DNA of 64,000 nucleotides, taken from the NCBI RefSeq assembly GCF_006175945.1, contig NZ_VAJL01000001.1, positions 868,001 to 932,000 on the forward strand, read 5' to 3'. Made by a program: the position numbers and the translations under genes. Of the stretch, positions 1 to 64,000 are shown in pieces; position 1 is the first letter of the stretch, and each line of letters starts with the position of its first letter. The notes under the pieces were generated by a model, which worked only from the letters and a program-made list of their open reading frames with translations, did not search any database and was not told the origin of the DNA. This stretch comes from Chryseobacterium mulctrae. GTDB lineage: Bacteria; Bacteroidota; Bacteroidia; Flavobacteriales; Weeksellaceae.

Positions 1-15
1 GTGTTGCGAAACTGC

Positions 16-47
16 AAAGTTCAATAGAATTTCTTCGATTGAACTTT
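16..47. repeat. 10-bp inverted repeat at window start
   Basis: A perfect 10-bp inverted repeat (16-25 pairs with 38-47, aaagttcaat and its complement) brackets a 12-base loop. It lies just upstream of the first gene. It could be an operator, the end of an element or a weak terminator of a gene beyond the window; nothing in the sequence decides between these. Confidence 0.5.
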
Positions 48-141
48 TGTGCAGAATTAAAGATTTGTACTTCGATTCCTCACCATCGTGAATACCCGAA
101 AAGTTACCTGCAATTTTAACAAACATATACACAAACAAACT

Positions 142-996
142 ATGAAAGGAATTTGTAAACTTTATCATTTAGAAACTGAGCTTCAAGAAAGTCATATTTT
201 TCCAAAATTTGTTATCAACTACACAAAACAAACGGGCTCAAAATATTTAAGAAGTTTTATCGAACCTGACAAAAGAAAGCAGGACGGCATAAAAAAATAT
301 CTATTAGGTCGAGATGCAGAACAGGATTTTTCGAAGAGAGAAAAGTGGTTTGCAGAGAAAATTTTCAGACCATATTTAGCTGGAGTTCACATTCTAAAAT
401 ATGATGAAAATCTTTATTATTTTACAGTTTCATTTTTATGGCGGATTTTAATTTCAGAACTTGACAAAGAAGATCTTAGTCACAAGTGGTATTATGATCT
501 AATTATAAATGCTGAAAAAGAGTGGCGTGAATATTTATTAAATGCAACAATTCCACAAAACTTTAACAAAATATGCATATTACTAACCGACAGAGTTAAA
601 GAAAATCCAACAGATTTAAAAGGAGTAGATTTCTACTTAACTAGAGTTATGGATGGGACTATCGTTGATAACGAACCACAAACTTGCCTTTTAATTTATG
701 GCAAATTCAACAAGTTTGTTTTTTGGGCAGTTCTAAAAAATTACGGTGATGAAAATACATTAGGTGATGTTCTAATTAATCCAAAAGAAGGTATATTAAA
801 TATTCCTCAAGATTTAACTTATTTTCCAATTTGCTCGTTTTTAGGAAATAGAATAAAGGTTGTTGAAAATATGCAATACCCAAGCGACGACCAACAAAAT
901 AAAATAGAAAATGAAATCTTAAATGATAACGATTTTTGGAATAAAGAACTCGGACAATCTTTGTTAAATGACTTTAATTTAGATGACAAAAAATAA
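142..996 (+). CDS. Hypothetical protein with SHIxPKF motif near the N-terminus
   Basis: Unrecognised protein of 284 residues from the ATG at 142; an in-frame GTG at 88 would add 18 residues of poor quality. The first 20 residues read CKLYHLETEL then SHIFPKF. From memory, a family of accessory-region proteins opens with a CxxC knuckle followed by a SHIIPKF-type motif, resembling a degenerate HNH-type zinc site. Here the second cysteine is a tyrosine, so the metal site is probably lost or altered. The rest is a mixed alpha/beta protein without membrane segments. It ends nine bases before the next broken reading frame and sits in a decayed accessory segment. Function unknown; nuclease ancestry is only an inference. 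Confidence 0.6.
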   Translation: MKGICKLYHLETELQESHIFPKFVINYTKQTGSKYLRSFIEPDKRKQDGIKKYLLGRDAEQDFSKREKWFAEKIFRPYLAGVHILKYDENLYYFTVSFLWRILISELDKEDLSHKWYYDLIINAEKEWREYLLNATIPQNFNKICILLTDRVKENPTDLKGVDFYLTRVMDGTIVDNEPQTCLLIYGKFNKFVFWAVLKNYGDENTLGDVLINPKEGILNIPQDLTYFPICSFLGNRIKVVENMQYPSDDQQNKIENEILNDNDFWNKELGQSLLNDFNLDDKK

Positions 997-1343
997 GTGC
1001 AGATAATAGGTGTACAAAAAAAAATTCCTGACAATGATGGGAGTTTTCCGATAAAATGTGAAGAAAGAGCAATACAAATTTATCCATATTTAGCGAATGC
1101 TTTGCTACTACAAGTAGAAACCTATACGAAGCAGTTCCAAAAACTGATGAAAGAGCTACAACAGATATTCAGGCTATATTAAGCGATCCGAAAGCCAAAG
1201 AATTGTTTGATCTGATGAATAAAGAATATGCCCACATTCATAAAATAGGTTATCGTAGTATGCCTGAAAATATGTATCTGGATTGGTTGGTGTCTTTGAA
1301 AACTGAAAGGGCAAAATATGAAGATACAAGGTTGCAGAAATAA
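997..1343 (+). pseudogene. Frameshifted remnant of an unknown gene
   Basis: Two overlapping reading frames look like one broken gene. The first (from about 1020 to 1110) reads IPDNDGSFPIKCEERAIQ and onward in protein-like composition. The second, shifted frame is open from 1062 to the TAA at 1341 and gives a good hydrophilic helical stretch (ILSDPKAKELFDLMNKEY, then MPENMYLDWLVSLKTERAKY). Neither frame alone has a convincing start and end. I do not recognise the family. It is consistent with decay in a mobile-element scar; a sequencing error is the alternative. Confidence 0.4.
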
Positions 1344-1401
1344 TATTCATTCGGTGACGGAAAGTATTCAAAAAACTTCTATTTAAAAGCTTACTACTCA
1401 T

Positions 1402-1533
1402 TACTTTTTTAATTATATTATCTAACGTCTATATCATAGTCGCTTTAGTAGACGTAATAATTTTAGTATATTTATGATTAGTTTTTACTTGATAAAATAT
1501 CGAAAATACTTGTATCTACCGTAGTACATAGCT
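1402..1533. other. AT-rich spacer without a gene
   Basis: No open frame, RNA or clear repeat could be supported between the two gene remnants. The stretch is strongly AT-rich. Confidence 0.4.
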
Positions 1534-1695
1534 TTAAGAGTGTTGAAAACAGAAAATCTCTTTTCCGTTTTCTATATCACTGATTTTTGAACGGTCAATA
1601 TTGCCTGCTAATTTGGCAACTTGTTGTTGTGTTAACTTCTTTTCTTTCCTTTTTTTCTTTAAAGAATTACCTATATCTTTATATGCTTGACAACT
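1534..1695 (-). pseudogene. Xre/HipB-type helix-turn-helix remnant
   Basis: On the minus strand an open stretch encodes LKKKRKEKKLTQQQVAKLAG followed by DRSKISDIENGKE. This is the classic Cro/CI-type helix-turn-helix core (LTQQQVAKLAG, then SKISDIENG). It lacks a start codon upstream (a stop sits at 1696-1698) and ends in a stop at 1534-1536 right after the domain core, where a normal protein would continue with two more helices. I read it as a broken DNA-binding regulator, perhaps the antitoxin half of a lost toxin-antitoxin pair. Confidence 0.55.
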
Positions 1696-1743
1696 TTAAA
1701 CATAATTGATAGGCGGTGCCATAACAAAAAATCCCACCTGTAA

Positions 1744-2031
1744 TTAGTAACGCTTTAATTGCGAGAGCTTAAAATATTCATTGACATCAAAATCAAAAAA
1801 CTCTCTGAGAGTAACATTTAACTCTTTACAAATTATTAGTAATGTCTTGAATTCAGGATTAGTATTCCCCCTTTCTAACTCCCCTATAGTCTTTTTTGTC
1901 AAACCAGTCCTTAGTCCTAATTCATCTTGTGAAATAGGATTGCCAGTCTCAGTATTGATTATCTTTTTTCGTAATTCGAAAATTCTGTAACCAACAGCCT
2001 TTTGCGATTTGATAAGTTCTAATTCTGTCAT
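1744..2031 (-). CDS. Small Xre-family DNA-binding regulator
   Basis: A 95-residue protein with a complete Cro/CI-type helix-turn-helix: RIFELRKKII, then ISQDELGLRTGLTKKTIGE (recognition helix) and LERGNTNPEFKTLLIICKEL, covering residues 15-75. The C-terminal tail LREFFDFDVNEYFKLSQLKR resembles Bacteroidota mobile-element regulators whose domain is followed by a short acidic/aromatic end. No enzymatic domain. It lies divergent from a strong palindrome and promoter-like box to its right, and is a plausible regulator of this accessory segment. The target is unknown. Confidence 0.85.
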   Translation of the reverse strand: MTELELIKSQKAVGYRIFELRKKIINTETGNPISQDELGLRTGLTKKTIGELERGNTNPEFKTLLIICKELNVTLREFFDFDVNEYFKLSQLKRY

Positions 2032-2100
2032 TTATTTGTAAATTTCCCGGTTTACAATTAAATTTTAGGATACCTATAAGTTACCATTAAATATTTTTAC

Positions 2101-2108
2101 TATATTTG
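2101..2108 (+). promoter_or_regulatory. Bacteroidota -7 box (TATATTTG)
   Basis: TATATTTG matches the TAnnTTTG -7 element of Bacteroidota. It reads rightward, away from the Xre gene, toward the nested palindrome at 2181-2294. Nothing protein-coding begins nearby, so it could drive a structured RNA or be fortuitous. Confidence 0.35.
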
Positions 2109-2180
2109 TAAAATATAAAGTACAATAGATGTACTTTTGCGATACTTCAAAGAAATATAGAAGCTATTCGCTTAGAATCT

Positions 2181-2294
2181 CGCTTTTGAAAACTGGTAAT
2201 TTTTATGCAACGAGAAGATAAGCAGAAGGCTCACGACCGCGGCGTGAGTCTCATCCTCTTATCTGTTGCAAGGTATACCAGTGCCTCAAAAGCG
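2181..2294. repeat. 114-bp nested palindrome (five stacked stems)
   Basis: Five arm pairs nest symmetrically around one centre: 2181-2189/2286-2294 (cgcttttga), 2192-2198/2276-2282 (actggta), 2207-2211/2265-2269 (gcaac), 2217-2222/2258-2263 (gataag) and 2230-2235/2243-2248 (ctcacg). This gives 33 base pairs separated by small internal loops. As RNA or extruded DNA it would be one long imperfect hairpin with a GC-rich tip. Candidate roles are a folded recombination or transfer site, a non-coding RNA, or a regulator target. The neighbouring gene wrecks and Xre gene support a mobile-element origin. Confidence 0.7.
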
Positions 2295-2654
2295 GATAAT
2301 GTTGAGATTTTCACGCTGTTTTTTTTTCGATGCTGTCCGCCTTTCTCTACAATTAATTCTAAGCTACTTCCACAAAATACAGTATCAGACTGCATTATAC
2401 AATGGGGTGTACAATCCATTGCGGCTTAACAGCTTTCACGAGACACAAATTTCATTCATATTCAAATTTTGACCTGTACTGGCAGGAAGTGTTGTGCACT
2501 GGCAGGGCTTCCTCCCGAAAGGTCTATCAAAAAATCATCACACGAAACAGACAGTAAAAATTAATCAACCCAGAAACCAATAGAAAAGCCCTTTCCGCAA
2601 AGTTGACGCCGAGCAGGAAAGAGCCAAGTTTAACGAATTAAACCATTCAAAAGT
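2295..2654. other. Non-coding spacer in mobile-element scar
   Basis: Short open frames on both strands overlap here but none has coherent protein character, so no gene is called. The short dyad caatggggtgtacaatccattg-like element near 2400-2421 may be a binding site. The rightmost part forms the leader of the TlpA-like gene. Confidence 0.4.
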
Positions 2655-3937
2655 ATGAAAAATATTTTTTGCAGGGGACTTTTGTCCCTTGTTTTTACAC
2701 TTGTGGCAGCCAACACATCCTTTGCTCAAAACAAATCTCTTAAAGTAGGAGAATCTCTTCCCGAAAGCTTCTGGACAAAGCCTCTACAAGTAGTCAACCA
2801 CCAACAAAAAACCTTCAGCTTTACCGCAGATAAAGACAAGCTCATCCTGCTGGATTTCTGGGCTACCTGGTGCAGTGCCTGTCTGAAGAAATTCCCACAA
2901 ATGGAAGAACTCAAAAAGAAATTCGGTGATAAGATTAACATAATAGCAGTAACCGACCAAGACGGGGCAACGATTGAAAAATTCTTTGGCTCTGCCAACG
3001 GACAGCGTTACAAAAGTGTTTTATCAGTCGTGGACGACAAAATGCTAAATCAGATGTTTCCTCATACTGCTGTCCCTTTTATTGTTTGGATAAAAGACGG
3101 AAAAATCATCAATACCACAGATGGCGGACAAGTCAATGAACAAACCATTACAGAGGTATTGAAAAATGAAACATCTTCTTTGCAGACGGTCATTCAGATA
3201 GATAGAAAACGTCCGCTGATGCTTTCTGATAATTTTGAACTGGAAAAACTGAGTAACATTTTAGGTTATAATCTTTTCGCTAAAGGAAGAATACGGGCAA
3301 TTCCATTTGGTTCAGGGTTTCATAGAGATGGAGAAATCATTTATGGAAGACAGTTTACCAATTTTTCCTTAATGAATATCTACAGAGGTATTTCGTATGA
3401 ATTATTTCGAGAGTTCGGAGATAAATTTTCGGATAAACGTCTGATAAATCTTTTAAAAAATCCCGAAGCCATCGATTTCAATACTACAACCGGTGGGAAT
3501 TTTGAGAAGCTGTACAGCATTGAATACATTGTTCCAAAAGAAGAAGCTAATAATCTATACACTAGAATGCTTAGGTATGTCAATGAAATTCCAATTATGT
3601 TGGGAATATCGAAAAGAAAACTGTTAAATGCTTAGTTCTGAGAAGGACTTCAGGTATTGATAAGATGGCATCGAAAGGTGGTGAACCTATCGGAAATGTA
3701 TTGAAATCTCCTTATATGCTCCGAAATGTCAGTCTTGATTTTTTACTATCCTCCCTAGCAACCAACGATATTACAACATTACCTGTAATAGATGAAACAG
3801 GCTATCTGGGAAAAGTCGATCTGAAATTCTCAAGTTTTCAAGATTTGAAAAGCATTCAAAAAGAACTTTCTGCATATGACCTTGAATTGGTTGAAATCGC
3901 AAAGGAACTGCCTATGTTGGTGGTAAAGGACAAATAA
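2655..3937 (+). pseudogene. TlpA-like thioredoxin-domain secreted protein, frameshifted
   Basis: The first frame (2655-3635) encodes a signal peptide (residues 1-25, ending FAQ), then a TlpA/ResA-type thioredoxin domain with FWATWCSAC (CxxC near residues 74-77) and a cis-proline segment VPFIVW. Around 3600 the frame changes by one base. The shifted frame continues with KKTVKCLVLRRTSGIDK and, from 3665, the natural C-terminal part (LPVIDETGYLGKVDL, ending MLVVKDK at 3937). Joined, it would be about 425 residues, the usual size of redoxin proteins carried by Bacteroidota conjugative elements. It is either a true frameshift or a base-call error. If real, the product loses roughly 100 C-terminal residues but keeps the redox domain. 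Confidence 0.75.
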
Positions 3938-3950
3938 CACTAACCATTAA

Positions 3951-5111
3951 AATCATAGTGAACAATTTAAACTCATTCAATTTCACCCAAGTTATACCTA
4001 TGAAGATTTTGTGAGAGGTATTGTGGCAGAATCCAAAGGAGAAAAAATTGAGTACAAAAATATAAATAAAGCCCTCGGTAAGTTTGCCGAAGTTGCTTTG
4101 CAAAATTATCAAGATTCAAAAAAAGAAGTTTCACAAATTTCAAAAGAAAAATGGATAGATGAACAATTTGATTATTTCGTTGAAAAGATTGCAGAAGATT
4201 TAAATAATGAGAAATATTTTAAACTCACTGATAATGTCAATATTGTTGATTTAGAGGAGGATGCATTTTTATATATTGGTGCAAATTGGAAAGGTTACGA
4301 ACATAGAATGCTCTTTAAGGATATAAAGAAAGCTTACTTTGATGGTAACTCTATCCGAAAAGATTTATCCCAAAATATGAATATTTCAGGATCTGCAAGA
4401 CAACATGCTACTTATTATGTATTAATTCTACAAGCATTTTTAAAATTTATAAAAGATAAAACCATACCAGAAATTGATACTTTGAAAGTTGTAGAGAAGC
4501 CTTACATCCTTATCATAGACGAAATTAACCGTGCTAATCTTTCCTCGGTTTTGGGCGAATTAATATATGCTCTGGAATATCGAGGCAAGACAGTAGATTC
4601 TATGTATGCAGTGGAAGATTCTACACTTCAAAACAAAAATCAAATTATCCTTCCTCCAAATTTATACATTATAGGAACGATGAATAAGGCAGATAGATCT
4701 GTTGGACATATTGATTATGCGATTAGAAGAAGATTCGCCTTTGTAGATGTTTTGCCAAAGAAATTAGCAGATGAGAAAATTATTTTTAAGGATGATATTT
4801 TCAAGATAGTTAGCGAATTATTTATCAAAAATTATGATCAATACATAAGTGATGAAATGGTAGATTTAATACCAGCTGATACACTGTTTTCAGATTTTAA
4901 ACCTCAAGATGTTTGGTTAGGTCATTCTTATTTTATTCAGAAAAAGGATAAGAATGATAAGGGTGAAGAAATTTTGATTCCGGAAAAATTTTCAACCAGA
5001 ATTCAATATGAAATAATTCCTATTTTAGAAGAATATATCAAAGATGGAATTTTAAAAGAATCAGCAAGAGAGGTTATCAAAACATTAAAAGCAAATGCCG
5101 AAAGTGCTTAA
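3951..5111 (+). pseudogene. mcrB: McrB-type AAA+ GTPase, 5'-truncated (Walker A missing)
   Basis: The open frame starts after a stop at 3948-3950, and the first sense codons already read LIQFHPSYTYEDFVRGI, a motif that normally follows the Walker A loop in McrB. The DNA-recognition N-terminus and the GxxGxGKT nucleotide-binding loop are therefore absent. What remains is good: Walker B (YILIIDEINRA), sensor 1 (IIGTMNKADRS) and arginine finger (IDYAIRRRFAF). The first usable start is the GTG at 4011. In McrBC, McrB binds modified DNA and GTP and drives the McrC nuclease; this copy cannot bind nucleotide normally. Deletion joined it directly behind the TlpA-like gene. The 3' end overlaps mcrC by 17 bases, the normal arrangement. 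Confidence 0.85.
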
Positions 5112-6477
5112 AATTTCAGAACATATTGAGTTTTATGAACGAAAAGACCATTTATTTCTTTTCGAGGTAATTAATGAATGGGAATCTTATTTCAATCAAC
5201 CAATATTAGATGATTGTATTGCAATTGATGAAGAGAATAACTATGTTTCTATATCACTGAATCTAGATCAAAACCAACAAGAAATACAAAAAAAGTACTC
5301 TTGTAATATAAATTCATCCTACTATATTGGTTTGGATAGGTTTCCGAAAATGGGTTTAAGTGTTTACATAGAACCTAAAATGAATACCAAAGAAATAAAA
5401 TTAGATTATGTGAAAATTCTTTTAGAATCATTACAAGAGCCTAAAAATTTTGATCATTTGGATGGATTATTAACAACCAAGTTCGATGAAGAATGGATAG
5501 AAATTGAGAATACTTTGCAACCTTTATTAACACCTTTTCTCATTGCTCAATTTTTATCTGTGGTAAAAGACTTAGTTAGAAAAGGACTAAGAAAATCATA
5601 TTACGATAAAGTAGAAAATTTAAACAGTAGAATTCGAGGGAAAGTATTGGTTGGTGAACAAATAAAGAAAAACATTTTAAAAAATCAGATTACAAAGACC
5701 GTTTGTAAATATCAAGAATTTGGAATTGACACAGAGGTTAATCAGTTTATAAATTATGTTTTAACTAAAGTTTTGGGGCATTTAGAATTGTATTCTAAAA
5801 ATTCCGAACTACACAGAAATCTAACAGAATTATTAAATTATTGTACAGGTGGTTTTTATCAAGTTAGCCCGAAAATATTTAGGAATCTGAAGTATCAGGA
5901 AAAAAATCCTTTTTATAAAAACTATAATAAAGCAGTTCAATTGGGCAATCAGATATTGGCATTAACCGATCATAATATCGCAAAAAGTCTAGACACAGAC
6001 AAATCATTACATCCACCTTTTTGGATCGATATGAGCAAACTTTTTGAGTTATATGTTTTCAAAAAACTACGAGAACGTTTTCCATATGAGGGAGAGGTTA
6101 AATACCACCAGAAATACAATAGACATGAGCCAGATTTTATTTTAAATACTAACTGCGGTTTAAAAGCGATTGTTGATGCAAAATATAAACCCCGTTACAA
6201 GAGCGGAAATCCATCTATGGAAGATGCCAGACAATTGGCAGGATATACAAGATTAAATAGCATTTACAAAGAATTGGGTATTTCTAAAGACATAATTATT
6301 CCAGCATATTTCATTTATCCTGCCGAATTAAGCACTGAACAACTTGAAACAAATTATAGTGAATATTTTACCAATGAAGGATCAGTAGAAGTTGCGCAGG
6401 TTTTAGATTGGAAAATTAGAACATCTTCAATTTATAATAAAATGTATTTGCAAGAGATTAGATTAGTAAATAACTAA
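5095..6477 (+). CDS. mcrC: McrC-type PD-(D/E)XK restriction subunit
   Basis: A 460-residue protein of normal McrC length. The C-terminal half has the nuclease core: FWIDMSKLFELYVFKKLRE, then PDFIL (about residue 345) and VDAKYK (about residue 360), which are the D and D-x-K of the PD-(D/E)XK fold. The N-terminal half is the McrB-contact region, with a five-stranded opening segment and a helical middle. In McrBC systems McrC is the endonuclease cutting DNA with modified cytosines once recruited by McrB. The reading frame is intact while its partner has lost the Walker A region, so it is probably an inactive or orphan nuclease unless another McrB is encoded elsewhere. Confidence 0.9.
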   Translation: MPKVLKISEHIEFYERKDHLFLFEVINEWESYFNQPILDDCIAIDEENNYVSISLNLDQNQQEIQKKYSCNINSSYYIGLDRFPKMGLSVYIEPKMNTKEIKLDYVKILLESLQEPKNFDHLDGLLTTKFDEEWIEIENTLQPLLTPFLIAQFLSVVKDLVRKGLRKSYYDKVENLNSRIRGKVLVGEQIKKNILKNQITKTVCKYQEFGIDTEVNQFINYVLTKVLGHLELYSKNSELHRNLTELLNYCTGGFYQVSPKIFRNLKYQEKNPFYKNYNKAVQLGNQILALTDHNIAKSLDTDKSLHPPFWIDMSKLFELYVFKKLRERFPYEGEVKYHQKYNRHEPDFILNTNCGLKAIVDAKYKPRYKSGNPSMEDARQLAGYTRLNSIYKELGISKDIIIPAYFIYPAELSTEQLETNYSEYFTNEGSVEVAQVLDWKIRTSSIYNKMYLQEIRLVNN

Positions 6478-6566
6478 ACTTCATACAGGTGAATTTGATT
6501 AATATCTAGTTTACTTACTAATTAAATTTCTATTTTATTTTACAATATAAATACCTGAAAATTCAG

Positions 6567-6574
6567 TACATTTG
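6567..6574 (+). promoter_or_regulatory. -7 box (TACATTTG) of hipBA-like operon
   Basis: TACATTTG matches TAnnTTTG and lies about 52 bases before the ATG of the antitoxin gene, in very AT-rich DNA. Repeats of attatt/aatat just downstream could be autoregulatory sites. Confidence 0.5.
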
Positions 6575-6625
6575 TAATACAATAATATCATTTATTACTA
6601 TATTATTATACTAAATACCACTATT

Positions 6626-6931
6626 ATGTTATTTGTTCCTTTGTCAAAAACTCAAAAAAAATTAGTTGATAATATCCGGAAAAGACGATTGCAAATGAAT
6701 CTGACACAGGAAGGTTTGGCCGAAAGATCGGGTGTTCCTTTACCAACTCTCAGAAAATTTGAACAAAAAGGCTTGATCTCATTAGATTCATTTTTAAAAT
6801 TGCTTTCTGTTGTTGGTGGTTTAGAAGAAATGGTTGATGCTTTAAAACCGAAAGAAAACAATTTTAAATCTATTGATGATGTATTAAAATCAGAGGAAAA
6901 GTCTATTAAAAAACGAGGAAATAGAAAATGA
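6626..6931 (+). CDS. HipB-like helix-turn-helix antitoxin
   Basis: A 101-residue protein with a Cro/CI-type domain at residues 10-65 (IRKRRLQMNLTQEGLAERSG, then LPTLRKFEQKGLISLDSFL) and a basic, disordered tail ending KKRGNRK. The stop overlaps the start of the HipA-like gene in ATGA, so the two are translationally coupled. HipB-type proteins bind the operon promoter and hold the HipA kinase inactive. Size and arrangement fit a type II toxin-antitoxin pair. The partner toxin is intact here, so the pair may be functional and may stabilise this accessory segment. Confidence 0.85.
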   Translation: MLFVPLSKTQKKLVDNIRKRRLQMNLTQEGLAERSGVPLPTLRKFEQKGLISLDSFLKLLSVVGGLEEMVDALKPKENNFKSIDDVLKSEEKSIKKRGNRK

Positions 6932-8157
6932 AAATAGCCATCAAAGAAATAAAAGTAGGATTGAATTTTGGTTCTGGAATTCAACCCGTTGGACGTTTGG
7001 CAATTCGTAATGGCATCATCTATTTTCAATACGATGAAGAATTTCTGCAAACCAATTTAGAAATTTCACCTATAAAACTTCCTTTGCAACGAGACGTAAT
7101 AGAGCTTCCAAGAGATCCTTTCGAAGGTTTGGCTGGTGTTTTCAATGATAGTTTGCCCGACGGTTGGGGAAGATTGCTCTTTGATCGTATGCTTCGCTCG
7201 GAAGGAATTTCTTCATCTGATATTTCACCACTTGACCGTTTAGCGTACGTTGGATTGCACGGTATGGGCGCATTGATTTATGAGCCGGATCAAAGTCCAG
7301 ATAGTAGTAATGAGATGATTGATTTGGACGTGTTGGCTACTCAAACAGAAGACGTTTTGCAAGGTGATTCAGAAGAAGTGATCGCAGAACTTTTGGCTTT
7401 GAACGGATCCTCTGCTGGAGCACGACCAAAAGCATTGATCGGCGTTGATGCAGAGAGAAAAAATATATCCTACGGAGCGAATTTGTTAAGCGATAATTTT
7501 GAACCTTGGATGGTGAAATTTCCAAACTCATTAGATGGAAAAGATGCTGGATCAATAGAATACATTTACGCTTTAATGGCTGTAGATGCAGGAATTAAAA
7601 TGCCTGAAGTCCATTTGTTTCCGTCACAAAAAGGTAATGGCTATTTTGCTGTAAAGCGTTTTGATAGAGAAGGAAATAAGCGTCTCCATATGCATACGGT
7701 GAGTGGACTCGTTCATAGTAATTTTAGGTTTCCGTCTCTTGATTATGAAGATTTATTATCATTGACGAGTGTTTTAACCAAAGACATTCGAGAAGTAGAA
7801 AAAATGTTTCGGTTAGCAGTTTTCAATGTTATGGCGCACAATAGAGACGACCATGCTAAGAATTTTTCGTTTCTGATGAATGAATTTGGAGAATGGAAAT
7901 TATCACCCGCTTACGACCTTACTTTCTCATCTGGACCAGGTGGAGAACAAAGCACTATGGTAATGGGAGAAGGACGAAATATTACCGTCAAACATCTTAC
8001 TAAATTAGGAAAGGAAGCTAAACTATCAAAAGAATTCATAGAGAATGTTATTGAGCAAACAACTTCTGCACTTCGTAAATGGTCAAATTTATCAGAAGAT
8101 TTTGGAGTTAGTAAATCCAACAAAGAATTGATAAGTAGATTAATTAAAACATTTTAA
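6928..8157 (+). CDS. HipA-family serine/threonine kinase toxin
   Basis: A 409-residue protein with the full HipA architecture. An N-terminal beta region includes FEGLAGVFNDSLPDGWGR (about residues 66-85). A glycine-rich loop reads NGSSAGARPKAL (about 158). The catalytic loop is AHNRDDHAKNFSF (about 302-314), with YDLTFS (about 330) as the metal-binding segment. HipA kinases phosphorylate translation factors or aminoacyl-tRNA synthetases and cause growth arrest; the target of this subfamily cannot be read from sequence. It overlaps the upstream helix-turn-helix gene by four bases. All key residues are present and no truncation is seen. Confidence 0.9.
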   Translation: MKIAIKEIKVGLNFGSGIQPVGRLAIRNGIIYFQYDEEFLQTNLEISPIKLPLQRDVIELPRDPFEGLAGVFNDSLPDGWGRLLFDRMLRSEGISSSDISPLDRLAYVGLHGMGALIYEPDQSPDSSNEMIDLDVLATQTEDVLQGDSEEVIAELLALNGSSAGARPKALIGVDAERKNISYGANLLSDNFEPWMVKFPNSLDGKDAGSIEYIYALMAVDAGIKMPEVHLFPSQKGNGYFAVKRFDREGNKRLHMHTVSGLVHSNFRFPSLDYEDLLSLTSVLTKDIREVEKMFRLAVFNVMAHNRDDHAKNFSFLMNEFGEWKLSPAYDLTFSSGPGGEQSTMVMGEGRNITVKHLTKLGKEAKLSKEFIENVIEQTTSALRKWSNLSEDFGVSKSNKELISRLIKTF

Positions 8158-8306
8158 TAGAAAATTTGAGCTATACTTGTTAGAATTTTAAATTATTTTC
8201 GTTCTAAAAATAGATGAAAATTGAGGTGTACAGGCGAAATGTATCAATTATCACTGTCGCATTCGGGAAGTGTTAATTGTCTAATTTACAATAATTTATA
8301 AGGTTG

Positions 8307-8461
8307 GAGGTGTACAAAAGTGGTACAAATGAATTTTTAAATTTAAGATAAAATATTGTAAAATATTGGTTTACAAGTGTTTAACGTGACGAGATTCGTG
8401 CGGAAAAGTAGAAAAAAAAGATGTTGCAGCATCTTAATCGTGTACCACTTTTGTACACCTC
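8307..8461. repeat. 21-bp perfect inverted repeat pair, 113 bp apart
   Basis: The 21 bases at 8307-8327 (gaggtgtacaaaagtggtac plus one a) recur as an exact reverse complement at 8441-8461. The 113-bp interior is AT-rich and non-coding. A partial copy of the core, aggtgtacaaaa, also lies at 1009-1020, and gaggtgtaca at 8223-8232. Possible readings are a miniature transposable element, paired recombinase or regulator sites, or the border of the island. Confidence 0.75.
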
Positions 8462-8633
8462 AATCTATGTAAACCACCATTAATAAACACTTCTATAGAT
8501 ACTGTATCGAAAAATTTCTAAAAAAATTTATTTGATTCTACCATGTTACTATTTTACGTAAACAACTGATAATAAGATGTTATTACTTTCGTATTGGTAA
8601 GTAAAAGACGTTCAAATTACATTAAAATACAGC

Positions 8634-8657
8634 CACATCTAAAAGTGTGGTTTTTTA
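8634..8657 (+). terminator. Short hairpin with T-run
   Basis: The stem ccaca/tgtgg with an 8-9 base loop is followed by six T residues in the plus direction. It lies at the stop codon of the oppositely oriented gene at 8663 and would stop rightward transcription from the accessory segment. Confidence 0.4.
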
Positions 8658-8662
8658 ATGAA

Positions 8663-9361
8663 TCAACAAATCAAAAGCAATCGATATTCCCCATCATTTT
8701 CAACAGGAGCTCTGTGAACACAAGGTAAAAGCTCTTGTGAAGGATGATCTACCGCCAATCGCCAAAGATTTCCTATTCCTAAATTTGTTGGAATTGCATC
8801 AGGTTTTGCCTCATAATGAAGATCGAAAAAGTTTTCTTTAAAAAAGTCTTCTAACTCTTCCTCTGGTCCGTCGTGTAGCTCTTTAAGCTTTTCTCTGATT
8901 TCTGGTATCAGAATTTTTTGTTCAACATGATCGTTAGGTATAATATCGCTTGCTGCGCCGTGATAAGTACATAAAAAAGTATCGGTACCAATTGGCGAAC
9001 GATCTACATGAAAAGAATATACATCTGTCGAAATGAAATCAAAATCTTCATCTCGTTCGTAGTTTTTAAGCAAATTGAGGGACGGCAATGCTCCGAAATC
9101 TGTTAATAGCTCTAAGTCATTTAAAATAATTTCTCTTGCTAACATTCCTTTTTCTGATAGTTCTAAAGCTAAAAGATCTTCAATAGAAACTTCTGTAATG
9201 TTCTCTTTTAATTGAAGCTTAGAAACAATTTCTTCAAAATCTCCATTCAAACTTCGAGTCCAGCAGATTGCATTCACCGTTCCTTTGAATTTGGTGTTTA
9301 TTAATTCGGGAAAAGAAGAAACTACTCCAACTTGATTGTTATCAGAAAATGTATTGCTCAT
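8663..9361 (-). CDS. DUF1826-like protein with dioxygenase-like HxD...H motif
   Basis: A 232-residue soluble protein. The C-terminal half carries FHVDRSP (about residue 120) then CTYHG, and near the end VHRAP followed by YRLLL. This HxD ... HRxP ... RLLL layout resembles DUF1826, a family often seen in zinc-responsive regulons, and also the metal triad of cupin-type 2-oxoglutarate oxygenases. Family assignment is from memory of the motif pattern and is moderate. The monocistronic gene borders the left accessory segment but has core-like composition. No signal peptide is seen, so it should act in the cytoplasm. Catalytic activity is an inference from the metal-like residues only. Confidence 0.6.
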   Translation of the reverse strand: MSNTFSDNNQVGVVSSFPELINTKFKGTVNAICWTRSLNGDFEEIVSKLQLKENITEVSIEDLLALELSEKGMLAREIILNDLELLTDFGALPSLNLLKNYERDEDFDFISTDVYSFHVDRSPIGTDTFLCTYHGAASDIIPNDHVEQKILIPEIREKLKELHDGPEEELEDFFKENFFDLHYEAKPDAIPTNLGIGNLWRLAVDHPSQELLPCVHRAPVENDGEYRLLLIC

Positions 9362-9471
9362 ATTTTAGAATCAACAATTTAGTCGTTTAATTCTTTTGCA
9401 AAAATAAAGAATAGATTAGAAGATAATGTTCAAAATCTTTGAAAAATAATACATTCTAAGAATTTTCATTT

Positions 9472-10500
9472 CTATTCATACTCCAGCTTTTTAGCCAACT
9501 TATTATCCTGATAACAATAAAATTCGTACGCATGTTTCTTACCGAATGAGTACACTTTTTCAAGATAAATTTTATCATATTCCCCGAGTAAAGAATTGTA
9601 TTTTGGTTTTATATGATCCGGCAATTCGTCAGATTTTATAGGTCTTTCAACTTCAAAGACATCATCGAAAGCAAATTCTATTACAAAATCGGTATTTCTC
9701 CATGAGATTACAGATTCTTGCTGAGCAGCGGAAATAGAAATTTTGTCCTGCTGAATTATTTTTTCGGAAGTTCCTATCAACAATAGAAATCCTGAAAAAA
9801 CCATCGCTCCATACCCAATTTTTTTAAAAAGAAATTCGCTGAGGTAAGGCAGAATATACTTCACTGTAAATGAAGAAATCACCGTTGCCACTGCAATCGT
9901 TAAACCTAACCATAATGCTGTTTTAGAATATAAACCGAGAGAAATATAAATAATGAGTTTTATAAAATGCAGAAAAACTTCATTAATGGCTCTTGTAGCA
10001 ACAATTTCTTCTTTCGTAAGTCCGAAACGTAAATAAAATCGATTAAAAAGCAATCCTATTGCGCCCGTAATTCCTGAAACCAAACCTGCACAAAACCCGA
10101 TGATTATTAATATAAATTTCGGGTAGGCTTTCTGTTCCTGAATTTCTTTTTTCTTTGATTTAAACAATTCGGAAAGATTTAAAATCAGAAAAAAAGCGAC
10201 AATAAACTGCAAATAATTAGGATTAATGTATTTAATCAGCCAAGCTCCCAATAAAACCGAAGGGATGGAAAAAGGCACAAACCAAAAGAAAATCTGCCAT
10301 TTAATGTGTTTTTTGAAAACGGCAATTCGAGATACAGAGCTTGTAAAAGTTCCGATCGTTAAAGAAAAAGGAACTACAGAACTCGGAATTAACAGATTGA
10401 GAACAGGAATCAAAATCAGACTTGCGCCACCGCCACAGATTGCGCTTATCCAAAATGCGAGAATAGTTCCAAAAAACAAAAGTGCTATATTGAATATCAT
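9472..10500 (-). CDS. TauE/SafE-family anion exporter with C-terminal extension
   Basis: A 342-residue inner-membrane protein with about eight hydrophobic segments over residues 1-255. The duplicated half-motifs of the TauE/SafE (DUF81) family are visible: AICGGGASLILIPVLN near the N-terminus and GFCAGLVSGITGAIGLLF around residue 135. These proteins move sulfite, sulfoacetate or other organosulfur anions. Unusually, about 85 hydrophilic residues follow the last membrane span (VISWRNTDFVIEFAFDD, then KLEYE at the end), perhaps a cytoplasmic sensor domain. It starts nine bases after the PAP2 gene stop, so it is the last gene of the envelope operon. The transported substrate is not readable. Confidence 0.85.
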   Translation of the reverse strand: MIFNIALLFFGTILAFWISAICGGGASLILIPVLNLLIPSSVVPFSLTIGTFTSSVSRIAVFKKHIKWQIFFWFVPFSIPSVLLGAWLIKYINPNYLQFIVAFFLILNLSELFKSKKKEIQEQKAYPKFILIIIGFCAGLVSGITGAIGLLFNRFYLRFGLTKEEIVATRAINEVFLHFIKLIIYISLGLYSKTALWLGLTIAVATVISSFTVKYILPYLSEFLFKKIGYGAMVFSGFLLLIGTSEKIIQQDKISISAAQQESVISWRNTDFVIEFAFDDVFEVERPIKSDELPDHIKPKYNSLLGEYDKIYLEKVYSFGKKHAYEFYCYQDNKLAKKLEYE

Positions 10501-10509
10501 TTTTAAATT

Positions 10510-11301
10510 TTAGAAATTTTTAATAAGACCAATTCCGGCATTTCCTTTTTGATAATAAGGCATAATCATCACTTGTGATTTTTCCTTTTTTCCTCCTAAA
10601 AGATTATTGATTTTTGGGTATAACCAATACGCAAGTTCGGTCGATAAAATTCCAAAACCCGCACCTGCAAATACATCACCAAACCAATGTTTATCATTCA
10701 GCATTCTGTAAACTCCGGTAAAAACAGCAAATGAATACCCCGAAATTCCCAACAGAAAATTGGTGTCTTTATATTCTCTGAACATAAACTGCGCTGATGC
10801 AAAAGCAACCGCAGTATGGCCAGAAGGAAAAGACAGATGATTTGATCCATCCGGTCTTTCTTCCTTGGTTACATGTTTTAGCGGAACTGTAATTGCTGAA
10901 GTAATCAACATCGAAGTTCCGTAAATAATACTTCGATCTCTGAAATTATGTTTGCCTTCCACTCCAAAAGCATTTAAGCCATAAACCATTGCAGCAGGTA
11001 CAAACTGAGTATAATTATCGAGTCTGATGTGATCGGGTTGATGCTCTTTAATTTCGTCTTTTGTAGAAGAATTCAGCTGTTTGAGTTCTTTGATGCTTAA
11101 ACTTGCCAAACCATAAGAAATAAACGAAGCCGGAACAATCAGTTTTTTATAGCTGAATTGATGCGTTTTATCTTCAATATCAAGTTTTGAAATATTTGCA
11201 CTATCCTGAACTGCATTCTGCATCAAACTGTCTTGTGCAAACGTTTTGTGAAATCCTAAAAATGCAAATAGTAAAATGGGAAGGAAACTTTTCGTAAACA
11301 T
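10510..11301 (-). CDS. PAP2-family membrane phosphatase
   Basis: A 263-residue protein with a signal peptide (residues 1-22, ending FAQ) and the three PAP2 phosphatase motifs: KHVTKEERP (about 143), FPSGHTA (about 157) and YRMLNDKHWFGDV (R-x5-H-x3-D, about 197-209). The family removes phosphate from lipid phosphates such as undecaprenyl pyrophosphate, phosphatidic acid or lipid A on the outer face of the inner membrane. It lies 77 bases after the sulfatase-type gene and nine before the TauE-like gene. Context with a two-component system and an LTA-synthase-like enzyme suggests regulated remodelling of lipid A or another envelope lipid. That role is an inference. Confidence 0.9.
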   Translation of the reverse strand: MFTKSFLPILLFAFLGFHKTFAQDSLMQNAVQDSANISKLDIEDKTHQFSYKKLIVPASFISYGLASLSIKELKQLNSSTKDEIKEHQPDHIRLDNYTQFVPAAMVYGLNAFGVEGKHNFRDRSIIYGTSMLITSAITVPLKHVTKEERPDGSNHLSFPSGHTAVAFASAQFMFREYKDTNFLLGISGYSFAVFTGVYRMLNDKHWFGDVFAGAGFGILSTELAYWLYPKINNLLGGKKEKSQVMIMPYYQKGNAGIGLIKNF

Positions 11302-11378
11302 ACTTTGTAGTCTTTATTATGATACAAAGTTGCAACTCAATTTAGAAGAAATTTAGAAATTTCGCGTATCCATGCATG

Positions 11379-13361
11379 TTATTTCGATTTCATTTTACCA
11401 TTTTTAAATCTTTCACTTGCAGTTTGATAATAAGAAATTGTTTCAGAAACAAGATCTTCATTTTTAAAGTTAACTTCCTGCAAAGATTTATCGGTTGGAG
11501 ACACGGTAAACTGCTTCACTCTTTTTCTGTCATCAATTTGGGTGAAAAGATCGTTTCTAAGCAATCCTAAAGTACGGTAATTGCCTATAAAAGCTCTCTC
11601 CTCTCCTACTTTGGTTTTATTAATATCTTTTCCGTACAAACTGGTAGTGTAGGTCCAGTTCAGATATCCGAAAAGCGAAGGCATAAGATCGATCTGAGAA
11701 GTCAGTCGGTTGATTTCCTCAGGTTTTTGTTTAAGATTATAAATAATCGCAGGAATATGATGTTTCGCAATATTGATTTCCCATTTTCCGGCGCTGCTTG
11801 CACAATGATCTGCAACCACTACAAAAACAGTATTTTTAAACCAAGGTTTTTTCTTTGCATCATTAATAAATTTTCCTAATGCATAATCTGTATATTTTAC
11901 AGCACCATCTCTTTCGCCTTGCGGAAGGTCGATTTTTCCGTTAGGAAATGTATAAGGTTTATGATTGGATGTTGTCATAATAAACTCAAAAAACGGTTTA
12001 TTTGAATTACTTTCTTTATCTGCATATTTTATTGCCTGTTTGTATAGATCTTCATCGCAGATTCCCCATGCATTTTCAAAACTCACTTCCTCATCTTTTA
12101 TTTGAAAACGTTCAGTTTTTATCTTTTCTGATAAAGGATTTCCGCGGTCTCTGTCTACAATCGTAAATCCTTGTCCGCCGAAAAAGTTATTCATATTATC
12201 AAAATAACCATCACCACCGTAAATGAAATAAGGTTGGTATTTTTTCTCTTTTAAAATAGTTGCCACAGAAAATAAATCCTGATTATTTGGTCGTCTTACA
12301 ATACTGTTTCCAGGAGTTGGCGGAACGCACAAAGTAAGCGCTTCCATTCCACGAACAGTTCTGGTTCCGGTTGCATAAAGATTGGTAAAGAAAATGCTTT
12401 CTTTTGCCAACTGGTCATAATTGGGAGTGAGATGATCTTTATTTCCGAATGCACTTAAAAACTCTGCACTGAAGCTTTCGATAGTAACCACAACGATATT
12501 TGGTTTTTGCTCTCCATCACCTTTTGTAATTCTCGAAATATCATCAAATTTAGCAGAAGTATAAGTTTGATTTTCCTGCAAAAGATTTTGTTTTAAAATT
12601 GAATATGCTTTTTTATCTGAAATTTTAGGATAAAAGGCTTCATAATCAAGTTCATTTGATCTGAAAGCTGCAAGAAACGAAAATGCCCCATTTTTTCCAA
12701 GCTCATTATCTACAAGATTATTGCTGAAATCGGCATATTTATTTTTCATTAAAAATCCCAAAACAATCGTGAAAATCGCTACAGGAATCACAAAAAATGA
12801 ACGTTTTTTGAAGTTTACTTTATCTGAAAATATATTTTTAAAAACTTTAAATTTTCTCATCATAAAAAACGTCAAAGCAACCAAGCCAATTAAAACTGCG
12901 ATAAGCAAAGGCAACGGATAAGACTGATTGATGTTTTCTACAACTTCGTAAGTGTAAATTAAATAATCAACTGCAATAAAATTAAACCTTGCTCCAAACT
13001 CCTCCCAAAACGGAATTTCTGCCAAAAGACTGAAATAAAGAACCAAAAGAATAACTGCCAAATAAAAATAAGTGAAAGCTTTGTCAAATAAAGAACCTAT
13101 CCATTTTTTTGGAAAAATTAAAAGATAAAAAAGGTAAAGAAATAAGAATAATGATCCCGAAACGAAATCATATAGCAAGCCTGTAAAAAATATTCTAAGA
13201 ATATAAATAAAATTAAAATCTACATCTTTTGACGACCAGATAAGAAATACCACTCTTATTAAAAATGACAATAAAATATATAAACTTAGAATACTGAAAA
13301 ATGCAGAAAATCTACTGTTAAATACTTTTTCTGTAAGATTTGAAAGTTTTGTTGAGGACAT
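11379..13361 (-). CDS. LTA-synthase-like membrane sulfatase/phosphotransferase
   Basis: A 660-residue protein: five hydrophobic segments in residues 15-215, then a periplasmic alkaline-phosphatase-fold domain. NIVVVTIESFSAEFL (about 290) is the metal-binding start of the domain, ATGTRTVRGMEAL holds the nucleophile threonine (about 333), and VFVVVADHCAS holds late metal ligands (about 520). The family transfers phosphoglycerol or phosphoethanolamine onto lipids. A Gram-negative host has no lipoteichoic acid, so the likely substrate is lipid A or a membrane glycan; which is not readable. It sits between the histidine kinase (54-base gap) and the PAP2 gene, in one leftward transcription unit. 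Confidence 0.9.
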   Translation of the reverse strand: MSSTKLSNLTEKVFNSRFSAFFSILSLYILLSFLIRVVFLIWSSKDVDFNFIYILRIFFTGLLYDFVSGSLFLFLYLFYLLIFPKKWIGSLFDKAFTYFYLAVILLVLYFSLLAEIPFWEEFGARFNFIAVDYLIYTYEVVENINQSYPLPLLIAVLIGLVALTFFMMRKFKVFKNIFSDKVNFKKRSFFVIPVAIFTIVLGFLMKNKYADFSNNLVDNELGKNGAFSFLAAFRSNELDYEAFYPKISDKKAYSILKQNLLQENQTYTSAKFDDISRITKGDGEQKPNIVVVTIESFSAEFLSAFGNKDHLTPNYDQLAKESIFFTNLYATGTRTVRGMEALTLCVPPTPGNSIVRRPNNQDLFSVATILKEKKYQPYFIYGGDGYFDNMNNFFGGQGFTIVDRDRGNPLSEKIKTERFQIKDEEVSFENAWGICDEDLYKQAIKYADKESNSNKPFFEFIMTTSNHKPYTFPNGKIDLPQGERDGAVKYTDYALGKFINDAKKKPWFKNTVFVVVADHCASSAGKWEINIAKHHIPAIIYNLKQKPEEINRLTSQIDLMPSLFGYLNWTYTTSLYGKDINKTKVGEERAFIGNYRTLGLLRNDLFTQIDDRKRVKQFTVSPTDKSLQEVNFKNEDLVSETISYYQTASERFKNGKMKSK

Positions 13362-13415
13362 GCTTTACTTTTTAAGGTGTAAAGGTGTTGCTCAATTTAG
13401 AATTAATTTAGAATT

Positions 13416-14702
13416 TTAAAAATCTACTGTAAAAATGTGCTGACTGTTTTCAAAGGTATAAGAGATTTTCCAATTTTGAAATTTGCAGATTTCATAAATA
13501 ATGGCGAGACCCAAACCGCTTCCGTTACTGTCTGTAGAAAGCCTAGAAAATCTTTTAAACAAAAAATTTTCGTTGAGTTTTTCCGCTCCGGAATTGGCAA
13601 TCTGAAAAGAAGAGTTCATCAGTTTTATATCGATAAAACCATTCTGAGTCGTGTGTCGAATCGCATTGACGATTAAATTATTGATCAAAACCTCTGTTAA
13701 GCTCATGTTTCCATTTACAAAAACTTCCGCCTCAAATGAAGATTGTACTTTAATGTTTTTTTGTTGAAAATGTTCTTCCAATATTTCAATACTTTGCTCA
13801 ACTACATTATTCAGCAGAATATTCTCAGTTGTATCAAACTGACTGTTTTCAATTTTAGCAAGCAACAAAAGGTTTTTATTGATCCTGGAACTTCGGGTCA
13901 AAGCTCTGTTCATATCTTCTACAATTTCGTATTGTTTTAAAGTTAAATCCTTATCCTGAAGAAGAATATCTAATTTGTGCTTAATAATTGCCAAAGGCGT
14001 CTGTAATTCGTGGGATGCATTTTCGGTAAATTCTTTTTGGGTTTTATAGACAGAAATACTGTGTTCTATCAATTTAGATAAAGACTGGTGAAGTTCTTCA
14101 AACTCTGAAATATCGGTTTTTTCAAACTCTATTTTACTTTGATGATTCAGGTTAAAATTTTTCAGCTTTTCCAATGTATTTCTAAACGGATTCCAAACCA
14201 CCGCCGAAATTCTCCTATTGAGAATTAAAAGTCCTGCAACAATAATCGCAAAGAAAAATGCGGTGTTGAGCGCAATCGCTGCAATGGTTTCACGAGATTC
14301 TTCAATATTGGTCTGTACCGTAAAAAGAAAAGGTTTATTATTGATGTAAACTACTTTTTCCAGACAACGGTAACGTTCTATTTCAGGTTCCGCAGAAAAA
14401 GTTTCGGCTTTTTCAATAGTAAAATATTGATCTCTTTTTCTATTGTCGAATTTAAGTTTTTCGATATTCGTTTCCGGCTGAATGTTGTTCCAAAGCTCAA
14501 TACTTTCATCCAAAGCTTCATCAGACAATTTCAGATGATTAAATTCATACGCCGTTTTTTCTGCAATCGTTTTGTTGTGCTCATCGAGTTCACTCTGCCA
14601 AATTGTATCTACAATAAAATAGTAAACGGGAATACTCATTAACAAAATAACGAGTACATAGATAATAAATGGTTTTGTGGTTTTACTTAAAAGCGGTTTC
14701 AT
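13416..14702 (-). CDS. Sensor histidine kinase
   Basis: A 428-residue inner-membrane kinase. Membrane segments lie at about residues 12-32 and 140-160 and bracket a small periplasmic sensing domain. A HAMP-like linker follows, then the HisKA box NASHELQTPLAII (phospho-accepting His near 230), an N-box INNLIVNAIRHT (about 343) and the G-box SGLGLAI (about 395). It senses an envelope signal and phosphorylates the response regulator encoded 175 bases upstream in the same direction. The downstream genes (sulfatase-like, PAP2, TauE-like) are the likely regulated envelope functions, as in PmrAB-type lipid A control. The signal is unknown. Confidence 0.92.
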   Translation of the reverse strand: MKPLLSKTTKPFIIYVLVILLMSIPVYYFIVDTIWQSELDEHNKTIAEKTAYEFNHLKLSDEALDESIELWNNIQPETNIEKLKFDNRKRDQYFTIEKAETFSAEPEIERYRCLEKVVYINNKPFLFTVQTNIEESRETIAAIALNTAFFFAIIVAGLLILNRRISAVVWNPFRNTLEKLKNFNLNHQSKIEFEKTDISEFEELHQSLSKLIEHSISVYKTQKEFTENASHELQTPLAIIKHKLDILLQDKDLTLKQYEIVEDMNRALTRSSRINKNLLLLAKIENSQFDTTENILLNNVVEQSIEILEEHFQQKNIKVQSSFEAEVFVNGNMSLTEVLINNLIVNAIRHTTQNGFIDIKLMNSSFQIANSGAEKLNENFLFKRFSRLSTDSNGSGLGLAIIYEICKFQNWKISYTFENSQHIFTVDF

Positions 14703-14708
14703 TAAAAA

Positions 14709-14877
14709 TTATAAGTTATGAATTATAAGTTTTTCGATTTTGTTGCTATAATGGCGCTACGAATCATTTTTAATATTTTTAATGTATAACAATGTATTTG
14801 TAGAGTTTTACAATTCTTATTACAAAAATAAAGCTCTTATCTTTCAAAATATTCTTTTTATCATTCATAACTTATAA
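14709..14877. repeat. 15-bp inverted repeat framing the regulator-kinase spacer
   Basis: ttataagttatgaat at 14709-14723 recurs as its exact reverse complement at 14863-14877, ending next to the regulator stop codon. The arms enclose about 140 bases with no gene. The unit resembles other intergenic hairpins in this window in design but not in sequence. It may act as an mRNA processing or attenuation structure between regulator and kinase, or be a small inserted element. Confidence 0.6.
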
Positions 14878-15555
14878 CTAATTATCGGCCCATTTATAGC
14901 CGGTTCCGTAAACTGTTTTAAGATAATGTTCGCAACCTGCATCGTATAATTTCTTTTTGAGGTTTTTCACATGAGCGTAAACAAAATCATGACTGTCGAG
15001 CATATCTGCCAAATCACCCGAAAGATGTTCTGCCAAAGTACTTTTAGAGATGACTTTATTTTTATTTCCTATAAAATAAAGAAGCAGGTCAAATTCTTTT
15101 TTTGTAAGATCAATATTTTGATTGTTAATCATAACCGTTTTAGCTAAAATATCAATCTGAAGTTCGTTTTGAATAATAATATTAGAATTATTAAACTGTT
15201 TTCTTCTGATAATAGAATAAATTCTCGCCATGAGTTCAGAAAGATGGAAAGGCTTGGTCAAATAATCATCGGCTCCCAACTGTAAGCCTACAATTTTATC
15301 TTCCAAAGCATTTTTTGCGGAAACAATGATGACACCATCTTGTTTATTCTGTTTTTTTAATTCTTCCAAAATAGTCAATCCGTTTCCATCGGGAAGCATG
15401 ATATCCAAAACAATGCAATCGTACTGGAATATTTCTATTTTATTCATTGCCATCGCAAAAGTCGTGGCAAATTCGCACAAATAACTTTCCCCGGAAAGAT
15501 ATTCTGCAATACTTTTAGACAATTCTGTTTCGTCTTCTATGATTAAAATTTTCAC
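14878..15555 (-). CDS. OmpR-family response regulator
   Basis: A 225-residue regulator. The receiver domain has acidic pocket residues EDE (10-12), phospho-acceptor Asp in VLDIMLPDG (about 52) and the conserved lysine in DDYLTKPFH (about 102). The C-terminal winged helix includes LTKKEFDLLLYF and ends YGTGYKWADN, typical of OmpR/PhoB. It is the first gene of the leftward unit with the histidine kinase and envelope enzymes, so it probably controls them. A -7 box lies only five bases upstream of the ATG, which suggests a very short or absent leader. Confidence 0.92.
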   Translation of the reverse strand: MKILIIEDETELSKSIAEYLSGESYLCEFATTFAMAMNKIEIFQYDCIVLDIMLPDGNGLTILEELKKQNKQDGVIIVSAKNALEDKIVGLQLGADDYLTKPFHLSELMARIYSIIRRKQFNNSNIIIQNELQIDILAKTVMINNQNIDLTKKEFDLLLYFIGNKNKVISKSTLAEHLSGDLADMLDSHDFVYAHVKNLKKKLYDAGCEHYLKTVYGTGYKWADN

Positions 15556-15560
15556 AGCAA

Positions 15561-15568
15561 CAAATTTA
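15561..15568 (-). promoter_or_regulatory. -7 box (TAAATTTG) of the response regulator gene
   Basis: On the minus strand TAAATTTG fits TAnnTTTG and ends six bases before the regulator ATG at 15555. If used, transcription would begin at or next to the start codon, giving a leaderless message. Confidence 0.45.
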
Positions 15569-15701
15569 TGGATTCAATTTAGAAGAAATTCTGAATTAAA
15601 ATAACACTAAAGATAAGATTTAAAATAGATCAATCTTCATAAAAATAATATCAATAATAATACATGAGCAAAAACTACAAAATATTTTAATCTAAAATCC
15701 G

Positions 15702-15709
15702 TAACTTTG
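15702..15709 (+). promoter_or_regulatory. -7 box (TAACTTTG) of hpt
   Basis: TAACTTTG matches TAnnTTTG and precedes the ATG at 15728 by 18 bases. This favours the internal ATG over the upstream in-frame TTG at 15707, which lies inside the box. Confidence 0.65.
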
Positions 15710-15727
15710 CGCCCTACGAAAAATTTT

Positions 15728-16282
15728 ATGGAAAGTATTCAAGTTCACGACAAAACTTTTGTTCCCTATTTAAAGGATGCCGAAATTCAGGAAATTGTAA
15801 AGGCAACCGCTCTAAAAATCTATGAAGATTACAAAGACGAAGTACCTGTTTTCATTGGTGTTTTAAACGGTGTTATCATGTTTTTTTCAGATCTTCTTAA
15901 ACATTACCCAGGACCTTGCGAGATCGCATTTATCCAGATGAGTTCTTATGCAGGAACAGAATCTACAGGGATTGTGTATCAGAAAATGGAACTGACAAAA
16001 GATGTAAAAGACCGTCACATCATTCTTGTAGAAGACATCGTAGACACAGGAAATACTGTTGAAAGTCTTTTTAAATATTTTAATGAAACACAACGTCCGA
16101 AATCTGTTAAAATTGCTTCATTCTTATTGAAACCGGATGTTTATAAAAAAGATTTCAAGCTAGATTATATCGGAAAAGAAATTCCAAATAAATTTGTTTT
16201 AGGATACGGATTGGATTATGATGAATTAGGAAGAAACCTATCGAATCTATACCAATTGGAAGACGGACAAATCAACCATTAA
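15728..16282 (+). CDS. hpt: Hypoxanthine phosphoribosyltransferase
   Basis: A 184-residue cytoplasmic enzyme that joins hypoxanthine or guanine to PRPP in purine salvage. The PRPP-binding signature ILVEDIVDTGNTV lies near residue 102, with FIGVLNGVIMFFSDL as the earlier substrate loop and the flexible-loop serine-tyrosine in MSSYAGTES. Length is normal for the family. The start is the ATG giving MESIQVHDK; the upstream TTG would fall inside the promoter box. It is followed by adk and obg, a common flavobacterial grouping. Confidence 0.93.
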   Translation: MESIQVHDKTFVPYLKDAEIQEIVKATALKIYEDYKDEVPVFIGVLNGVIMFFSDLLKHYPGPCEIAFIQMSSYAGTESTGIVYQKMELTKDVKDRHIILVEDIVDTGNTVESLFKYFNETQRPKSVKIASFLLKPDVYKKDFKLDYIGKEIPNKFVLGYGLDYDELGRNLSNLYQLEDGQINH

Positions 16283-16422
16283 ACGCTGTTGGCTATGAGC
16301 TCACAGCTTTTAGCTTAAAAAAGTAAAATAAAGAAATAAATTTAATAATAACTAAAAAAGCTGAAAGCAAAGTTGCAAATCGCCAAAAGCAAATTGCCTA
16401 TTGCCTAAAGCAAAACAACATT

Positions 16423-17001
16423 ATGATAAACATTGTTCTGTTCGGTCCTCCAGGAAGTGGAAAAGGTACTCAAGCGCAAAACTTAATCGAGAAATTTAAT
16501 TTAAAGCAAATCTCAACAGGTGATCTTTTCAGATTCAACATGAAAAATGATACCCAATTGGGAAAACTGGCAAAATCTTATATCGATAAAGGAGAATTGG
16601 TTCCGGATCAGGTAACAACAGATATGCTGATTGACGAAATCAGAAAACCAAGCGATGCTGCAGGATTTATTTTCGACGGATATCCTAGAACTGCAGTGCA
16701 GACAGAAGCTTTGGAAAAAATTGTAAAAGAAGAACTGAATGATAATATCGATGTTTGTCTTTCTTTAGTTGTTGAAGACTCTATTTTGGTTGAAAGATTA
16801 CTGAAAAGAGGTGAAATCAGCGGAAGATCTGATGACAGCAATGTAGAAATTATCGAAAACAGAATAAAAGAATACTACACAAAAACAGCAGAAGTAGCCG
16901 AACTTTACAAACAACAAGGTAAATATGTAGAGATCAACGGTGTAGGAGAAATCAACGAGATTTCTGAAAAACTTTTTGCTGAAGTAGAAAAAGTAAAATA
17001 A
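16423..17001 (+). CDS. adk: Adenylate kinase (short form)
   Basis: A 192-residue enzyme that interconverts ATP, ADP and AMP. The P-loop GPPGSGKGTQ is at residues 7-16, AMP-binding STGDLFR follows, then FDGYPRTAVQ and the reduced LID region with RGEISGRSDD. Many Bacteroidota carry this short-LID form of about 190 residues. It lies 140 bases after hpt and before obg; the spacers contain hairpin-prone repeats but no terminator, so co-transcription is likely. Confidence 0.95.
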   Translation: MINIVLFGPPGSGKGTQAQNLIEKFNLKQISTGDLFRFNMKNDTQLGKLAKSYIDKGELVPDQVTTDMLIDEIRKPSDAAGFIFDGYPRTAVQTEALEKIVKEELNDNIDVCLSLVVEDSILVERLLKRGEISGRSDDSNVEIIENRIKEYYTKTAEVAELYKQQGKYVEINGVGEINEISEKLFAEVEKVK

Positions 17002-17004
17002 GGA

Positions 17005-17072
17005 ATTAGGGTTTAGGGGTTAGGTAATAGTTATTTACGCTAAATCCTAAGCTCTAAGCCCTAAATCCTAAG
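17005..17072. repeat. Imperfect inverted repeat of ttaggg-like words between adk and obg
   Basis: The left arm (17005-17023) is built from ttaggg, tttagggg and ttagg. The right arm (about 17040-17072) is built from the complementary words ctaaatcc, taagctct, taagccct and aaatccta. They can pair as a long imperfect hairpin. It recalls the other word-repeating hairpins of this window and has no coding potential. Confidence 0.55.
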
Positions 17073-17082
17073 TTAAAAATAT

Positions 17083-18066
17083 ATGTCAAATTTTGTAGAT
17101 TACGTAAAGATTCATTGTAAAAGCGGTCACGGAGGTGCGGGTTCTGCCCATCTTCGCCGTGAAAAATATATTCCTAAAGGTGGTCCTGATGGAGGTGACG
17201 GAGGTCGCGGAGGACACATCATCATGAAAGGAAATGCCCATGAATGGACTTTACTTCCCCTTCGATACACCCGTCACGTAAAAGCGGAACGCGGACAAAA
17301 CGGAGCAAAAAACCAGTTAACAGGAGCATACGGAGAAGATGTTTACATCAACGTTCCTATTGGAACGATTGCTAAAAATGAAGAAGGAGAAGTTGTAGGT
17401 GAAATTCTGGAAGATGGTCAGGAAATCATCTTAATGGAAGGTGGAAAAGGTGGAAAAGGAAATGAATTTTTCAAATCATCAACCAATCAAACTCCACGTT
17501 TTGCTCAACCAGGAATGGACGGACAAGAGGGGTATATCATTTTCGAACTTAAAATCTTAGCTGATGTAGGTCTTGTAGGTTTCCCAAATGCAGGAAAATC
17601 TACACTTTTAGCTTCAGTTTCTGCTGCAAAACCAAAAATTGCCAATTACGCATTTACGACTTTAACACCCAACTTAGGAATTGTAGATTACAGAAATTAC
17701 AAATCTTTTGTAATGGCAGATATTCCGGGGATTATTGAAGGTGCTGCAGAAGGTAAAGGTCTTGGTCACAGATTCTTAAGACATATTGAAAGAAATTCAA
17801 TTTTATTATTCTTAATTCCTGCAGATTCTGAACACCATTTTCAGGAGTTTAAAATTTTGGAAAACGAATTGAAAGAATATAATCCTGAGCTTTTAGATAA
17901 AGATTTTATTATCTCTGTTTCTAAAGCCGATCTTTTGGATGATGAACTGAAAAAAGAAATCGCCGCAGAATTTCCGGAAAACAAAAAACCGTTATTTTTC
18001 TCGGGTGTTACCGGAGAAGGTTTAACGGAACTGAAAGATGCTATTTGGAAAAGGCTTCACGGATAA
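17083..18066 (+). CDS. obg: Obg/CgtA GTPase
   Basis: A 327-residue essential GTPase of ribosome assembly and stress response. The glycine-rich Obg fold covers residues 1-155 ([15 protein letters not shown], then [12 protein letters not shown]). The G domain follows, with G1 GFPNAGKST (about 166), G3 [10 protein letters not shown] (about 212) and G4 SVSKADLL (about 285). The C-terminal OCT domain of longer Obg proteins is absent, which is normal in this phylum. It is third in the hpt-adk-obg group. Confidence 0.95.
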
Positions 18067-18151
18067 AAATAATATTGTGCTATAATCGTTGATTACAGCA
18101 CAATTTCTTTCATAATTCTCCGTTTCATTTTTAAATTAAACTTAAAAAATT

Positions 18152-18790
18152 ATGACTAAGAATTTTTTTTTAGCCCTTTCAGTCACAATTTCGGGACTTA
18201 TTAGTGCTCAAACTCAAGAATCTACCTCTGATGCAGATTTTAAATTTGGCGTAAAAGCAGGTTATTCCTTATCAAACATGAAATTTTTTGATGACAAATT
18301 AGATTCAAAATCTTATTTCTATGCAGGTTTTGTAGCAGAAAAGCCTCTTTCATCAAAAGTAGGCATTCAGGCTGAAGTTTTATACACTCAGATTGGCGGT
18401 ACAGATTCTCTTCCTTTGGTACAGCTTATTGGCAGCGAAATTGTAGAAATGGGAAATGTTGATTTTAATTATCAATTTACTCAGATTCAGGTTCCGGTTT
18501 CAGTAAAATACTATTTTATTCCAAAATTTTCTGCTTCTGCAGGAATGAATTTCGGTTTTAATCTTTCTGAAAAAGTTAAAACCGATGAAATTGTAAATGG
18601 TACAGATTCTCAGGATTTAGTTGGCTATAAAACGCTAAACCTCTTCCCTTTTCTTGGTGCAGAATATAAAATAACAGATAAAATTTTTGTTGACGCGCGA
18701 TACAACTTCAACTTTTTTGACACACACAAAAATGGTTTTGAAACAAAAATTGGTTTTCTGCAAGCTGGTTTAGGATATAGATTTAATTAA
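18152..18790 (+). CDS. Porin-like outer-membrane beta-barrel protein
   Basis: A 212-residue secreted protein. Signal peptide at residues 1-20 (ending ISAQ), then alternating hydrophobic/polar strands and aromatic girdles as in the OMP beta-barrel 2 family (FGVKAGYSLSNM near the start, ending AGLGYRFN with a terminal aromatic residue). Such proteins are small outer-membrane barrels, usually of unknown substrate. The gene is separate from obg by 85 bases and has no operon partner. Function cannot be narrowed beyond outer-membrane localisation. Confidence 0.85.
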   Translation: MTKNFFLALSVTISGLISAQTQESTSDADFKFGVKAGYSLSNMKFFDDKLDSKSYFYAGFVAEKPLSSKVGIQAEVLYTQIGGTDSLPLVQLIGSEIVEMGNVDFNYQFTQIQVPVSVKYYFIPKFSASAGMNFGFNLSEKVKTDEIVNGTDSQDLVGYKTLNLFPFLGAEYKITDKIFVDARYNFNFFDTHKNGFETKIGFLQAGLGYRFN

Positions 18791-18867
18791 AACATACAAG
18801 AGAAACTCAAAAGGTTTCTCTTTTTATTTGGAATACTTATTGAAAGATTTATATTAAATAAAAAACA

Positions 18868-19359
18868 ATGAAATATTTATTAAGCTTATTGACAATAATT
18901 TTTCTGTTCTCATGTTCTTCACAGAAAATGTCTTCGTCAAAATACTCAACCATAGAATATGAAGCTGGAGCTTGTTTTGGTTCTTGCCCTATTTTTAAAA
19001 TGACCATCAATCCTGACCGAACAGCTATTTTGGAAGCCGAACATTTTAATTTTTCGAAAGAGTTTTCAAAAGGAGAATTTAGTAAACCCAGAGAAGGAAC
19101 ATTCAAAACAACTATTAAAGAAGCTGATTACAAAAAACTGGTTACACTTCTTGACGATTTAGATATAAAAAGTCTTAATGAAAAATACGGTTCACGGAAT
19201 ATTACAGATATGCCGACTTCTTATCTTAGAGTAAAATTTAATGACGGATCATCTAAAAACATCGAAGATTATGGAAAACGAGGAACTGAAAAACTGATTA
19301 CAGTTTACCAATTTTTCGAGAATTTAAAGCACAATCAGCAGTGGGAAAAGGTTCAATAA
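18868..19359 (+). CDS. DUF6438-type lipoprotein
   Basis: A 163-residue lipoprotein with a lipobox-type signal (LFSCSS, cysteine near residue 16). The mature part begins with IEYEAGACFGSCPIFKMTI; the CFGxCP pattern marks DUF6438, a Bacteroidota family of envelope proteins with two close cysteines. The remainder is an alpha/beta domain ending VYQFFENLK. Role unknown. It is transcribed alone; the following 165 bases are AT-rich. Confidence 0.8.
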   Translation: MKYLLSLLTIIFLFSCSSQKMSSSKYSTIEYEAGACFGSCPIFKMTINPDRTAILEAEHFNFSKEFSKGEFSKPREGTFKTTIKEADYKKLVTLLDDLDIKSLNEKYGSRNITDMPTSYLRVKFNDGSSKNIEDYGKRGTEKLITVYQFFENLKHNQQWEKVQ

Positions 19360-19525
19360 TTACACTTAAAATTATTTAAACTATCTTTGCAACATATTTC
19401 GCGGCATTCTCAGCCAAATAGTAATTGATATTACTTAAAAATTCTGTTAAAATTTTTGGCAGATCTGCTAAAAAATGATGAAGTATACTGCTTCGACCGC
19501 ATTATTTTAATACGCAATATATATT

Positions 19526-20794
19526 TTGTTATTTACAGACTTAAAACTAATTAAGCCCATCTTAGATGCGCTTCAAAGCCAAGGTTACGAAAAACCAACT
19601 CCAATTCAGGAACAAGCGATTCCATCGATTTTAGAACACAGAGATGTACTTGGTACAGCACAGACAGGAACAGGTAAAACAGCGGCTTTTGCTATCCCAA
19701 TTCTGCAAAACCTTACAGAAAGAAAAGGACCGAAAAATAATCATATTAAAGCATTAATTCTTACTCCAACGAGAGAATTGGCTATACAAATTGAAGAAAG
19801 CTTCAATGCATACGGAAAAAATTTACCCTTAAAACAACTGGTAATTTTCGGTGGTGTAAAACAGGGAAATCAAGTGGCAGCTTTGAGAAAAGGTGTTGAC
19901 ATTTTGGTAGCAACTCCGGGAAGATTGTTAGATTTTATTGCACAGGGAATTATTTCTCTTAAAAATCTTGAAATTTTTGTTTTGGATGAAGCCGACAGAA
20001 TGCTTGACATGGGATTTGTACACGATGTAAAAAGAATTATTAAACTTTTACCCCAAAGAAGACAGACTCTTTTCTTCTCTGCAACAATGCCTACAGAAAT
20101 TCAGAAATTGGCAGATTCTATTCTGAATACTCCTATAAAAGTGTCTGTAACGCCAATTTCTTCTACTGCAGAAACTATTAAACAATCTATTTATTTTGTA
20201 GATAAAGATAAAAAACTGGATCTTCTTTCTCATATTTTACAAAATAAAATTTCTGAATCTGTCTTAGTTTTTTCAAGAACAAAGCACGGAGCAGATAAAA
20301 TTGCTAAAAAACTACAAGCCGCTAATATCCCGACAGAAGCGATTCACGGTAATAAATCTCAAAATGCGAGACAGAATGCTTTAAATAATTTTAAATCAGG
20401 AAAAACACGTATTTTGGTGGCTACAGACATTGCAGCGAGAGGAATTGATATTGATGAACTGAAATATGTGATCAACTTCGAGCTTTCGGACGTTGCAGAA
20501 ACTTACGTTCACCGAATCGGAAGAACAGGTCGTGCCGGAGCTGAAGGAAGTTCACTTTCTTTCGTTGATGGTTTAGATTTATTAAATTTAAAAGATACAG
20601 AGAAACTGATCGGAATGAAAATTCCTGTCGTAAAAGATCATCCTTATCACACCGATAATTTGGTTGTTGAGAAAAGAGATTCTAACAACAAACCTTTTAC
20701 ACCGAGACCAAAACCAGCAAATCCTGGTCAACAGAGAAAAGATGTCGGTTTTAAAAAGCCAAAGAATAAAAGCAATTTTTCTAGAAAGAAATAA
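19526..20794 (+). CDS. DEAD-box RNA helicase (RhlE-like)
   Basis: A 422-residue helicase with all core motifs: Q-motif PTPIQEQAIP (about 24), motif I AQTGTGKT (about 47), Ib ATPGR, motif II VLDEAD (about 153), SAT (about 187), ARGIDI (about 310) and HRIGRTGRAG (about 333). A basic, proline-rich tail (FTPRPKPANPGQQ to the end) likely binds RNA. The function is remodelling of structured RNA or ribosome assembly. No ATG is available: an in-frame stop lies at 19508 and the only conventional candidate start is TTG at 19526. A strong terminator follows at once. Confidence 0.92.
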   Translation: MLFTDLKLIKPILDALQSQGYEKPTPIQEQAIPSILEHRDVLGTAQTGTGKTAAFAIPILQNLTERKGPKNNHIKALILTPTRELAIQIEESFNAYGKNLPLKQLVIFGGVKQGNQVAALRKGVDILVATPGRLLDFIAQGIISLKNLEIFVLDEADRMLDMGFVHDVKRIIKLLPQRRQTLFFSATMPTEIQKLADSILNTPIKVSVTPISSTAETIKQSIYFVDKDKKLDLLSHILQNKISESVLVFSRTKHGADKIAKKLQAANIPTEAIHGNKSQNARQNALNNFKSGKTRILVATDIAARGIDIDELKYVINFELSDVAETYVHRIGRTGRAGAEGSSLSFVDGLDLLNLKDTEKLIGMKIPVVKDHPYHTDNLVVEKRDSNNKPFTPRPKPANPGQQRKDVGFKKPKNKSNFSRKK

Positions 20795-20798
20795 AATG

Positions 20799-20825
20799 AA
20801 AGCCTTCCGATTGGAAGGCTTTTTT
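20799..20825 (+). terminator. Rho-independent terminator after DEAD-box gene
   Basis: The stem agccttcc/ggaaggct with a short loop is flanked by AAA and TTTTTT. It ends the helicase gene and may also serve the convergent gene to its right. Confidence 0.85.
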
Positions 20826-20832
20826 GTTGAAT

Positions 20833-21990
20833 CTATAATTGACTGTTATCTGCAATTTCTTTCTGTGACAGAAAGCAAAAGCTTATGATACAGAAAGGTA
20901 AAGCTGCTGCGAGATAAGTAATATTGAGATAATTAAAAGTTGTTTGTCTTAACAATTGTTCGATAATGTGACTGCACATTAAACTAAACACAAGAATTGT
21001 TGACAGATAAAAAATATGTTGGATTTCTTTTACAATAAATGATAAAAGAACAGATAATAAAAGAAAAATTAAGATGATAAAAATATTAGACTGACCTTGC
21101 ATTCCTAAAGGATTATAAGCTAAAATGTAATCAAAATTTTCAGCCGGCAAAAGTATTGATAAGAGCAATAAGGTAATAGTGGTAAGATACATTGAAGTAA
21201 ACTTAATTTTCTTTGTCCACGAAGCCATAAAAAATGGTTTACATAAAAAAAGAATTAAAGGAATAATCACCACAGTTCTTGTAAGGCATAAGACACCCAA
21301 AATAATACCTAAAAGTAAAGGTTTCTGAAAATAATTATTTTTATATTTTTTATTCCAATAAATAATAAAAAAAGAAACTATGATAAAAGACGAAATGAAA
21401 TCGCTTTTACAGACCGCTTCATAAATAAAAGAAAGAGAAAAAAACATCATCAAAATCCCTAATAAACGGATGTTGTTGGTTTTAAATTCTTTTATGACAG
21501 CAAAACTAAAAAGCACTAAACTTACAACCTGCAAATATCCTACATTTCCAATAAGATAAAAACCCACCAAAAATAAAAGCTGACCAGGCAAATAAGAAGG
21601 AACATTTCCCATAAAATTTCTGGTGCTGTAAATATATTTTCCATGAAGCCAGTAATCAAGCGAATATTCGACAGTTTGCCAACGATCAATCTTCAGGGCA
21701 TAAGGATCTTTGGTAAGGTGTGATAAAAACAGATAGATAATACCTGTAACAATCACTAAAACATAAATAGTTTTTGAGCTTAGTTTTAATTTATTTACAA
21801 TAGAATGATAACTAAAATAGAATATTCCATGAATAAGAATAAAAATTACAGCCAAAAATAAAATGGGCACTTTTTCCTGACGAGAGCCGTATTTTACTAA
21901 AAATAAAAAATTGATAATGAAGTAAATGATAAAAATAATTATTTTCATCATTCTTGAATCTTCTAAAAATTTAAACAAAGTACTCTTCAT
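20833..21990 (-). CDS. Multispanning membrane protein, GT-C-like
   Basis: A 385-residue protein with about 11 hydrophobic segments. A soluble loop at residues 88-125 contains DPYALKIDRW, then YWLHGKYIY and NVPSYLPG; acidic and aromatic residues after the first spans recall polyprenyl-linked glycosyltransferases of the GT-C fold (GT39/GT87). No firm family motif is seen, so the enzyme role is tentative. Twelve bases separate it from the tatD gene upstream on the same strand, suggesting co-transcription. A shared terminator lies past its end. Confidence 0.6.
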   Translation of the reverse strand: MKSTLFKFLEDSRMMKIIIFIIYFIINFLFLVKYGSRQEKVPILFLAVIFILIHGIFYFSYHSIVNKLKLSSKTIYVLVIVTGIIYLFLSHLTKDPYALKIDRWQTVEYSLDYWLHGKYIYSTRNFMGNVPSYLPGQLLFLVGFYLIGNVGYLQVVSLVLFSFAVIKEFKTNNIRLLGILMMFFSLSFIYEAVCKSDFISSFIIVSFFIIYWNKKYKNNYFQKPLLLGIILGVLCLTRTVVIIPLILFLCKPFFMASWTKKIKFTSMYLTTITLLLLSILLPAENFDYILAYNPLGMQGQSNIFIILIFLLLSVLLSFIVKEIQHIFYLSTILVFSLMCSHIIEQLLRQTTFNYLNITYLAAALPFCIISFCFLSQKEIADNSQL

Positions 21991-22001
21991 TAATCGTTCA
22001 A

Positions 22002-22769
22002 TTAATTTCTTTGAAACATTCTCTTCGCATTCTCACTCGTCAATTTATCAATCTCTGCAAAATCTTTTTGATAAATATCTACCAATTTTCCGGCAACCAG
22101 ATCAAGATAAGAGCTTTCATTTCTTTTTCCTCTGAAAGGAACAGGAGCAAGATAAGGAGAATCTGTTTCCAGAACGATTTTATCTAATGGAATTTCATTT
22201 AAAAACTGATCAATTTTCCCGTTTTTAAAGGTCACTACTCCACCGATTCCTAAAATAAAGTTTAAATCTAAAGCGTGTTTTGCCTGCTCTAAATTTCCTG
22301 AAAAACAATGGAAAATTCCTCGAAGTTTTGTGTGTTTTTTTCTTTCTAAAACTTCAAAAGTTTCGTCAAAACTTTCTCTGGTGTGAATAACGATGGGCAA
22401 ATCTTTTTCTATCGCCCAGTCAATCTGTTGCTCAAAAGCTTTTACCTGAATATCTAAAGTCGATTTATCCCAATACAAATCAATACCAATTTCTCCGATC
22501 GCAGGAAAATGTCTTTGGTCAAGATAATTCTTTACAATTTCAAGTTCTTTTTCCCAAGATTCTGGCTTTACATAACAAGGATGCAATCCCATCATCGAAA
22601 AAATCTGATCAGGATATTCGCTTTCCAACTGAAGCATTTTTTCGTGCGATTCTGAGTCAATAGCCGGGAGATAAAACTCTGTAATTCCTTTATCTAAAGC
22701 TCTCTGAATCGTTTCCTTTCTGTCTTCATCAAATTCTTCTGCATATAAATGCGTATGTGTATCAATCAT
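22002..22769 (-). CDS. TatD-family metal-dependent DNase
   Basis: A 255-residue TIM-barrel hydrolase. Metal ligands are visible in MIDTHTHLY (residues 1-9), EIGID (about 93), IHTRE (about 128), HCFSG (about 153) and ETDSPYLAP (about 203). The family degrades DNA 3' ends and is also reported in quality control. Length is standard. The start is the ATG of MIDTHTHL. It is followed closely by the membrane-protein gene and preceded by the DUF4269 gene within six bases, suggesting one operon. Confidence 0.92.
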   Translation of the reverse strand: MIDTHTHLYAEEFDEDRKETIQRALDKGITEFYLPAIDSESHEKMLQLESEYPDQIFSMMGLHPCYVKPESWEKELEIVKNYLDQRHFPAIGEIGIDLYWDKSTLDIQVKAFEQQIDWAIEKDLPIVIHTRESFDETFEVLERKKHTKLRGIFHCFSGNLEQAKHALDLNFILGIGGVVTFKNGKIDQFLNEIPLDKIVLETDSPYLAPVPFRGKRNESSYLDLVAGKLVDIYQKDFAEIDKLTSENAKRMFQRN

Positions 22770-22774
22770 TATTT

Positions 22775-23320
22775 TTAAAATTTTAAAAGATCTTCATAAG
22801 GTTTTTCTAAACCTAAAAGCATTCCGAAAGCCGGCTCGGTTTTTATACCTTTTTTCTTAAGATCGATTATTTTTTGTTTAAACTCTTCTCCTTTTTCCTG
22901 CAAAATTTTATATTCTGCAATCATATGGCGGTAAGCATTTTGCTCAATTGTCGGTTTATTTTGTGCAAAAATTTCGATTGGAAATTCTTCCAACATAAAA
23001 TTTAAAGTAATACATTTCTCATCATTTAAATTTGGATATTCAAGTATAACATCAACTTCATACGGAATTAATTTACTTAAGCTTATTTCTTCCAGAAAAT
23101 CTTCTTCATATCTAAAATCAACTTCACAAATAATATCCAAATCACTATTTTCAATATCAATTTCGATGGGAATTGTACCAGTTAAAAGTGGTGAATAATT
23201 GTCTAATTTTTCGAAAATTTTATATTTTGTAAGAATTTCGTAAGCTCTTTTTTGCTTTTCATTTCCTATTTTCAGATAATCGAGTTTTGTAAAATCAATC
23301 ATTACATTAGGTTTTAACAT
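22775..23320 (-). CDS. DUF4269 protein
   Basis: A 181-residue soluble protein (175 if started at the internal ATG at 23302, giving MIDFTKLDYLK, which is the usual family start). It carries LLTGTIPIEI and NSDLDIICEV, a nucleotidyltransferase-like GT..(x)..DLD arrangement seen in DUF4269, suggesting a minimal polymerase-beta fold. Activity is unknown. It is packed between a GSCFA gene (13 bases) and tatD (5 bases). Confidence 0.8.
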   Translation of the reverse strand: MLKPNVMIDFTKLDYLKIGNEKQKRAYEILTKYKIFEKLDNYSPLLTGTIPIEIDIENSDLDIICEVDFRYEEDFLEEISLSKLIPYEVDVILEYPNLNDEKCITLNFMLEEFPIEIFAQNKPTIEQNAYRHMIAEYKILQEKGEEFKQKIIDLKKKGIKTEPAFGMLLGLEKPYEDLLKF

Positions 23321-23333
23321 TAAACATTGAACT

Positions 23334-24290
23334 TTAAACCTTGAATATATCGTGTTTTACTTTTTGTCTCTGAGCTTCAATTCTCAGATTCAGTTTTTCT
23401 TTAAACTCGATAAATTTCGGGTCTTTTTCATCATCTGTTCGATGTTCCAAAGCTTTATTGATTTTAAAATTTTCTTTAATAAAATCTTTGGTTTCATCAG
23501 AAAAATAAGCTTCACCAAATTTCTCAAAAATATAATTAACAGCCTGTGAATTAGGATGTATCAAATCATCTTTATAAAACCGATAATCTCTCAAATCATC
23601 CATTAAGATTTCGTAAATCGGTAAATAATGGCAATTTTCAAATTGTGAACCCACTTCATGAATCGCCGTTATCAACTTAGATTTGCTCAATTGGTTTTCA
23701 ATCATTCCGTCTTTTGTATGACGAACGGGTGAAACACTAAACAAAATTTGGACATTTTCAGGACAAATATCCTGAAGATTAATGATTGTATCGTAAATAG
23801 AATCTGTGAGTTCTTGATAAGTTAAAAGTCTTTTTTCAAAGAATTTTTGTGGGATTTTGTGACAATTCGCAACCAGCTTTTTTTTAGGTTCAAATTCATA
23901 GATAAACGAAGTTCCGTAAGTAATAATCACCCAATTGGATTCCTGCAGAAAACGGTTTCCCTCTTCTATTTTCGAATTGATTTTATCTAAAGTCTGGTGA
24001 ACGTATCTTGTATCAAAATTGGTATGATGATCCAAAGAAATATATTCGTCATTATACGCAATTAAATCGTCTTCGTAGTAAAACTCTGAATCATGAAGCC
24101 TTTTTATTGAATTGTTAATCGAAAACGGATTAAAAATCGTCCCAAAAGGATTATTTACCGTCTGAAGCTGACCTTTCTGAAACAAATCTGACATTTCCGA
24201 AGCAAAGCAAGAGCCTATTGAAAATATTTTATCTTCAATTTCAATTTTTTGCTGCGATGATTGTATGTCAACTTCTGTACGGAATTTCAT
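23334..24290 (-). CDS. GSCFA-domain protein
   Basis: A 318-residue protein with the name-giving motif IGSCFASEM near residue 27, then NPFGTIFNPFS and ITYGTSFIYEF, and late catalytic-type DDLIHPNSQAV (about 243). This layout is of the SGNH/GDSL hydrolase fold (GSCFA serine, with D..H near the end). The family is frequent in Bacteroidota; its substrate is uncertain, perhaps acylated glycans. It is in the same leftward unit as DUF4269 and tatD. Confidence 0.88.
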   Translation of the reverse strand: MKFRTEVDIQSSQQKIEIEDKIFSIGSCFASEMSDLFQKGQLQTVNNPFGTIFNPFSINNSIKRLHDSEFYYEDDLIAYNDEYISLDHHTNFDTRYVHQTLDKINSKIEEGNRFLQESNWVIITYGTSFIYEFEPKKKLVANCHKIPQKFFEKRLLTYQELTDSIYDTIINLQDICPENVQILFSVSPVRHTKDGMIENQLSKSKLITAIHEVGSQFENCHYLPIYEILMDDLRDYRFYKDDLIHPNSQAVNYIFEKFGEAYFSDETKDFIKENFKINKALEHRTDDEKDPKFIEFKEKLNLRIEAQRQKVKHDIFKV

Positions 24291-24304
24291 TTTGCAGGTA
24301 AAAG

Positions 24305-24352
24305 GTTGCAGATTTTAGGTTATAGGAAACTACTACCTGCAACCTAAAATCT
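24305..24352. repeat. 12-bp inverted repeat (agattttaggtt)
   Basis: Perfect arms lie at 24310-24321 and 24341-24352, with further pairing of gttgca (24305-24310) with tgcaac (24338-24343) in an alternative register. It separates the polyprenyl synthase and GSCFA genes and probably folds in RNA. Confidence 0.55.
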
Positions 24353-24363
24353 ACTATCTAAAT

Positions 24364-25335
24364 TTAACTCTCTCTTCTCAACAAGTAATTTGCAAGTTCA
24401 GAGAATGGTTTTTTCTTTTCTTCGGGAACATCTATTTTTGCAAGATAGCTTTGTCCGATTTCATTATGTTTTTCGATTAAGCGTAATGCTTTTTCGTCAA
24501 CTCTTGTTCTTCTGAAAATCTTTTCAACACCGTAAACTTTATCGATGTTATCAGTTTTTTTAGAATACCAATAGTCTAATTCTTTACGTTCTTCTTCAGT
24601 TCCGTGCTCTCTTGCCAAAAGATAAAGTACTGTTTTTTTGTTTTCATAAATATCTCCGGCATGTTTTTTACCGAACTGAGCCTGATCACCAAAAACATCC
24701 AAATAATCATCCATAATCTGGAAAGCGATACCGATATGTTTTCCGAAATTGAAAATTGCTTTGGCATCTTTAAACTGTGCTTTAGCGATCATTGCTCCAA
24801 TCTCAAAAGAAGATGCGCTCAAAACTCCGGTCTTGTAAGTAATCATTCTGATATAATCTTCAAACGTTACATTTTCCTGAGTTTCAAAATTAATATCATA
24901 TTGTTGACCTTCACAAAGAAGCAAACCTGTATGAGTGAAAATTCTTACACAAGCTTTAAAAATTTCAGGTTCCAGATCTTCAAAAAACTTATAGGCTTTA
25001 AGCATTAAACCGTCTCCTGAAAGAATCCCAGTATTAAGACCGTGAATGGTATGAATAGTCGGCTTATTTCTTCTTAGCGGAGCTTCATCCATAATATCGT
25101 CATGAATTAACGTAAAGTTGTGAAAAAACTCAATCGCCAAAGCCGGCTTTATCGCTTCTTTCTGATCACCACCAAACAAGTCGCAAGCCATTAAAACCAT
25201 AATCGGACGGAGACGTTTTCCACCGTGCGAGATGATATAATTCATCGGCTCATACAGCTCTGTAGGTTTGTCTTTAAACGTATATTTAGTAATAGCATCA
25301 GCAACAATCTGTTGGTAGGTGTCTAAGAATTCCAT
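24364..25335 (-). CDS. Trans-isoprenyl diphosphate synthase
   Basis: A 323-residue prenyltransferase that elongates isoprenoid chains, likely for menaquinone side chains or undecaprenyl precursors. Both aspartate-rich motifs are clear: DDIMDEAPLRR (first, after HDDI about 80-90) and QIMDDYLDVFGD (second, about 205-216), plus GGKRLRP (about 38) and KTGVLSAS. The chosen start is ATG at 25335 (MEFLDTYQQ); an in-frame ATG at 25401 adds 22 unlikely residues that overlap the terminator hairpin. No family assignment of chain length is possible from sequence alone. Confidence 0.9.
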   Translation of the reverse strand: MEFLDTYQQIVADAITKYTFKDKPTELYEPMNYIISHGGKRLRPIMVLMACDLFGGDQKEAIKPALAIEFFHNFTLIHDDIMDEAPLRRNKPTIHTIHGLNTGILSGDGLMLKAYKFFEDLEPEIFKACVRIFTHTGLLLCEGQQYDINFETQENVTFEDYIRMITYKTGVLSASSFEIGAMIAKAQFKDAKAIFNFGKHIGIAFQIMDDYLDVFGDQAQFGKKHAGDIYENKKTVLYLLAREHGTEEERKELDYWYSKKTDNIDKVYGVEKIFRRTRVDEKALRLIEKHNEIGQSYLAKIDVPEEKKKPFSELANYLLRRES

Positions 25336-25387
25336 AAAAGATTTTAATTTGAACAAAAATACGATTTTCTCAGGGGTTGTAAAACAA

Positions 25388-25415
25388 AAAACTTTGCCCA
25401 AACGGACAAAGTTTT
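25388..25415 (-). terminator. Terminator of the phosphate transporter operon
   Basis: The stem aaaactttg/caaagtttt around cccaaacgga, with T-rich flanks in both directions, lies 23 bases past the PiT stop codon. It separates that operon from the prenyl synthase gene. Confidence 0.75.
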
Positions 25416-25437
25416 GTATTGTGATAAAATTTTTCGC

Positions 25438-26580
25438 TTATGAGAAATAGGTAATTATCAAATAAGTAACTCCAGCAACAATCGCCGAGATAGGAATTGT
25501 TAAAACCCAAGCCCAAAGTAAGCTTACCGTGATTCCCCAACGTACCGCAGAGATTCTTTTCGTAAGACCTACTCCAATAATTGACCCTGTAATGGTATGT
25601 GTTGTAGAAACCGGAATACCAAAGTGATCAGTGATGAAAAGCGTGATTGCTCCTGCTGTTTCAGCACTTACTCCTTCCAATGGTGTTACTTTTGTAATTT
25701 TGGTTCCCATTGTTTTGATGATTTTCCATCCACCACTCATTGTTCCTAATGCAATGGCAATGAAAGAAACCAAAGGAACCCACATGTAATGTTTAGAGAA
25801 ATAATTAAAACGTTCTGCCGCTTCAATATTCAAATAAACAGGATCCTGCAACATATTTACGTGGTAGTAAATAAGAGCTGCACCAATAATCCCCATTACT
25901 TTCTGAGCATCATTCAAACCGTGTCCTAAACTGAACAAAGCCGAAGATGCCAACTGAAGTCTTTTGAATGATTTATCTGCTTTATGCGGATTTGATTTTT
26001 TATATAAATGAACGATAATTAAAGTAATGATAATTGAAATTATCATCCCAATAACCGGAGCTAAGAATATGAATAAGAAAATAGGAATTACTTTGCTAAA
26101 TTTCACAACATCTTGTGTGGTTACTTTCATCATCGCTTCTTTTAGCGTAGCAAACATTCCTAAGTCAGGTTGACTTGCAACAACTTCGCGGTAATCTAAC
26201 AGAAAAGCGTGCATTAATGCTGCTCCTAAAAATCCACCAATCAAAGTGTGTGATGATGATGAAGGAATACCAAACCACCATGTTAAAAGATTCCAAGCAA
26301 TTGCCGCAATAAGTCCTGAAAAAATTACTTCTAAAGTAATAAAGTTTTCGTTGACGGTTTTTGCAATTGTATTACCAATTTTAAATTCTCCGATAATATA
26401 AACAGCAATAAAGAAAGCTGCAAAGTTCCAAACCGCTGCCCAAAGTACCGCCTGAAACGGTGTAAGAACTTTAGTAGAAACAATGGTTGCAATAGAGTTT
26501 GCCGCATCATGAAAACCGTTGATATAATCGAAGATTAAAGCTAAAGCAATAATAACCGTAAGTAAAATAGGAAATTCCAT
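25438..26580 (-). CDS. PiT-family inorganic phosphate transporter
   Basis: A 380-residue inner-membrane symporter. The duplicated signature is seen as GFHDAANSIATIVST (about residue 22) and FGIPVSTTHTITGSIIGVG (about 322); ten or so membrane spans surround a hydrophilic centre with SHTLIGGFLGA. It imports phosphate (or metal phosphate) with protons or sodium. The DUF47 gene ends 15 bases upstream on the same strand; this pair is a well-known arrangement in which DUF47 modulates the transporter. Confidence 0.93.
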   Translation of the reverse strand: MEFPILLTVIIALALIFDYINGFHDAANSIATIVSTKVLTPFQAVLWAAVWNFAAFFIAVYIIGEFKIGNTIAKTVNENFITLEVIFSGLIAAIAWNLLTWWFGIPSSSSHTLIGGFLGAALMHAFLLDYREVVASQPDLGMFATLKEAMMKVTTQDVVKFSKVIPIFLFIFLAPVIGMIISIIITLIIVHLYKKSNPHKADKSFKRLQLASSALFSLGHGLNDAQKVMGIIGAALIYYHVNMLQDPVYLNIEAAERFNYFSKHYMWVPLVSFIAIALGTMSGGWKIIKTMGTKITKVTPLEGVSAETAGAITLFITDHFGIPVSTTHTITGSIIGVGLTKRISAVRWGITVSLLWAWVLTIPISAIVAGVTYLIITYFS

Positions 26581-26595
26581 TTCTGTTATATTGTT

Positions 26596-27234
26596 TTATG
26601 CGTATTTAATCATGATGTTTTCAATTGTATTGGCAACATCTTCTGCTTTATCGGTTACTACTTCAAGGTAATTTAATACTGATGAAATTTTAATAATATT
26701 AATTGCATCATTGGTCTCAAACAATTCTACCATAGAATTTGAAAGAAGATCATCTGCAATATTTTCTATAGAGTTTACTTTAATACAAGCTTCTTTCACC
26801 TGCTCCATATTTTTGAAACCTTTAAGGTTTTTCATCGCATTCTGAATCTCAAGACAAGCTTTGTGAATCAATAATGAAAAATCTGCATAAGCCTTCATCA
26901 AAGGAGATTTGTAAAGGAAGATATATTTAGCAGAAGCGTAAATATAATCTGCGATATCATCTAAACCTGTAGCTAAAGTGTGAATATCTTCACGATCAAA
27001 AGGTGTAATGAAGTTTTTCCCCAATTCAACGAAAATCTCGTGAGTAAGCTCATCATTTTTGTGCTCGTAGTCGCTCATCAATTTTAACATAGAATCATCA
27101 TTCAGATCAAAATCTTTGATTCCATGATTAAAATCGTTAGACATAGCAACCAGGTTATCTGTAACTTTTTCGAAAAGTACAAAGAAGATTTTATCTTTCG
27201 GTTGAAAAGCGTGGAAAATATTACCAATGCCCAT
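26596..27234 (-). CDS. DUF47/PhoU-like partner of the PiT transporter
   Basis: A 212-residue all-helical protein with PhoU-like repeats: DEL...HEIFVELGKNFITPFDRED (about 70-88) carries the metal/phosphate-type residues, followed by LATGLDDIADYIY (ExxDxxxD-type helix). It is thought to dock on PiT-type carriers and regulate uptake. It is the first gene of the two-gene unit, with start ATG of MGIGNIFHA. Confidence 0.9.
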   Translation of the reverse strand: MGIGNIFHAFQPKDKIFFVLFEKVTDNLVAMSNDFNHGIKDFDLNDDSMLKLMSDYEHKNDELTHEIFVELGKNFITPFDREDIHTLATGLDDIADYIYASAKYIFLYKSPLMKAYADFSLLIHKACLEIQNAMKNLKGFKNMEQVKEACIKVNSIENIADDLLSNSMVELFETNDAINIIKISSVLNYLEVVTDKAEDVANTIENIMIKYA

Positions 27235-27417
27235 TTTATAGTATTTATAAATTCGTGTGCAAATTTCCTAAAAAACCATGTCACCAAAAAGCATCCAGCG
27301 TTAATTTTTGTTCACATTGAAGTAATATTTGTTCACATAAAAAACCACTATCAACCTGCATCTTTGTACAAGCCTTTGAATCAATATTTTAAACAATTGT
27401 TTAAATAAAATATAAAC

Positions 27418-27448
27418 AAAAAAGCCGACAAAAAATGCCGGCTTTTTT
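27418..27448. terminator. Bidirectional terminator
   Basis: A 10-bp perfect stem (aaaaaagccg with cggctttttt) with an 11-base loop lies 18 bases past the stop of the leftward DEAD-box gene, whose transcripts end here; it can act in both directions. Confidence 0.85.
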
Positions 27449-27466
27449 AATATGGTATGAATAAGA

Positions 27467-29188
27467 TTAGTTAGCTTCTTCAGCTCTCATATCTTTTCCT
27501 TTGAACTTCATTGATTGGATATTTCCTAAAAGCTCATTTTTATAAGATTTTTCAATCTCAAAGAATGAGAATTTCTCAAGAATTTCGATATTACCAATTT
27601 CAGCTCTCTTGTTACCTTTGCTTGAAGTAGCCTTGTTGATGATTTCTAAAACATCTAATTTTTTCAACTGATCTTTTTTACCAAGATTGAAGAAAAATCT
27701 AGTCATGTTCTCGTCTCTTTGTCTAGGTTTTCCACCACGATCACCTCTTCCTCTGTCGCTTCTTCCGTCACGATCTCCTCTTGGGCCTCTATCACGATCT
27801 CTTCCTCTGTCACGATCTCTTCCTCTGTCGCGGTCTCTTCCTCCTCTGTCATCATCTCTGCTGCTCATTTTCTGCTCGAGAAGATCATGTCTGTCTTTGT
27901 AGTACAAAGCAAGATCTTTTAACTGGAACTGAAGTAATTTGTGCACCAATTGTTCTTTTGTAAATTCAGAAAGATCAGGAATCAATGAATCATCAAATTC
28001 AAAGAAATCTTCGTGTACTTCTAACAAGTTTTCGAAAACACCTGCAACCTGAGCTTTTACAATATCTTCACCTGTGGGAATTCTAGCTTCAACGATCTCA
28101 ATCTTTGTAACAGATTTAATCTGCTTCAATTTTCTGCTTTCTTCAGGTTTAATTAAAGAAATAGAGATACCATCTTTTCCTGCTCTACCCGTTCTACCAC
28201 TTCTGTGAACGAATACTTCAGGATCATCTGGTAAAGAATAATGTACAACGTGAGTTAAAGAATCTACATCTAATCCTCGAGCTGCAACATCAGTCGCCAC
28301 CAAAATATCGATATTTTTCAATCTGAATTTCTTCATTACCGTATCTCTCTGCGCTTGAGAAAGATCACCATGAAGAGCATCTGCTGCATACCCATTCTGC
28401 ATCAAGAAATCGGCAACTTCCTGAGTTTCCATTCTTGTTCTACAGAAAATAATTGAGTATTGATTAGGGTTTGAATCGATTAATCTCTTCAAAGCCTCTT
28501 TTTTCTGACGGTAACCAGCCACATAATATTCGTGCTTAATGTTCTTTTTAACTTCGTTAATAGAACCCACAGAGATACGGTGAGGTTTTGTCAAATAATT
28601 TTTTGAAATACGCTCCACCTCTTTGCTCATCGTTGCCGAGAACAAGAAAGTTTGTTTTGTTTCAGGAGTTTCTTTCATAATGGTCTCCAACTCGTCTTTG
28701 AAACCCATTGAAAGCATTTCATCTGCTTCGTCTAAAACCAACCAGTGAATTGCTGAAAAGTCTAATGCTTTTCTGTTAATCAAATCGATTACTCTTCCAG
28801 GAGTTCCCACAATAATTTGTGGTTTTTCCTTTAAAGAACGAATCTGATCCATAATACTGCTTCCACCGTAAACTGCTGTAGTTTTGATGTTCTGCATGTA
28901 CTTTGAATAATTTTTGATGTCTTTTGTAATCTGAAGACATAATTCTCGTGTCGGACAAAGCACCAAAAATTGGATTTTGCGACTCGTATCGTCAATCATA
29001 TCCAAAATCGGAAGCGAAAACGCTGCTGTTTTGCCTGTCCCTGTCTGCGCAAGTGCGATTAGATCGCGAATATCTGAAAGAATGAAAGGGATAGTCTGTT
29101 TTTGGATTTCTGTCGGGCTTTCGTAACCCAGTTCGCCAATGGCCTTAAGGATATCAGGACTTAAATTGGTCTCCGTAAATAAATTCAT
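27467..29188 (-). CDS. DEAD-box RNA helicase with RD-repeat and DbpA-type tail
   Basis: A 573-residue helicase. Core motifs: PTEIQKQTIP, AQTGTGKT (about 47), TPGR, LDEADEML (about 152), SATMS (about 185), ARGLDV and HRSGRTGRAG (about 330). After residue 440 comes a low-complexity segment of repeated RDRGRD units (about 445-490), then a C-terminal RNA-binding domain of the DbpA type (MTRFFFNLGKKDQLKKLDVL). Such proteins unwind rRNA or cold-stress RNAs. It is transcribed alone from a promoter at 29209-29216. Confidence 0.93.
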   Translation of the reverse strand: MNLFTETNLSPDILKAIGELGYESPTEIQKQTIPFILSDIRDLIALAQTGTGKTAAFSLPILDMIDDTSRKIQFLVLCPTRELCLQITKDIKNYSKYMQNIKTTAVYGGSSIMDQIRSLKEKPQIIVGTPGRVIDLINRKALDFSAIHWLVLDEADEMLSMGFKDELETIMKETPETKQTFLFSATMSKEVERISKNYLTKPHRISVGSINEVKKNIKHEYYVAGYRQKKEALKRLIDSNPNQYSIIFCRTRMETQEVADFLMQNGYAADALHGDLSQAQRDTVMKKFRLKNIDILVATDVAARGLDVDSLTHVVHYSLPDDPEVFVHRSGRTGRAGKDGISISLIKPEESRKLKQIKSVTKIEIVEARIPTGEDIVKAQVAGVFENLLEVHEDFFEFDDSLIPDLSEFTKEQLVHKLLQFQLKDLALYYKDRHDLLEQKMSSRDDDRGGRDRDRGRDRDRGRDRDRGPRGDRDGRSDRGRGDRGGKPRQRDENMTRFFFNLGKKDQLKKLDVLEIINKATSSKGNKRAEIGNIEILEKFSFFEIEKSYKNELLGNIQSMKFKGKDMRAEEAN

Positions 29189-29208
29189 TAAATATTATAA
29201 AATTTTTG

Positions 29209-29216
29209 CAAAGATA
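29209..29216 (-). promoter_or_regulatory. -7 box (TATCTTTG) of the DEAD-box gene
   Basis: TATCTTTG fits TAnnTTTG on the minus strand and ends 21 bases before the ATG at 29188. Confidence 0.65.
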
Positions 29217-29461
29217 CGGTTTTTATTTGGATATTGAATTATACAATATTAACGAATTGATAATTTTATTTTAGAAAACCACAATCATTTTTATATTTAG
29301 ACAAAAAAACTACATCTTTTTTATTTTTAATTTAAAAATTTTTCAACAATAATCACAATTAGCAAATAATACATTTTGTAGAGTAATAATTATGAATTAA
29401 TGAAAATTCTATGGGTATTTATTTTGAATATTATTATTTACATTTGATTAAAATTTAAAAT

Positions 29462-30139
29462 ATGGCATCTCAGATTTCATCCAAAGTATTTGATTTTTTA
29501 AAACTTATTGATAAAAACAACAACCGAGAATGGTTTAATGATAATAAAAATCTTTTTCTTGAAGCACAATCAGATTTTCAGGATTTCACTGAAGAGCTGA
29601 TTAGCGAAATGGGAAAGTTTGATGAAACTATTTTAAAACTTGATGCTAAAAAATCTTTGCTCAGAATCTACCGAGACACCCGATTTTCAAAAGACAAAAC
29701 GCCATACAAAAACTATTTCGGAGCCTCACTTGGAATGGGTAAGATAAATACAAAAGCAGGATTTTATCTTCATGTACAACCCGGGAAATCTTTTTTAGGA
29801 AGCGGAATTTATTTACCGGACTCACCTGTTTTAAAAGAAATCAGAAAAGAAATCTCTCTTTTTAAAGATGATTTCCTGAAAGCAATCGATGATAAAGATT
29901 TCAAAAAATATTATGAGGAACTCGATCAGGAGCACAAACTAAAGAACGTTCCACAAGGCTTTGAAAAAGAAGATCCGATGGGAGAATATTTAAAACTAAA
30001 AAGTTTCATTGGAGTTCACAACATCACCAACAAAGATCTTTCTGATAAAAATGCTGTAAAAAACGTTTCAAAAATATTTGAAGCTGCAAAACCTTTGAAT
30101 GATTTTCTAGATACCTCAATTTCAAATCTTAAAAATTAA
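29462..30139 (+). CDS. DUF2461 protein
   Basis: A 225-residue soluble protein typical of DUF2461 (TIGR02453): FLKLIDKNNNREWFNDNK near the start, RIYRDTRFSKDKTPYK (about 68-83), then FYLHVQPGKSFLGSGIY. Function is unknown across bacteria and fungi. It is a monocistronic gene with its own AT-rich leader of more than 250 bases, free of other features. Confidence 0.9.
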   Translation: MASQISSKVFDFLKLIDKNNNREWFNDNKNLFLEAQSDFQDFTEELISEMGKFDETILKLDAKKSLLRIYRDTRFSKDKTPYKNYFGASLGMGKINTKAGFYLHVQPGKSFLGSGIYLPDSPVLKEIRKEISLFKDDFLKAIDDKDFKKYYEELDQEHKLKNVPQGFEKEDPMGEYLKLKSFIGVHNITNKDLSDKNAVKNVSKIFEAAKPLNDFLDTSISNLKN

Positions 30140-30213
30140 ACAAAAGCAAAATAAACACTGATAATCAACCTATTACAATTAAATATTTTTAACAACAATT
30201 TAACATTTTTCAT

Positions 30214-30221
30214 TACCTTTG
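30214..30221 (+). promoter_or_regulatory. -7 box (TACCTTTG) of the glycan gene pair
   Basis: TACCTTTG matches TAnnTTTG and ends 22 bases before the ATG of the FkbM gene. Confidence 0.6.
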
Positions 30222-30243
30222 CTGGTCGTCAAATTTCCATACA

Positions 30244-31038
30244 ATGTCTTTATACCAGCAACTCGCAGAAAAACTACAGTACATCAGTCCAAGTTTTTAT
30301 AAACAGAGGTATTTTAAAAGTTTAAAAAATCTCACCAAAGAAAATTTTTCAGGCCGTAATGTAGAGCCAGAGTTGGTTTGGATCAAAGAATATTTAAAAA
30401 ACGATGCTGTAATTTTTGACATCGGAGCCAATGTAGGAACTTTTCTTTACCAGTTTGAAAACAAGCTGAATCACAAGAATATTTACGCTTTTGAGCCTAA
30501 TAAAAAACTCAACATCAGACTGAGAAGACTTTTCCCGACGATGCATATTTCTTCTGTGGCACTTTCTGACGAAAATACGACGGCACAATTTAAAGTTCCG
30601 ATCATTAAAGGAAAAATGGTTGCCTCAAGAGGCACTTTAAATACTTCTTACAAAGAAAAAGACGAAGAAAACTCTTATACAGAAACCGTAGAAGTTGTAA
30701 AGCTGGATGATTGGGCGAAATCTAAAAACATCAAAAAAATAGATTTCATCAAAATCGATGTGGAAGGAAACGAAATGAAAACTCTTTTTGGCGGAAAAGA
30801 TACCATACAAAAATTCAAACCAACCTTAATGGTTGAAATGGAACAAAGACACCACGATCAACCCATTTGGAACGAGATTTTCGAAGTTGAAAACTGGGGT
30901 TTTGAAGCGCATTATCTAAACCGAAAAACATTTACCCTCGAAAAACTGACTGAAGAAATTTTATTAAAAAACATCAGCGACGAAAAAAATAAAACCGACT
31001 ACATCAACAATATCATTTTCTTTCCCAAAAACGTTTAA
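30244..31038 (+). CDS. FkbM-family methyltransferase
   Basis: A 264-residue SAM-dependent methyltransferase. SAM-binding motif I is FDIGANVGTFLYQF (about 60), motif II YAFEPN (about 82), and the family signature DFIKIDVEGNEMKTLFGG lies at about 170. FkbM enzymes O-methylate sugars or polyketides; the flippase starting nine bases downstream and the nearby glycosyltransferases point to surface-glycan methylation here. The exact acceptor is unknown. Confidence 0.9.
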   Translation: MSLYQQLAEKLQYISPSFYKQRYFKSLKNLTKENFSGRNVEPELVWIKEYLKNDAVIFDIGANVGTFLYQFENKLNHKNIYAFEPNKKLNIRLRRLFPTMHISSVALSDENTTAQFKVPIIKGKMVASRGTLNTSYKEKDEENSYTETVEVVKLDDWAKSKNIKKIDFIKIDVEGNEMKTLFGGKDTIQKFKPTLMVEMEQRHHDQPIWNEIFEVENWGFEAHYLNRKTFTLEKLTEEILLKNISDEKNKTDYINNIIFFPKNV

Positions 31039-31047
31039 AATCTAAAT

Positions 31048-32523
31048 ATGAGTGTAGTAGCAAGGCAGGGTTTTAAGTATTCCATTATCGGGTACGTCGC
31101 GACGTTGATCGGGATGTTCTCCATTTTTATTTTCACCAACGACCTCTTTTTTTACGGAAAACTAAGATACATCATGTCTGCTGCAGAAATGCTGGTTCCT
31201 TTTGTGGTGTTGGGAATTTCATATTCGAATGTGAAGTTTTTTGGAAAGGCTCATGAAGACGACAAACATCAAAATATGTTGTCTCTTTCTCTAGCATTGG
31301 TTTATATTAATTTTTTAATCTTTTTGGTTGTTTTTTTCCTTATCCCAAGCTTTTTCCCCGAATTTACAAAAATGAAAATCTGGGAAAGCAAAAAATACAT
31401 TTTGCCGCTTGTTTTAACGCTTTCTTTATGTGCGATTTTCAATAGATATATTTCCAATTATAAAAGAATTGTTGTTTCTAATATCTTCGACAATCTTTTG
31501 CCGAAATTAGCCAACTTAGGTTCTTTCTGTCTGTTTTTTTATTTTCAGTTTTCAGAGCAGATTGCATTAGCTTTTTTCTTCGGAATGTTTGCTTTAATGC
31601 TTACAGGATATATTTATTACACCAATAAACTTGACAAAATATACTTTGATTTCAGCAGAGATTACTTTAAAAAAGATAATTTTTACAAAGAATTTGCGGC
31701 GTATAGTTTCTTTGGATTTTTAGGAACTTTCGGAAATCATATGGCAATCAACAACTATATGATCGGTGAATTTATTGGTGAAGAAGAAATCGCGGTTTAC
31801 AGCATTTTATTGGCACTTATTTCATTGATTTCCATTCCACAATTGGGATTATTTAATATTTCTGCGCCGATTATCCGAAAAAATTTAGCCGATGGAGACA
31901 TGAAAGAACTTGACAGATTTCATAAAAAAACATCGTTAACTATTTATTTTTTAGGAGCTGTTTTGTTTGGCTGTATTATGGTAGGATTCCCTTATTTAAC
32001 GCATTTCATGCCGAATAAAGGAGATTTATTAAGAATGTACGAACCGGTTATCTGGATTTGGGGTTCTGCAGTTTTAATGGATTTAGCGACAGGTTTTAAC
32101 GGAAATATTATCTCACTTTCAAGATATTACAAATTCAATATTATCGTAATGCTTTTACTGGCTGGTTTAACGATTAGCTTAAACTGGTATTTCATCAACC
32201 ACACCGACCTTTCATTGATTGGAATTGCGCTGTCAACCGCAATTTCGGTTACTCTTTACAATCTTATTAAAGTTATTTTCAATTATTTCGTGTTTAAGGT
32301 TTCGCCTTTTTCTATTGAAATGATTTTCGTTTCGATTATCTGTACTTTAGCGATTACGGTGGCGATTGTTTTGCCTGTTTTTGATAATAATTTCATTAAT
32401 CTTATTTATAAACCGGCTGTTGTTTTAGTGCTTATATTTATTGGAAATCATTTCACCAAAATATTCCCGATCGAAGATTATCTGAATATGAAATTCTTTA
32501 AAAGTATTTTGAAATTTAAGTAA
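31048..32523 (+). CDS. Polysaccharide flippase (MOP family)
   Basis: A 491-residue membrane protein with about 14 hydrophobic spans and the Wzx/MOP organisation: two halves around FPYLTHFMPNKG near residue 310, and FSIIGYVATLIGM at the start. Such carriers move lipid-linked oligosaccharides across the inner membrane. It follows the FkbM gene by nine bases and its end overlaps the convergent glycosyltransferase gene by eight bases. It is part of a small cell-surface glycan group. Confidence 0.87.
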   Translation: MSVVARQGFKYSIIGYVATLIGMFSIFIFTNDLFFYGKLRYIMSAAEMLVPFVVLGISYSNVKFFGKAHEDDKHQNMLSLSLALVYINFLIFLVVFFLIPSFFPEFTKMKIWESKKYILPLVLTLSLCAIFNRYISNYKRIVVSNIFDNLLPKLANLGSFCLFFYFQFSEQIALAFFFGMFALMLTGYIYYTNKLDKIYFDFSRDYFKKDNFYKEFAAYSFFGFLGTFGNHMAINNYMIGEFIGEEEIAVYSILLALISLISIPQLGLFNISAPIIRKNLADGDMKELDRFHKKTSLTIYFLGAVLFGCIMVGFPYLTHFMPNKGDLLRMYEPVIWIWGSAVLMDLATGFNGNIISLSRYYKFNIIVMLLLAGLTISLNWYFINHTDLSLIGIALSTAISVTLYNLIKVIFNYFVFKVSPFSIEMIFVSIICTLAITVAIVLPVFDNNFINLIYKPAVVLVLIFIGNHFTKIFPIEDYLNMKFFKSILKFK

Positions 32524-33544
32524 GCTTGTGAAGAAGATTTTCTAAATTTTCAAGAACTGTTTGTTTGCTGTATTCTTTCTGAAAATCATATTGAGCATTC
32601 TGCAATTCGTAAAACTGCTCAATAACATTTTCTTTTTCAGGAACAATAAAATCTAGATTTGAAGTATAATTTGCGGGGAAAACAGCGATTTTACCAAACT
32701 TTATTGCATCCCCAATATTTCCGGTCATTTTTGTTTTTCCGTACACTTCTTTTTGGCTGAAAAATTCTGTTTGCTGCTGAATCGGGCACCACAAAACATC
32801 CGCTTTTTTCATCCACATTTCAAAATCTTGCTGCGAAACTCTTTCTTTGAAATAGGTAATATTAAATTGATTAGAAATTCTCTCAATCGCTTCAAGCTCC
32901 TCTCCTTTTGCTTTACCTAAAAAAACAAATTCAATGTTTTTCGCTCTTTCAGCTTTTTGAATTACCTCTAAAACATGTTGATAATCACGTCTTTTTTGAG
33001 AAACTCCGCCCGGAATTACAACAGTGAATCTTTCATTCTTATTTTGAGGAAATTCTTTGGTGTAAAAAAGTGGCAAAAACTGACATTCCTGCGAAGAAAA
33101 TTCTTTATCCAAAACCAAAAGATTCTTTGATTTTTTATAAACTTTTGATGTATTAAAAAGACCTTCCTTCCACCATAATTTCAATCGGTAAATAACATCT
33201 TCTTTGAAAACATTTTTGATTAAACCTAATTTGGAAGCCTTTGAAAAATTGAGATTATGAACAATAACAGCTGTTTTATATTTATTGGTAATATTCAAAA
33301 AAGTATTGAAGTAACGATGAACTGTTCCAATAATAATCAGGTAATATTTCTTAGATTTAAGCTGGTCTAAAATCATCGAATTATCTGATAAAAAAACAGC
33401 TTCGTCACTTGTTTGAATCTGATTTTTAATTCTTTCTGAAAAATAATAATCCACAGAAAATTCTTCTGAATCGTTCATCAAATTCATAAAATCGGCCGCA
33501 ATTTCTGCGTGGGTATCGATTTCTATGTAAGCTATTTTTTTCAA
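32516..33544 (-). CDS. Glycosyltransferase, GT4-like
   Basis: A 342-residue protein with two Rossmann-like halves. The C-terminal half has VVIPGGVSQKRRDYQ (about 167), VFLGKA and ADVLWCPIQ (about 250), consistent with a GT-B glycosyltransferase donor site, though the usual E-x7-E signature is weak. N-terminal MKKIAYIEIDTHAEIA is typical of sugar transferases acting in O-antigen or capsule synthesis. It is convergent with the flippase gene. The substrate is not readable. Confidence 0.7.
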   Translation of the reverse strand: MKKIAYIEIDTHAEIAADFMNLMNDSEEFSVDYYFSERIKNQIQTSDEAVFLSDNSMILDQLKSKKYYLIIIGTVHRYFNTFLNITNKYKTAVIVHNLNFSKASKLGLIKNVFKEDVIYRLKLWWKEGLFNTSKVYKKSKNLLVLDKEFSSQECQFLPLFYTKEFPQNKNERFTVVIPGGVSQKRRDYQHVLEVIQKAERAKNIEFVFLGKAKGEELEAIERISNQFNITYFKERVSQQDFEMWMKKADVLWCPIQQQTEFFSQKEVYGKTKMTGNIGDAIKFGKIAVFPANYTSNLDFIVPEKENVIEQFYELQNAQYDFQKEYSKQTVLENLENLLHKLT

Positions 33545-33610
33545 AGTGAAATTTAGATTTTAAGTTTTGGCTAAAGCCAATTGTATTCATTGTATTAAAA
33601 ATATGGTCTT

Positions 33611-33635
33611 CCTTCGACAAGCTCAGGATGACACG
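33611..33635. repeat. Dispersed short repeat (ttcgacaagctcaggatgac)
   Basis: Between two glycosyltransferase genes lies ccttcgacaagctcaggatg and neighbouring bases. From memory this short sequence recurs in intergenic DNA of many bacteria including flavobacteria. Only one copy is seen in this window. Confidence 0.4.
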
Positions 33636-33662
33636 CCCATTTCTATTGAAATTTAAAATGTA

Positions 33663-34517
33663 TCACATTTTAAACCATTTCTTCTTAAACTGATTCCAAC
33701 GCTGCTCATTAATCACTTTTTGTTCATCTTTTGAAATTTTCAACTCAAGATTTTGAGATTTGCATTTTTCGTACGAACTGATAATCTGAAATAAAAAAGA
33801 AGGCGATTTTATTTTTGCAGATTCTTTTGCTGCCGCAACATAAGTCAGGAAGCGATTTAAGCCTAAGAAATAAAAATATCGTCCATAATAATCAGCTGGT
33901 TTTATGGTATAATCTGCACCTTTTACTTTAATTAATTTTACGTGTAAATCAGGAAGAACAACTTCTTTCCACCCTAAATTTTGCAGAAGAATTGCATCAA
34001 TATTATCCCAACCCAATGTTTCACGCAAACCACCCATTTGAAGAAAACATTCCTTTCGATACGCTTTCATCGGACCACGAACATGATGTTTGTTGGAATT
34101 TCCTTCATACACCCATTCTCCGTTTTTTTCAACATATAATAGTCCTCCAACCAAACCGTAATCAGGGTTTTTCACAAAAGAATCTGCGACAGTTTGTAAA
34201 TAATTTTCAGACAAGATAATATCCGAATCAAACTTGCAGATAACATCAAACTGATTCAAATCCTGGGTTTTTAAACCTTTTTTAAAAGCCGCAACTACCT
34301 TTGAACCTGGTTGGTGCAGGGATTTTTCCAAATTAATGGTTTCAAATCGGGAATCTCGGTCAGCGTATTTTTTAATGACCTCTGAAGTTTTATCAGTCGA
34401 GCCATCATTCACCACTACTACTTTAAAATCCTTAAAACTTTGCTGTTGTAAAGAATCTAAAGTAAACGGAAGATTATTTTCCTCGTTGTGTGCAGGAATT
34501 ATGATTAAAAATTTCAA
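33663..34517 (-). CDS. Family 2 glycosyltransferase
   Basis: A 284-residue GT-A enzyme: IIIPAHNEENNLPFTL (residues 4-19), VVVNDGSTDKTSEV (about 34-47) and metal-binding FDSDI (about 94), then GGLYVEKN and RKECFLQMGGLRE. It transfers a sugar from a nucleotide donor. With the neighbouring flippase and FkbM genes it likely assembles a surface glycan. Transcribed alone leftward; an inverted repeat lies upstream. Confidence 0.9.
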   Translation of the reverse strand: MKFLIIIPAHNEENNLPFTLDSLQQQSFKDFKVVVVNDGSTDKTSEVIKKYADRDSRFETINLEKSLHQPGSKVVAAFKKGLKTQDLNQFDVICKFDSDIILSENYLQTVADSFVKNPDYGLVGGLLYVEKNGEWVYEGNSNKHHVRGPMKAYRKECFLQMGGLRETLGWDNIDAILLQNLGWKEVVLPDLHVKLIKVKGADYTIKPADYYGRYFYFLGLNRFLTYVAAAKESAKIKSPSFLFQIISSYEKCKSQNLELKISKDEQKVINEQRWNQFKKKWFKM

Positions 34518-34541
34518 TGTAAATTACCAATGATGAATAAC

Positions 34542-34597
34542 AATTGATAAATGATAAAATTCAACAATTAGCTTGCATCAATTATCATTTATCAATT
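34542..34597. repeat. 15-bp inverted repeat (aattgataaatgata)
   Basis: Perfect arms at 34542-34556 and 34583-34597 form a strong AU-rich hairpin between aspA and the GT2 gene. It could terminate aspA transcription or act as mRNA-end structure. Confidence 0.6.
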
Positions 34598-34607
34598 ATC
34601 GTTAATA

Positions 34608-36008
34608 TTATTTATTGTGCGGTTTCAACATATTTTTAGGGTCCAGAATTTCGTCTAATTTTTCCTGAGAAAGTAGATTCTGTTCCAGAACTAAATTATA
34701 AACACTTTTACCGGTTTCTAAAGCTTCTTTTGCAATTTTTGTTGACTGTTTGTATCCGATGTAAGGATTCAAAGCAGTTACAATTCCAATGCTGTGTTTT
34801 ACCATATTCAGACAAACGTCTTTATTGGCAGTAATTCCGATGACACATTTTTCACGAAGCGTTTCTAGAGCATTACACAAGAAGTGAATATTTTCCATAA
34901 TCGCGTGCGAAAGAACGGGCTCCATTACGTTTAATTGTAATTGTCCGGCTTCAGCAGCAAAAGTCACTGTCAAATCATTTCCAATCACTTTAAAACAAAC
35001 CTGATTAACCACTTCCGGAATTACAGGATTTACTTTTCCAGGCATAATCGATGAACCGGGTTGCATTGGCGGAAGATTAATTTCAGATAATCCGGCTCTA
35101 GGTCCTGAAGAAAGCAATCTTAAATCATTACAGATTTTAGAAAGTTTCACCGCAAGACGCTTCATTGCTGAAGAATAAATCACATAAGAACCTGTATCTG
35201 GAGTTGCTTCAACCAAATCTGGAGCAGAAATCACCGGATATCCCGTCAGTTCAGCTAAATTTTTAGCACAAAGCGTAGCATAACCGATTGGAGCGTTGAT
35301 TCCGGTACCAATTGCCGTTGCACCCATATTGACTTCAACAAAAAGATTGGCGTTGTTATTTAATTTAGAAATATCTTCTTCTAAAGTTGCTGCAAATGCT
35401 TCAAATTCTTGTCCCATCGTCATCGGAACAGCGTCCTGAAGTTGCGTTCTTCCCATTTTAATGACATCATGAAACTCTTTTCCTTTTTCACGGAAAGCTT
35501 CCACGATTCCCACCAATTTTTTCACTAAATTTTCGTTCATCTGCAACAATCCCATTTTGATTGCGGTAGGATATGCATCATTGGTAGACTGCGAAAGATT
35601 GATATGATCGTTTGGCGAACAGAATTCGTATTCACCTTTATTTTTACCTAATTTTTCTAAAACTCGGTTCGCAATTACTTCATTAGCATTCATGTTAATA
35701 GAAGTTCCTGCTCCACCCTGAATCATATCTACCGGAAATTCGCTGTGGAATAATCCACCGATTAACTCGTCACAGGTTTCTGCAATTTTAAAATATAAAT
35801 CCTGATCTAAAAGACCTAATTCATAATTGGTTTTAGCAGCCGCTTTTTTCACATACGCCAAACCTTTAATAAATTCCGGATATGATGACAAAAGCTGTCC
35901 TGAAATTTTGAAATTGTCTATTGCTCTTTGAGTCTGAACTCCGTAATAAGCATTTAACGGCACATTTAATTCACCGAGTAAATCACTTTCTTGTCTGAAA
36001 TTTTCCAT
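34608..36008 (-). CDS. aspA: Aspartate ammonia-lyase
   Basis: A 466-residue lyase that reversibly converts aspartate to fumarate and ammonia. Diagnostic stretches: YYGVQTQRAIDNF (about 20), STNDAYPTAIKMG (about 140), GRTQLQDAVPMT (about 186) and the fumarase/aspartase signature GSSIMPGKVNP (about 319). The length and SS-loop fit AspA rather than fumarase C. It is preceded by an amidase gene and a weak hairpin. Confidence 0.93.
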   Translation of the reverse strand: MENFRQESDLLGELNVPLNAYYGVQTQRAIDNFKISGQLLSSYPEFIKGLAYVKKAAAKTNYELGLLDQDLYFKIAETCDELIGGLFHSEFPVDMIQGGAGTSINMNANEVIANRVLEKLGKNKGEYEFCSPNDHINLSQSTNDAYPTAIKMGLLQMNENLVKKLVGIVEAFREKGKEFHDVIKMGRTQLQDAVPMTMGQEFEAFAATLEEDISKLNNNANLFVEVNMGATAIGTGINAPIGYATLCAKNLAELTGYPVISAPDLVEATPDTGSYVIYSSAMKRLAVKLSKICNDLRLLSSGPRAGLSEINLPPMQPGSSIMPGKVNPVIPEVVNQVCFKVIGNDLTVTFAAEAGQLQLNVMEPVLSHAIMENIHFLCNALETLREKCVIGITANKDVCLNMVKHSIGIVTALNPYIGYKQSTKIAKEALETGKSVYNLVLEQNLLSQEKLDEILDPKNMLKPHNK

Positions 36009-36044
36009 TAAATATTATTTAATAGTTTAATTATTTGATTAATA

Positions 36045-36070
36045 AAAAACGCACCGTAAAGATGCGCTTT
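36045..36070 (-). terminator. Weak hairpin after the amidase gene
   Basis: aaaacgca and tgcgcttt pair imperfectly around gtaaag. In the leftward direction the stem ends in a T6 run. It would end the amidase message before aspA. Confidence 0.5.
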
Positions 36071-36076
36071 AAAAAT

Positions 36077-37102
36077 TTATTTTGTAGGATATTTTTGATT
36101 TAAAGCTTGAAGAATTGCCCATGTTTCGGCATCCATAATCCCATCGTAGTTTTGAGGTCTGAAGTGATATTGCAATGCTTCAATTGTTTTTTTGGTAGCA
36201 TCATCCCACTTTCCGTTAGGATAAATTTCGTAACCAAATTTCTGCAATGCAGTCTGAACCAAAAAGATGAACGGAGAGTCATTGTATCTCGTTGAAACAT
36301 CAGTCTGTGCTAAAGTCAAAAGATTTTGTTTTGCAGCTTCGTCATACCACATTCCTATCTGATATTCGTCGTACAATTTTTTCCAAGGAAACTGTGGACC
36401 CGGATCTTGTTTTCTTAAAGGGGCAATATCTGAATGCGCCAAAACATTGGTTGCAGGAATATTATATCTGGTTACAATATCTTTAGCCAAAGCTGCCACT
36501 TTTTTAATTTGGTCATCACTAAAAGGCTGAAAGGTTCTTGCTCCAGTTGCATCAGCTGTAAATCCCATATTGACGATCTCAATTCCAATTGAGGTGTCGT
36601 TTAGGTTTTTATCTGCACGCCATGCACTTACTCCTGCATGATAAGAACGTTTGTTTTCGTCTACCAATTGATAGATCTCATTGTCACCTAAATTATTTAC
36701 AAGATAATGTGCACTAACGCCTTGCTGAGTAAGAACTGTTACCGATTTATCATCCGGTAAAACGGTGTAATGAAGAATCAGATATTTTTGTCTGAAATTT
36801 TGTGCAATTGCGGGGAAATGGGTCTTCACCACTTTATATCCTGCAGGTTTTGCCGAAACAATAGAACCGTAACTTGCCGTATTATCATTTTTAGTGATAT
36901 CTGCAATATTGGTAGTAAAAAACTCTACTCCACTTTCTTTTGTTATTTGTGGTTTAATTTTTTCCTGAGAAGTAGAATTAATGACAGTTTTTGGTTGTGA
37001 GACTGGAGTTTTCGAGCGGTACGTATTTTTTTTAATATTTTTTTGTGACGTACATGAAAAAACAAGTGTACTTAAGCTTATGATATATAATGTCTTACGC
37101 AT
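36077..37102 (-). CDS. N-acetylmuramoyl-L-alanine amidase lipoprotein with PG-binding domain
   Basis: A 341-residue lipoprotein (lipobox LVFSCTS, cysteine at about 17). Amidase_2 domain: LILHYTVLPDD (zinc His, about 130), GVSAHYLV, NMGF and LAHSDIAPLRKQDPGP (His and Asp ligands, about 223-238). A peptidoglycan-binding_1 domain (IFLVQTALQKFGY to TWAILQAL) forms the C-terminus. It cleaves the bond between muramic acid and the stem peptide, in cell-wall recycling or remodelling. It is anchored to the inner leaflet-facing periplasm or outer membrane. Confidence 0.93.
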   Translation of the reverse strand: MRKTLYIISLSTLVFSCTSQKNIKKNTYRSKTPVSQPKTVINSTSQEKIKPQITKESGVEFFTTNIADITKNDNTASYGSIVSAKPAGYKVVKTHFPAIAQNFRQKYLILHYTVLPDDKSVTVLTQQGVSAHYLVNNLGDNEIYQLVDENKRSYHAGVSAWRADKNLNDTSIGIEIVNMGFTADATGARTFQPFSDDQIKKVAALAKDIVTRYNIPATNVLAHSDIAPLRKQDPGPQFPWKKLYDEYQIGMWYDEAAKQNLLTLAQTDVSTRYNDSPFIFLVQTALQKFGYEIYPNGKWDDATKKTIEALQYHFRPQNYDGIMDAETWAILQALNQKYPTK

Positions 37103-37185
37103 TAGTTTAAATTTTTAATCATTTATAAGCGTAAAAATACACAATTTTTTTCTGAAATTTATTTGGTAAATAAAGAAATCTGTTC

Positions 37186-37193
37186 TATATTTG
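37186..37193 (+). promoter_or_regulatory. -7 box (TATATTTG) of the tRNA cluster
   Basis: TATATTTG, 45 bases before the tRNA-Ser 5' end, fits TAnnTTTG and would drive all three tRNAs. Confidence 0.6.
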
Positions 37194-37238
37194 CACTCGC
37201 AATAACGGAGCAGCGATCATTCAAAAAGACGTTATTTA

Positions 37239-37325
37239 GGAGAGTTGCCTGAGTGGCCGAAAGGACATGTTTGCTAAACATGCGTACTGGAAACGGTACC
37301 AAGGGTTCGAATCCCTTACTCTCCG
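37239..37325 (+). tRNA. tRNA-Ser (GCT)
   Basis: An 87-base class II tRNA: acceptor ggagagt/actctcc pairs fully, anticodon loop tttgctaaa gives GCT, and the long variable arm (gcgtactggaaacggtacc) is typical of serine. The T-loop ggttcgaatccc is intact. No CCA is encoded. Confidence 0.95.
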
Positions 37326-37338
37326 CACTTATTATTCT

Positions 37339-37413
37339 CGGGGCGTAGCGTAGTCCGGTCATCGCGCCTGGTTTGGGACCAGGAGGTCGCAGGTTCGAAT
37401 CCTGCCGCCCCGA
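37339..37413 (+). tRNA. tRNA-Pro (TGG), copy 1
   Basis: 75 bases with acceptor cggggcg/cgccccg, anticodon arm cctggtttgggaccagg giving TGG, and T-arm aggttcgaatcct. No CCA encoded. An identical copy lies at 43575. Confidence 0.95.
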
Positions 37414-37445
37414 CTGTTTTAATAGTTTTCTCAAAACTATTCAAT

Positions 37446-37519
37446 GGGTGCGTAGCTCAGCTGGATAGAGCATCTGCCTTCTAAGCAGACGGTCTCAGGT
37501 TCGAATCCTGACGCGCTCA
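37446..37519 (+). tRNA. tRNA-Arg (TCT), copy 1
   Basis: 74 bases: acceptor gggtgcg/cgcgctc (one G-T pair), anticodon arm tctgccttctaagcaga giving TCT, T-arm caggttcgaatcctg. Copy 2 at 43682 differs only in the T-stem region, by compensated changes. Confidence 0.95.
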
Positions 37520-37522
37520 CTT

Positions 37523-37553
37523 AAAACTCACAATTTCTATTGTGAGTTTTTTT
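37523..37553 (+). terminator. Terminator of the tRNA cluster
   Basis: The 12-bp stem aaaactcacaat/attgtgagtttt with a 4-base loop ttct and a T run directly follows tRNA-Arg. Confidence 0.88.
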
Positions 37554-37624
37554 GTTTTAATGAACTTACTATATTTTACCGCATAGTTTCTTCTAAAATC
37601 TTTCGACAAATATTCAAATGAATA

Positions 37625-37676
37625 AAGCATCCCGATTTAATCGGGACGGTCTTAGGTTTGAATCCTTTCGCGCTCA
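37625..37676 (+). pseudogene. tRNA-Arg-like 3' fragment
   Basis: Anticodon arm tcccg-atttaat-cggga, then ggtcttaggtttgaatcc and tttcgcgctca, match the 3' two-thirds of tRNA-Arg. The 5' acceptor strand and D-arm are not recognisable, so it cannot form a normal tRNA. The loop would place TTA at the anticodon. It is followed by an exact copy of the cluster terminator at 37680, so a tRNA plus terminator unit was duplicated and decayed, or was left by an integration event. Confidence 0.75.
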
Positions 37677-37679
37677 CAC

Positions 37680-37713
37680 AAAACTCACAATTTCTATTGT
37701 GAGTTTTTTTATT
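37680..37713 (+). terminator. Second copy of the tRNA terminator
   Basis: The same 12-bp stem and ttct loop as at 37523-37550 recurs, with a longer T run, directly after the tRNA-like fragment. Confidence 0.85.
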
Positions 37714-37829
37714 TTTTTGAACTTTTTATATTTTGCTAAATCATTTTTTTCTAAAATAATTCACCAAATATTATTTAGCAAATTATTGGAAAAATCCCCC
37801 CATTCTTTTTCAGCTGTAAAATTTCTCAT

Positions 37830-39032
37830 TTAATCTTCTACAAATTTTCTTCTTGCCGCTTTCATTCCAAAATAAAACATTGTTGTAATCGAAAGTCCTA
37901 AAAAGTAAAAAGACCACTTCCAAGAGAAGTCAAAATCGTGTAATTTACCAAAAATAGCTGGTCCGAAAGCTGCTATCAAATACCCTACAGATTGTGCCAT
38001 TCCTGAAATTTTAATTGCATTGGCACTGGATTTTGTTCGTAAAGAGAAAAATAAAATTGATAAACTAAATGAAAGACCATTTGATAAACCTAATAATACT
38101 GCGGTTACATAAATCCATTCTGATCTCAACCAGGCAAACATCAAAACACTGGTGAGCATCAATATAAAGATAAAAACGATCATCGCTTTTTGATCTTTCA
38201 TTTTATTTGCAATAATTGGCCCTACAAAAGTGATTGGAATCATCGAAATCTGTATGATAAATAAAATCCAACCCGGTTCGTTTCCCTGCATTCCATAATC
38301 GCCAAGAACAGCCGGCAGCCAAGAGATTAATGAATAATACACTAAAGACTGAAGTCCCATAAAAATACTGATATTCCAAGCCTGTTTAGATTTAAACATA
38401 TTAAAATCAGATTTAACAAGCGAAGTCCCAGTCTGTTGTACTCTAGATTTATTCAGCAACAATTCTACAGCTACGACAAACAATGCTAACAATGCAATTA
38501 CGAGCCAAATTCCTAAAGAACCACGCCATCCATATCCTGTCCATTCACCAAGACTCACACTGTATCCTGAAGCCAAAGCAGCAGTAAGATTCATAGAGAC
38601 TGCAAAAATACCGGTCATTAAACCTATCTGTTTCGGAAAATTATTTTTAATATAACCCGGCGTAATAACATTTCCGATACAAACTCCTAAGCCAATAAAT
38701 ACTGACCCAGTAAATAAAGTCCAGACCGAGCCAAATACTCGCATAAAAAGCCCGAAACTTAAAATAATCAATGCGTATAATAAAAATCGATTGATACTGA
38801 AACGGTGCGAAAATTTACTCACCAAAACCGAACAACTCGCAAACATCATGAGAGGAATTGACGTGAGCATACTGCTTTGCAAATTATTTAAATGAAGCGA
38901 ATTACTAATTTGATTCAGAACCGGACCTACAGAAGTAATGGGAGAACGCAAATTACTAGACACTAAAACCAAAACTAACACATTTATTATCAACAGGATG
39001 TAAGAAAAACCCTCTCTTATTTTATTTTTCAT
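37830..39032 (-). CDS. MFS transporter, CynX/NimT type
   Basis: A 400-residue membrane protein with 12 spans. LVLVSSNLRSPITSVGPVL (residues 21-39) is the start signature of the CynX/NimT-like MFS branch (cyanate, 2-nitroimidazole and related transporters). Central loop LLNKSRVQQTG separates the two six-span halves. It is the only gene, apart from the peptidase gene, between the two tRNA Pro-Arg copies. Substrate not readable. Confidence 0.88.
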   Translation of the reverse strand: MKNKIREGFSYILLIINVLVLVLVSSNLRSPITSVGPVLNQISNSLHLNNLQSSMLTSIPLMMFASCSVLVSKFSHRFSINRFLLYALIILSFGLFMRVFGSVWTLFTGSVFIGLGVCIGNVITPGYIKNNFPKQIGLMTGIFAVSMNLTAALASGYSVSLGEWTGYGWRGSLGIWLVIALLALFVVAVELLLNKSRVQQTGTSLVKSDFNMFKSKQAWNISIFMGLQSLVYYSLISWLPAVLGDYGMQGNEPGWILFIIQISMIPITFVGPIIANKMKDQKAMIVFIFILMLTSVLMFAWLRSEWIYVTAVLLGLSNGLSFSLSILFFSLRTKSSANAIKISGMAQSVGYLIAAFGPAIFGKLHDFDFSWKWSFYFLGLSITTMFYFGMKAARRKFVED

Positions 39033-39449
39033 GATGTTCTATAAAATTGATATTACAAAATTAGCTTGGTTATTTTATATAAATTTGCCATAATATCAAT
39101 CTGAAACGACATAATTTCTGCCGGAACTTTAGACGTTGATGAAATTTCCCAGGCTTAATTTTGTTTAGCTTGAAGACGATTGGGTACATTATAATGTATG
39201 CATAAATACAACCTTAAAAATGAAGCTTTAATCGGCTATATAAAGATAAATGGTTTGGAAGAGTTGAGATTTTTTTAAAGGAAATCAAAGCAAACACTTT
39301 TGTCATTACATGAGAGTACAGAGATATTTCCCATCTTTAGTTTAGATAAAAAGGTAAAGTGCAAAGCATAAAAATGAAAGGCATTTCGCCGGAAATAGAT
39401 TTACAAAAAGTGAAGAATTAAACAATTCGACAATTATTCATTCACAAAT

Positions 39450-39483
39450 AAAAAGACTAACAATAAAGATTGTGAGTCTTTTT
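39450..39483. terminator. Hairpin with flanking A and T runs
   Basis: Stem aaaaagact/agtcttttt continued by acaat/attgt around a four-base loop. No gene ends immediately upstream on either strand, so it may mark a lost gene. Confidence 0.7.
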
Positions 39484-39656
39484 ATTTTTATGAGCTAATA
39501 GTTGTTCTTCAGGATTAGCGAGGATATTAAATTGGGGGTTAATATAATTTTAATTAATTGAAAATTTCAGTGCATTTTTTGATCTTTATGTAGAACGTTG
39601 CAATGTGTTTTACTGCATCTAATTAAAAAGAAACTGTAAAATATCTTTAAAATATT

Positions 39657-39688
39657 AAAAATCCTCAAGCTTTCACATGAGGATTTTT
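39657..39688 (-). terminator. Terminator of the M60 peptidase gene
   Basis: An 11-bp stem aaaaatcctca/tgaggattttt with a ten-base loop lies 19 bases past the peptidase stop. Confidence 0.85.
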
Positions 39689-39707
39689 AATTCATATATA
39701 TAAAATA

Positions 39708-42700
39708 TTATTCTTTAATAATCTTGGATTGATATTTATTAGTTCCATCATTTATTGAAATAATATAAATTCCAGTTTTTAAATTCTGCATTTGATTATT
39801 AATTTCCTCATTAATACCTTTTAAAGATCCTTTTACAGAAATAAATAACTTACCTGTCATATCATACATTTCTGCTTTCAGGTTTTCTTTTGAATTTTTA
39901 ATATCAATAACTAATTTTTGTCCATTTTTTAGAGGATTTGGATAAATAATAATGTTGTTATTATTTACTTTAATATCATTAACACCTAACATATTTGTCG
40001 GATAAACCAGAATTTTTTGCCCGTCGTATCCCACAGCATAAACTTTTACAGCATTGGAAGGGAAATCAACATATGTATTTGCCAATGTAGTATCTCCTGT
40101 TCCTACAATAGAAACACTAATTAATTGGTTATTTGTATCATAAGTTTCAAATGCAACAGCATTACTCCACTGAGAATTATTTACCAATAAGAACTGACCT
40201 TGTGCATTGTTTATCAGTTGAACCCCAATCCCTGTAACACCAGAAACAGGAAGAAGATTTTTATAAGCATTCAAGCTGTTTGCCGAAAGATAATTAATCA
40301 CCGGAGATACCGGCTTTGTGTACCCCTTCATTAAGATATAAGCCTTAGTATCATCAATCATACTTTGTGTAATCGTAAGCTGATCGGTTGTATAATCTGA
40401 AAGTGTGGCATTAATAGGTTTTAAAAATCCTGTATTTGTGAAGAAATCAGTAAGATCTTCTTGTACCGCATCGCACGTATTCTTTACAAAATTCATAACC
40501 AACTGCCCCTGCGTGAGTTGTGATTCATCAGTAGTTCTCACTTTCTCAGCTACTATTGCCAACCAATGTGCATAATCTATTCCCGAAACAGGGGTTGTTG
40601 GAGATTGTATATCTTCATCTGACATATCCGAATCAAAAGCAAGGGTTGGAGCTCCTTTTGAAGCACCTGCTAATTGATAATATAATTCTAATTGCCAAAA
40701 CGGAACAAGGCTTCTAAAATACGCATCAGTTGGGTTCGCATAATTTGTTCCGAACTGATCCATAATATTATTCCCATTAATCTGTGTCTGAATAATAATT
40801 TCTCCAAATCTGTTCCCGGCAACTTTAGGAAAAGCTGTTTGATCTGCAATTTCACCTTCTAGCCTTGTAAACCGGTTAGTTCCTGTGGGTGAATACAAAT
40901 TGTAATATGCCCACAATGAATATAAATTATTTGTAATTTCTGTGGTTCCAATCCATTTCAAGCCTGGTCTTATCTGGTTTATATGTCCTAATTCATGAGT
41001 GACCCCCCAAAGGCTAAACCCAGTTGCCGAAGTCGAATTTGAAAGTCCCCAAGAAAGATCTAAATGAACGCCTAAACCTCCCGCAAACCAACCTCCTGAA
41101 GATTCAGTATAAACAAGTTGTCTGTTTTTAAAATTTTTATTGAACTTAAAAAAGCCCATCATTTCTCTTTCAGACTTTGCAATTACATCATACTTATCAA
41201 TTAAAGGTTGCGCTGTTGTAAAATGAAAATTACTTACAGCAAACTTATCAATTACAAGTTTTGTGTAATAACCTTCTATATCAATTTTTGGATAAACATT
41301 ATTGGTTAACATTTCTGCCCATTCTGTAGATGTTGTACCTTTTTTATACATACCATTTACAATACCTGCTGTGATATTTAACGATATAGGTACCGCATTT
41401 GCATCATCAGTATAATAAGCAATATATCCAAGTCCTGCATTCTTAATCTCAATAATGTTTAATCCATTTTTCAATTCATAATAATTTTGAGAAGAAGAAG
41501 ATCCTTCTGTAGCAAAATCTCTTATTTTTAAATAAGCTCTATTTATATTTGTAATATCTTTTGCAAAAATAATTGCTGTCGTGTTTGATTGAAATGCAAT
41601 TCCTGTAGGATTTTCAAATCCGTTATAATTTCCTATTTTATATTGACTGTTTATAGATTCAGTTGTTTTATAAGAACTAAATGTCTGAACTCTGTATTTC
41701 TTATTATAGGTATTATTTAACAAACATTGAGCTAATCCTTTTATGAATGGTGAGGTAATAGCATTAATATCCTGCTGAGTAACAGAAGGCTTTAGTGTAC
41801 TAAAAATACTATCATTAAATAAATTAGAATACAGCGAAGAATTAAAACCATTTGGATTTGTTCGAAAAAACTCCATTTCAGCACAGCTTGCAAAATTATT
41901 TTTGCCATCTAAAACCTCAATTTTAACATTTAATGGAGTAATTGTGGAAGGAAAAATCACCGTTTTACTTGTGCCTGTTTGTGCGAAATTTTGTGTTAAA
42001 AGATCAATATAAGTGGGATTGGAAACAGTATTGTAACTTATTTTCACATTTCCAAAAAAACCATTTTCACCATTCTGTCTTGGCGTATATTTTAGATAAT
42101 TCATTGCCGTTTGTCCATTAAATCTATAAGTCAAAGAAATAGGAAAGCTGGCTGCTGTTCCATTCCAATTGGAATGATAAATTGTGCTAACATCACCATC
42201 AAAAGACAACTGAATGTTTGCACCCGGCTGGAAACTTGAAGCAACTGATCCTGTAACCAAGGGTAATACTTGAATATCTGTATAAGCTGCAAACTCACTG
42301 GTTGCAAGTGTACATTCTGTTTGTACAGGATCCATTTGTTCTGAAGAATAAAATTCCATTTCTGCACAGGTTGAATAATTATTCTGAGCACTCAAAACAT
42401 CTACTCTTATAACGGCAGGATTAATAATTGCTGTAGGCAAATCTATGGTTTTAGCCGTATTATTAGCCGCCCAAGAAATAACTCCGGTTGCTGTAGTAAA
42501 AACTGTAGGGCTTGATTGTGTAGAATATGAAATCTTTACACTTGTCCAAATTCCGAGAGTACCAGAAAGCCTTGGCTTATATATCAATTTATTTATACTT
42601 TTTACTCGATTGGAAAAATTGAAATTTAATTGATCTGGAATTGCAGTACTTAAATTATATCCGGAATGATAAAGTGTATTGACATTATTATCATTACACA

Positions 42701-42827
42701 TTACTGCATCCATTTCTGATTGCGCTGGTTGTAACGATCTCACATAAATTACAGGCATTTTATATTGCTGAGCAAAAGCCGTCTGTAAGAAGAAAAGAAA
42801 TAAAATAATAAAAAAATTGTTTTTCAT
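39708..42827 (-). CDS. Secreted M60-family zinc peptidase with T9SS sorting tail
   Basis: A 1,039-residue exported protein. Signal peptide at 1-19 (ending FAQ). Two discoidin-like (F5/8-type) carbohydrate-binding units occupy about 25-165 and 180-325 (each with an xxMxFxx-type edge strand such as CAEMEFYSS). The M60-like gluzincin domain spans about 350-800 with zinc motif THELGHINQ (about 608). The last 80 residues (IIYPNPLKNGQ to YQSKIIKE) form a type IX secretion C-terminal domain, so the protein is delivered to the cell surface or medium. M60 (enhancin-type) enzymes cut mucin-like glycoproteins, and the attached lectin-like units fit that. Transcribed alone. Confidence 0.93.
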   Translation of the reverse strand: MKNNFFIILFLFFLQTAFAQQYKMPVIYVRSLQPAQSEMDAVMCNDNNVNTLYHSGYNLSTAIPDQLNFNFSNRVKSINKLIYKPRLSGTLGIWTSVKISYSTQSSPTVFTTATGVISWAANNTAKTIDLPTAIINPAVIRVDVLSAQNNYSTCAEMEFYSSEQMDPVQTECTLATSEFAAYTDIQVLPLVTGSVASSFQPGANIQLSFDGDVSTIYHSNWNGTAASFPISLTYRFNGQTAMNYLKYTPRQNGENGFFGNVKISYNTVSNPTYIDLLTQNFAQTGTSKTVIFPSTITPLNVKIEVLDGKNNFASCAEMEFFRTNPNGFNSSLYSNLFNDSIFSTLKPSVTQQDINAITSPFIKGLAQCLLNNTYNKKYRVQTFSSYKTTESINSQYKIGNYNGFENPTGIAFQSNTTAIIFAKDITNINRAYLKIRDFATEGSSSSQNYYELKNGLNIIEIKNAGLGYIAYYTDDANAVPISLNITAGIVNGMYKKGTTSTEWAEMLTNNVYPKIDIEGYYTKLVIDKFAVSNFHFTTAQPLIDKYDVIAKSEREMMGFFKFNKNFKNRQLVYTESSGGWFAGGLGVHLDLSWGLSNSTSATGFSLWGVTHELGHINQIRPGLKWIGTTEITNNLYSLWAYYNLYSPTGTNRFTRLEGEIADQTAFPKVAGNRFGEIIIQTQINGNNIMDQFGTNYANPTDAYFRSLVPFWQLELYYQLAGASKGAPTLAFDSDMSDEDIQSPTTPVSGIDYAHWLAIVAEKVRTTDESQLTQGQLVMNFVKNTCDAVQEDLTDFFTNTGFLKPINATLSDYTTDQLTITQSMIDDTKAYILMKGYTKPVSPVINYLSANSLNAYKNLLPVSGVTGIGVQLINNAQGQFLLVNNSQWSNAVAFETYDTNNQLISVSIVGTGDTTLANTYVDFPSNAVKVYAVGYDGQKILVYPTNMLGVNDIKVNNNNIIIYPNPLKNGQKLVIDIKNSKENLKAEMYDMTGKLFISVKGSLKGINEEINNQMQNLKTGIYIISINDGTNKYQSKIIKE

Positions 42828-43574
42828 CTTGTGTTAAATTTTTGATTATCAATAATTGAAAGATAAATATATTAATTCTTTATATAAGTTTTTCAACAAA
42901 GTAATCTTTCTCTTAAAAAAAATATAACATACACATTATCAATTTATTATTTTTAATTAAAATAATTTAGTTTAAAAAGAAAATAATTATTAGGATCAAA
43001 ATCGAAGATATTTTTTTTAATATTTCACAAGAAAACAAAACATTTATTATAAATTATATATTCTAAATAGAAGAAAAGATATTAATTTTTTGAAATAGTT
43101 CGGACCTGCTTTCTGTCATTTTTATATTAGCAGATGTCATGTTTTATTATATAATTAAAGTCTGTAGTTTTTGCGTTAATCAATTGACAATCTCTGCAAT
43201 CGTATATAAAGAAGGTTATAAAAACGTGCAAGCTTACACAAGCAGCTTCAAATCGATCATTCAGCACAATTCGAGTAATTTTCTAAAGACAATTTGATAT
43301 ATCTTAAAATACTGTACTACATAAAAAAGATAATTTAACTTTCCCAACTTTTAATTATAATCACTAACACTATATTATCAAAGTGAAATTATAAAATTCT
43401 TTTAATTTTTTAATTTCAGATAAATCCATGATTATTAACATCATAATGATAGCAAAAAAATAAAATTCTAATAGTCACGAAAAATTATTGCAAATTTTAT
43501 TTTGAATTACAAAAAAATATTCTATCTTTGCACCCACAAAAAACAAGGTAATTCTTGTTAAGATGACCTTTAAT
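42828..43574. other. 750-bp AT-rich intergenic region
   Basis: No supported gene on either strand. The left part is the peptidase leader; the right end holds the tRNA promoter box at 43523-43530. The composition is extremely AT-rich throughout. Confidence 0.5.
43523..43530 (+). promoter_or_regulatory. -7 box (TATCTTTG) of the second tRNA pair
   Basis: TATCTTTG, 44 bases before the second tRNA-Pro, fits TAnnTTTG; the spacing to the tRNA equals that of copy 1. Confidence 0.6.
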
Positions 43575-43649
43575 CGGGGCGTAGCGTAGTCCGGTCATCG
43601 CGCCTGGTTTGGGACCAGGAGGTCGCAGGTTCGAATCCTGCCGCCCCGA
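43575..43649 (+). tRNA. tRNA-Pro (TGG), copy 2
   Basis: Identical in all 75 bases to the copy at 37339, including acceptor, anticodon TGG and T-arm. The spacer to the following tRNA-Arg is also nearly identical to the first cluster, so the pair was duplicated as a block. Confidence 0.95.
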
Positions 43650-43681
43650 CTGTTTTAATAGTTTTCTCAAAATTATTTAAT

Positions 43682-43755
43682 GGGTGCGTAGCTCAGCTGG
43701 ATAGAGCATCTGCCTTCTAAGCAGACGGTCAAAGGTTCGAATCCTTTCGCGCTCA
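43682..43755 (+). tRNA. tRNA-Arg (TCT), copy 2
   Basis: Same acceptor, D-arm and anticodon TCT as copy 1. The T-stem differs by changed but still paired bases (aaagg...cctttc instead of cagg...cctg), matching the 37.65 kb fragment's T-stem end better than copy 1. Its 3' end is the left border of the recombinase/defence island. Confidence 0.95.
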
Positions 43756-44180
43756 CTTAATGACACCATTAGGACAATTTAGGCCAAATGGTGTCATTTT
43801 ATTTATAAATACTTGTTATTCAGTCTATTTAGAGTATTTTTCACCCTTTTACCTTATTTTTTAAAGCAAAAATTTTTTCTTAAAAAACCAATATTTTATC
43901 TTTTTAAGACGATTTTTCGATTAAAGCTCCATATTATTGCTACGAACCTGACAGGATTCGAACTTTTTCAAAAATATTAAATAACTGAAAATCAAATAAA
44001 TACCAAAATCATTTTTTTTCTGTGGAGCAAAAAGTTCGAAAAGACAAGCCCATCACGTTATCTATACAGGATTTCGAACACTTCAAATGCCATATAAAAT
44101 ATTGTTTTTCAGCGTTTTATATAAATACAATTTAAAATATCAGCTTTACTCTGAAAAATCAAAAACTAATCAATCAATTT
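43756..44180. other. 425-bp spacer at the island's left border
   Basis: Begins with a strong terminator (43759-43798) right behind the tRNA-Arg, followed by AT-rich DNA with no gene. The spacer between tRNA end and integrase is the usual place of an attachment site. Confidence 0.5.
43759..43798 (+). terminator. Terminator after tRNA-Arg copy 2
   Basis: A perfect 12-bp stem (aatgacaccatt/aatggtgtcatt) with a 16-base loop and a T-rich tail. It differs in sequence from the terminators after copy 1, so the downstream flank is of separate origin. Confidence 0.82.
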
Positions 44181-45758
44181 TTAGATATTTTTTAAGTTTT
44201 GTTCATACCCTAAAAAATATAATTCTTTAAAAAATTCAACTATTGCTTGCTCTGTCTGCTGACCATGGATTTCTTTTATTTTCGAAGCTGAAGCAGTTAA
44301 TCCAAATATAGTCTTAACACTTTCTGATAGCATTTTTCCAATATTCCCTTCTATTACTTTTACTTTCTCCGGAAAAAACAACCTGATAATTCTCTGTTTG
44401 GTTATAGTATCTGAATTTTCATAAAACTCCCCTAAGTGGTTAATTATGTAATCAGTTCCCTTTTCTGTATGTTTTTCAGCCACTATTTTTAAAGCCTGCT
44501 GTCTCAACTTATCAGTATTATCTTTTAAAGATTCCTGACAACGACTTCTTATTAGTATATAATCATCATAGTCAATATTCCCATTTGAAAATAGCTTTTG
44601 TGCATTGAATCCCCTATCAATCAATTTTTCCATTTCTTTCTTTATCTCCTCTTTTTTCTGAATATAATCATGATGTTCTTCACCGTAAATTTCCTTTGAG
44701 ATACTATTGGCAAGTTCTAAAAATGGTTCTACCACTCTATTGTTCTTAAGAAATGAGAGAAAACTTAAATTGATAAGGTCGGCTCTTACCCGGTATGAAC
44801 AGAGTCCCACACAGTGATAATAATAATATTTTTTAGTATGTCCCTGCGATCCACTTCCTGTAAGCGTATTTCCACAATTAGGACATTGTAGGACTCCTCT
44901 AAAAATTAAATTTTCATTGACTATCCTTTTTGAAGTTAGTTTCTTAGAATGGTTTAAATCTGCGCCTTTTATTATTCTTTGAACCTGATCAAATAAAACG
45001 ACAGGTATAAGACGCTCATGAGCACCCTCAACAATTCTTTCAGCTTTATCTTCGAATGCCGGAATTTTTATTTTACCACAATAAATAGGATTTCTTACCA
45101 GCCGGTAAAATGCACTTCTACTGCAATGAAGCCCATTTGATAACGCATCCTTGTATATTTCAGTTAAACAATATTTACTTTGTCTCACTATAGCTGTAAA
45201 AGCCTCACGGATAATATATGCTTCCGGTTCGTAGAGGGCTATATATTTTTTTCCATCAGATGTTATTTTATTTCTATATCCTAGAGGAGCTTTGTTAATC
45301 CATCTTCCTTCCAGTCTTGCTTTTTGCATTCCCAAACGTACATTACGGCTTCTTTTATCGTTTTCTACTTCAGAAGTAGCCCAGTACATTGCCAACATAA
45401 TTTTGCTTTCCGGAATTGAGAAGTCTATCTGCTGTTCAATTGCCTGAATAGAAACTTTCATATTCTGCAATCTTTCTAACATCTTGTAAGCGTCCATAAT
45501 ATTGCGGCTGAATCGATCCCAATAAGTAAAGAGAATAAGTGAAGATTGATTTTTAATGAGCTTAAGTTCAGCGAACAATTTGTTCCATTCTGGCCGGTTA
45601 AATGTTTTCGCAGAATAGTCTTCGAAAATAGTTTTGGTAACAATGAGATTGTGATCTTTACAATAGTGCACAAGTCGATCCAGCTGGCTGCGTTGGGAAT
45701 ATCCTTTTACAGCCTGTTCATCAGTACTGACTCGTATGTACAGATAAACGGCTTGCAT
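44181..45758 (-). CDS. Large serine recombinase (integrase)
   Basis: A 525-residue site-specific recombinase. The resolvase domain starts YIRVSTDEQ with nucleophile Ser at residue 11, followed by DRFSRN (about 78) and the long E-helix (SEVENDKRSRNVRLGMQKA). A recombinase domain (residues about 155-260) and a zinc ribbon (CPNCGNTL ... HCVGLCSYR, about 300-330) are followed by a coiled-coil region. Such enzymes insert and excise elements without host factors. The gene sits at the edge of the right island, next to a tRNA gene, and transcribes toward it. It is the probable mover of the island. Confidence 0.92.
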   Translation of the reverse strand: MQAVYLYIRVSTDEQAVKGYSQRSQLDRLVHYCKDHNLIVTKTIFEDYSAKTFNRPEWNKLFAELKLIKNQSSLILFTYWDRFSRNIMDAYKMLERLQNMKVSIQAIEQQIDFSIPESKIMLAMYWATSEVENDKRSRNVRLGMQKARLEGRWINKAPLGYRNKITSDGKKYIALYEPEAYIIREAFTAIVRQSKYCLTEIYKDALSNGLHCSRSAFYRLVRNPIYCGKIKIPAFEDKAERIVEGAHERLIPVVLFDQVQRIIKGADLNHSKKLTSKRIVNENLIFRGVLQCPNCGNTLTGSGSQGHTKKYYYYHCVGLCSYRVRADLINLSFLSFLKNNRVVEPFLELANSISKEIYGEEHHDYIQKKEEIKKEMEKLIDRGFNAQKLFSNGNIDYDDYILIRSRCQESLKDNTDKLRQQALKIVAEKHTEKGTDYIINHLGEFYENSDTITKQRIIRLFFPEKVKVIEGNIGKMLSESVKTIFGLTASASKIKEIHGQQTEQAIVEFFKELYFLGYEQNLKNI

Positions 45759-46132
45759 GGCGTGGTATTAATTAAAGTCCTTTAGTTAGAACTCCTATAT
45801 ATTTAAACGAAAAATAGAACAAATTATTTGACGAGTTTACATACATATTTTAACAAAAAATATTTATGCTTCGGTCATATTCTGTTCTACTAGATAATAG
45901 CATGATTTATATTTATTGTAGAATCATGGCAGTAATTTGAAAATGATTAAATAGTGGAATTTTATACTATTCTGAAAAGAATGGTTCGAATCTGTGTAGA
46001 GATTACCATCTAATGCAATTAAACATTATTAATCAATGACTTAGTAAAAAAAATTATCTACCACGAATTTGCCACAACTCCTTATATTGGTTAAAACATA
46101 CAAAATCTTAACAAACTAAAATTAATGAGTCA
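45759..46132. other. 374-bp spacer between recombinase and jetD
   Basis: No supported gene or strong hairpin. The DNA is AT-rich, and the recombinase gene's promoter must lie in it. Confidence 0.45.
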
Positions 46133-47086
46133 TTAGTTTCTACACGCGAATATTAAATATTCTATTAAATCAATAGATTCTTCCTCAATCCATTCATCTT
46201 TTGAAATAAGCGAATCAATTACCTCAATCTGCCCAATCGTAAAATGAGACTGGTCAAGTCCTGAAAATTGCTTTTCCTGGCTCCATTTACTTTTGTGATG
46301 TTTTACCGTGACTGGTAATTTTTTAGCATTTTTAGGAGGTTCAATGAGTATTATATCTTTTCCTTTTTCTTTAAAAATATTTTTCACCTGGCAATAGATA
46401 TCTAGGCCGTTATAATCCCAGTCACAAAAATAATAGATGGGCAGGCCCAGCTTATCTGCCGAAATGTCTTGCAGGGGCTTCGTATTATTACCGCCAACGT
46501 ACCAGAGTTCAATGTTGCTCTTTTTGTATTCAACAGGTACCTTCAGGCAATCCAGATTTTCGCACAGTACGATAACCTGCGGCTCCAGGCAGTCAACGAC
46601 CCATCTCCATTGATGATTTTTTGGATCATTTTCAGGAAATGCATCTACTTCTAAAAGTTGCAATATCGCTTTCTCCAAAGAAGGCCTGTTCTCGATATAC
46701 TTTGAGTTTTCTTTTCTAAAAAGCTCCGCTGAAAGCTTTTTTCTGGTGGTCATCCTCTTTTTGATCTCTTGTTTATTGTAAAATACAAATATTAAAGCCT
46801 TCAGATCTTGTTCAGTAAAATTTTTCTTACTGTTATTCTCCAGCCCTGATTCCTCAAAAAACTTATTGTAATAGAGAAAAGTTTCCAAAAATTCTTTTTC
46901 ATAAAAAGGTTTAAACCTACTCGAGGACTCGAGAACTAAGTGATTTCCTTTTTGATATCTTACAAGCTTTTTTTGCGTAAAAATGATCCTTTCAATATAA
47001 CTGTTGTTCAGTATTTTTAACCTTGTTTTACCACCTACATATAATTCATGGAGGCCTCTTAAATATTTCCACTCTACTGTTCTCAT
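46133..47086 (-). CDS. jetD: Wadjet-like JetD (Toprim DNA-cleaving subunit)
   Basis: A 317-residue protein. The last half has a Toprim layout: VIVLCENLDCL (glutamate strand, about 155-165) and YYFCDWDYNGLDIY (DxD-type metal site, about 202), followed by the IILIEPP strand. JetD (DUF2220-like) provides the topoisomerase VI-type cleavage of circular plasmid DNA in Wadjet systems. The start overlaps the SMC gene end by four bases, and gene order A-B-C-D is canonical. It is shorter than some JetD proteins, so the N-terminal arm may be reduced. Identity rests on motif and gene order, not on a search. Confidence 0.8.
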   Translation of the reverse strand: MRTVEWKYLRGLHELYVGGKTRLKILNNSYIERIIFTQKKLVRYQKGNHLVLESSSRFKPFYEKEFLETFLYYNKFFEESGLENNSKKNFTEQDLKALIFVFYNKQEIKKRMTTRKKLSAELFRKENSKYIENRPSLEKAILQLLEVDAFPENDPKNHQWRWVVDCLEPQVIVLCENLDCLKVPVEYKKSNIELWYVGGNNTKPLQDISADKLGLPIYYFCDWDYNGLDIYCQVKNIFKEKGKDIILIEPPKNAKKLPVTVKHHKSKWSQEKQFSGLDQSHFTIGQIEVIDSLISKDEWIEEESIDLIEYLIFACRN

Positions 47087-50000
47087 ACTGTTCCGTTTTC
47101 AAGTAGACCAAATATTGGGACAGGATCATAATTTACCTCATCGTCCTCCACACTATTATGCAGGAGGTAGATATTCTGCTTGGCTGCATCTATCTTATGG
47201 GGAGATATTGACATAGAAATAATCTGATAATCATTAGCCTCTGCTATTTTATATAGCATATCAAAGTTTTTGCCCAAACCTGCTGCTTCATCAATGGCCA
47301 TAAAACGAATTGCATCCTTGTCTTTACTGCCAGATTTTTTGTCAAGTAATGCTAACTTGGCAATACACAAAAGTGCAATTGCAGAATACGTCTGACTGTT
47401 ACTTCCATCATTTTTCTTTCCGGAACTGTTTACCATTGAAAATTTAAGTCCATAATACGACTTAGGATTTAAGAGATCTTTTATTTTGGGTTTAAGGTTT
47501 CGGTCACCGCCCGAGCGGTAATAGGCCTGCTGAAGTTTATCGGTTAAAGAGTGATACTTTTCAAGCTCATTTGTAATCCCTTTCTCCTGTTCAAATAAAG
47601 TCTCGTCAGATCCAAGCTCAGCATCTTTTTTAATCTTCTCAACAAAGATTTGCATCCAGTCGGCTGAAAGTGAATTGTCTTTTATCTCAGCCAAGGTAGC
47701 CTTGTGACCGCCGGAGATTATTTTCTCATCATCGTTCAGAAAATTCCGAATCTGTCGTGCGATGTTTAACTGGGTACTGACTTCAAGCCAGACATCTTCA
47801 ATAATCGAAGCCAGTTTATTCAGCTTACGCGAATTCAATTTCTTGTTCTTTAAATTTATATCAGCCAGATACTTTCCTATTTTTTCAATAACATCTTTTT
47901 CCAAAATATTTTCATCACTTAGAATTTCGGGAGGTAAGATCTCTGCACACAAAGCCTGAAAATCTCCCGAATCCTCGAATCTTTTGAAATTATTGTTTAA
48001 ATTTTCCCCTGCAATGACATTATATTTGACGATATATTTATTTTCTGCTGCAGAACAATCTTCACGCAATTGCTCAACCTCCTCATATTGCCTGATCTTG
48101 GGAACATAGGTTGAAACAAAGAGTTCCGGACACTTACCATATGCATCATTCCTCTTCGACTTTAATTCATTTATCAGTCGATCCAATTCTTTAATCCTTT
48201 CTGAACCAGCATAATTCTTCTCCTGATTTTTGTAAATCCCGAAAAAATCATCATAAAACTCCGCATTATCTGAAGCATCGACCAGATCATTAAGGACAGT
48301 AGGCTGCTCTGCAGAATCAAAACGCCATTTACTTTTTATGCCTACAACTTGTTCATCGGATATGGCATCAATGAAAGATTTCTCCAGTTGGGATAGATTG
48401 CTTGATAAGGTTATCAACTCACTTTCTTCCTTTTTTAATGTTTTGTAGGAGTTTTCATACTGCATTGCTTTTGCCGGCACTTCACTATCATTCGCCAAAT
48501 TGAAATGATCGACAAGCTCATCTTTCTTTAACGCAAACAGTTCATGAGACTGTAATTGCACATCCAGCTCCCACTTTGCCCCCCAGGCTTTAACATATTC
48601 ATCGGCATCTCCAAGTTCTTCAAGAATCCTGTAAAGAACACTTAAATCTGCTAAACTCTTTTCTAAACCCTGTATATCCTTAGCAATGTTACTGGTCTGG
48701 ACCTCGAAATATTTTTTAATGTCATCTTTGTTTCCGGTATTGAACACAGGTTCAAAATCTTTTGAAATAAATTCAAGAACACCATTGAGATTTAGCCAAA
48801 ATCCAAGCTCATCTTCGCTATAAACTGGAATCTCCCCGTGAATCAATATCTCCGGCGACGGAAGATATCTGTACAGCTTATCCTGCGGTTGATCGACCCT
48901 GATGTCCTGATTCTGGAACATTCTGATGATTCCCTCCTGTCTCTGATTCAAAACACTGTCTGTTTCAAGAGCCCATCTGGCAATAGAAGTGGCTTCATCC
49001 AGGTTGTTTAGGGACCGAAGCTTATTTTTAAATTCGATTTCCTGTTGCAATAGGTCACAACTATGCTGAATCTGTACAAGTACTGCTTTTCCCGAATAAT
49101 TGGCCAGCAGGTTTGTTGATATCTTATTCTTTTGAATCTGCGCTTCAAGTTCATTTATCTTTCGGATATTATCCTTGGATTCCTGATAGCTGTCGTATTT
49201 GGCCAGAACCTGTTCGGCAGAAATTTCCAGCTCATCCAGCCAGCGCAAGAAATCACCTCTTTTCTTACGTTTATCGGTCCATTCCTTTGTTAGAACAAGA
49301 GCATCCTCAACCCGTTTCTCAATTACAGGTTGCTCTTGTGCTATTTCCTCCATTTTTTTTAAAAGAACAGATTCAAGAAGTGGAAGGAGCCTGGTGCTTT
49401 CTTCATATTTTAGTATCAATTCTTCGAGCTCCTTAAATAGACCATCTTGTTGCTGGCCCAGGAAATCATACTCGGCTTCGATATAGTCTTTAAAAAGACG
49501 CTCCTTTAAAACCTTCAGATCGAGCAGATCACTGAGTTTCTGCTGCTTAATTTTAAGCTTATCTATTTCCGCGACATTATCCTGAAACTGCTTCTCATCA
49601 CCCTGCAGCTCCTCAACCGTGGTTTCAAACCTGTTATAAAATTCTTTTTCTTTCTCATCACCGAACAGAAAAGACTGCAAGCTGACACTCTTATCCATAT
49701 CTAGCGATTCCCGCGAAAAAGCCTGAACAATCCTTGCGTAATTATGCAATGCCTGGTTACTTACCGAAAGATCCAGCGGCAGAATATCATTGTTAAATAA
49801 AATCTTATGGTAGGTCTGGGTCCTCTCCCAGCTTTCACAGGTCAGGTTAAAATTATCAATGATATGGTCACGTAATTCATTGATGGGCAAAATGGAATTA
49901 TCCCGCTGGAATTCAGCAACACCGAGCAGCTGGCCAAACGTTGCCAGCTTCGTATCGGCTTCAAAATTATTCCCCTGCTGAACAATGAACATCTCTGCAG

Positions 50001-50325
50001 CGCCCGAACTTTCCAGATATATCCCGACGATCACATATTGGTTCTTTTTGAGCTCAAGGCTCAAAAATGCATAGCCCATATCAGTACCCTTTCCCTCCGA
50101 TCGTAACACCAGAGTCTTAGCCTCTCTGGGACCACTACCTTTGGTGGGAGAATGGAAATAACGGACCCCAACAAAGATCAGCTGAAGTAGATCGGAAATC
50201 ATACTTTTACCTGCGCCCCCTTCCCCGACAAAATCCGTTCTGAAAGGACCGAACTCATAGTCAAAGTGCTGATGCCTGATGATTCCTAATGTTGACAGTC
50301 TTTTTATTCGCGGATAATCTTTCAT
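47083..50325 (-). CDS. jetC: Wadjet-like JetC (SMC ATPase)
   Basis: A 1,080-residue SMC-type ATPase. Walker A GEGGAGKSM lies at about residues 34-42 inside FVGEGGAGKSMISDLLQL. Long coiled-coil arms with a central hinge fill about 240-900. The C-terminus has a signature-like GSNSQTYSAIALLCIAKLALL (about 985) and Walker B IRFMAIDEAAGL (about 1020), then ISMSISP (D-loop/H region). SMC subunits of Wadjet extrude DNA loops and sense small circular plasmids. Overlaps jetB by four bases (ATGA) and jetD by four. Complete and intact. Confidence 0.87.
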   Translation of the reverse strand: MKDYPRIKRLSTLGIIRHQHFDYEFGPFRTDFVGEGGAGKSMISDLLQLIFVGVRYFHSPTKGSGPREAKTLVLRSEGKGTDMGYAFLSLELKKNQYVIVGIYLESSGAAEMFIVQQGNNFEADTKLATFGQLLGVAEFQRDNSILPINELRDHIIDNFNLTCESWERTQTYHKILFNNDILPLDLSVSNQALHNYARIVQAFSRESLDMDKSVSLQSFLFGDEKEKEFYNRFETTVEELQGDEKQFQDNVAEIDKLKIKQQKLSDLLDLKVLKERLFKDYIEAEYDFLGQQQDGLFKELEELILKYEESTRLLPLLESVLLKKMEEIAQEQPVIEKRVEDALVLTKEWTDKRKKRGDFLRWLDELEISAEQVLAKYDSYQESKDNIRKINELEAQIQKNKISTNLLANYSGKAVLVQIQHSCDLLQQEIEFKNKLRSLNNLDEATSIARWALETDSVLNQRQEGIIRMFQNQDIRVDQPQDKLYRYLPSPEILIHGEIPVYSEDELGFWLNLNGVLEFISKDFEPVFNTGNKDDIKKYFEVQTSNIAKDIQGLEKSLADLSVLYRILEELGDADEYVKAWGAKWELDVQLQSHELFALKKDELVDHFNLANDSEVPAKAMQYENSYKTLKKEESELITLSSNLSQLEKSFIDAISDEQVVGIKSKWRFDSAEQPTVLNDLVDASDNAEFYDDFFGIYKNQEKNYAGSERIKELDRLINELKSKRNDAYGKCPELFVSTYVPKIRQYEEVEQLREDCSAAENKYIVKYNVIAGENLNNNFKRFEDSGDFQALCAEILPPEILSDENILEKDVIEKIGKYLADINLKNKKLNSRKLNKLASIIEDVWLEVSTQLNIARQIRNFLNDDEKIISGGHKATLAEIKDNSLSADWMQIFVEKIKKDAELGSDETLFEQEKGITNELEKYHSLTDKLQQAYYRSGGDRNLKPKIKDLLNPKSYYGLKFSMVNSSGKKNDGSNSQTYSAIALLCIAKLALLDKKSGSKDKDAIRFMAIDEAAGLGKNFDMLYKIAEANDYQIISMSISPHKIDAAKQNIYLLHNSVEDDEVNYDPVPIFGLLENGTV

Positions 50326-50969
50326 TTCAGTTCATTTAACGTATTATCAATATCCACAATGTATTCCTCATAAATCTTTATCAACCTATCAAACGCCGGT
50401 AGCACGGTGAATTCATCGCCTTCTAAAATCAGCCATCCGATCTTTTTGAACTCGATCAGAGCTGACTGTACCGTGGAATCCAACATCGTGTCATTTACAT
50501 TGCCGGGACCGATATTTTTTGATTTTGCGATCAGATAATAAATGCCCCTTTTATAATCATCATAGTCGATCCGGATCTTTTCCTTTAGTCTCTGGACAGA
50601 GTCGAGCAATAAATCATTGTCAATATATACGATTTTATAAAGTATAAAGCCGATAATCACATATTCGCTTTTAAGGATATTACGGTGCCTGGAGGAAATT
50701 TTCCCACGGTCATTTCCATAGAAATCCAAATAAAAATAATTGTCCGGACTCTCGCCCCCCTCACTCAGCCGCACACCAAAAAAATTATGGTAATAATTCA
50801 CAAGACTTTTTATATTCCGCTGTATATAGGCGAAGTATCTGGTCTGGCTCCCGCTATCCTGAAAATGCACGCCATCCTTCAGTTGATAATCAATTGTGGC
50901 AAAAATTTCCCGTGCTTCCTCATCATAGAGGAAATCGAGCATTATGTCCTGATAATTGACATTTTCCAT
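50322..50969 (-). CDS. jetB: Wadjet-like JetB (MukE-like subunit)
   Basis: A 215-residue winged-helix-type protein. Small helices around NTMLDSTVQSALIEFKKIG (about 158) followed by WLILEGDEFTVLPAF match the last wing-like element of MukE/JetB proteins. It contacts the kleisin JetA and the SMC heads. It overlaps jetA by 28 bases and jetC by four, so all four are translationally coupled. The low conservation of this subunit makes the call depend on gene order. Confidence 0.72.
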   Translation of the reverse strand: MENVNYQDIMLDFLYDEEAREIFATIDYQLKDGVHFQDSGSQTRYFAYIQRNIKSLVNYYHNFFGVRLSEGGESPDNYFYLDFYGNDRGKISSRHRNILKSEYVIIGFILYKIVYIDNDLLLDSVQRLKEKIRIDYDDYKRGIYYLIAKSKNIGPGNVNDTMLDSTVQSALIEFKKIGWLILEGDEFTVLPAFDRLIKIYEEYIVDIDNTLNELK

Positions 50970-52255
50970 AATCCAATATTTTTATGTTCAGAATCTCTCT
51001 GCAGAGTTTTTTCTGTTAACAGTTTAAATTTACCCTCACTGGCATATACCTGCTTTATAACGTTGAACAAAACAGTTACCGCGATCTGGCTGCTCTGGGA
51101 ATCTCTCAGTATCTCAAAAAAATAGGCTGATAATCTGATCTCGCCTTTTAATTCAAGCTCCGCAAATATCAGTTTCTCCCACTTGCCAATAACTTCCATC
51201 TCCCGGATTTCCCTTTTGACCTTTTCTACATTCTCCTGTATGATTTCCTCATTTTGAACATATGTTTTTCTTTCCTTCGGCTTTGGTGGAAATAGCTCCT
51301 TATCTCTGCTTACAATAGTAAATTCAGGTGTATCGATGTGCAGTTGTGGTGGCTTAATGTTTCCGGGAAAAACAATATTCCTATTCTCCAAAACACTTTC
51401 ATTCAGAAGATGGATTATAAATTTCTCAACTTTTGAACTAAACGAAGGCTTATTCAATGTGGAAAATAATTTGCGGACCTTGGGTTGAATACGGTCTAAT
51501 TTCCGGTCGAGTGAATTGAGCCTGTCATTGATGTATCTCAGGCACGCATGAACCTCCAAGATCAGATCATTGATTACCGGATCAGTAAAATCTATATTAT
51601 CCAAGGTAGCACGGATATTATTGGTTTCTGAATACGCCGAACGGAGCTCCTGCACATGTGCTTGCGATTGTGACAACCGCTCCTGTGTGGCTACAAGTAC
51701 ATCAATAAAACTATGATCCGAAAAATTCGTCTCATTTTTTAAATCCTCAACGGACAGCACAATCTGACGGTCCAAAAAATCAAGCTGCTCCCTGAGGTCC
51801 GGTTCAAATTTTTTAAACGTTTCCTCGAGCCAGAATCTGGGATCATCCGAATTTTTGAGTGTTGAACTCAGATGGGAACATATCTGCTGAATTCTTGTGG
51901 GGTTAAATGCGCCCTTCAGCGTATCCTTTGCATGCAAACAGAATTTATTGGCATAATCCTTAAAATAATACTTTTGCTTTTCCTGATCATAATCCAAAAA
52001 ATATTCCTGAAGATCCATAATATGACCACTGTACACTTCTTTGGGATACCGCATATTGGTCTGATAAATTTCCTCAAATGCCGTATGGATATCTTTTTCG
52101 GAGAACTTGTCGTCATCAAATTCCTTATTGACAATTCTCTCATAAAGTATGACAATTGCCATTCCCACCTCTTTTGCGGGAAAAAGAAGCTTATAGGTTT
52201 CGTTCTCACTGAGAACACTCACAAAGTTGAAATCAGGTTTTAAATTTTCACTCAA
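50942..52255 (-). CDS. jetA: Wadjet-like JetA (kleisin subunit)
   Basis: A 437-residue protein with a predominantly helical, coiled-coil-rich centre (about 130-285: NETNFSDHSFIDVLVATQERL to LNSLDRKLDRIQPKVR), and a C-terminal winged-helix end (LFNVIKQVY, then LGLWKMSIIRT-like close). This is the MukF/JetA kleisin layout. The first gene of the jetABCD unit; its promoter box lies at 52303-52310. A MukF-like identity is inferred from architecture and position. Confidence 0.75.
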   Translation of the reverse strand: MSENLKPDFNFVSVLSENETYKLLFPAKEVGMAIVILYERIVNKEFDDDKFSEKDIHTAFEEIYQTNMRYPKEVYSGHIMDLQEYFLDYDQEKQKYYFKDYANKFCLHAKDTLKGAFNPTRIQQICSHLSSTLKNSDDPRFWLEETFKKFEPDLREQLDFLDRQIVLSVEDLKNETNFSDHSFIDVLVATQERLSQSQAHVQELRSAYSETNNIRATLDNIDFTDPVINDLILEVHACLRYINDRLNSLDRKLDRIQPKVRKLFSTLNKPSFSSKVEKFIIHLLNESVLENRNIVFPGNIKPPQLHIDTPEFTIVSRDKELFPPKPKERKTYVQNEEIIQENVEKVKREIREMEVIGKWEKLIFAELELKGEIRLSAYFFEILRDSQSSQIAVTVLFNVIKQVYASEGKFKLLTEKTLQRDSEHKNIGLWKMSIIRT

Positions 52256-52880
52256 ATGGCTACAAAAAGTATTAGTAATAGATTAAAAAAGATGTTCTTA
52301 AACAAATATATTAAAAACAAAAAGTAAAGTATTACGGCTATCCATTTTTATTATCAACAAATTTTGAGTAGACACAATATTTAATTGGCTGAAATTTCAA
52401 CAATTATGATAAGTATGCCGATTTTAACTCTAGAAGTATTAACTCTAAGAAACAATAAACCGTACAATTATGAATTGTATATTTACTTTGCGTATTATAC
52501 CAATCAATGTTCAATCCCTTGTTAAAAAAATCGAAGGCACTCACCAGTTTTCCGTTTTTGAGTAAGAATTCGATCCAGCTTTTATCAGGTCCCCGTTAAA
52601 TGTTAATGTGATGTGTAAATCTGATCTAGATACCTGAGGAATTGTTTTTTAGGGAATCTATGATCTACAAAATGATAAAATTTTGAAGCTCACAATTTAT
52701 ATTGGCAATTTCGACTAATTAAATCTTAATTCCTTAATGAAAACTTTAGTTTGATCACCACCTTTAATTCGGAACTGATTATTTAGACCAAAAACAATAT
52801 GTATTAGGCATCTAGTAGCTATTTTTTTATCCGGTTTCTTTGAATTTGGTTTCCACAGCTCTGCAATAGCCAAAACTAAT
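52256..52880. other. 625-bp spacer with possible gene remnants
   Basis: Between jetA and the alkB-like gene. A minus-strand frame ending near 52404 reads KSWIEFLLKNGKLVSAFDFF and onward without a start, and another, in the frame overlapping the alkB end, reads AIAELWKPNSKKPDKKIATR and ends near 52719. Both look like protein fragments of unknown origin. No complete gene is supported. Confidence 0.4.
52303..52310 (-). promoter_or_regulatory. -7 box (TATATTTG) of the jet operon
   Basis: TATATTTG on the minus strand, 47 bases before the jetA start, fits TAnnTTTG. Confidence 0.6.
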
Positions 52881-53507
52881 TTAGAAAATAACTTTCCTAA
52901 AAGTCAGCGAAACCCTGCTTTTCCTAGGAAAAGAACGTCCTTTATATACGTCAGTCTTTCTCCCGGCGATACCGTGTGTCCATTTGTAACGGGCTTCCTC
53001 AGACATAATCAACAGGCTTCTAGGCTCCAAAAGAAGTGAAACTATATTTTTACTTTCAATATTGATGAAATCCATTAGGCATGTTGACCCTAGACTGAGT
53101 GCAAAGATAGTCTCTCCAAAACATGGATGACAGTCAACGTGCCCGGCAATACCCTGTCCTGGGAGATATTCATTAACAATTAACTGATCAAAATTCTGAT
53201 CAATCAAATTTCTGCGCCGCATTTTATGAACAACAGGATCTACCCATGCCGGGAGATCCCCAAGATACATGGAATAATTCAACGAGCGCGCACGATAATC
53301 GTATTTATAACCATAGTGCTGAACACGTCTTTTTAAATCATTCAGCCATGGCTCCCTGTTAATGGACTCCAAAAGATTTTTTTCCTCTGCACCTGTGATA
53401 AAATTGGGAATATATCCAAGTCCTCTGATTACACTTAAATCTATCCCTTCATTTATTGATGGGATTTTGTCCATATCATCCGGTAGTGGATTAAATAAAT
53501 CGTACAT
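52881..53507 (-). CDS. AlkB-type 2-oxoglutarate/Fe(II) dioxygenase
   Basis: A 208-residue enzyme with the AlkB signature: YGYKYDYRARSL (substrate lid, about 66), iron-binding HVDCHPCFG (HxD, about 117-125), then YKWTHGIAGRK (distal His, about 169) and a late arginine in SRVSLTFRKV (RxxxxxR-type 2-oxoglutarate grip). AlkB enzymes oxidatively remove alkyl groups from DNA, RNA or protein. It is the last of a four-gene operon: its ATG follows the methyltransferase-like stop by two bases. Pairing an alkyl-removing enzyme with a methyltransferase-like protein suggests paired marking and un-marking, which is an inference. Confidence 0.9.
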   Translation of the reverse strand: MYDLFNPLPDDMDKIPSINEGIDLSVIRGLGYIPNFITGAEEKNLLESINREPWLNDLKRRVQHYGYKYDYRARSLNYSMYLGDLPAWVDPVVHKMRRRNLIDQNFDQLIVNEYLPGQGIAGHVDCHPCFGETIFALSLGSTCLMDFINIESKNIVSLLLEPRSLLIMSEEARYKWTHGIAGRKTDVYKGRSFPRKSRVSLTFRKVIF

Positions 53508-53509
53508 TT

Positions 53510-54970
53510 TTAAGTTAATTCTAAAATTTCAAAGTATACATCCTCGTGTGTCGGACCAAACATGCTGCTCCTTCTGTTATTGTAACTGACCCTTGCAGTA
53601 GTCGAAAATATGGGAGGCTCCACATATCTCAGCAGTCGTTTAAAATTGTTATATTTCACATTTTTAGCAGGGTCCGTGCTGTTCTGGAACAGAAGGTAAC
53701 AAGGTACATCAGGCTTAGATTTTCTAATGTGCATCACATCCTCTGCTAGTTTATTCTCATTAAGACTGTCGCTTGCAAACAGGTAACAGGTATTTATATA
53801 AATGCTATTTGCGTTGTCTAGCAGCTCATAGCCCAGTTCTGCAAGATCGGCAAGATAAAACGTCGTACCCTGATCGTTATATGCGCTGTTCTGCATCATG
53901 TATTCAGCCTCCTCACGCATCGACCCATAATAATCGACACCAAAATAGTCAAAAGAAACAAGTTCAGCACTATCCGAATAGAGATGGTCTACCAGTGCTA
54001 TGCCCGAAGTAGCCGGACCACAGCCTACATCAATAAACTTAATCCTGCCGTTTGTCCCATGAAATCGAGCTATATGGTTGAAACGGTCAAACAAATACAA
54101 GGAGGAGTAGTAATGTTTGCGCATATTAAAATAACAGTAAAGTTTAACAATATCATTACTGGTCAGATGGCCATATAAATCATCAAAATGTGCCTGCCCA
54201 AAATTAATGATCTTTTTCCTGACGGTATACTGGTCATAGCCCAGCAAAATCTCATGCCATTCCGTTCTGGGATGGTTACGGAGATAATCAAGAAACTTAT
54301 TGTTAAACAGCGCTTCTGTGAAAATAGAAGGCTCATAAATTTTTTTAACTTCATCTTCGATCGCTATCTCTGCGGTAAACTGCTGGCGGTTCTGTTGGTA
54401 GATCTCAAGTATAGGATACTGTTGAAGCAAATCAGGATCTTCAAAGAGTTCTTCGAAGGTATGCAGTGCAGCTATTTTGCCTTTTCCCTCAAGTAGAGCA
54501 GCAGTCTGCACGTGATAGGTGTATAGATCACGTAGTACGTCATTTTCGTAATCCTCCACCCCATCAGTTATCGCCGATGATAGTTTTTCAAGATACTTCC
54601 CAAAAAGCCTACAATGCGATTCCGCATCTCTATACTGCCTATGGTGCATCCATGCCCTGAGTCTATTCTTAAAGATGTTTTCACCAATATGGTTCGAACA
54701 GTTCATTACCGAGGCAAGTATATTTGCTCTCTTGAAATAAAAACCCAGTTCTTTGAATAAAAACTGTATTTCCTCGGATCCTTCGGTCTGATCATCAAGC
54801 TGCATGGTACTTAAAAGTACCAGAATCTGATTTGCAAGATCCGTATTTCCCCTATTGACATCAAGGTTGATGAACATCAGCTTCAGACTAGCTCTGTTTA
54901 TGGAGATGTGCCCGATGATCTCCTGTGCGTTCAGCTGAAGAATTGTATCTTGAAAATCCTGCAAAATCAT
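53510..54970 (-). CDS. Methyltransferase-like protein with helical N-terminus
   Basis: A 486-residue protein. Residues 1-300 are mostly helical with no familiar motif. A Rossmann-type SAM domain follows: motif I FIDVGCGPATSGIAL (about 312), acidic end of strand 2 YFGVDYYGSM (about 342), strand 4 SIYINTCYLFA (about 390). The rest is PCYLLFQNS and a final beta extension. It resembles class I SAM methyltransferases, but catalytic motifs such as DPPY or NPPF are missing, so substrate (DNA, RNA or protein) is open. TAATG coupling with the 709-residue gene upstream makes it part of the same unit. Confidence 0.65.
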   Translation of the reverse strand: MILQDFQDTILQLNAQEIIGHISINRASLKLMFINLDVNRGNTDLANQILVLLSTMQLDDQTEGSEEIQFLFKELGFYFKRANILASVMNCSNHIGENIFKNRLRAWMHHRQYRDAESHCRLFGKYLEKLSSAITDGVEDYENDVLRDLYTYHVQTAALLEGKGKIAALHTFEELFEDPDLLQQYPILEIYQQNRQQFTAEIAIEDEVKKIYEPSIFTEALFNNKFLDYLRNHPRTEWHEILLGYDQYTVRKKIINFGQAHFDDLYGHLTSNDIVKLYCYFNMRKHYYSSLYLFDRFNHIARFHGTNGRIKFIDVGCGPATSGIALVDHLYSDSAELVSFDYFGVDYYGSMREEAEYMMQNSAYNDQGTTFYLADLAELGYELLDNANSIYINTCYLFASDSLNENKLAEDVMHIRKSKPDVPCYLLFQNSTDPAKNVKYNNFKRLLRYVEPPIFSTTARVSYNNRRSSMFGPTHEDVYFEILELT

Positions 54971-57099
54971 TATCTACTGACTATTTTTTTTTCAAGTTGA
55001 ATTCTCAGCTGCATTTCCTCCATGTCAATTTTGTCCCTGTTGTCGTACAGGTAACGTAAAAGATCCTTCTTGGCGAAAAAAACACGGTCTAGGAAGTAAG
55101 CGGCATCCCCAAGCTCAGTTATGCTCACCGGTAGAATCTTTATTTTTGCTTTATGGCAGAACGTTCCAAATGTTGATGAAAACGGAATCTCCTGTGGAAG
55201 AAACGAAATCTGTTCGATAAACTTTTCAAAAGGATCAACGAACGATATACTACTGTAAAGTTTACCGTAAAGAAGTTTTTCAAAAACAGGGAAATTTTCG
55301 CCCGGTATTTTCTTTCCTACCTTTTCATCCTCAATATCCTCCCTAATCCTGATAGTCTCAGCTGTAATACCGACCAGACTTTCAAATACAAAACGGTAGA
55401 CTAGTTCAATAACCACATAATCAAAACGGGTGGACAGCTGGAATTTGATCGGCTGTTTCCCTTTGACCATGGATAAAGCAAGGTTAGAGGAACTAAGTCG
55501 CTCCTCACTGTTTCTTAAATTTTTATAACCATAAAAATATCCAAGAACCGCAAATGCATATTCACCGAATGAACGTGAATAAACGGATGCGATATCCCTT
55601 CTGGCAACTTCTATTCCGTTAAGATTTCCGTAATTTCTCAGGAAAGCAAATACGTACAGCGGCAATGCCGATTTTTGCTTGGACTCTTCAACTTCCTTTA
55701 GCGCCTTTTTCCGTTCAACGTTACTCACAAGTAGTGAAAGAACACGTTTAACAGCTGGCGAATCCTCGCCAGAGGCTTTCAGGATCTTCCCAAAGTCCAA
55801 AGTATCTGCATCGGTAAAATTTTCCTCTATCTGAACCCTTGCAAAAAGCCATTTTAAGAGCGATTTGTCAGGTGGACAATTTTCATTGAACAGGTAACTA
55901 TAAAATTCCGAAATAGTATTTTTCTGTACAATTTCAACTCCGAATCCTTCATCCAGAACCTGCATAGCATAGAAAAAATGTTGAGAAAGACTCCTAAATA
56001 CTTTGCTCTTATCAACGGTTAAAAGATCATAATTGCGTAAAAAAGCCAAAAGGCCAAGAATTCGGTCGTATTTATCAATTTTTGACTGATAATCTTCACT
56101 TCCCTTTTTTTCTAAACTTTTAAAGTTGAACTGCTGCCTGAAAACGACCTCCCTGACAATTATTATGTCCTCAGGAATGAATCCTCCATTGAACAGAAGC
56201 GAATCATTGAGAATAGCACTTTTTAGATCATTGCTCTGAACAATTATTTTTTTTATTCTGGTAACTGGCAATGGTACAGCCAAAAGCGCAAAATTATCAA
56301 AGACCGTAATATCCTGATTTTCTATCTGTAATACATCTATCTCCAGTAGGATATGATCGCTTGAGGAATGTGATGAACTGTTGGACAGAACAAGAAAGTT
56401 TCCGTTCACAGTCTGAATATCGGTAAACGCCCGGTTCTTTACATAACTGGAAGGCATTAGTTGTCCCGAAGTGTAATAATGAAATATATTACCTTTATGG
56501 ATCTCCACATAAACAGGTTTTGATAGATCAAAATTGATTTTGTCCATTTCCACGTTATTTCGGTCAGTTTTTGATCTCTTATCAGTAGGCCCATAATCTG
56601 CTTTATCATTTCGATCGACATCAAAAGAAATACTTCCTTGTAAAAATTCCTTTCGAACTTCCATAGCCCCACTATCTGATAATCCATCTTTGTTCTCCTT
56701 GGTTTCAGTTTGTTGCTGCATAGTCAAGAGCTCAGAATTCTGACTTTGCTCATCCTGACCATTGTCAGTCTTGGAGTCCCTAGCGGAGTCATCTACATCA
56801 TTCTCGGGCCCGTGATTCGTTTCTTGCAGCATGATGGACCTGCCAACATTATCTAACGTCTCTTGTTCAGATTCCACGGATATCTTTTTTTCATCTCTTA
56901 CCGTCGTTATATCGTGGTCTATTTGTGCCTGACCAGCAACCTGCTCCCCGCCATCGACATTTCTTTCTTCTATATCTGAAGCCTTCTTGTTTTCTTTATC
57001 TTTAGGCGAAATAGCCCTCTCCCAAAAGCTTCTGCTATCTTGCGGCTTTTTTGTATCTTTCTTATCAACGGGTTTATTTCTTCTATTTCCTTTAGCCAT
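54970..57099 (-). CDS. Unrecognised 709-residue protein with charged N-terminus
   Basis: Family not recognised. Residues 1-190 are low-complexity, rich in K, D, E, Q and S (NRRNKPVDKKDTKK near the start), so probably disordered. A beta-rich part (about 195-330) begins KPVYVEIHKGNIFHYYTSGQL and contains SGQLMPSSYVKN and FLVLSNSSSHS. From about 345 it is helical to the end, with FLRNYDLLTVDKSK and KIIVQSNDLKS as examples. No membrane span, signal or nuclease motif is seen. Helicase stop lies 24 bases upstream and the next gene overlaps by one base, so it is a core subunit of the operon, perhaps a scaffold or sensor. Confidence 0.6.
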   Translation of the reverse strand: MAKGNRRNKPVDKKDTKKPQDSRSFWERAISPKDKENKKASDIEERNVDGGEQVAGQAQIDHDITTVRDEKKISVESEQETLDNVGRSIMLQETNHGPENDVDDSARDSKTDNGQDEQSQNSELLTMQQQTETKENKDGLSDSGAMEVRKEFLQGSISFDVDRNDKADYGPTDKRSKTDRNNVEMDKINFDLSKPVYVEIHKGNIFHYYTSGQLMPSSYVKNRAFTDIQTVNGNFLVLSNSSSHSSSDHILLEIDVLQIENQDITVFDNFALLAVPLPVTRIKKIIVQSNDLKSAILNDSLLFNGGFIPEDIIIVREVVFRQQFNFKSLEKKGSEDYQSKIDKYDRILGLLAFLRNYDLLTVDKSKVFRSLSQHFFYAMQVLDEGFGVEIVQKNTISEFYSYLFNENCPPDKSLLKWLFARVQIEENFTDADTLDFGKILKASGEDSPAVKRVLSLLVSNVERKKALKEVEESKQKSALPLYVFAFLRNYGNLNGIEVARRDIASVYSRSFGEYAFAVLGYFYGYKNLRNSEERLSSSNLALSMVKGKQPIKFQLSTRFDYVVIELVYRFVFESLVGITAETIRIREDIEDEKVGKKIPGENFPVFEKLLYGKLYSSISFVDPFEKFIEQISFLPQEIPFSSTFGTFCHKAKIKILPVSITELGDAAYFLDRVFFAKKDLLRYLYDNRDKIDMEEMQLRIQLEKKIVSR

Positions 57100-57123
57100 T
57101 TTTAATCTTCCTTTTTTGAATTA

Positions 57124-58254
57124 CTATAAACCCTCCAGGATATCCTGCTGGGCATTTTCATTATAAAAATCCAGTACATCTGGCTTTCTGTTGCATAAAA
57201 TGAAAATATCATTTCTGGCCCTTGTCACCGCAACATAATAATGACTTCTTGTGGCATAAAATCTGTCGCTTCTGTTCTTAGTTATCATTGCTTTGTTGGA
57301 AAGCTCAAATAAAGCCATGATCACGATATCAAATTCTAGACCTTTACATGATTCATAGGTCGTTATGAAAGGTGTCCGGAATTTTCGCTTTAAAACTTCC
57401 TCATCCGCAGCACTCATCTCGTTATAATAATACGAAAAGGACTTTTCTACCGGGGCGTCTTCATCACATCTGTAGCCATTGGATATTAGTTCATTTTTTA
57501 TGGTCTCCACTTCGTTTCCGAAGTGAACTAAGATTCCGATGTTACTGTTTGGATTATTTTCAATAATTTCTATAATTAAATCCATCTGCTTCCCATGGGA
57601 AAGTCCGATTCTGATCTCAGGTCGGTTACCAGGTGACAGTTCCGAAGAATCTATATCCTGAACACGGAGATCATCTGGTACAAAATTCTTCGCCAGATCA
57701 AATATCTGTCTCGTATTTCTGTAGTTTCCGCCAAGATATTGCTGGTCAGCTCTAAACTGCTTTCGCAGGTTGTCCAGAATGATGTCTTCTACCTCGTCAG
57801 GTGGATAAAATTCTCTATAATTCTGCGCCCTGTCAGCTCCTACCGTTACTACTTCTGACAGGTCAAAAGTATTATTGTAAACATTGCCCGGAAGATCCTG
57901 ACCCTCATCATAAAATAGTTCATCAAACTTTTGCTGACTACGTTTTTTTCGGATATACCTCCGAAAATTCTCACCCATAACATCGCTGTCTTCATCTTCA
58001 TTGAAATAAGCGACGTTGTCCTTATGCCACTGATAAAATGTTGACAGCCTATTTTTGACAATATCATCAATCTGATCTTCATTAAGCTCACCAAAAAGTT
58101 CCTCGGCACTTGCTTTTAACATTCCTCTTATCGTATAGATCAGTGTCCGGTTAAAGGTAAAAAGCATAATCTCCTGCTCCTCACCGATAGCCCTTAAAAA
58201 CCTAAAAATGGTAACAACTGTCTTACCGCTGCCCGGTCCTCCCGTTACCAACAC
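57124..58254 (-). CDS. UvrD-type superfamily 1 helicase, interrupted by an in-frame stop
   Basis: The longest clean frame is 376 residues from a GTG at 58254. It carries Walker A VTGGPGSGKT (residues 3-12), motif II LFYDEGQDLPG (about 115), motif III VGADRAQNY, motif IV NYRNTRQIF (about 176), motif V TYESCKGLEFDIV (about 305) and motif VI YVAVTRARNDIF (about 355). In frame upstream, ATG at 58335 opens MPEFRFSLPAITALYNDQ and then meets TAA at 58279-58281, followed by LAYNPRHS and the Walker A strand. So the Q-motif region is in the same frame but behind a stop. Either the gene is a pseudogene, the product starts at GTG without the Q motif, or the stop is an error. First gene of the four-gene operon. 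Confidence 0.8.
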   Translation of the reverse strand: MLVTGGPGSGKTVVTIFRFLRAIGEEQEIMLFTFNRTLIYTIRGMLKASAEELFGELNEDQIDDIVKNRLSTFYQWHKDNVAYFNEDEDSDVMGENFRRYIRKKRSQQKFDELFYDEGQDLPGNVYNNTFDLSEVVTVGADRAQNYREFYPPDEVEDIILDNLRKQFRADQQYLGGNYRNTRQIFDLAKNFVPDDLRVQDIDSSELSPGNRPEIRIGLSHGKQMDLIIEIIENNPNSNIGILVHFGNEVETIKNELISNGYRCDEDAPVEKSFSYYYNEMSAADEEVLKRKFRTPFITTYESCKGLEFDIVIMALFELSNKAMITKNRSDRFYATRSHYYVAVTRARNDIFILCNRKPDVLDFYNENAQQDILEGL

Positions 58255-58523
58255 AGAGTGTCTTGGATTGTAGGCCAGTTACTGATCGTTATATAGCGCA
58301 GTTATGGCAGGTAATGAAAATCTGAATTCTGGCATAGTTATCTTATTTTTTTTTGTTTATGCCTTCCCTAAACCAACAATCAACATCGTCCAGCAGCTTA
58401 AAGGCATACCACTGCCGGCTGCAATCATCATTGCACCTACCGCTAGTTTCCCAAGAAGAGGCACCAAATCTAAAGAACAGTCCTGTTTGCACCCAAACTG
58501 GGCATCGGACTGTTTTGTCCACA

Positions 58524-59109
58524 TTATTTTGTCCTGAGCAAATTTACTTCTTTTTCTTTATAGAACAGTAGTCCAAATTGATTATAATGATGTGTAAAAT
58601 GACAGTTGTGAAATATCACCCATTCACTAAAGTTCAGCTCACCCATTATGGGATTTACAGGGTATACCTCTGGATTCTTTCTGAAATACTCCCTGAATTC
58701 CCCCAGCTCTACATTCAATTCTCCAATGGCATCTGCCAATGTTGAACACTTTAGTAATAAAAGCATGTCTTTGGGCAGAACAGGGTGCTTAAAGTCTTTT
58801 GGCATATATTTTTTTTAATAACCATTTTCCTTTACTAGACTCTCCTGTTCACTCGTATAATAGCTTGTCTGTGGCTCATTTCCGTTGGAAAATCTTCCAA
58901 AAAGTGAAAGATGCTCGATCATGTGCTGAGGCGTCATTGTTCCGAAATTAGGTTTCTGTTCCCCACTAAGTTTGTTAAGCATTTCGTCCAGAAAAGCATG
59001 TTCTTAAATATTGATCATTTTTACGTTATTTTGATATCCTACTTCAACTCCAGCTATCCCGAAAATTTCGCCACATTCAGTCGCAAATTCCAGAATCTCT
59101 GCAGTGTTG
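58524..59109 (-). pseudogene. DUF1569/DinB-like protein, broken by two stops
   Basis: One minus-strand frame reads EILEFATECGEIFGI, then stop (about 58990), FLDEMLNKLSGEQKPNFGTM with PQHMIEHLSLFGRF, a second stop near 58817, and MPKDFKHPVLPKD to the end (HFTHHYNQFGL). The HFTHHxxQFGL and MTPQHMIEHL signatures are those of DUF1569, a DinB-like helical-bundle family. All parts stay in the same frame, so point mutations rather than indels destroyed it. A conserved homolog would be about 190 residues. It lies between the Hsp90-like gene and the helicase operon. Confidence 0.7.
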
Positions 59110-59216
59110 TGCTGCACAGGTAGAACCACAAAGACCAAAAAAAAACAGTACAGATTGTATCGTTATAAACAGTGCAGCAATTACGGAAAAAGACGAAGCA
59201 TATTACTTACATTCAT

Positions 59217-62200
59217 TTACAACGAATGTGAATAAAAAGGATTTAAACCATAATCTTCTGTGTCACTCATATTAAAAAACTGATAGTAACTCCCTTTTTC
59301 CGTCTCGAAAATCGTCTCTTCCACAAAAACTTCAACCGAAAGATGTTCCAGGGGTTCATAATTTTTTATCAGCTGTCCACTTTCGATCATAACATTGATC
59401 TCATCGATTACCATATTGGTCTCATGCAGTAAAAATTCATGGTCAAAATAAGTATTATGATCAAAAAATGGCAACTCCATGACCTTGTCTATCAATTGCG
59501 CAAGTTCTGCCGAGCTTGCTATTGGTTTTTGTTCAAGAACTGCGATGTTCGCTAAAATCCGAAGTAATCTTTTTGTGAAAGGATGTCGCTGATTTAGTAT
59601 TCCCGTGCCATAACCCATGGCATCTTCGTAGGGCTCTTGAAATGGACCGATCTGTGGGAATACATCGATATATTCATGAAGCTCTTCACGGATCTCATAT
59701 AGCAGCTGCCCGAAATATTCCTCTTCCACGGTCTCGATATTTTCTGCCGCCTTCGTCAATATCTCGAAATATTCAGCTGAACAGGTCGCTACCGAAGGAT
59801 CCCATCTGGCCTGGATCAGTGGCGGTCCACCAAACCAGGGTGATTCCACAAAGCGGAATGAACAAAAAGTGTGGCTAAGGAATATATAAGACTGAGCCAG
59901 AAGACTTCCCGTAATAGCCTGCACTGAGCCTTTTTTCTTATAAAGCTCAGGATAGCTTATATCACTGATAACAAAGGTATCTCCTCTCCAGTCCAGCAGA
60001 TTCTCGTCCAATTTATGCCGTTCGTCAAACTCCTTCAGGACCATTTCCCTAAACCAGTAGGTATAAGACGGTTGAAAATGGACGGGTCGGCCCATATGGT
60101 TTTTCCATGTATCAAATTTTAGGATTCCCTGCTCGTTAACAGTCATCAGGGGGGCATTCTCCAGACCGATGAATTTAATTATTACGCTAAGTGGGACGCG
60201 ATAAAAGAAAATCAGATAATTGATATACATCATCCTTTTCTTCAGATCAGGATCCATAAGCTTTTCTTTATGTATTTCAATGATATACAGATAGAGTTTC
60301 TTTGCTAAAGCCTCGTCCCAAAAATATGTCTGCTGCCTGATCTCGGTCCTGGAAATATTTGTCTGCCTGATATCATTTTTGATAAACTGCACGTGCAATT
60401 GGGGAACAACAAACCTTTCCATCGGATAATAATCAAAGAAATCCTCTGACAGGTGTCCTTCAAAGGAACCTCCCTCGACGGAAGTTGGCGGAATCGCTCT
60501 TGGAACCAAAATTCCGTCTAGGTAAACCTTGTAAGGTTCGGTCGAATATGAACTTTGTCCATATGGATAATCTCTGCCAGGGTTTGCGTGCTTGTAGGAA
60601 CTCCAGATGGATCTTATCTTTACTATCCTGTCTTGCGTCCTCTTTCCTGGAAATACCAGTGAATATTCGGGTTTGTTGCTGGGATAACCGGCAATTTTTA
60701 AAAATGGATCTTTCGGAATTATAAAACTGACGGATCCGGTAACCCCTTCCATTTTCAGATCATCATGGATCGAAATCTGTTTTACCGTGAAATGTTCCCT
60801 GGCAAGTTTCAGGCTCTGTGGTAAAAAAATCTTGCTGAAATCAATTGCGGTATCCAACCTGTGAACTTCATATCCAGGGTAACTATCTGTTTTATCGAGC
60901 GGGTCAACAATAACAGTACTTTTGCCTCCTTCCTTGATATATATCGGAAAATCAATATATCCCGTAAGATTTTTCAGATAAGAAGTGATATCAATCCGTG
61001 GATCTTCATCAACTTTGCCTCTGATCTTATTCTTTGAAACATAAACCGTTACTGTGGTTCCCACTGGCTCGTACTCGTGGTTGGTTGCAGATACCCGGAA
61101 CTGCTGGTCAACGTGGGGAATATCAATATTTATAACCTTACTGTCACTTTTAATGTGTGGATCTTTAAAGGTACTGATATGGACCTTGTCGGCAACCATG
61201 AAACAGCTCAGGATACCCACACCAAATTTGGAAATCGGATCCATCTCCAACCCCAGCTGTTTGAATTCATCGCTTCCATAGTAGCTTTTTCCGGCAATAC
61301 TCAGATAATTTTCAATGATATACTGATCCATTCCGATTCCATCATCCTTAATAGAAACGGTCAAGAGATCATCCCCTGCGTCTTCTACCTCTATTGAAAT
61401 TCTTCCAAAATTGCTCACGGTCGCACCTGTATTTTTTTCGATCCATTCCTTACGCATGCGGATGGCATCAATTGAATTCTGAACAAGCTCACGGATAAAT
61501 ACATATTTGTCCCCACTGTAAATCTCTTCGCTAAGTACATCAAACATTTTGGTTCTATCGAACTGAAATTTAATTAGGATAGGGTCAAATCCCAATGCCC
61601 GAACATTCCACTTGATATCAAAAATATTAAGATAGTATCTTTCGCTTGGATCATCTTTCAGCAAGTCATTACAGCCCACAAGCTGCTCCACGCAGAAAGT
61701 TCGCAGATCCTCTAGTTCGGCATAGACCTTATAATCATTGGTCTGCCCATCGACCTGTATCAGACGCCCATTCTGAAATGCCACAGTGGCAAGAGAATTT
61801 ATCGCGAAGTGCTTTGACCACTCCATTTTGGAACGGTATGACTGTGGTGCTGTATATTTATAGATCGCATAAGGTGTGCGTTCATTGGTGATATCAAAAA
61901 GGTCAATCAGGCGAAGATAGATAGCTACCGCCCTGAGGTTTACCCGTTCGCCCTTAACAATATAATTCAATGGATAATCATCCTGATCCCTGAGCTCCTT
62001 GAAATCCAGCCAATGTCCGATACACACTCTCGCGGCTGCCTCTCCTATTCCATTATCAATCGTCTTAAAGTATTTTCTAACTCGTTGTGCGCTTCTTTCC
62101 GCATGGGTCTTCCTAATGTATTCCTGCCATGTGAAATCTGAAATCTTATCAGTTTTTTCGCCAAAAACTTCAAGATGTCTGGCAAATCGGTTATGCTCGG

Positions 62201-62585
62201 AATTGAGCAGCGCATATTCCTCAGGGCTGCTACCGGGGCGGTCTGCTATGGCATCTTTTTCGGCCTGTGATACAGCCATCCCCCAGTCGTGTCCAAATAT
62301 TGACAGACACAGGATCAGTAGCTCGGCCGCATTGAGCCGCTCAATAAGTTCATGTCCCAAAATCTCCTCGGCCAGACCAAGTAAACGGCGAAGATGAAAC
62401 TCTTCCTCGTGTGGTGTGTATTCAGGAAAAACCTGGCAGATAAATTTGACATGCTGGCTTACTAATCTTTTGAAAGCAAGAAAAATATCCATATAATCAC
62501 TAAATGCCAATTTTTCCGCAGATTTATTTTGTAGAGCTGTAAGAAGAAATGAATCCTCTACCATAACAGCATCAAGTTTGTTCAT
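59217..62585 (-). CDS. HD-domain plus Hsp90/GHKL-type ATPase protein
   Basis: A 1,122-residue protein (start ATG at 62585, MNKLDAVMVED; an ATG 54 bases upstream is less likely). The N-terminal 330 residues form an HD-type hydrolase-like unit (EEFHLRRLLGLAEE, FGHDWGMAVSQ near 120, then AARVCIGHW). A GHKL/Hsp90-type ATPase follows: RELVQNSIDAIRMR (N-box, about 368), VSIKDDGIGMD (DxGxG, about 410), then GKSYYG and SKFGVGILSCFM (about 447, the G-box loop). The long C-terminal half resembles Hsp90 middle and late regions. HD-Hsp90 fusions are reported in bacterial conflict or defence islands, which fits here; the activity itself is unproven. Confidence 0.82.
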   Translation of the reverse strand: MNKLDAVMVEDSFLLTALQNKSAEKLAFSDYMDIFLAFKRLVSQHVKFICQVFPEYTPHEEEFHLRRLLGLAEEILGHELIERLNAAELLILCLSIFGHDWGMAVSQAEKDAIADRPGSSPEEYALLNSEHNRFARHLEVFGEKTDKISDFTWQEYIRKTHAERSAQRVRKYFKTIDNGIGEAAARVCIGHWLDFKELRDQDDYPLNYIVKGERVNLRAVAIYLRLIDLFDITNERTPYAIYKYTAPQSYRSKMEWSKHFAINSLATVAFQNGRLIQVDGQTNDYKVYAELEDLRTFCVEQLVGCNDLLKDDPSERYYLNIFDIKWNVRALGFDPILIKFQFDRTKMFDVLSEEIYSGDKYVFIRELVQNSIDAIRMRKEWIEKNTGATVSNFGRISIEVEDAGDDLLTVSIKDDGIGMDQYIIENYLSIAGKSYYGSDEFKQLGLEMDPISKFGVGILSCFMVADKVHISTFKDPHIKSDSKVINIDIPHVDQQFRVSATNHEYEPVGTTVTVYVSKNKIRGKVDEDPRIDITSYLKNLTGYIDFPIYIKEGGKSTVIVDPLDKTDSYPGYEVHRLDTAIDFSKIFLPQSLKLAREHFTVKQISIHDDLKMEGVTGSVSFIIPKDPFLKIAGYPSNKPEYSLVFPGKRTQDRIVKIRSIWSSYKHANPGRDYPYGQSSYSTEPYKVYLDGILVPRAIPPTSVEGGSFEGHLSEDFFDYYPMERFVVPQLHVQFIKNDIRQTNISRTEIRQQTYFWDEALAKKLYLYIIEIHKEKLMDPDLKKRMMYINYLIFFYRVPLSVIIKFIGLENAPLMTVNEQGILKFDTWKNHMGRPVHFQPSYTYWFREMVLKEFDERHKLDENLLDWRGDTFVISDISYPELYKKKGSVQAITGSLLAQSYIFLSHTFCSFRFVESPWFGGPPLIQARWDPSVATCSAEYFEILTKAAENIETVEEEYFGQLLYEIREELHEYIDVFPQIGPFQEPYEDAMGYGTGILNQRHPFTKRLLRILANIAVLEQKPIASSAELAQLIDKVMELPFFDHNTYFDHEFLLHETNMVIDEINVMIESGQLIKNYEPLEHLSVEVFVEETIFETEKGSYYQFFNMSDTEDYGLNPFYSHSL

Positions 62586-62810
62586 AATTCTAAATAGTAT
62601 CGTGTTAATAGTTGAGCTTAAATGTAGTGAAATAATCATTATCCAAAGCCTGAAAAAGGTTGAATTTTCAATAATCTTCTGCCTTTATTTCATGATTATG
62701 GCATACTATTTCCAGCTTGCCCTGTTCTAAGAGATAATCAGTCCGCTCACTCTAGCAAATGCCTCTAGGTACAGTACATCCATTTTCTTCGTGCCCCAGT
62801 CCACCTATAA

Positions 62811-63017
62811 CTAATAGGTACGATTACTGATATCACTACTGAATGGAGACCAATTTTCTATAGTATCATAATAAGATGAACTGACCATAATTTTCTTTGC
62901 TTCTTCGCTTCCATTCTTCCACTCCAGCTCTATATATTTTGAAGAACCCTGGGCAGAAAGAAGACAGCAAAATAAAAGGTCCAAAATAAAGATTGATCTT
63001 ACAAATAAATTACTCAT
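62811..63017 (-). CDS. Small secreted protein, possibly truncated
   Basis: A 68-residue protein with a signal peptide (FILDLLFCCLLSAQG, cut near residue 24), leaving 44 residues (KYIELEWKNGSEEAKKIMVS and so on). The end shows no domain closure. It may be the 5' end of a larger exported protein cut at the island border, or a complete tiny secreted protein. Family not recognised. Confidence 0.4.
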   Translation of the reverse strand: MSNLFVRSIFILDLLFCCLLSAQGSSKYIELEWKNGSEEAKKIMVSSSYYDTIENWSPFSSDISNRTY

Positions 63018-63252
63018 AATGGGTCATCGTTATTTTATCGAAATCCGATCCATCTTCATCGATCCTTTGTCTAAAATACCTTTTGGTCAATTTAAAAACA
63101 GCACCTTCACTGGTAATAAATATAAAAAAAGAGACGTTAAAAAATAAACGTCTCCCTAAGCGAGAGAGGGAGCCCACTCGAACTACTTCTGCCATTATTA
63201 TCATTCTTTGAAACCTTGAAATAGAATAACAATTCGATTCTGTATTGTTTCA

Positions 63253-63315
63253 GATGAATCAAAGTTTGTAACCGGTGAATTATTGGTAATAGACGGAGGA
63301 CTTAAAACAAGATGA
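63253..63315 (+). pseudogene. 3' remnant of a short-chain dehydrogenase gene
   Basis: The frame reads DESKFVTGELLVIDGGLKTR then TGA. SxFVTGxxLxxDGG is the closing motif of classical SDR oxidoreductases. Everything upstream is lost (only a few residues of the same frame remain before a stop), so it is a tail fragment. It marks a chromosomal gene interrupted near the right border of the island. Confidence 0.75.
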
Positions 63316-63378
63316 AATCTTTATTGATTGAAGACGTAGATATCATAATAATTACGATAGTATCTATATTTCGTTTTA

Positions 63379-63475
63379 CCGGGGCGTTCCGATTTCGAAC
63401 ACTCATCGGCAGCGCTTTCCGCTATATCTTTCGCCCAGCAAAAGGATGCCGCTCCTATCGCTAACGCGGAAAATA
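63379..63475. repeat. Dispersed Bacteroidota-type intergenic repeat
   Basis: The words ggcgttccgatttcg, gctttccgctatatcttt and aggatgccgctcctatcgct recall a short repeat that, from memory, is scattered in many Chryseobacterium-like genomes. Only this copy is present in the window. Confidence 0.45.
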
Positions 63476-63793
63476 ATGGAACTGAAGGACTATAAATCGC
63501 GGGCTCAAATCATGGTTGATGTCATGGAGTATGAGCGCATAGAAGAGGTCATGCAAAAAGCCACCAAACAGGTGGCTTTCAAATTAAAAATTTCAAAATT
63601 CCAAGATTTTAATTGTCTTTCAAATTTTCATTCTCTAAGGGAAGTCCTATAAATAGCCTAAAAATAACCTCACTTTTCTTATTCAGTTATTGATTGTAAC
63701 TCTCTTTATTTCGATATCGTCCGATAGCATGGAACAATTCCATTGTTCCATGCTACCCGCAATCCCCACAAGAAGTGTTTAGGTAATCTATCT

Positions 63794-64000
63794 TTAAAAA
63801 TTATTTTTCTCGATAACAAAAGCTTTCAGCTCCGCTATCTTTCCATCCTCGAATCGCCAAAGATCACAATAATCAAAATGTTCATATTGTCCATCTTTAT
63901 TTTTTAGTCGGATTCCTCCGGTTACCATCACAAAATCGCCATCTTCGATAGTTTTTTCCACGCTGAATACAGGAGGCTCATAATAGAATTCTTTCATATA
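63794..64000 (-). CDS. SnoaL-like (NTF2-fold) protein, partial at the window edge
   Basis: The C-terminal 67 residues from M at 63997 to the stop, continuing upstream beyond the window. EDGDFVMVTGGIRLKNKDG followed by DYCDLWRFEDGKIAEL is the typical last strand-turn-strand of SnoaL-like proteins, small cytoplasmic polyketide-cyclase-type or ketosteroid isomerase-like folds. The frame continues without a stop to the edge, so the start is outside. Confidence 0.75.
   Translation of the reverse strand, partial: YMKEFYYEPPVFSVEKTIEDGDFVMVTGGIRLKNKDGQYEHFDYCDLWRFEDGKIAELKAFVIEKNNF

Follow-up and report, generated by a model that had tools for sequence, protein, structure and literature searches.

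A possible defence module in Chryseobacterium mulctrae: a conserved gene set of UvrD-like helicase, DarT-like/glycohydrolase-like fusion protein, METTL17-like methyltransferase and AlkB

What might a helicase, a methyltransferase and an AlkB-family dioxygenase be doing in a single gene run with a 709-residue protein? The question is raised by four leftward genes in a stretch of 64,000 nucleotides of Chryseobacterium mulctrae (contig NZ_VAJL01000001.1, positions 868,001 to 932,000), which is referred to here as the window; all coordinates below are window positions, and all features lie on the minus strand. The run and its spacing, namely a 24-base gap, a 1-base TAATG overlap and a 2-base gap, were confirmed when re-read in open frames, and the gaps between the genes for the helicase, the 709-residue family and the methyltransferase are similar in relatives. 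An earlier, sequence-only reading proposed that the set marks, opens and un-marks DNA or RNA, and the four genes may indeed act in this way. The view that its parts come from families working on nucleic acids stands, and to this must be added the ADP-ribose families, of which that reading made no mention. We shall argue that the set makes up a single module, conserved, passed on horizontally and probably defensive, which would act on foreign DNA or RNA through a mechanism of helicase loading, recognition and modification; we give this reading as a whole a probability of about 0.4.

The gene set is not peculiar to the window. At 17 other loci carrying the 709-residue family (L015 duplicates L002; the close relatives L004 and L005 are entered separately), the helicase gene adjoins in every case. 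A methyltransferase is present at all 15 of these loci whose contig continues, the one at L012 being divergent (17% identity) and itself part of the profile seed; at L013 and L014 the contig breaks off within the fusion-protein gene, and the genes beyond are unseen. AlkB is found in 15 of the 17, and in the remaining two its place is taken by a DUF1848 protein (L013 could still hold AlkB). A separate search for the methyltransferase in 400 genomes, with three candidates scored per genome, returned 10 full-length copies, all of them at the 10 loci of the 709-residue (ART) family from the matching search, and three more that were partial. The recurrent gene set, together with this separate search, rules out a chance neighbourhood; the earlier reading, which homologues that fail to co-occur would have refuted, comes through this test. 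The ART family is itself sporadic, occurring in 4/395, 4/395 and 9/400 genomes, where the first two samples overlap. When distance matrices are compared over 13 of the 17 loci (all but L005 and L012-L014), those of the helicase, the fusion protein and the methyltransferase show correlations of 0.835-0.949; AlkB follows less closely, with 0.475-0.488 against the helicase and fusion protein, and 0.722 against the methyltransferase. The four genes have a GC content of 0.386-0.405, compared with 0.320-0.351 for three host stretches. That they constitute a conserved mobile module is well supported. Against the reading as a whole, the serine recombinase gene and the JetD-like gene in this island show no raised GC content (0.34 and 0.349).

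The 709-residue protein (54970-57099), previously described as having no recognised domain, in fact carries two that are named, and the description as a protein of unknown type can be discarded. Residues 196-314 (56158..56514) match 2CompART (PF22546; E 5e-33, 114.3 bits against a cut-off of 27) and residues 336-532 (55504..56094) match 2CompARG (PF22545; E 5.6e-30, 105.1 bits against a cut-off of 27), so that the protein is a member of both families by Pfam's own cut-offs. The gene set is therefore tied to ADP-ribose and not only to methyl groups. The family names probably come from a J Bacteriol paper of 2020; the co-occurring genes, an SSB-like tail on some of the helicases and a predicted loss of a glutamate are observations of the present analysis. 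A profile search of the PDB with the sequence of the fusion protein gave no match. In its AlphaFold model it is similar to DarT, a DNA ADP-ribosyltransferase, and less closely to the ADP-ribosylglycohydrolases, the fold match of the second, helical domain spanning residues 336-576. Residues 1-177 (56569..57099) have pLDDT below 50 and are predicted to be disordered; the L034 homologue has an N-terminal SAP domain in place of this part, and Rho_N occurs in 9/117 proteins among the matches listed.

The DarT-like domain appears to have lost the catalytic glutamate of DarT. The position corresponding to E160 of Thermus DarT is Phe270 in the window protein. Of 159 homologues, 152 have the motif that was scored, and 151 of these carry a non-acidic residue there. 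The profile alignment behind this assignment is weak (E 0.003-0.005 and probability 7-10% with local hhalign, global runs being uninformative), notably outside the C-terminal half; it took in 9 of 12 DarT matches, all but L067, L068 and L069. Given the predicted loss, the fusion protein is probably no ADP-ribose transferase of the DarT kind. The ARH/DraG glycohydrolases have two metal motifs, DDT and DxDT. The glycohydrolase-like domain has no Asp at the position aligned with the C-terminal one of these, in an alignment to true ARH proteins (14 of 20 ARH loci taken in) that is insignificant (hhalign E 0.14-0.19). A conserved NFxDxD stretch is present in the nearer clade of 31 rows, with D430 in 29 and D432 in 31, and is missing from 39 divergent rows.

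The helicase was originally taken to start at 58335, a start that does not hold, since the frame from there is broken by a stop at codon 19 (58279-58281). The open frame of 376 residues (57124..58254) begins with a GTG at 58254 and is missing the 27 N-terminal residues of its nearest relative (403 residues); the lost N-terminus corresponds to 58255..58335, and intact copies exist in relatives. Both Walker A and Walker B are present in the window protein. This minimal helicase has an SF1A core, as judged from matches to PcrA (6e-21) and GajB (6e-14; 7e-15 with PADLOC), a core that it shares with GajB of Gabija and with the UvrD/PcrA/Rep helicases. The module helicase differs from these in its size of approximately 340-420 residues and in an SSB-like C-terminal tail, which was found in 8 of 18 helicase frames and in none of 185 other frames. 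The tail is absent from the helicases of the window, its nearest relatives L002-L005, L013, L014, L028, L029 and L033. Among seven SSB-family matches in the host genome, two end in DDDLPF and five do not. A PADLOC scan of 11 window genes gave no GajA, and the gene pair of Gabija is incomplete among them.

The methyltransferase (53510-54970, 486 residues) was called Rossmann-like from its sequence, and this is clear from its fold, which is that of METTL17/Rsm22-like class I enzymes; the Pfam match is weak (E 0.0079, below the cut-off), and a profile search of the PDB produced weak matches only. Its SAM-binding residues are intact, the SAM-loop pattern being present in 118 of 120 homologues among the matches listed. 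METTL17 and Rsm22 are methyltransferases of mitochondrial small-subunit assembly, whereas the module enzyme is bacterial and has an extra N-terminal helical part of about 200 residues. METTL17 has Fe-S cysteines. In the module enzyme, cysteine is the majority residue in four columns (91, 279, 317 and 395), and only C317, in the SAM loop, is near-invariant (44/46). A relationship to Mokosh is seen at L055, where an MkoA-like helicase (1e-63, PADLOC) ends in a domain related to the module methyltransferase, and L056 encodes a similar protein; MkoA belongs to a different helicase family from the module helicase, and profiles found no DarT-like protein in the 16-kb stretches of L055 and L056. Searched against plasmid records, the window methyltransferase matched three cyanobacterial plasmids, in the C-terminal domain only.

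The last gene (52881-53507) encodes an AlkB-family Fe(II)/2-oxoglutarate dioxygenase of 208 residues. The HxD...H metal site and the R...R pair for 2-oxoglutarate are intact in it, as in all 15 aligned sequences. An E. coli-type AlkB equivalog was ruled out (20.4 bits against a cut-off of 231). The best PDB profile match is human ALKBH8, with which, as with the AlkB family generally, the module enzyme has its metal and co-substrate residues in common; it differs in being a stand-alone gene within an operon. The affinity to ALKBH8, along with the METTL17 fold, makes work on tRNA or the ribosome equally possible. DUF1848, which replaces AlkB in two loci, may be a radical-SAM enzyme, as its CX3CX2C motif suggests; a PDB profile search with one such protein gave no match.

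The defence-island setting claimed for the set is borne out for some relatives and not for others, in a scan of chosen flanking genes that has no background rate. Within about 5 kb, genes of Hachiman, Qat, CBASS or restriction-modification occur at four loci: L027 has HamB of Hachiman (2e-225) along with HsdM/HsdS, L029 has QatA of Qat (7e-132), and L028 has an Eco57I/N6-type methylase; at L003, the helicase gene is 4.7 kb away from a CBASS phospholipase gene and 5.8 kb away from the cyclase gene. Known defence systems were absent from the scanned flanking genes of L004, L026, L030 and L034. The idea of a phage- or plasmid-borne system found no support: the window fusion protein had no tblastn match in 50,697 phage and 72,556 plasmid records. 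A divergent homologue of the fusion protein likewise had no match among plasmid records, and a scan of viral contigs with two peptide patterns revealed no relative.

How might such a module work? The UvrD-like helicase would load on single-stranded nucleic acid at sites of replication or transcription and, in those copies that have one, the SSB-like tail would provide docking to the SSB network. Recognition may be the role of the DarT/glycohydrolase-like protein, a subunit that would bind nucleic acid or NAD+/ADP-ribose; the chemistry would fall to helicase, methyltransferase and AlkB, with the DarT-like part reading or holding nucleic acid or NAD+. On the bound target, the METTL17-like methyltransferase and AlkB (DUF1848 in two loci) would write base modifications and oxidise or remove them. 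The gene set, its conservation, the folds and the intact AlkB and SAM-binding residues come from computation; the complex itself, its docking and target, the order of the steps and an antiviral outcome are all supposed here. A more specific version is doubtful: that an inactivated and fused DarT/glycohydrolase-like pair serves as recognition subunit of a helicase-driven complex, which the SSB-like tail guides, and in which the methyltransferase and an interchangeable AlkB or DUF1848 enzyme install or strip an unusual base modification on the nucleic acid of an invader. Against the proposed working are the broken, tailless helicase of the window and the weaker correlations of AlkB.

Alternatively, the module might reverse lesions, recognising and removing ADP-ribose or alkyl adducts left by phages or rival toxins, with the DarT-like domain as reader, the glycohydrolase-like domain and AlkB or DUF1848 as erasers, and the helicase exposing the strand. 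AlkB belongs to a family of direct-reversal enzymes and is replaced in two loci by DUF1848 with its CX3CX2C motif, and a DarT fold without its glutamate and a UvrD-type helicase would both fit. It has also been proposed, in a 2022 study (PMC9503650), that host systems counter viral ADP-ribosylation; however, the template offered there is of hydrolases without a coupled transferase, and neither 'AlkB' nor 'UvrD' appears in its main text. In addition, the metal motifs of a glycohydrolase are unrecognisable in the divergent clade, and the methyltransferase is left unexplained. We consider this alternative unlikely.

The DarT fold of the fusion protein invites comparison with DarTG, a toxin-antitoxin and phage defence system based on ADP-ribosylation of DNA. 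A toxin with its antidote can be envisaged, in which invading DNA or RNA is ADP-ribosylated through an altered chemistry of the DarT-like domain, and self-protection comes from AlkB together with the glycohydrolase-like domain. This is quite unlikely: the glutamate position is almost uniformly non-acidic in the weak alignment described above, DarT needs both R51 and E160 according to PMC9967889, and with 120 positions the Pfam domain is shorter than that of DarT (201). The architecture is also different, as both domains lie in one chain, the second is glycohydrolase-like, and the fusion protein is linked to a helicase, a methyltransferase and AlkB. The DarG antitoxin is described in PMC9967889 as a macrodomain or YbiA-like protein, and neither fold has a Pfam match in any of the four genes. 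A system centred on translation, in which methyltransferase and AlkB remodel tRNA or rRNA so as to shut down or re-tune translation on infection, is very unlikely. It would draw on the same kinships to METTL17 and ALKBH8, but the SSB-like tail and the UvrD/PcrA-type helicase point to DNA, and the relative of the methyltransferase domain found joined to an MkoA-like SF1 helicase is compatible with either target.

Full-text literature searches gave no instance of the four-gene set among the matches listed, as judged from titles and the starts of abstracts. If the reading of the set as a defensive module is correct, the set would combine ADP-ribose-type with AlkB-type chemistry in one defence system. 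It opens testable questions about a DarT fold without its catalytic glutamate, the exchange of AlkB for DUF1848, and an SSB-like tail that may steer a defence helicase.

The sequence-only reading had left it to other genomes whether the four genes stay together, and they do. In the 17 loci, other than the window's own, that have some flank (L002–L005, L011–L014 and L026–L034; L015 repeats L002), the helicase gene adjoins that of the 709-residue fusion protein without exception. The methyltransferase is found in all 15 loci where the contig continues, that of L012 being very divergent, and AlkB in 15 of the 17, placed downstream, upstream or divergently. DUF1848 adjoins the set in L012 and L013, the latter stopping within the fusion-protein gene. 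Over 13 loci, distance correlations amongst helicase, fusion protein and methyltransferase are 0.835–0.949, as against 0.475–0.722 for those with AlkB. Given this pattern of co-occurrence and the stronger correlations, the three genes look like a core, and the oxidative gene like a fourth that can move or be swapped. Two AlkB genes occur at L034 (L034:3758-5093), one divergent and one within the operon.

Homologues of the fusion protein are rare, with matches in 4/395 genomes of the order, 4/395 of a phylum sample (overlapping in genomes with both the order sample and the class of genome G673), 9/400 of the order of Sphingobacterium and 2/98 of the class of G673. A search with the methyltransferase, scoring three candidates per genome and making no use of the ART domain, returned ten full-length copies, all at the ten fusion-protein loci of the Sphingobacterium-order search. 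The small seed profile missed the methyltransferases of L028 and L033, which reach 1e-84 and 3e-74 with a later model containing both. Three further matches were partial: a short stretch in L057, and the C-termini of two SF1 helicases fused to a related domain (L055:7752-12185, 1,477 residues; L056:7783-12222, 1,479 residues). PADLOC, run on the L055 protein alone, marks it as MkoA-like; it adjoins a CBASS cyclase and phospholipase.

In the window, the four leftward frames and their spacing are as previously described. The helicase start proposed at 58335 does not hold, as that frame is interrupted by a stop at codon 19; it can be read over 57124-58254, from a GTG. Chryseobacterium cheonjiense carries an almost identical operon (L002), with 19 differences over 5,455 positions. 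One of these explains the stop, and L002 encodes a complete helicase of 403 residues; intact copies are also known from other loci. The 27 residues lost lie N-terminal to the Walker A loop, and the window copy is therefore probably impaired, barring translation restart at the GTG.

It might be supposed that the fusion protein is an active DarTG-like toxin. Profile–profile alignment of its family with nine DarT sequences places the segment of the DarT catalytic glutamate on a conserved ‘PLPISRIK’ block, the glutamate falling at Phe270, in a weak match (E 0.003–0.005 in one comparison, probability 7–10%; global runs gave no useful alignment). The block was located in 152 of 159 homologues, and the glutamate position is acidic in one. 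Since DarT requires R51 and E160 together, according to a review (PMC9967889), and 151 of the 152 lack the acidic residue, we predict no DarT-type transfer; the weakness of the match is why this is put as a prediction. The conserved H207, Y208, D227, Q229, E253 and R281 could be ligand binders. The glycohydrolase-like domain aligned insignificantly with true ARH sequences, whose metal motifs could not be placed on it; an NFxDxD motif is present in its nearer clade, within a segment missing from the divergent one. The L034 protein carries a SAP domain, and Rho_N is listed for 9 of 117 proteins.

The set was not found in the literature amongst the matches listed, as judged by titles and abstract openings. 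Host systems against viral ADP-ribosylation are discussed in PMC9503650, in the main text of which ‘AlkB’ and ‘UvrD’ do not occur. The Pfam names 2CompART and 2CompARG suggest that a ‘2-component’ ART/ARG system had already been predicted, and we therefore claim the four-gene set as no more than a variant.

Amongst chosen flanking genes, and as counts that stand without a background rate, four loci have known defence genes at a distance of about 5 kb or less from the set: HamB (2e-225) and HsdM/HsdS in L027, QatA (7e-132) in L029, an Eco57I/N6-type methylase in L028, and, in L003 (Sphingobacterium), CBASS genes for a phospholipase (4.7 kb away from the helicase gene) and a cyclase (5.8 kb). 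The flank of L011 holds an nSTAND3 protein; no known defence system was found amongst the scanned flanking genes of L004, L026, L030 and L034. A RES-domain protein with an N-terminal HEPN/RES domain (L003:4018-5472) is encoded ~1.3 kb upstream of the helicase gene in Sphingobacterium. In the window, the neighbouring Wadjet/Mks-like four-gene operon (46133-52255) has a 215-residue protein matching MksE (7e-18) and a 317-residue protein weakly resembling JetD_C (0.0028); PADLOC Wadjet models reach no better than E 0.015, so that it is classed, by sequence, as a divergent type. Upstream of the helicase is a 1,140-residue protein with HD-CE (3e-39) and histidine-kinase-type ATPase domains (59217-62639), 99.7% identical to its C. 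cheonjiense counterpart. A 93-residue frame (58524-58805), faintly like the DUF1569 C-terminus (E 0.014, under the cut-off), is probably a gene remnant. GC content is 0.386–0.405 in the four genes and 0.320–0.351 in three stretches of the host, from which neither the serine recombinase nearby (0.34) nor the JetD-like gene (0.349) departs. The recombinase (44181-45758) lies just after the second of two near-identical copies, over 187 bases, of tRNA-Pro and tRNA-Arg (37339-37520 and 43575-43756), a duplication that is a possible island edge.

Which nucleic acid would be the target can be argued either way. The UvrD-type helicase, with its SSB-like tail, speaks for DNA: amongst 203 frames of at least 150 residues from 18 loci, L015 being a repeat of L002, [DEN][DEN][LIVM]PF stands at the C-terminal end of eight, each of them one of the 18 frames of this helicase, and two of seven SSB-family matches in the host genome end in DDDLPF. 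The tail is absent from the helicases of the window, L002–L005, L013, L014, L028, L029 and L033. RNA is favoured by the resemblances to METTL17, ALKBH8 and Tpt1. Translation remodelling and adduct removal are, with the toxin, the rival readings of the set. Most economically, the set is read as a complex that is led by the helicase and acts on foreign nucleic acid, in which the fusion protein would serve as recognition subunit, and the methyltransferase and AlkB or DUF1848 would carry out the chemistry; the interchange of AlkB and DUF1848 suggests that this includes an oxidative or radical step on a base.
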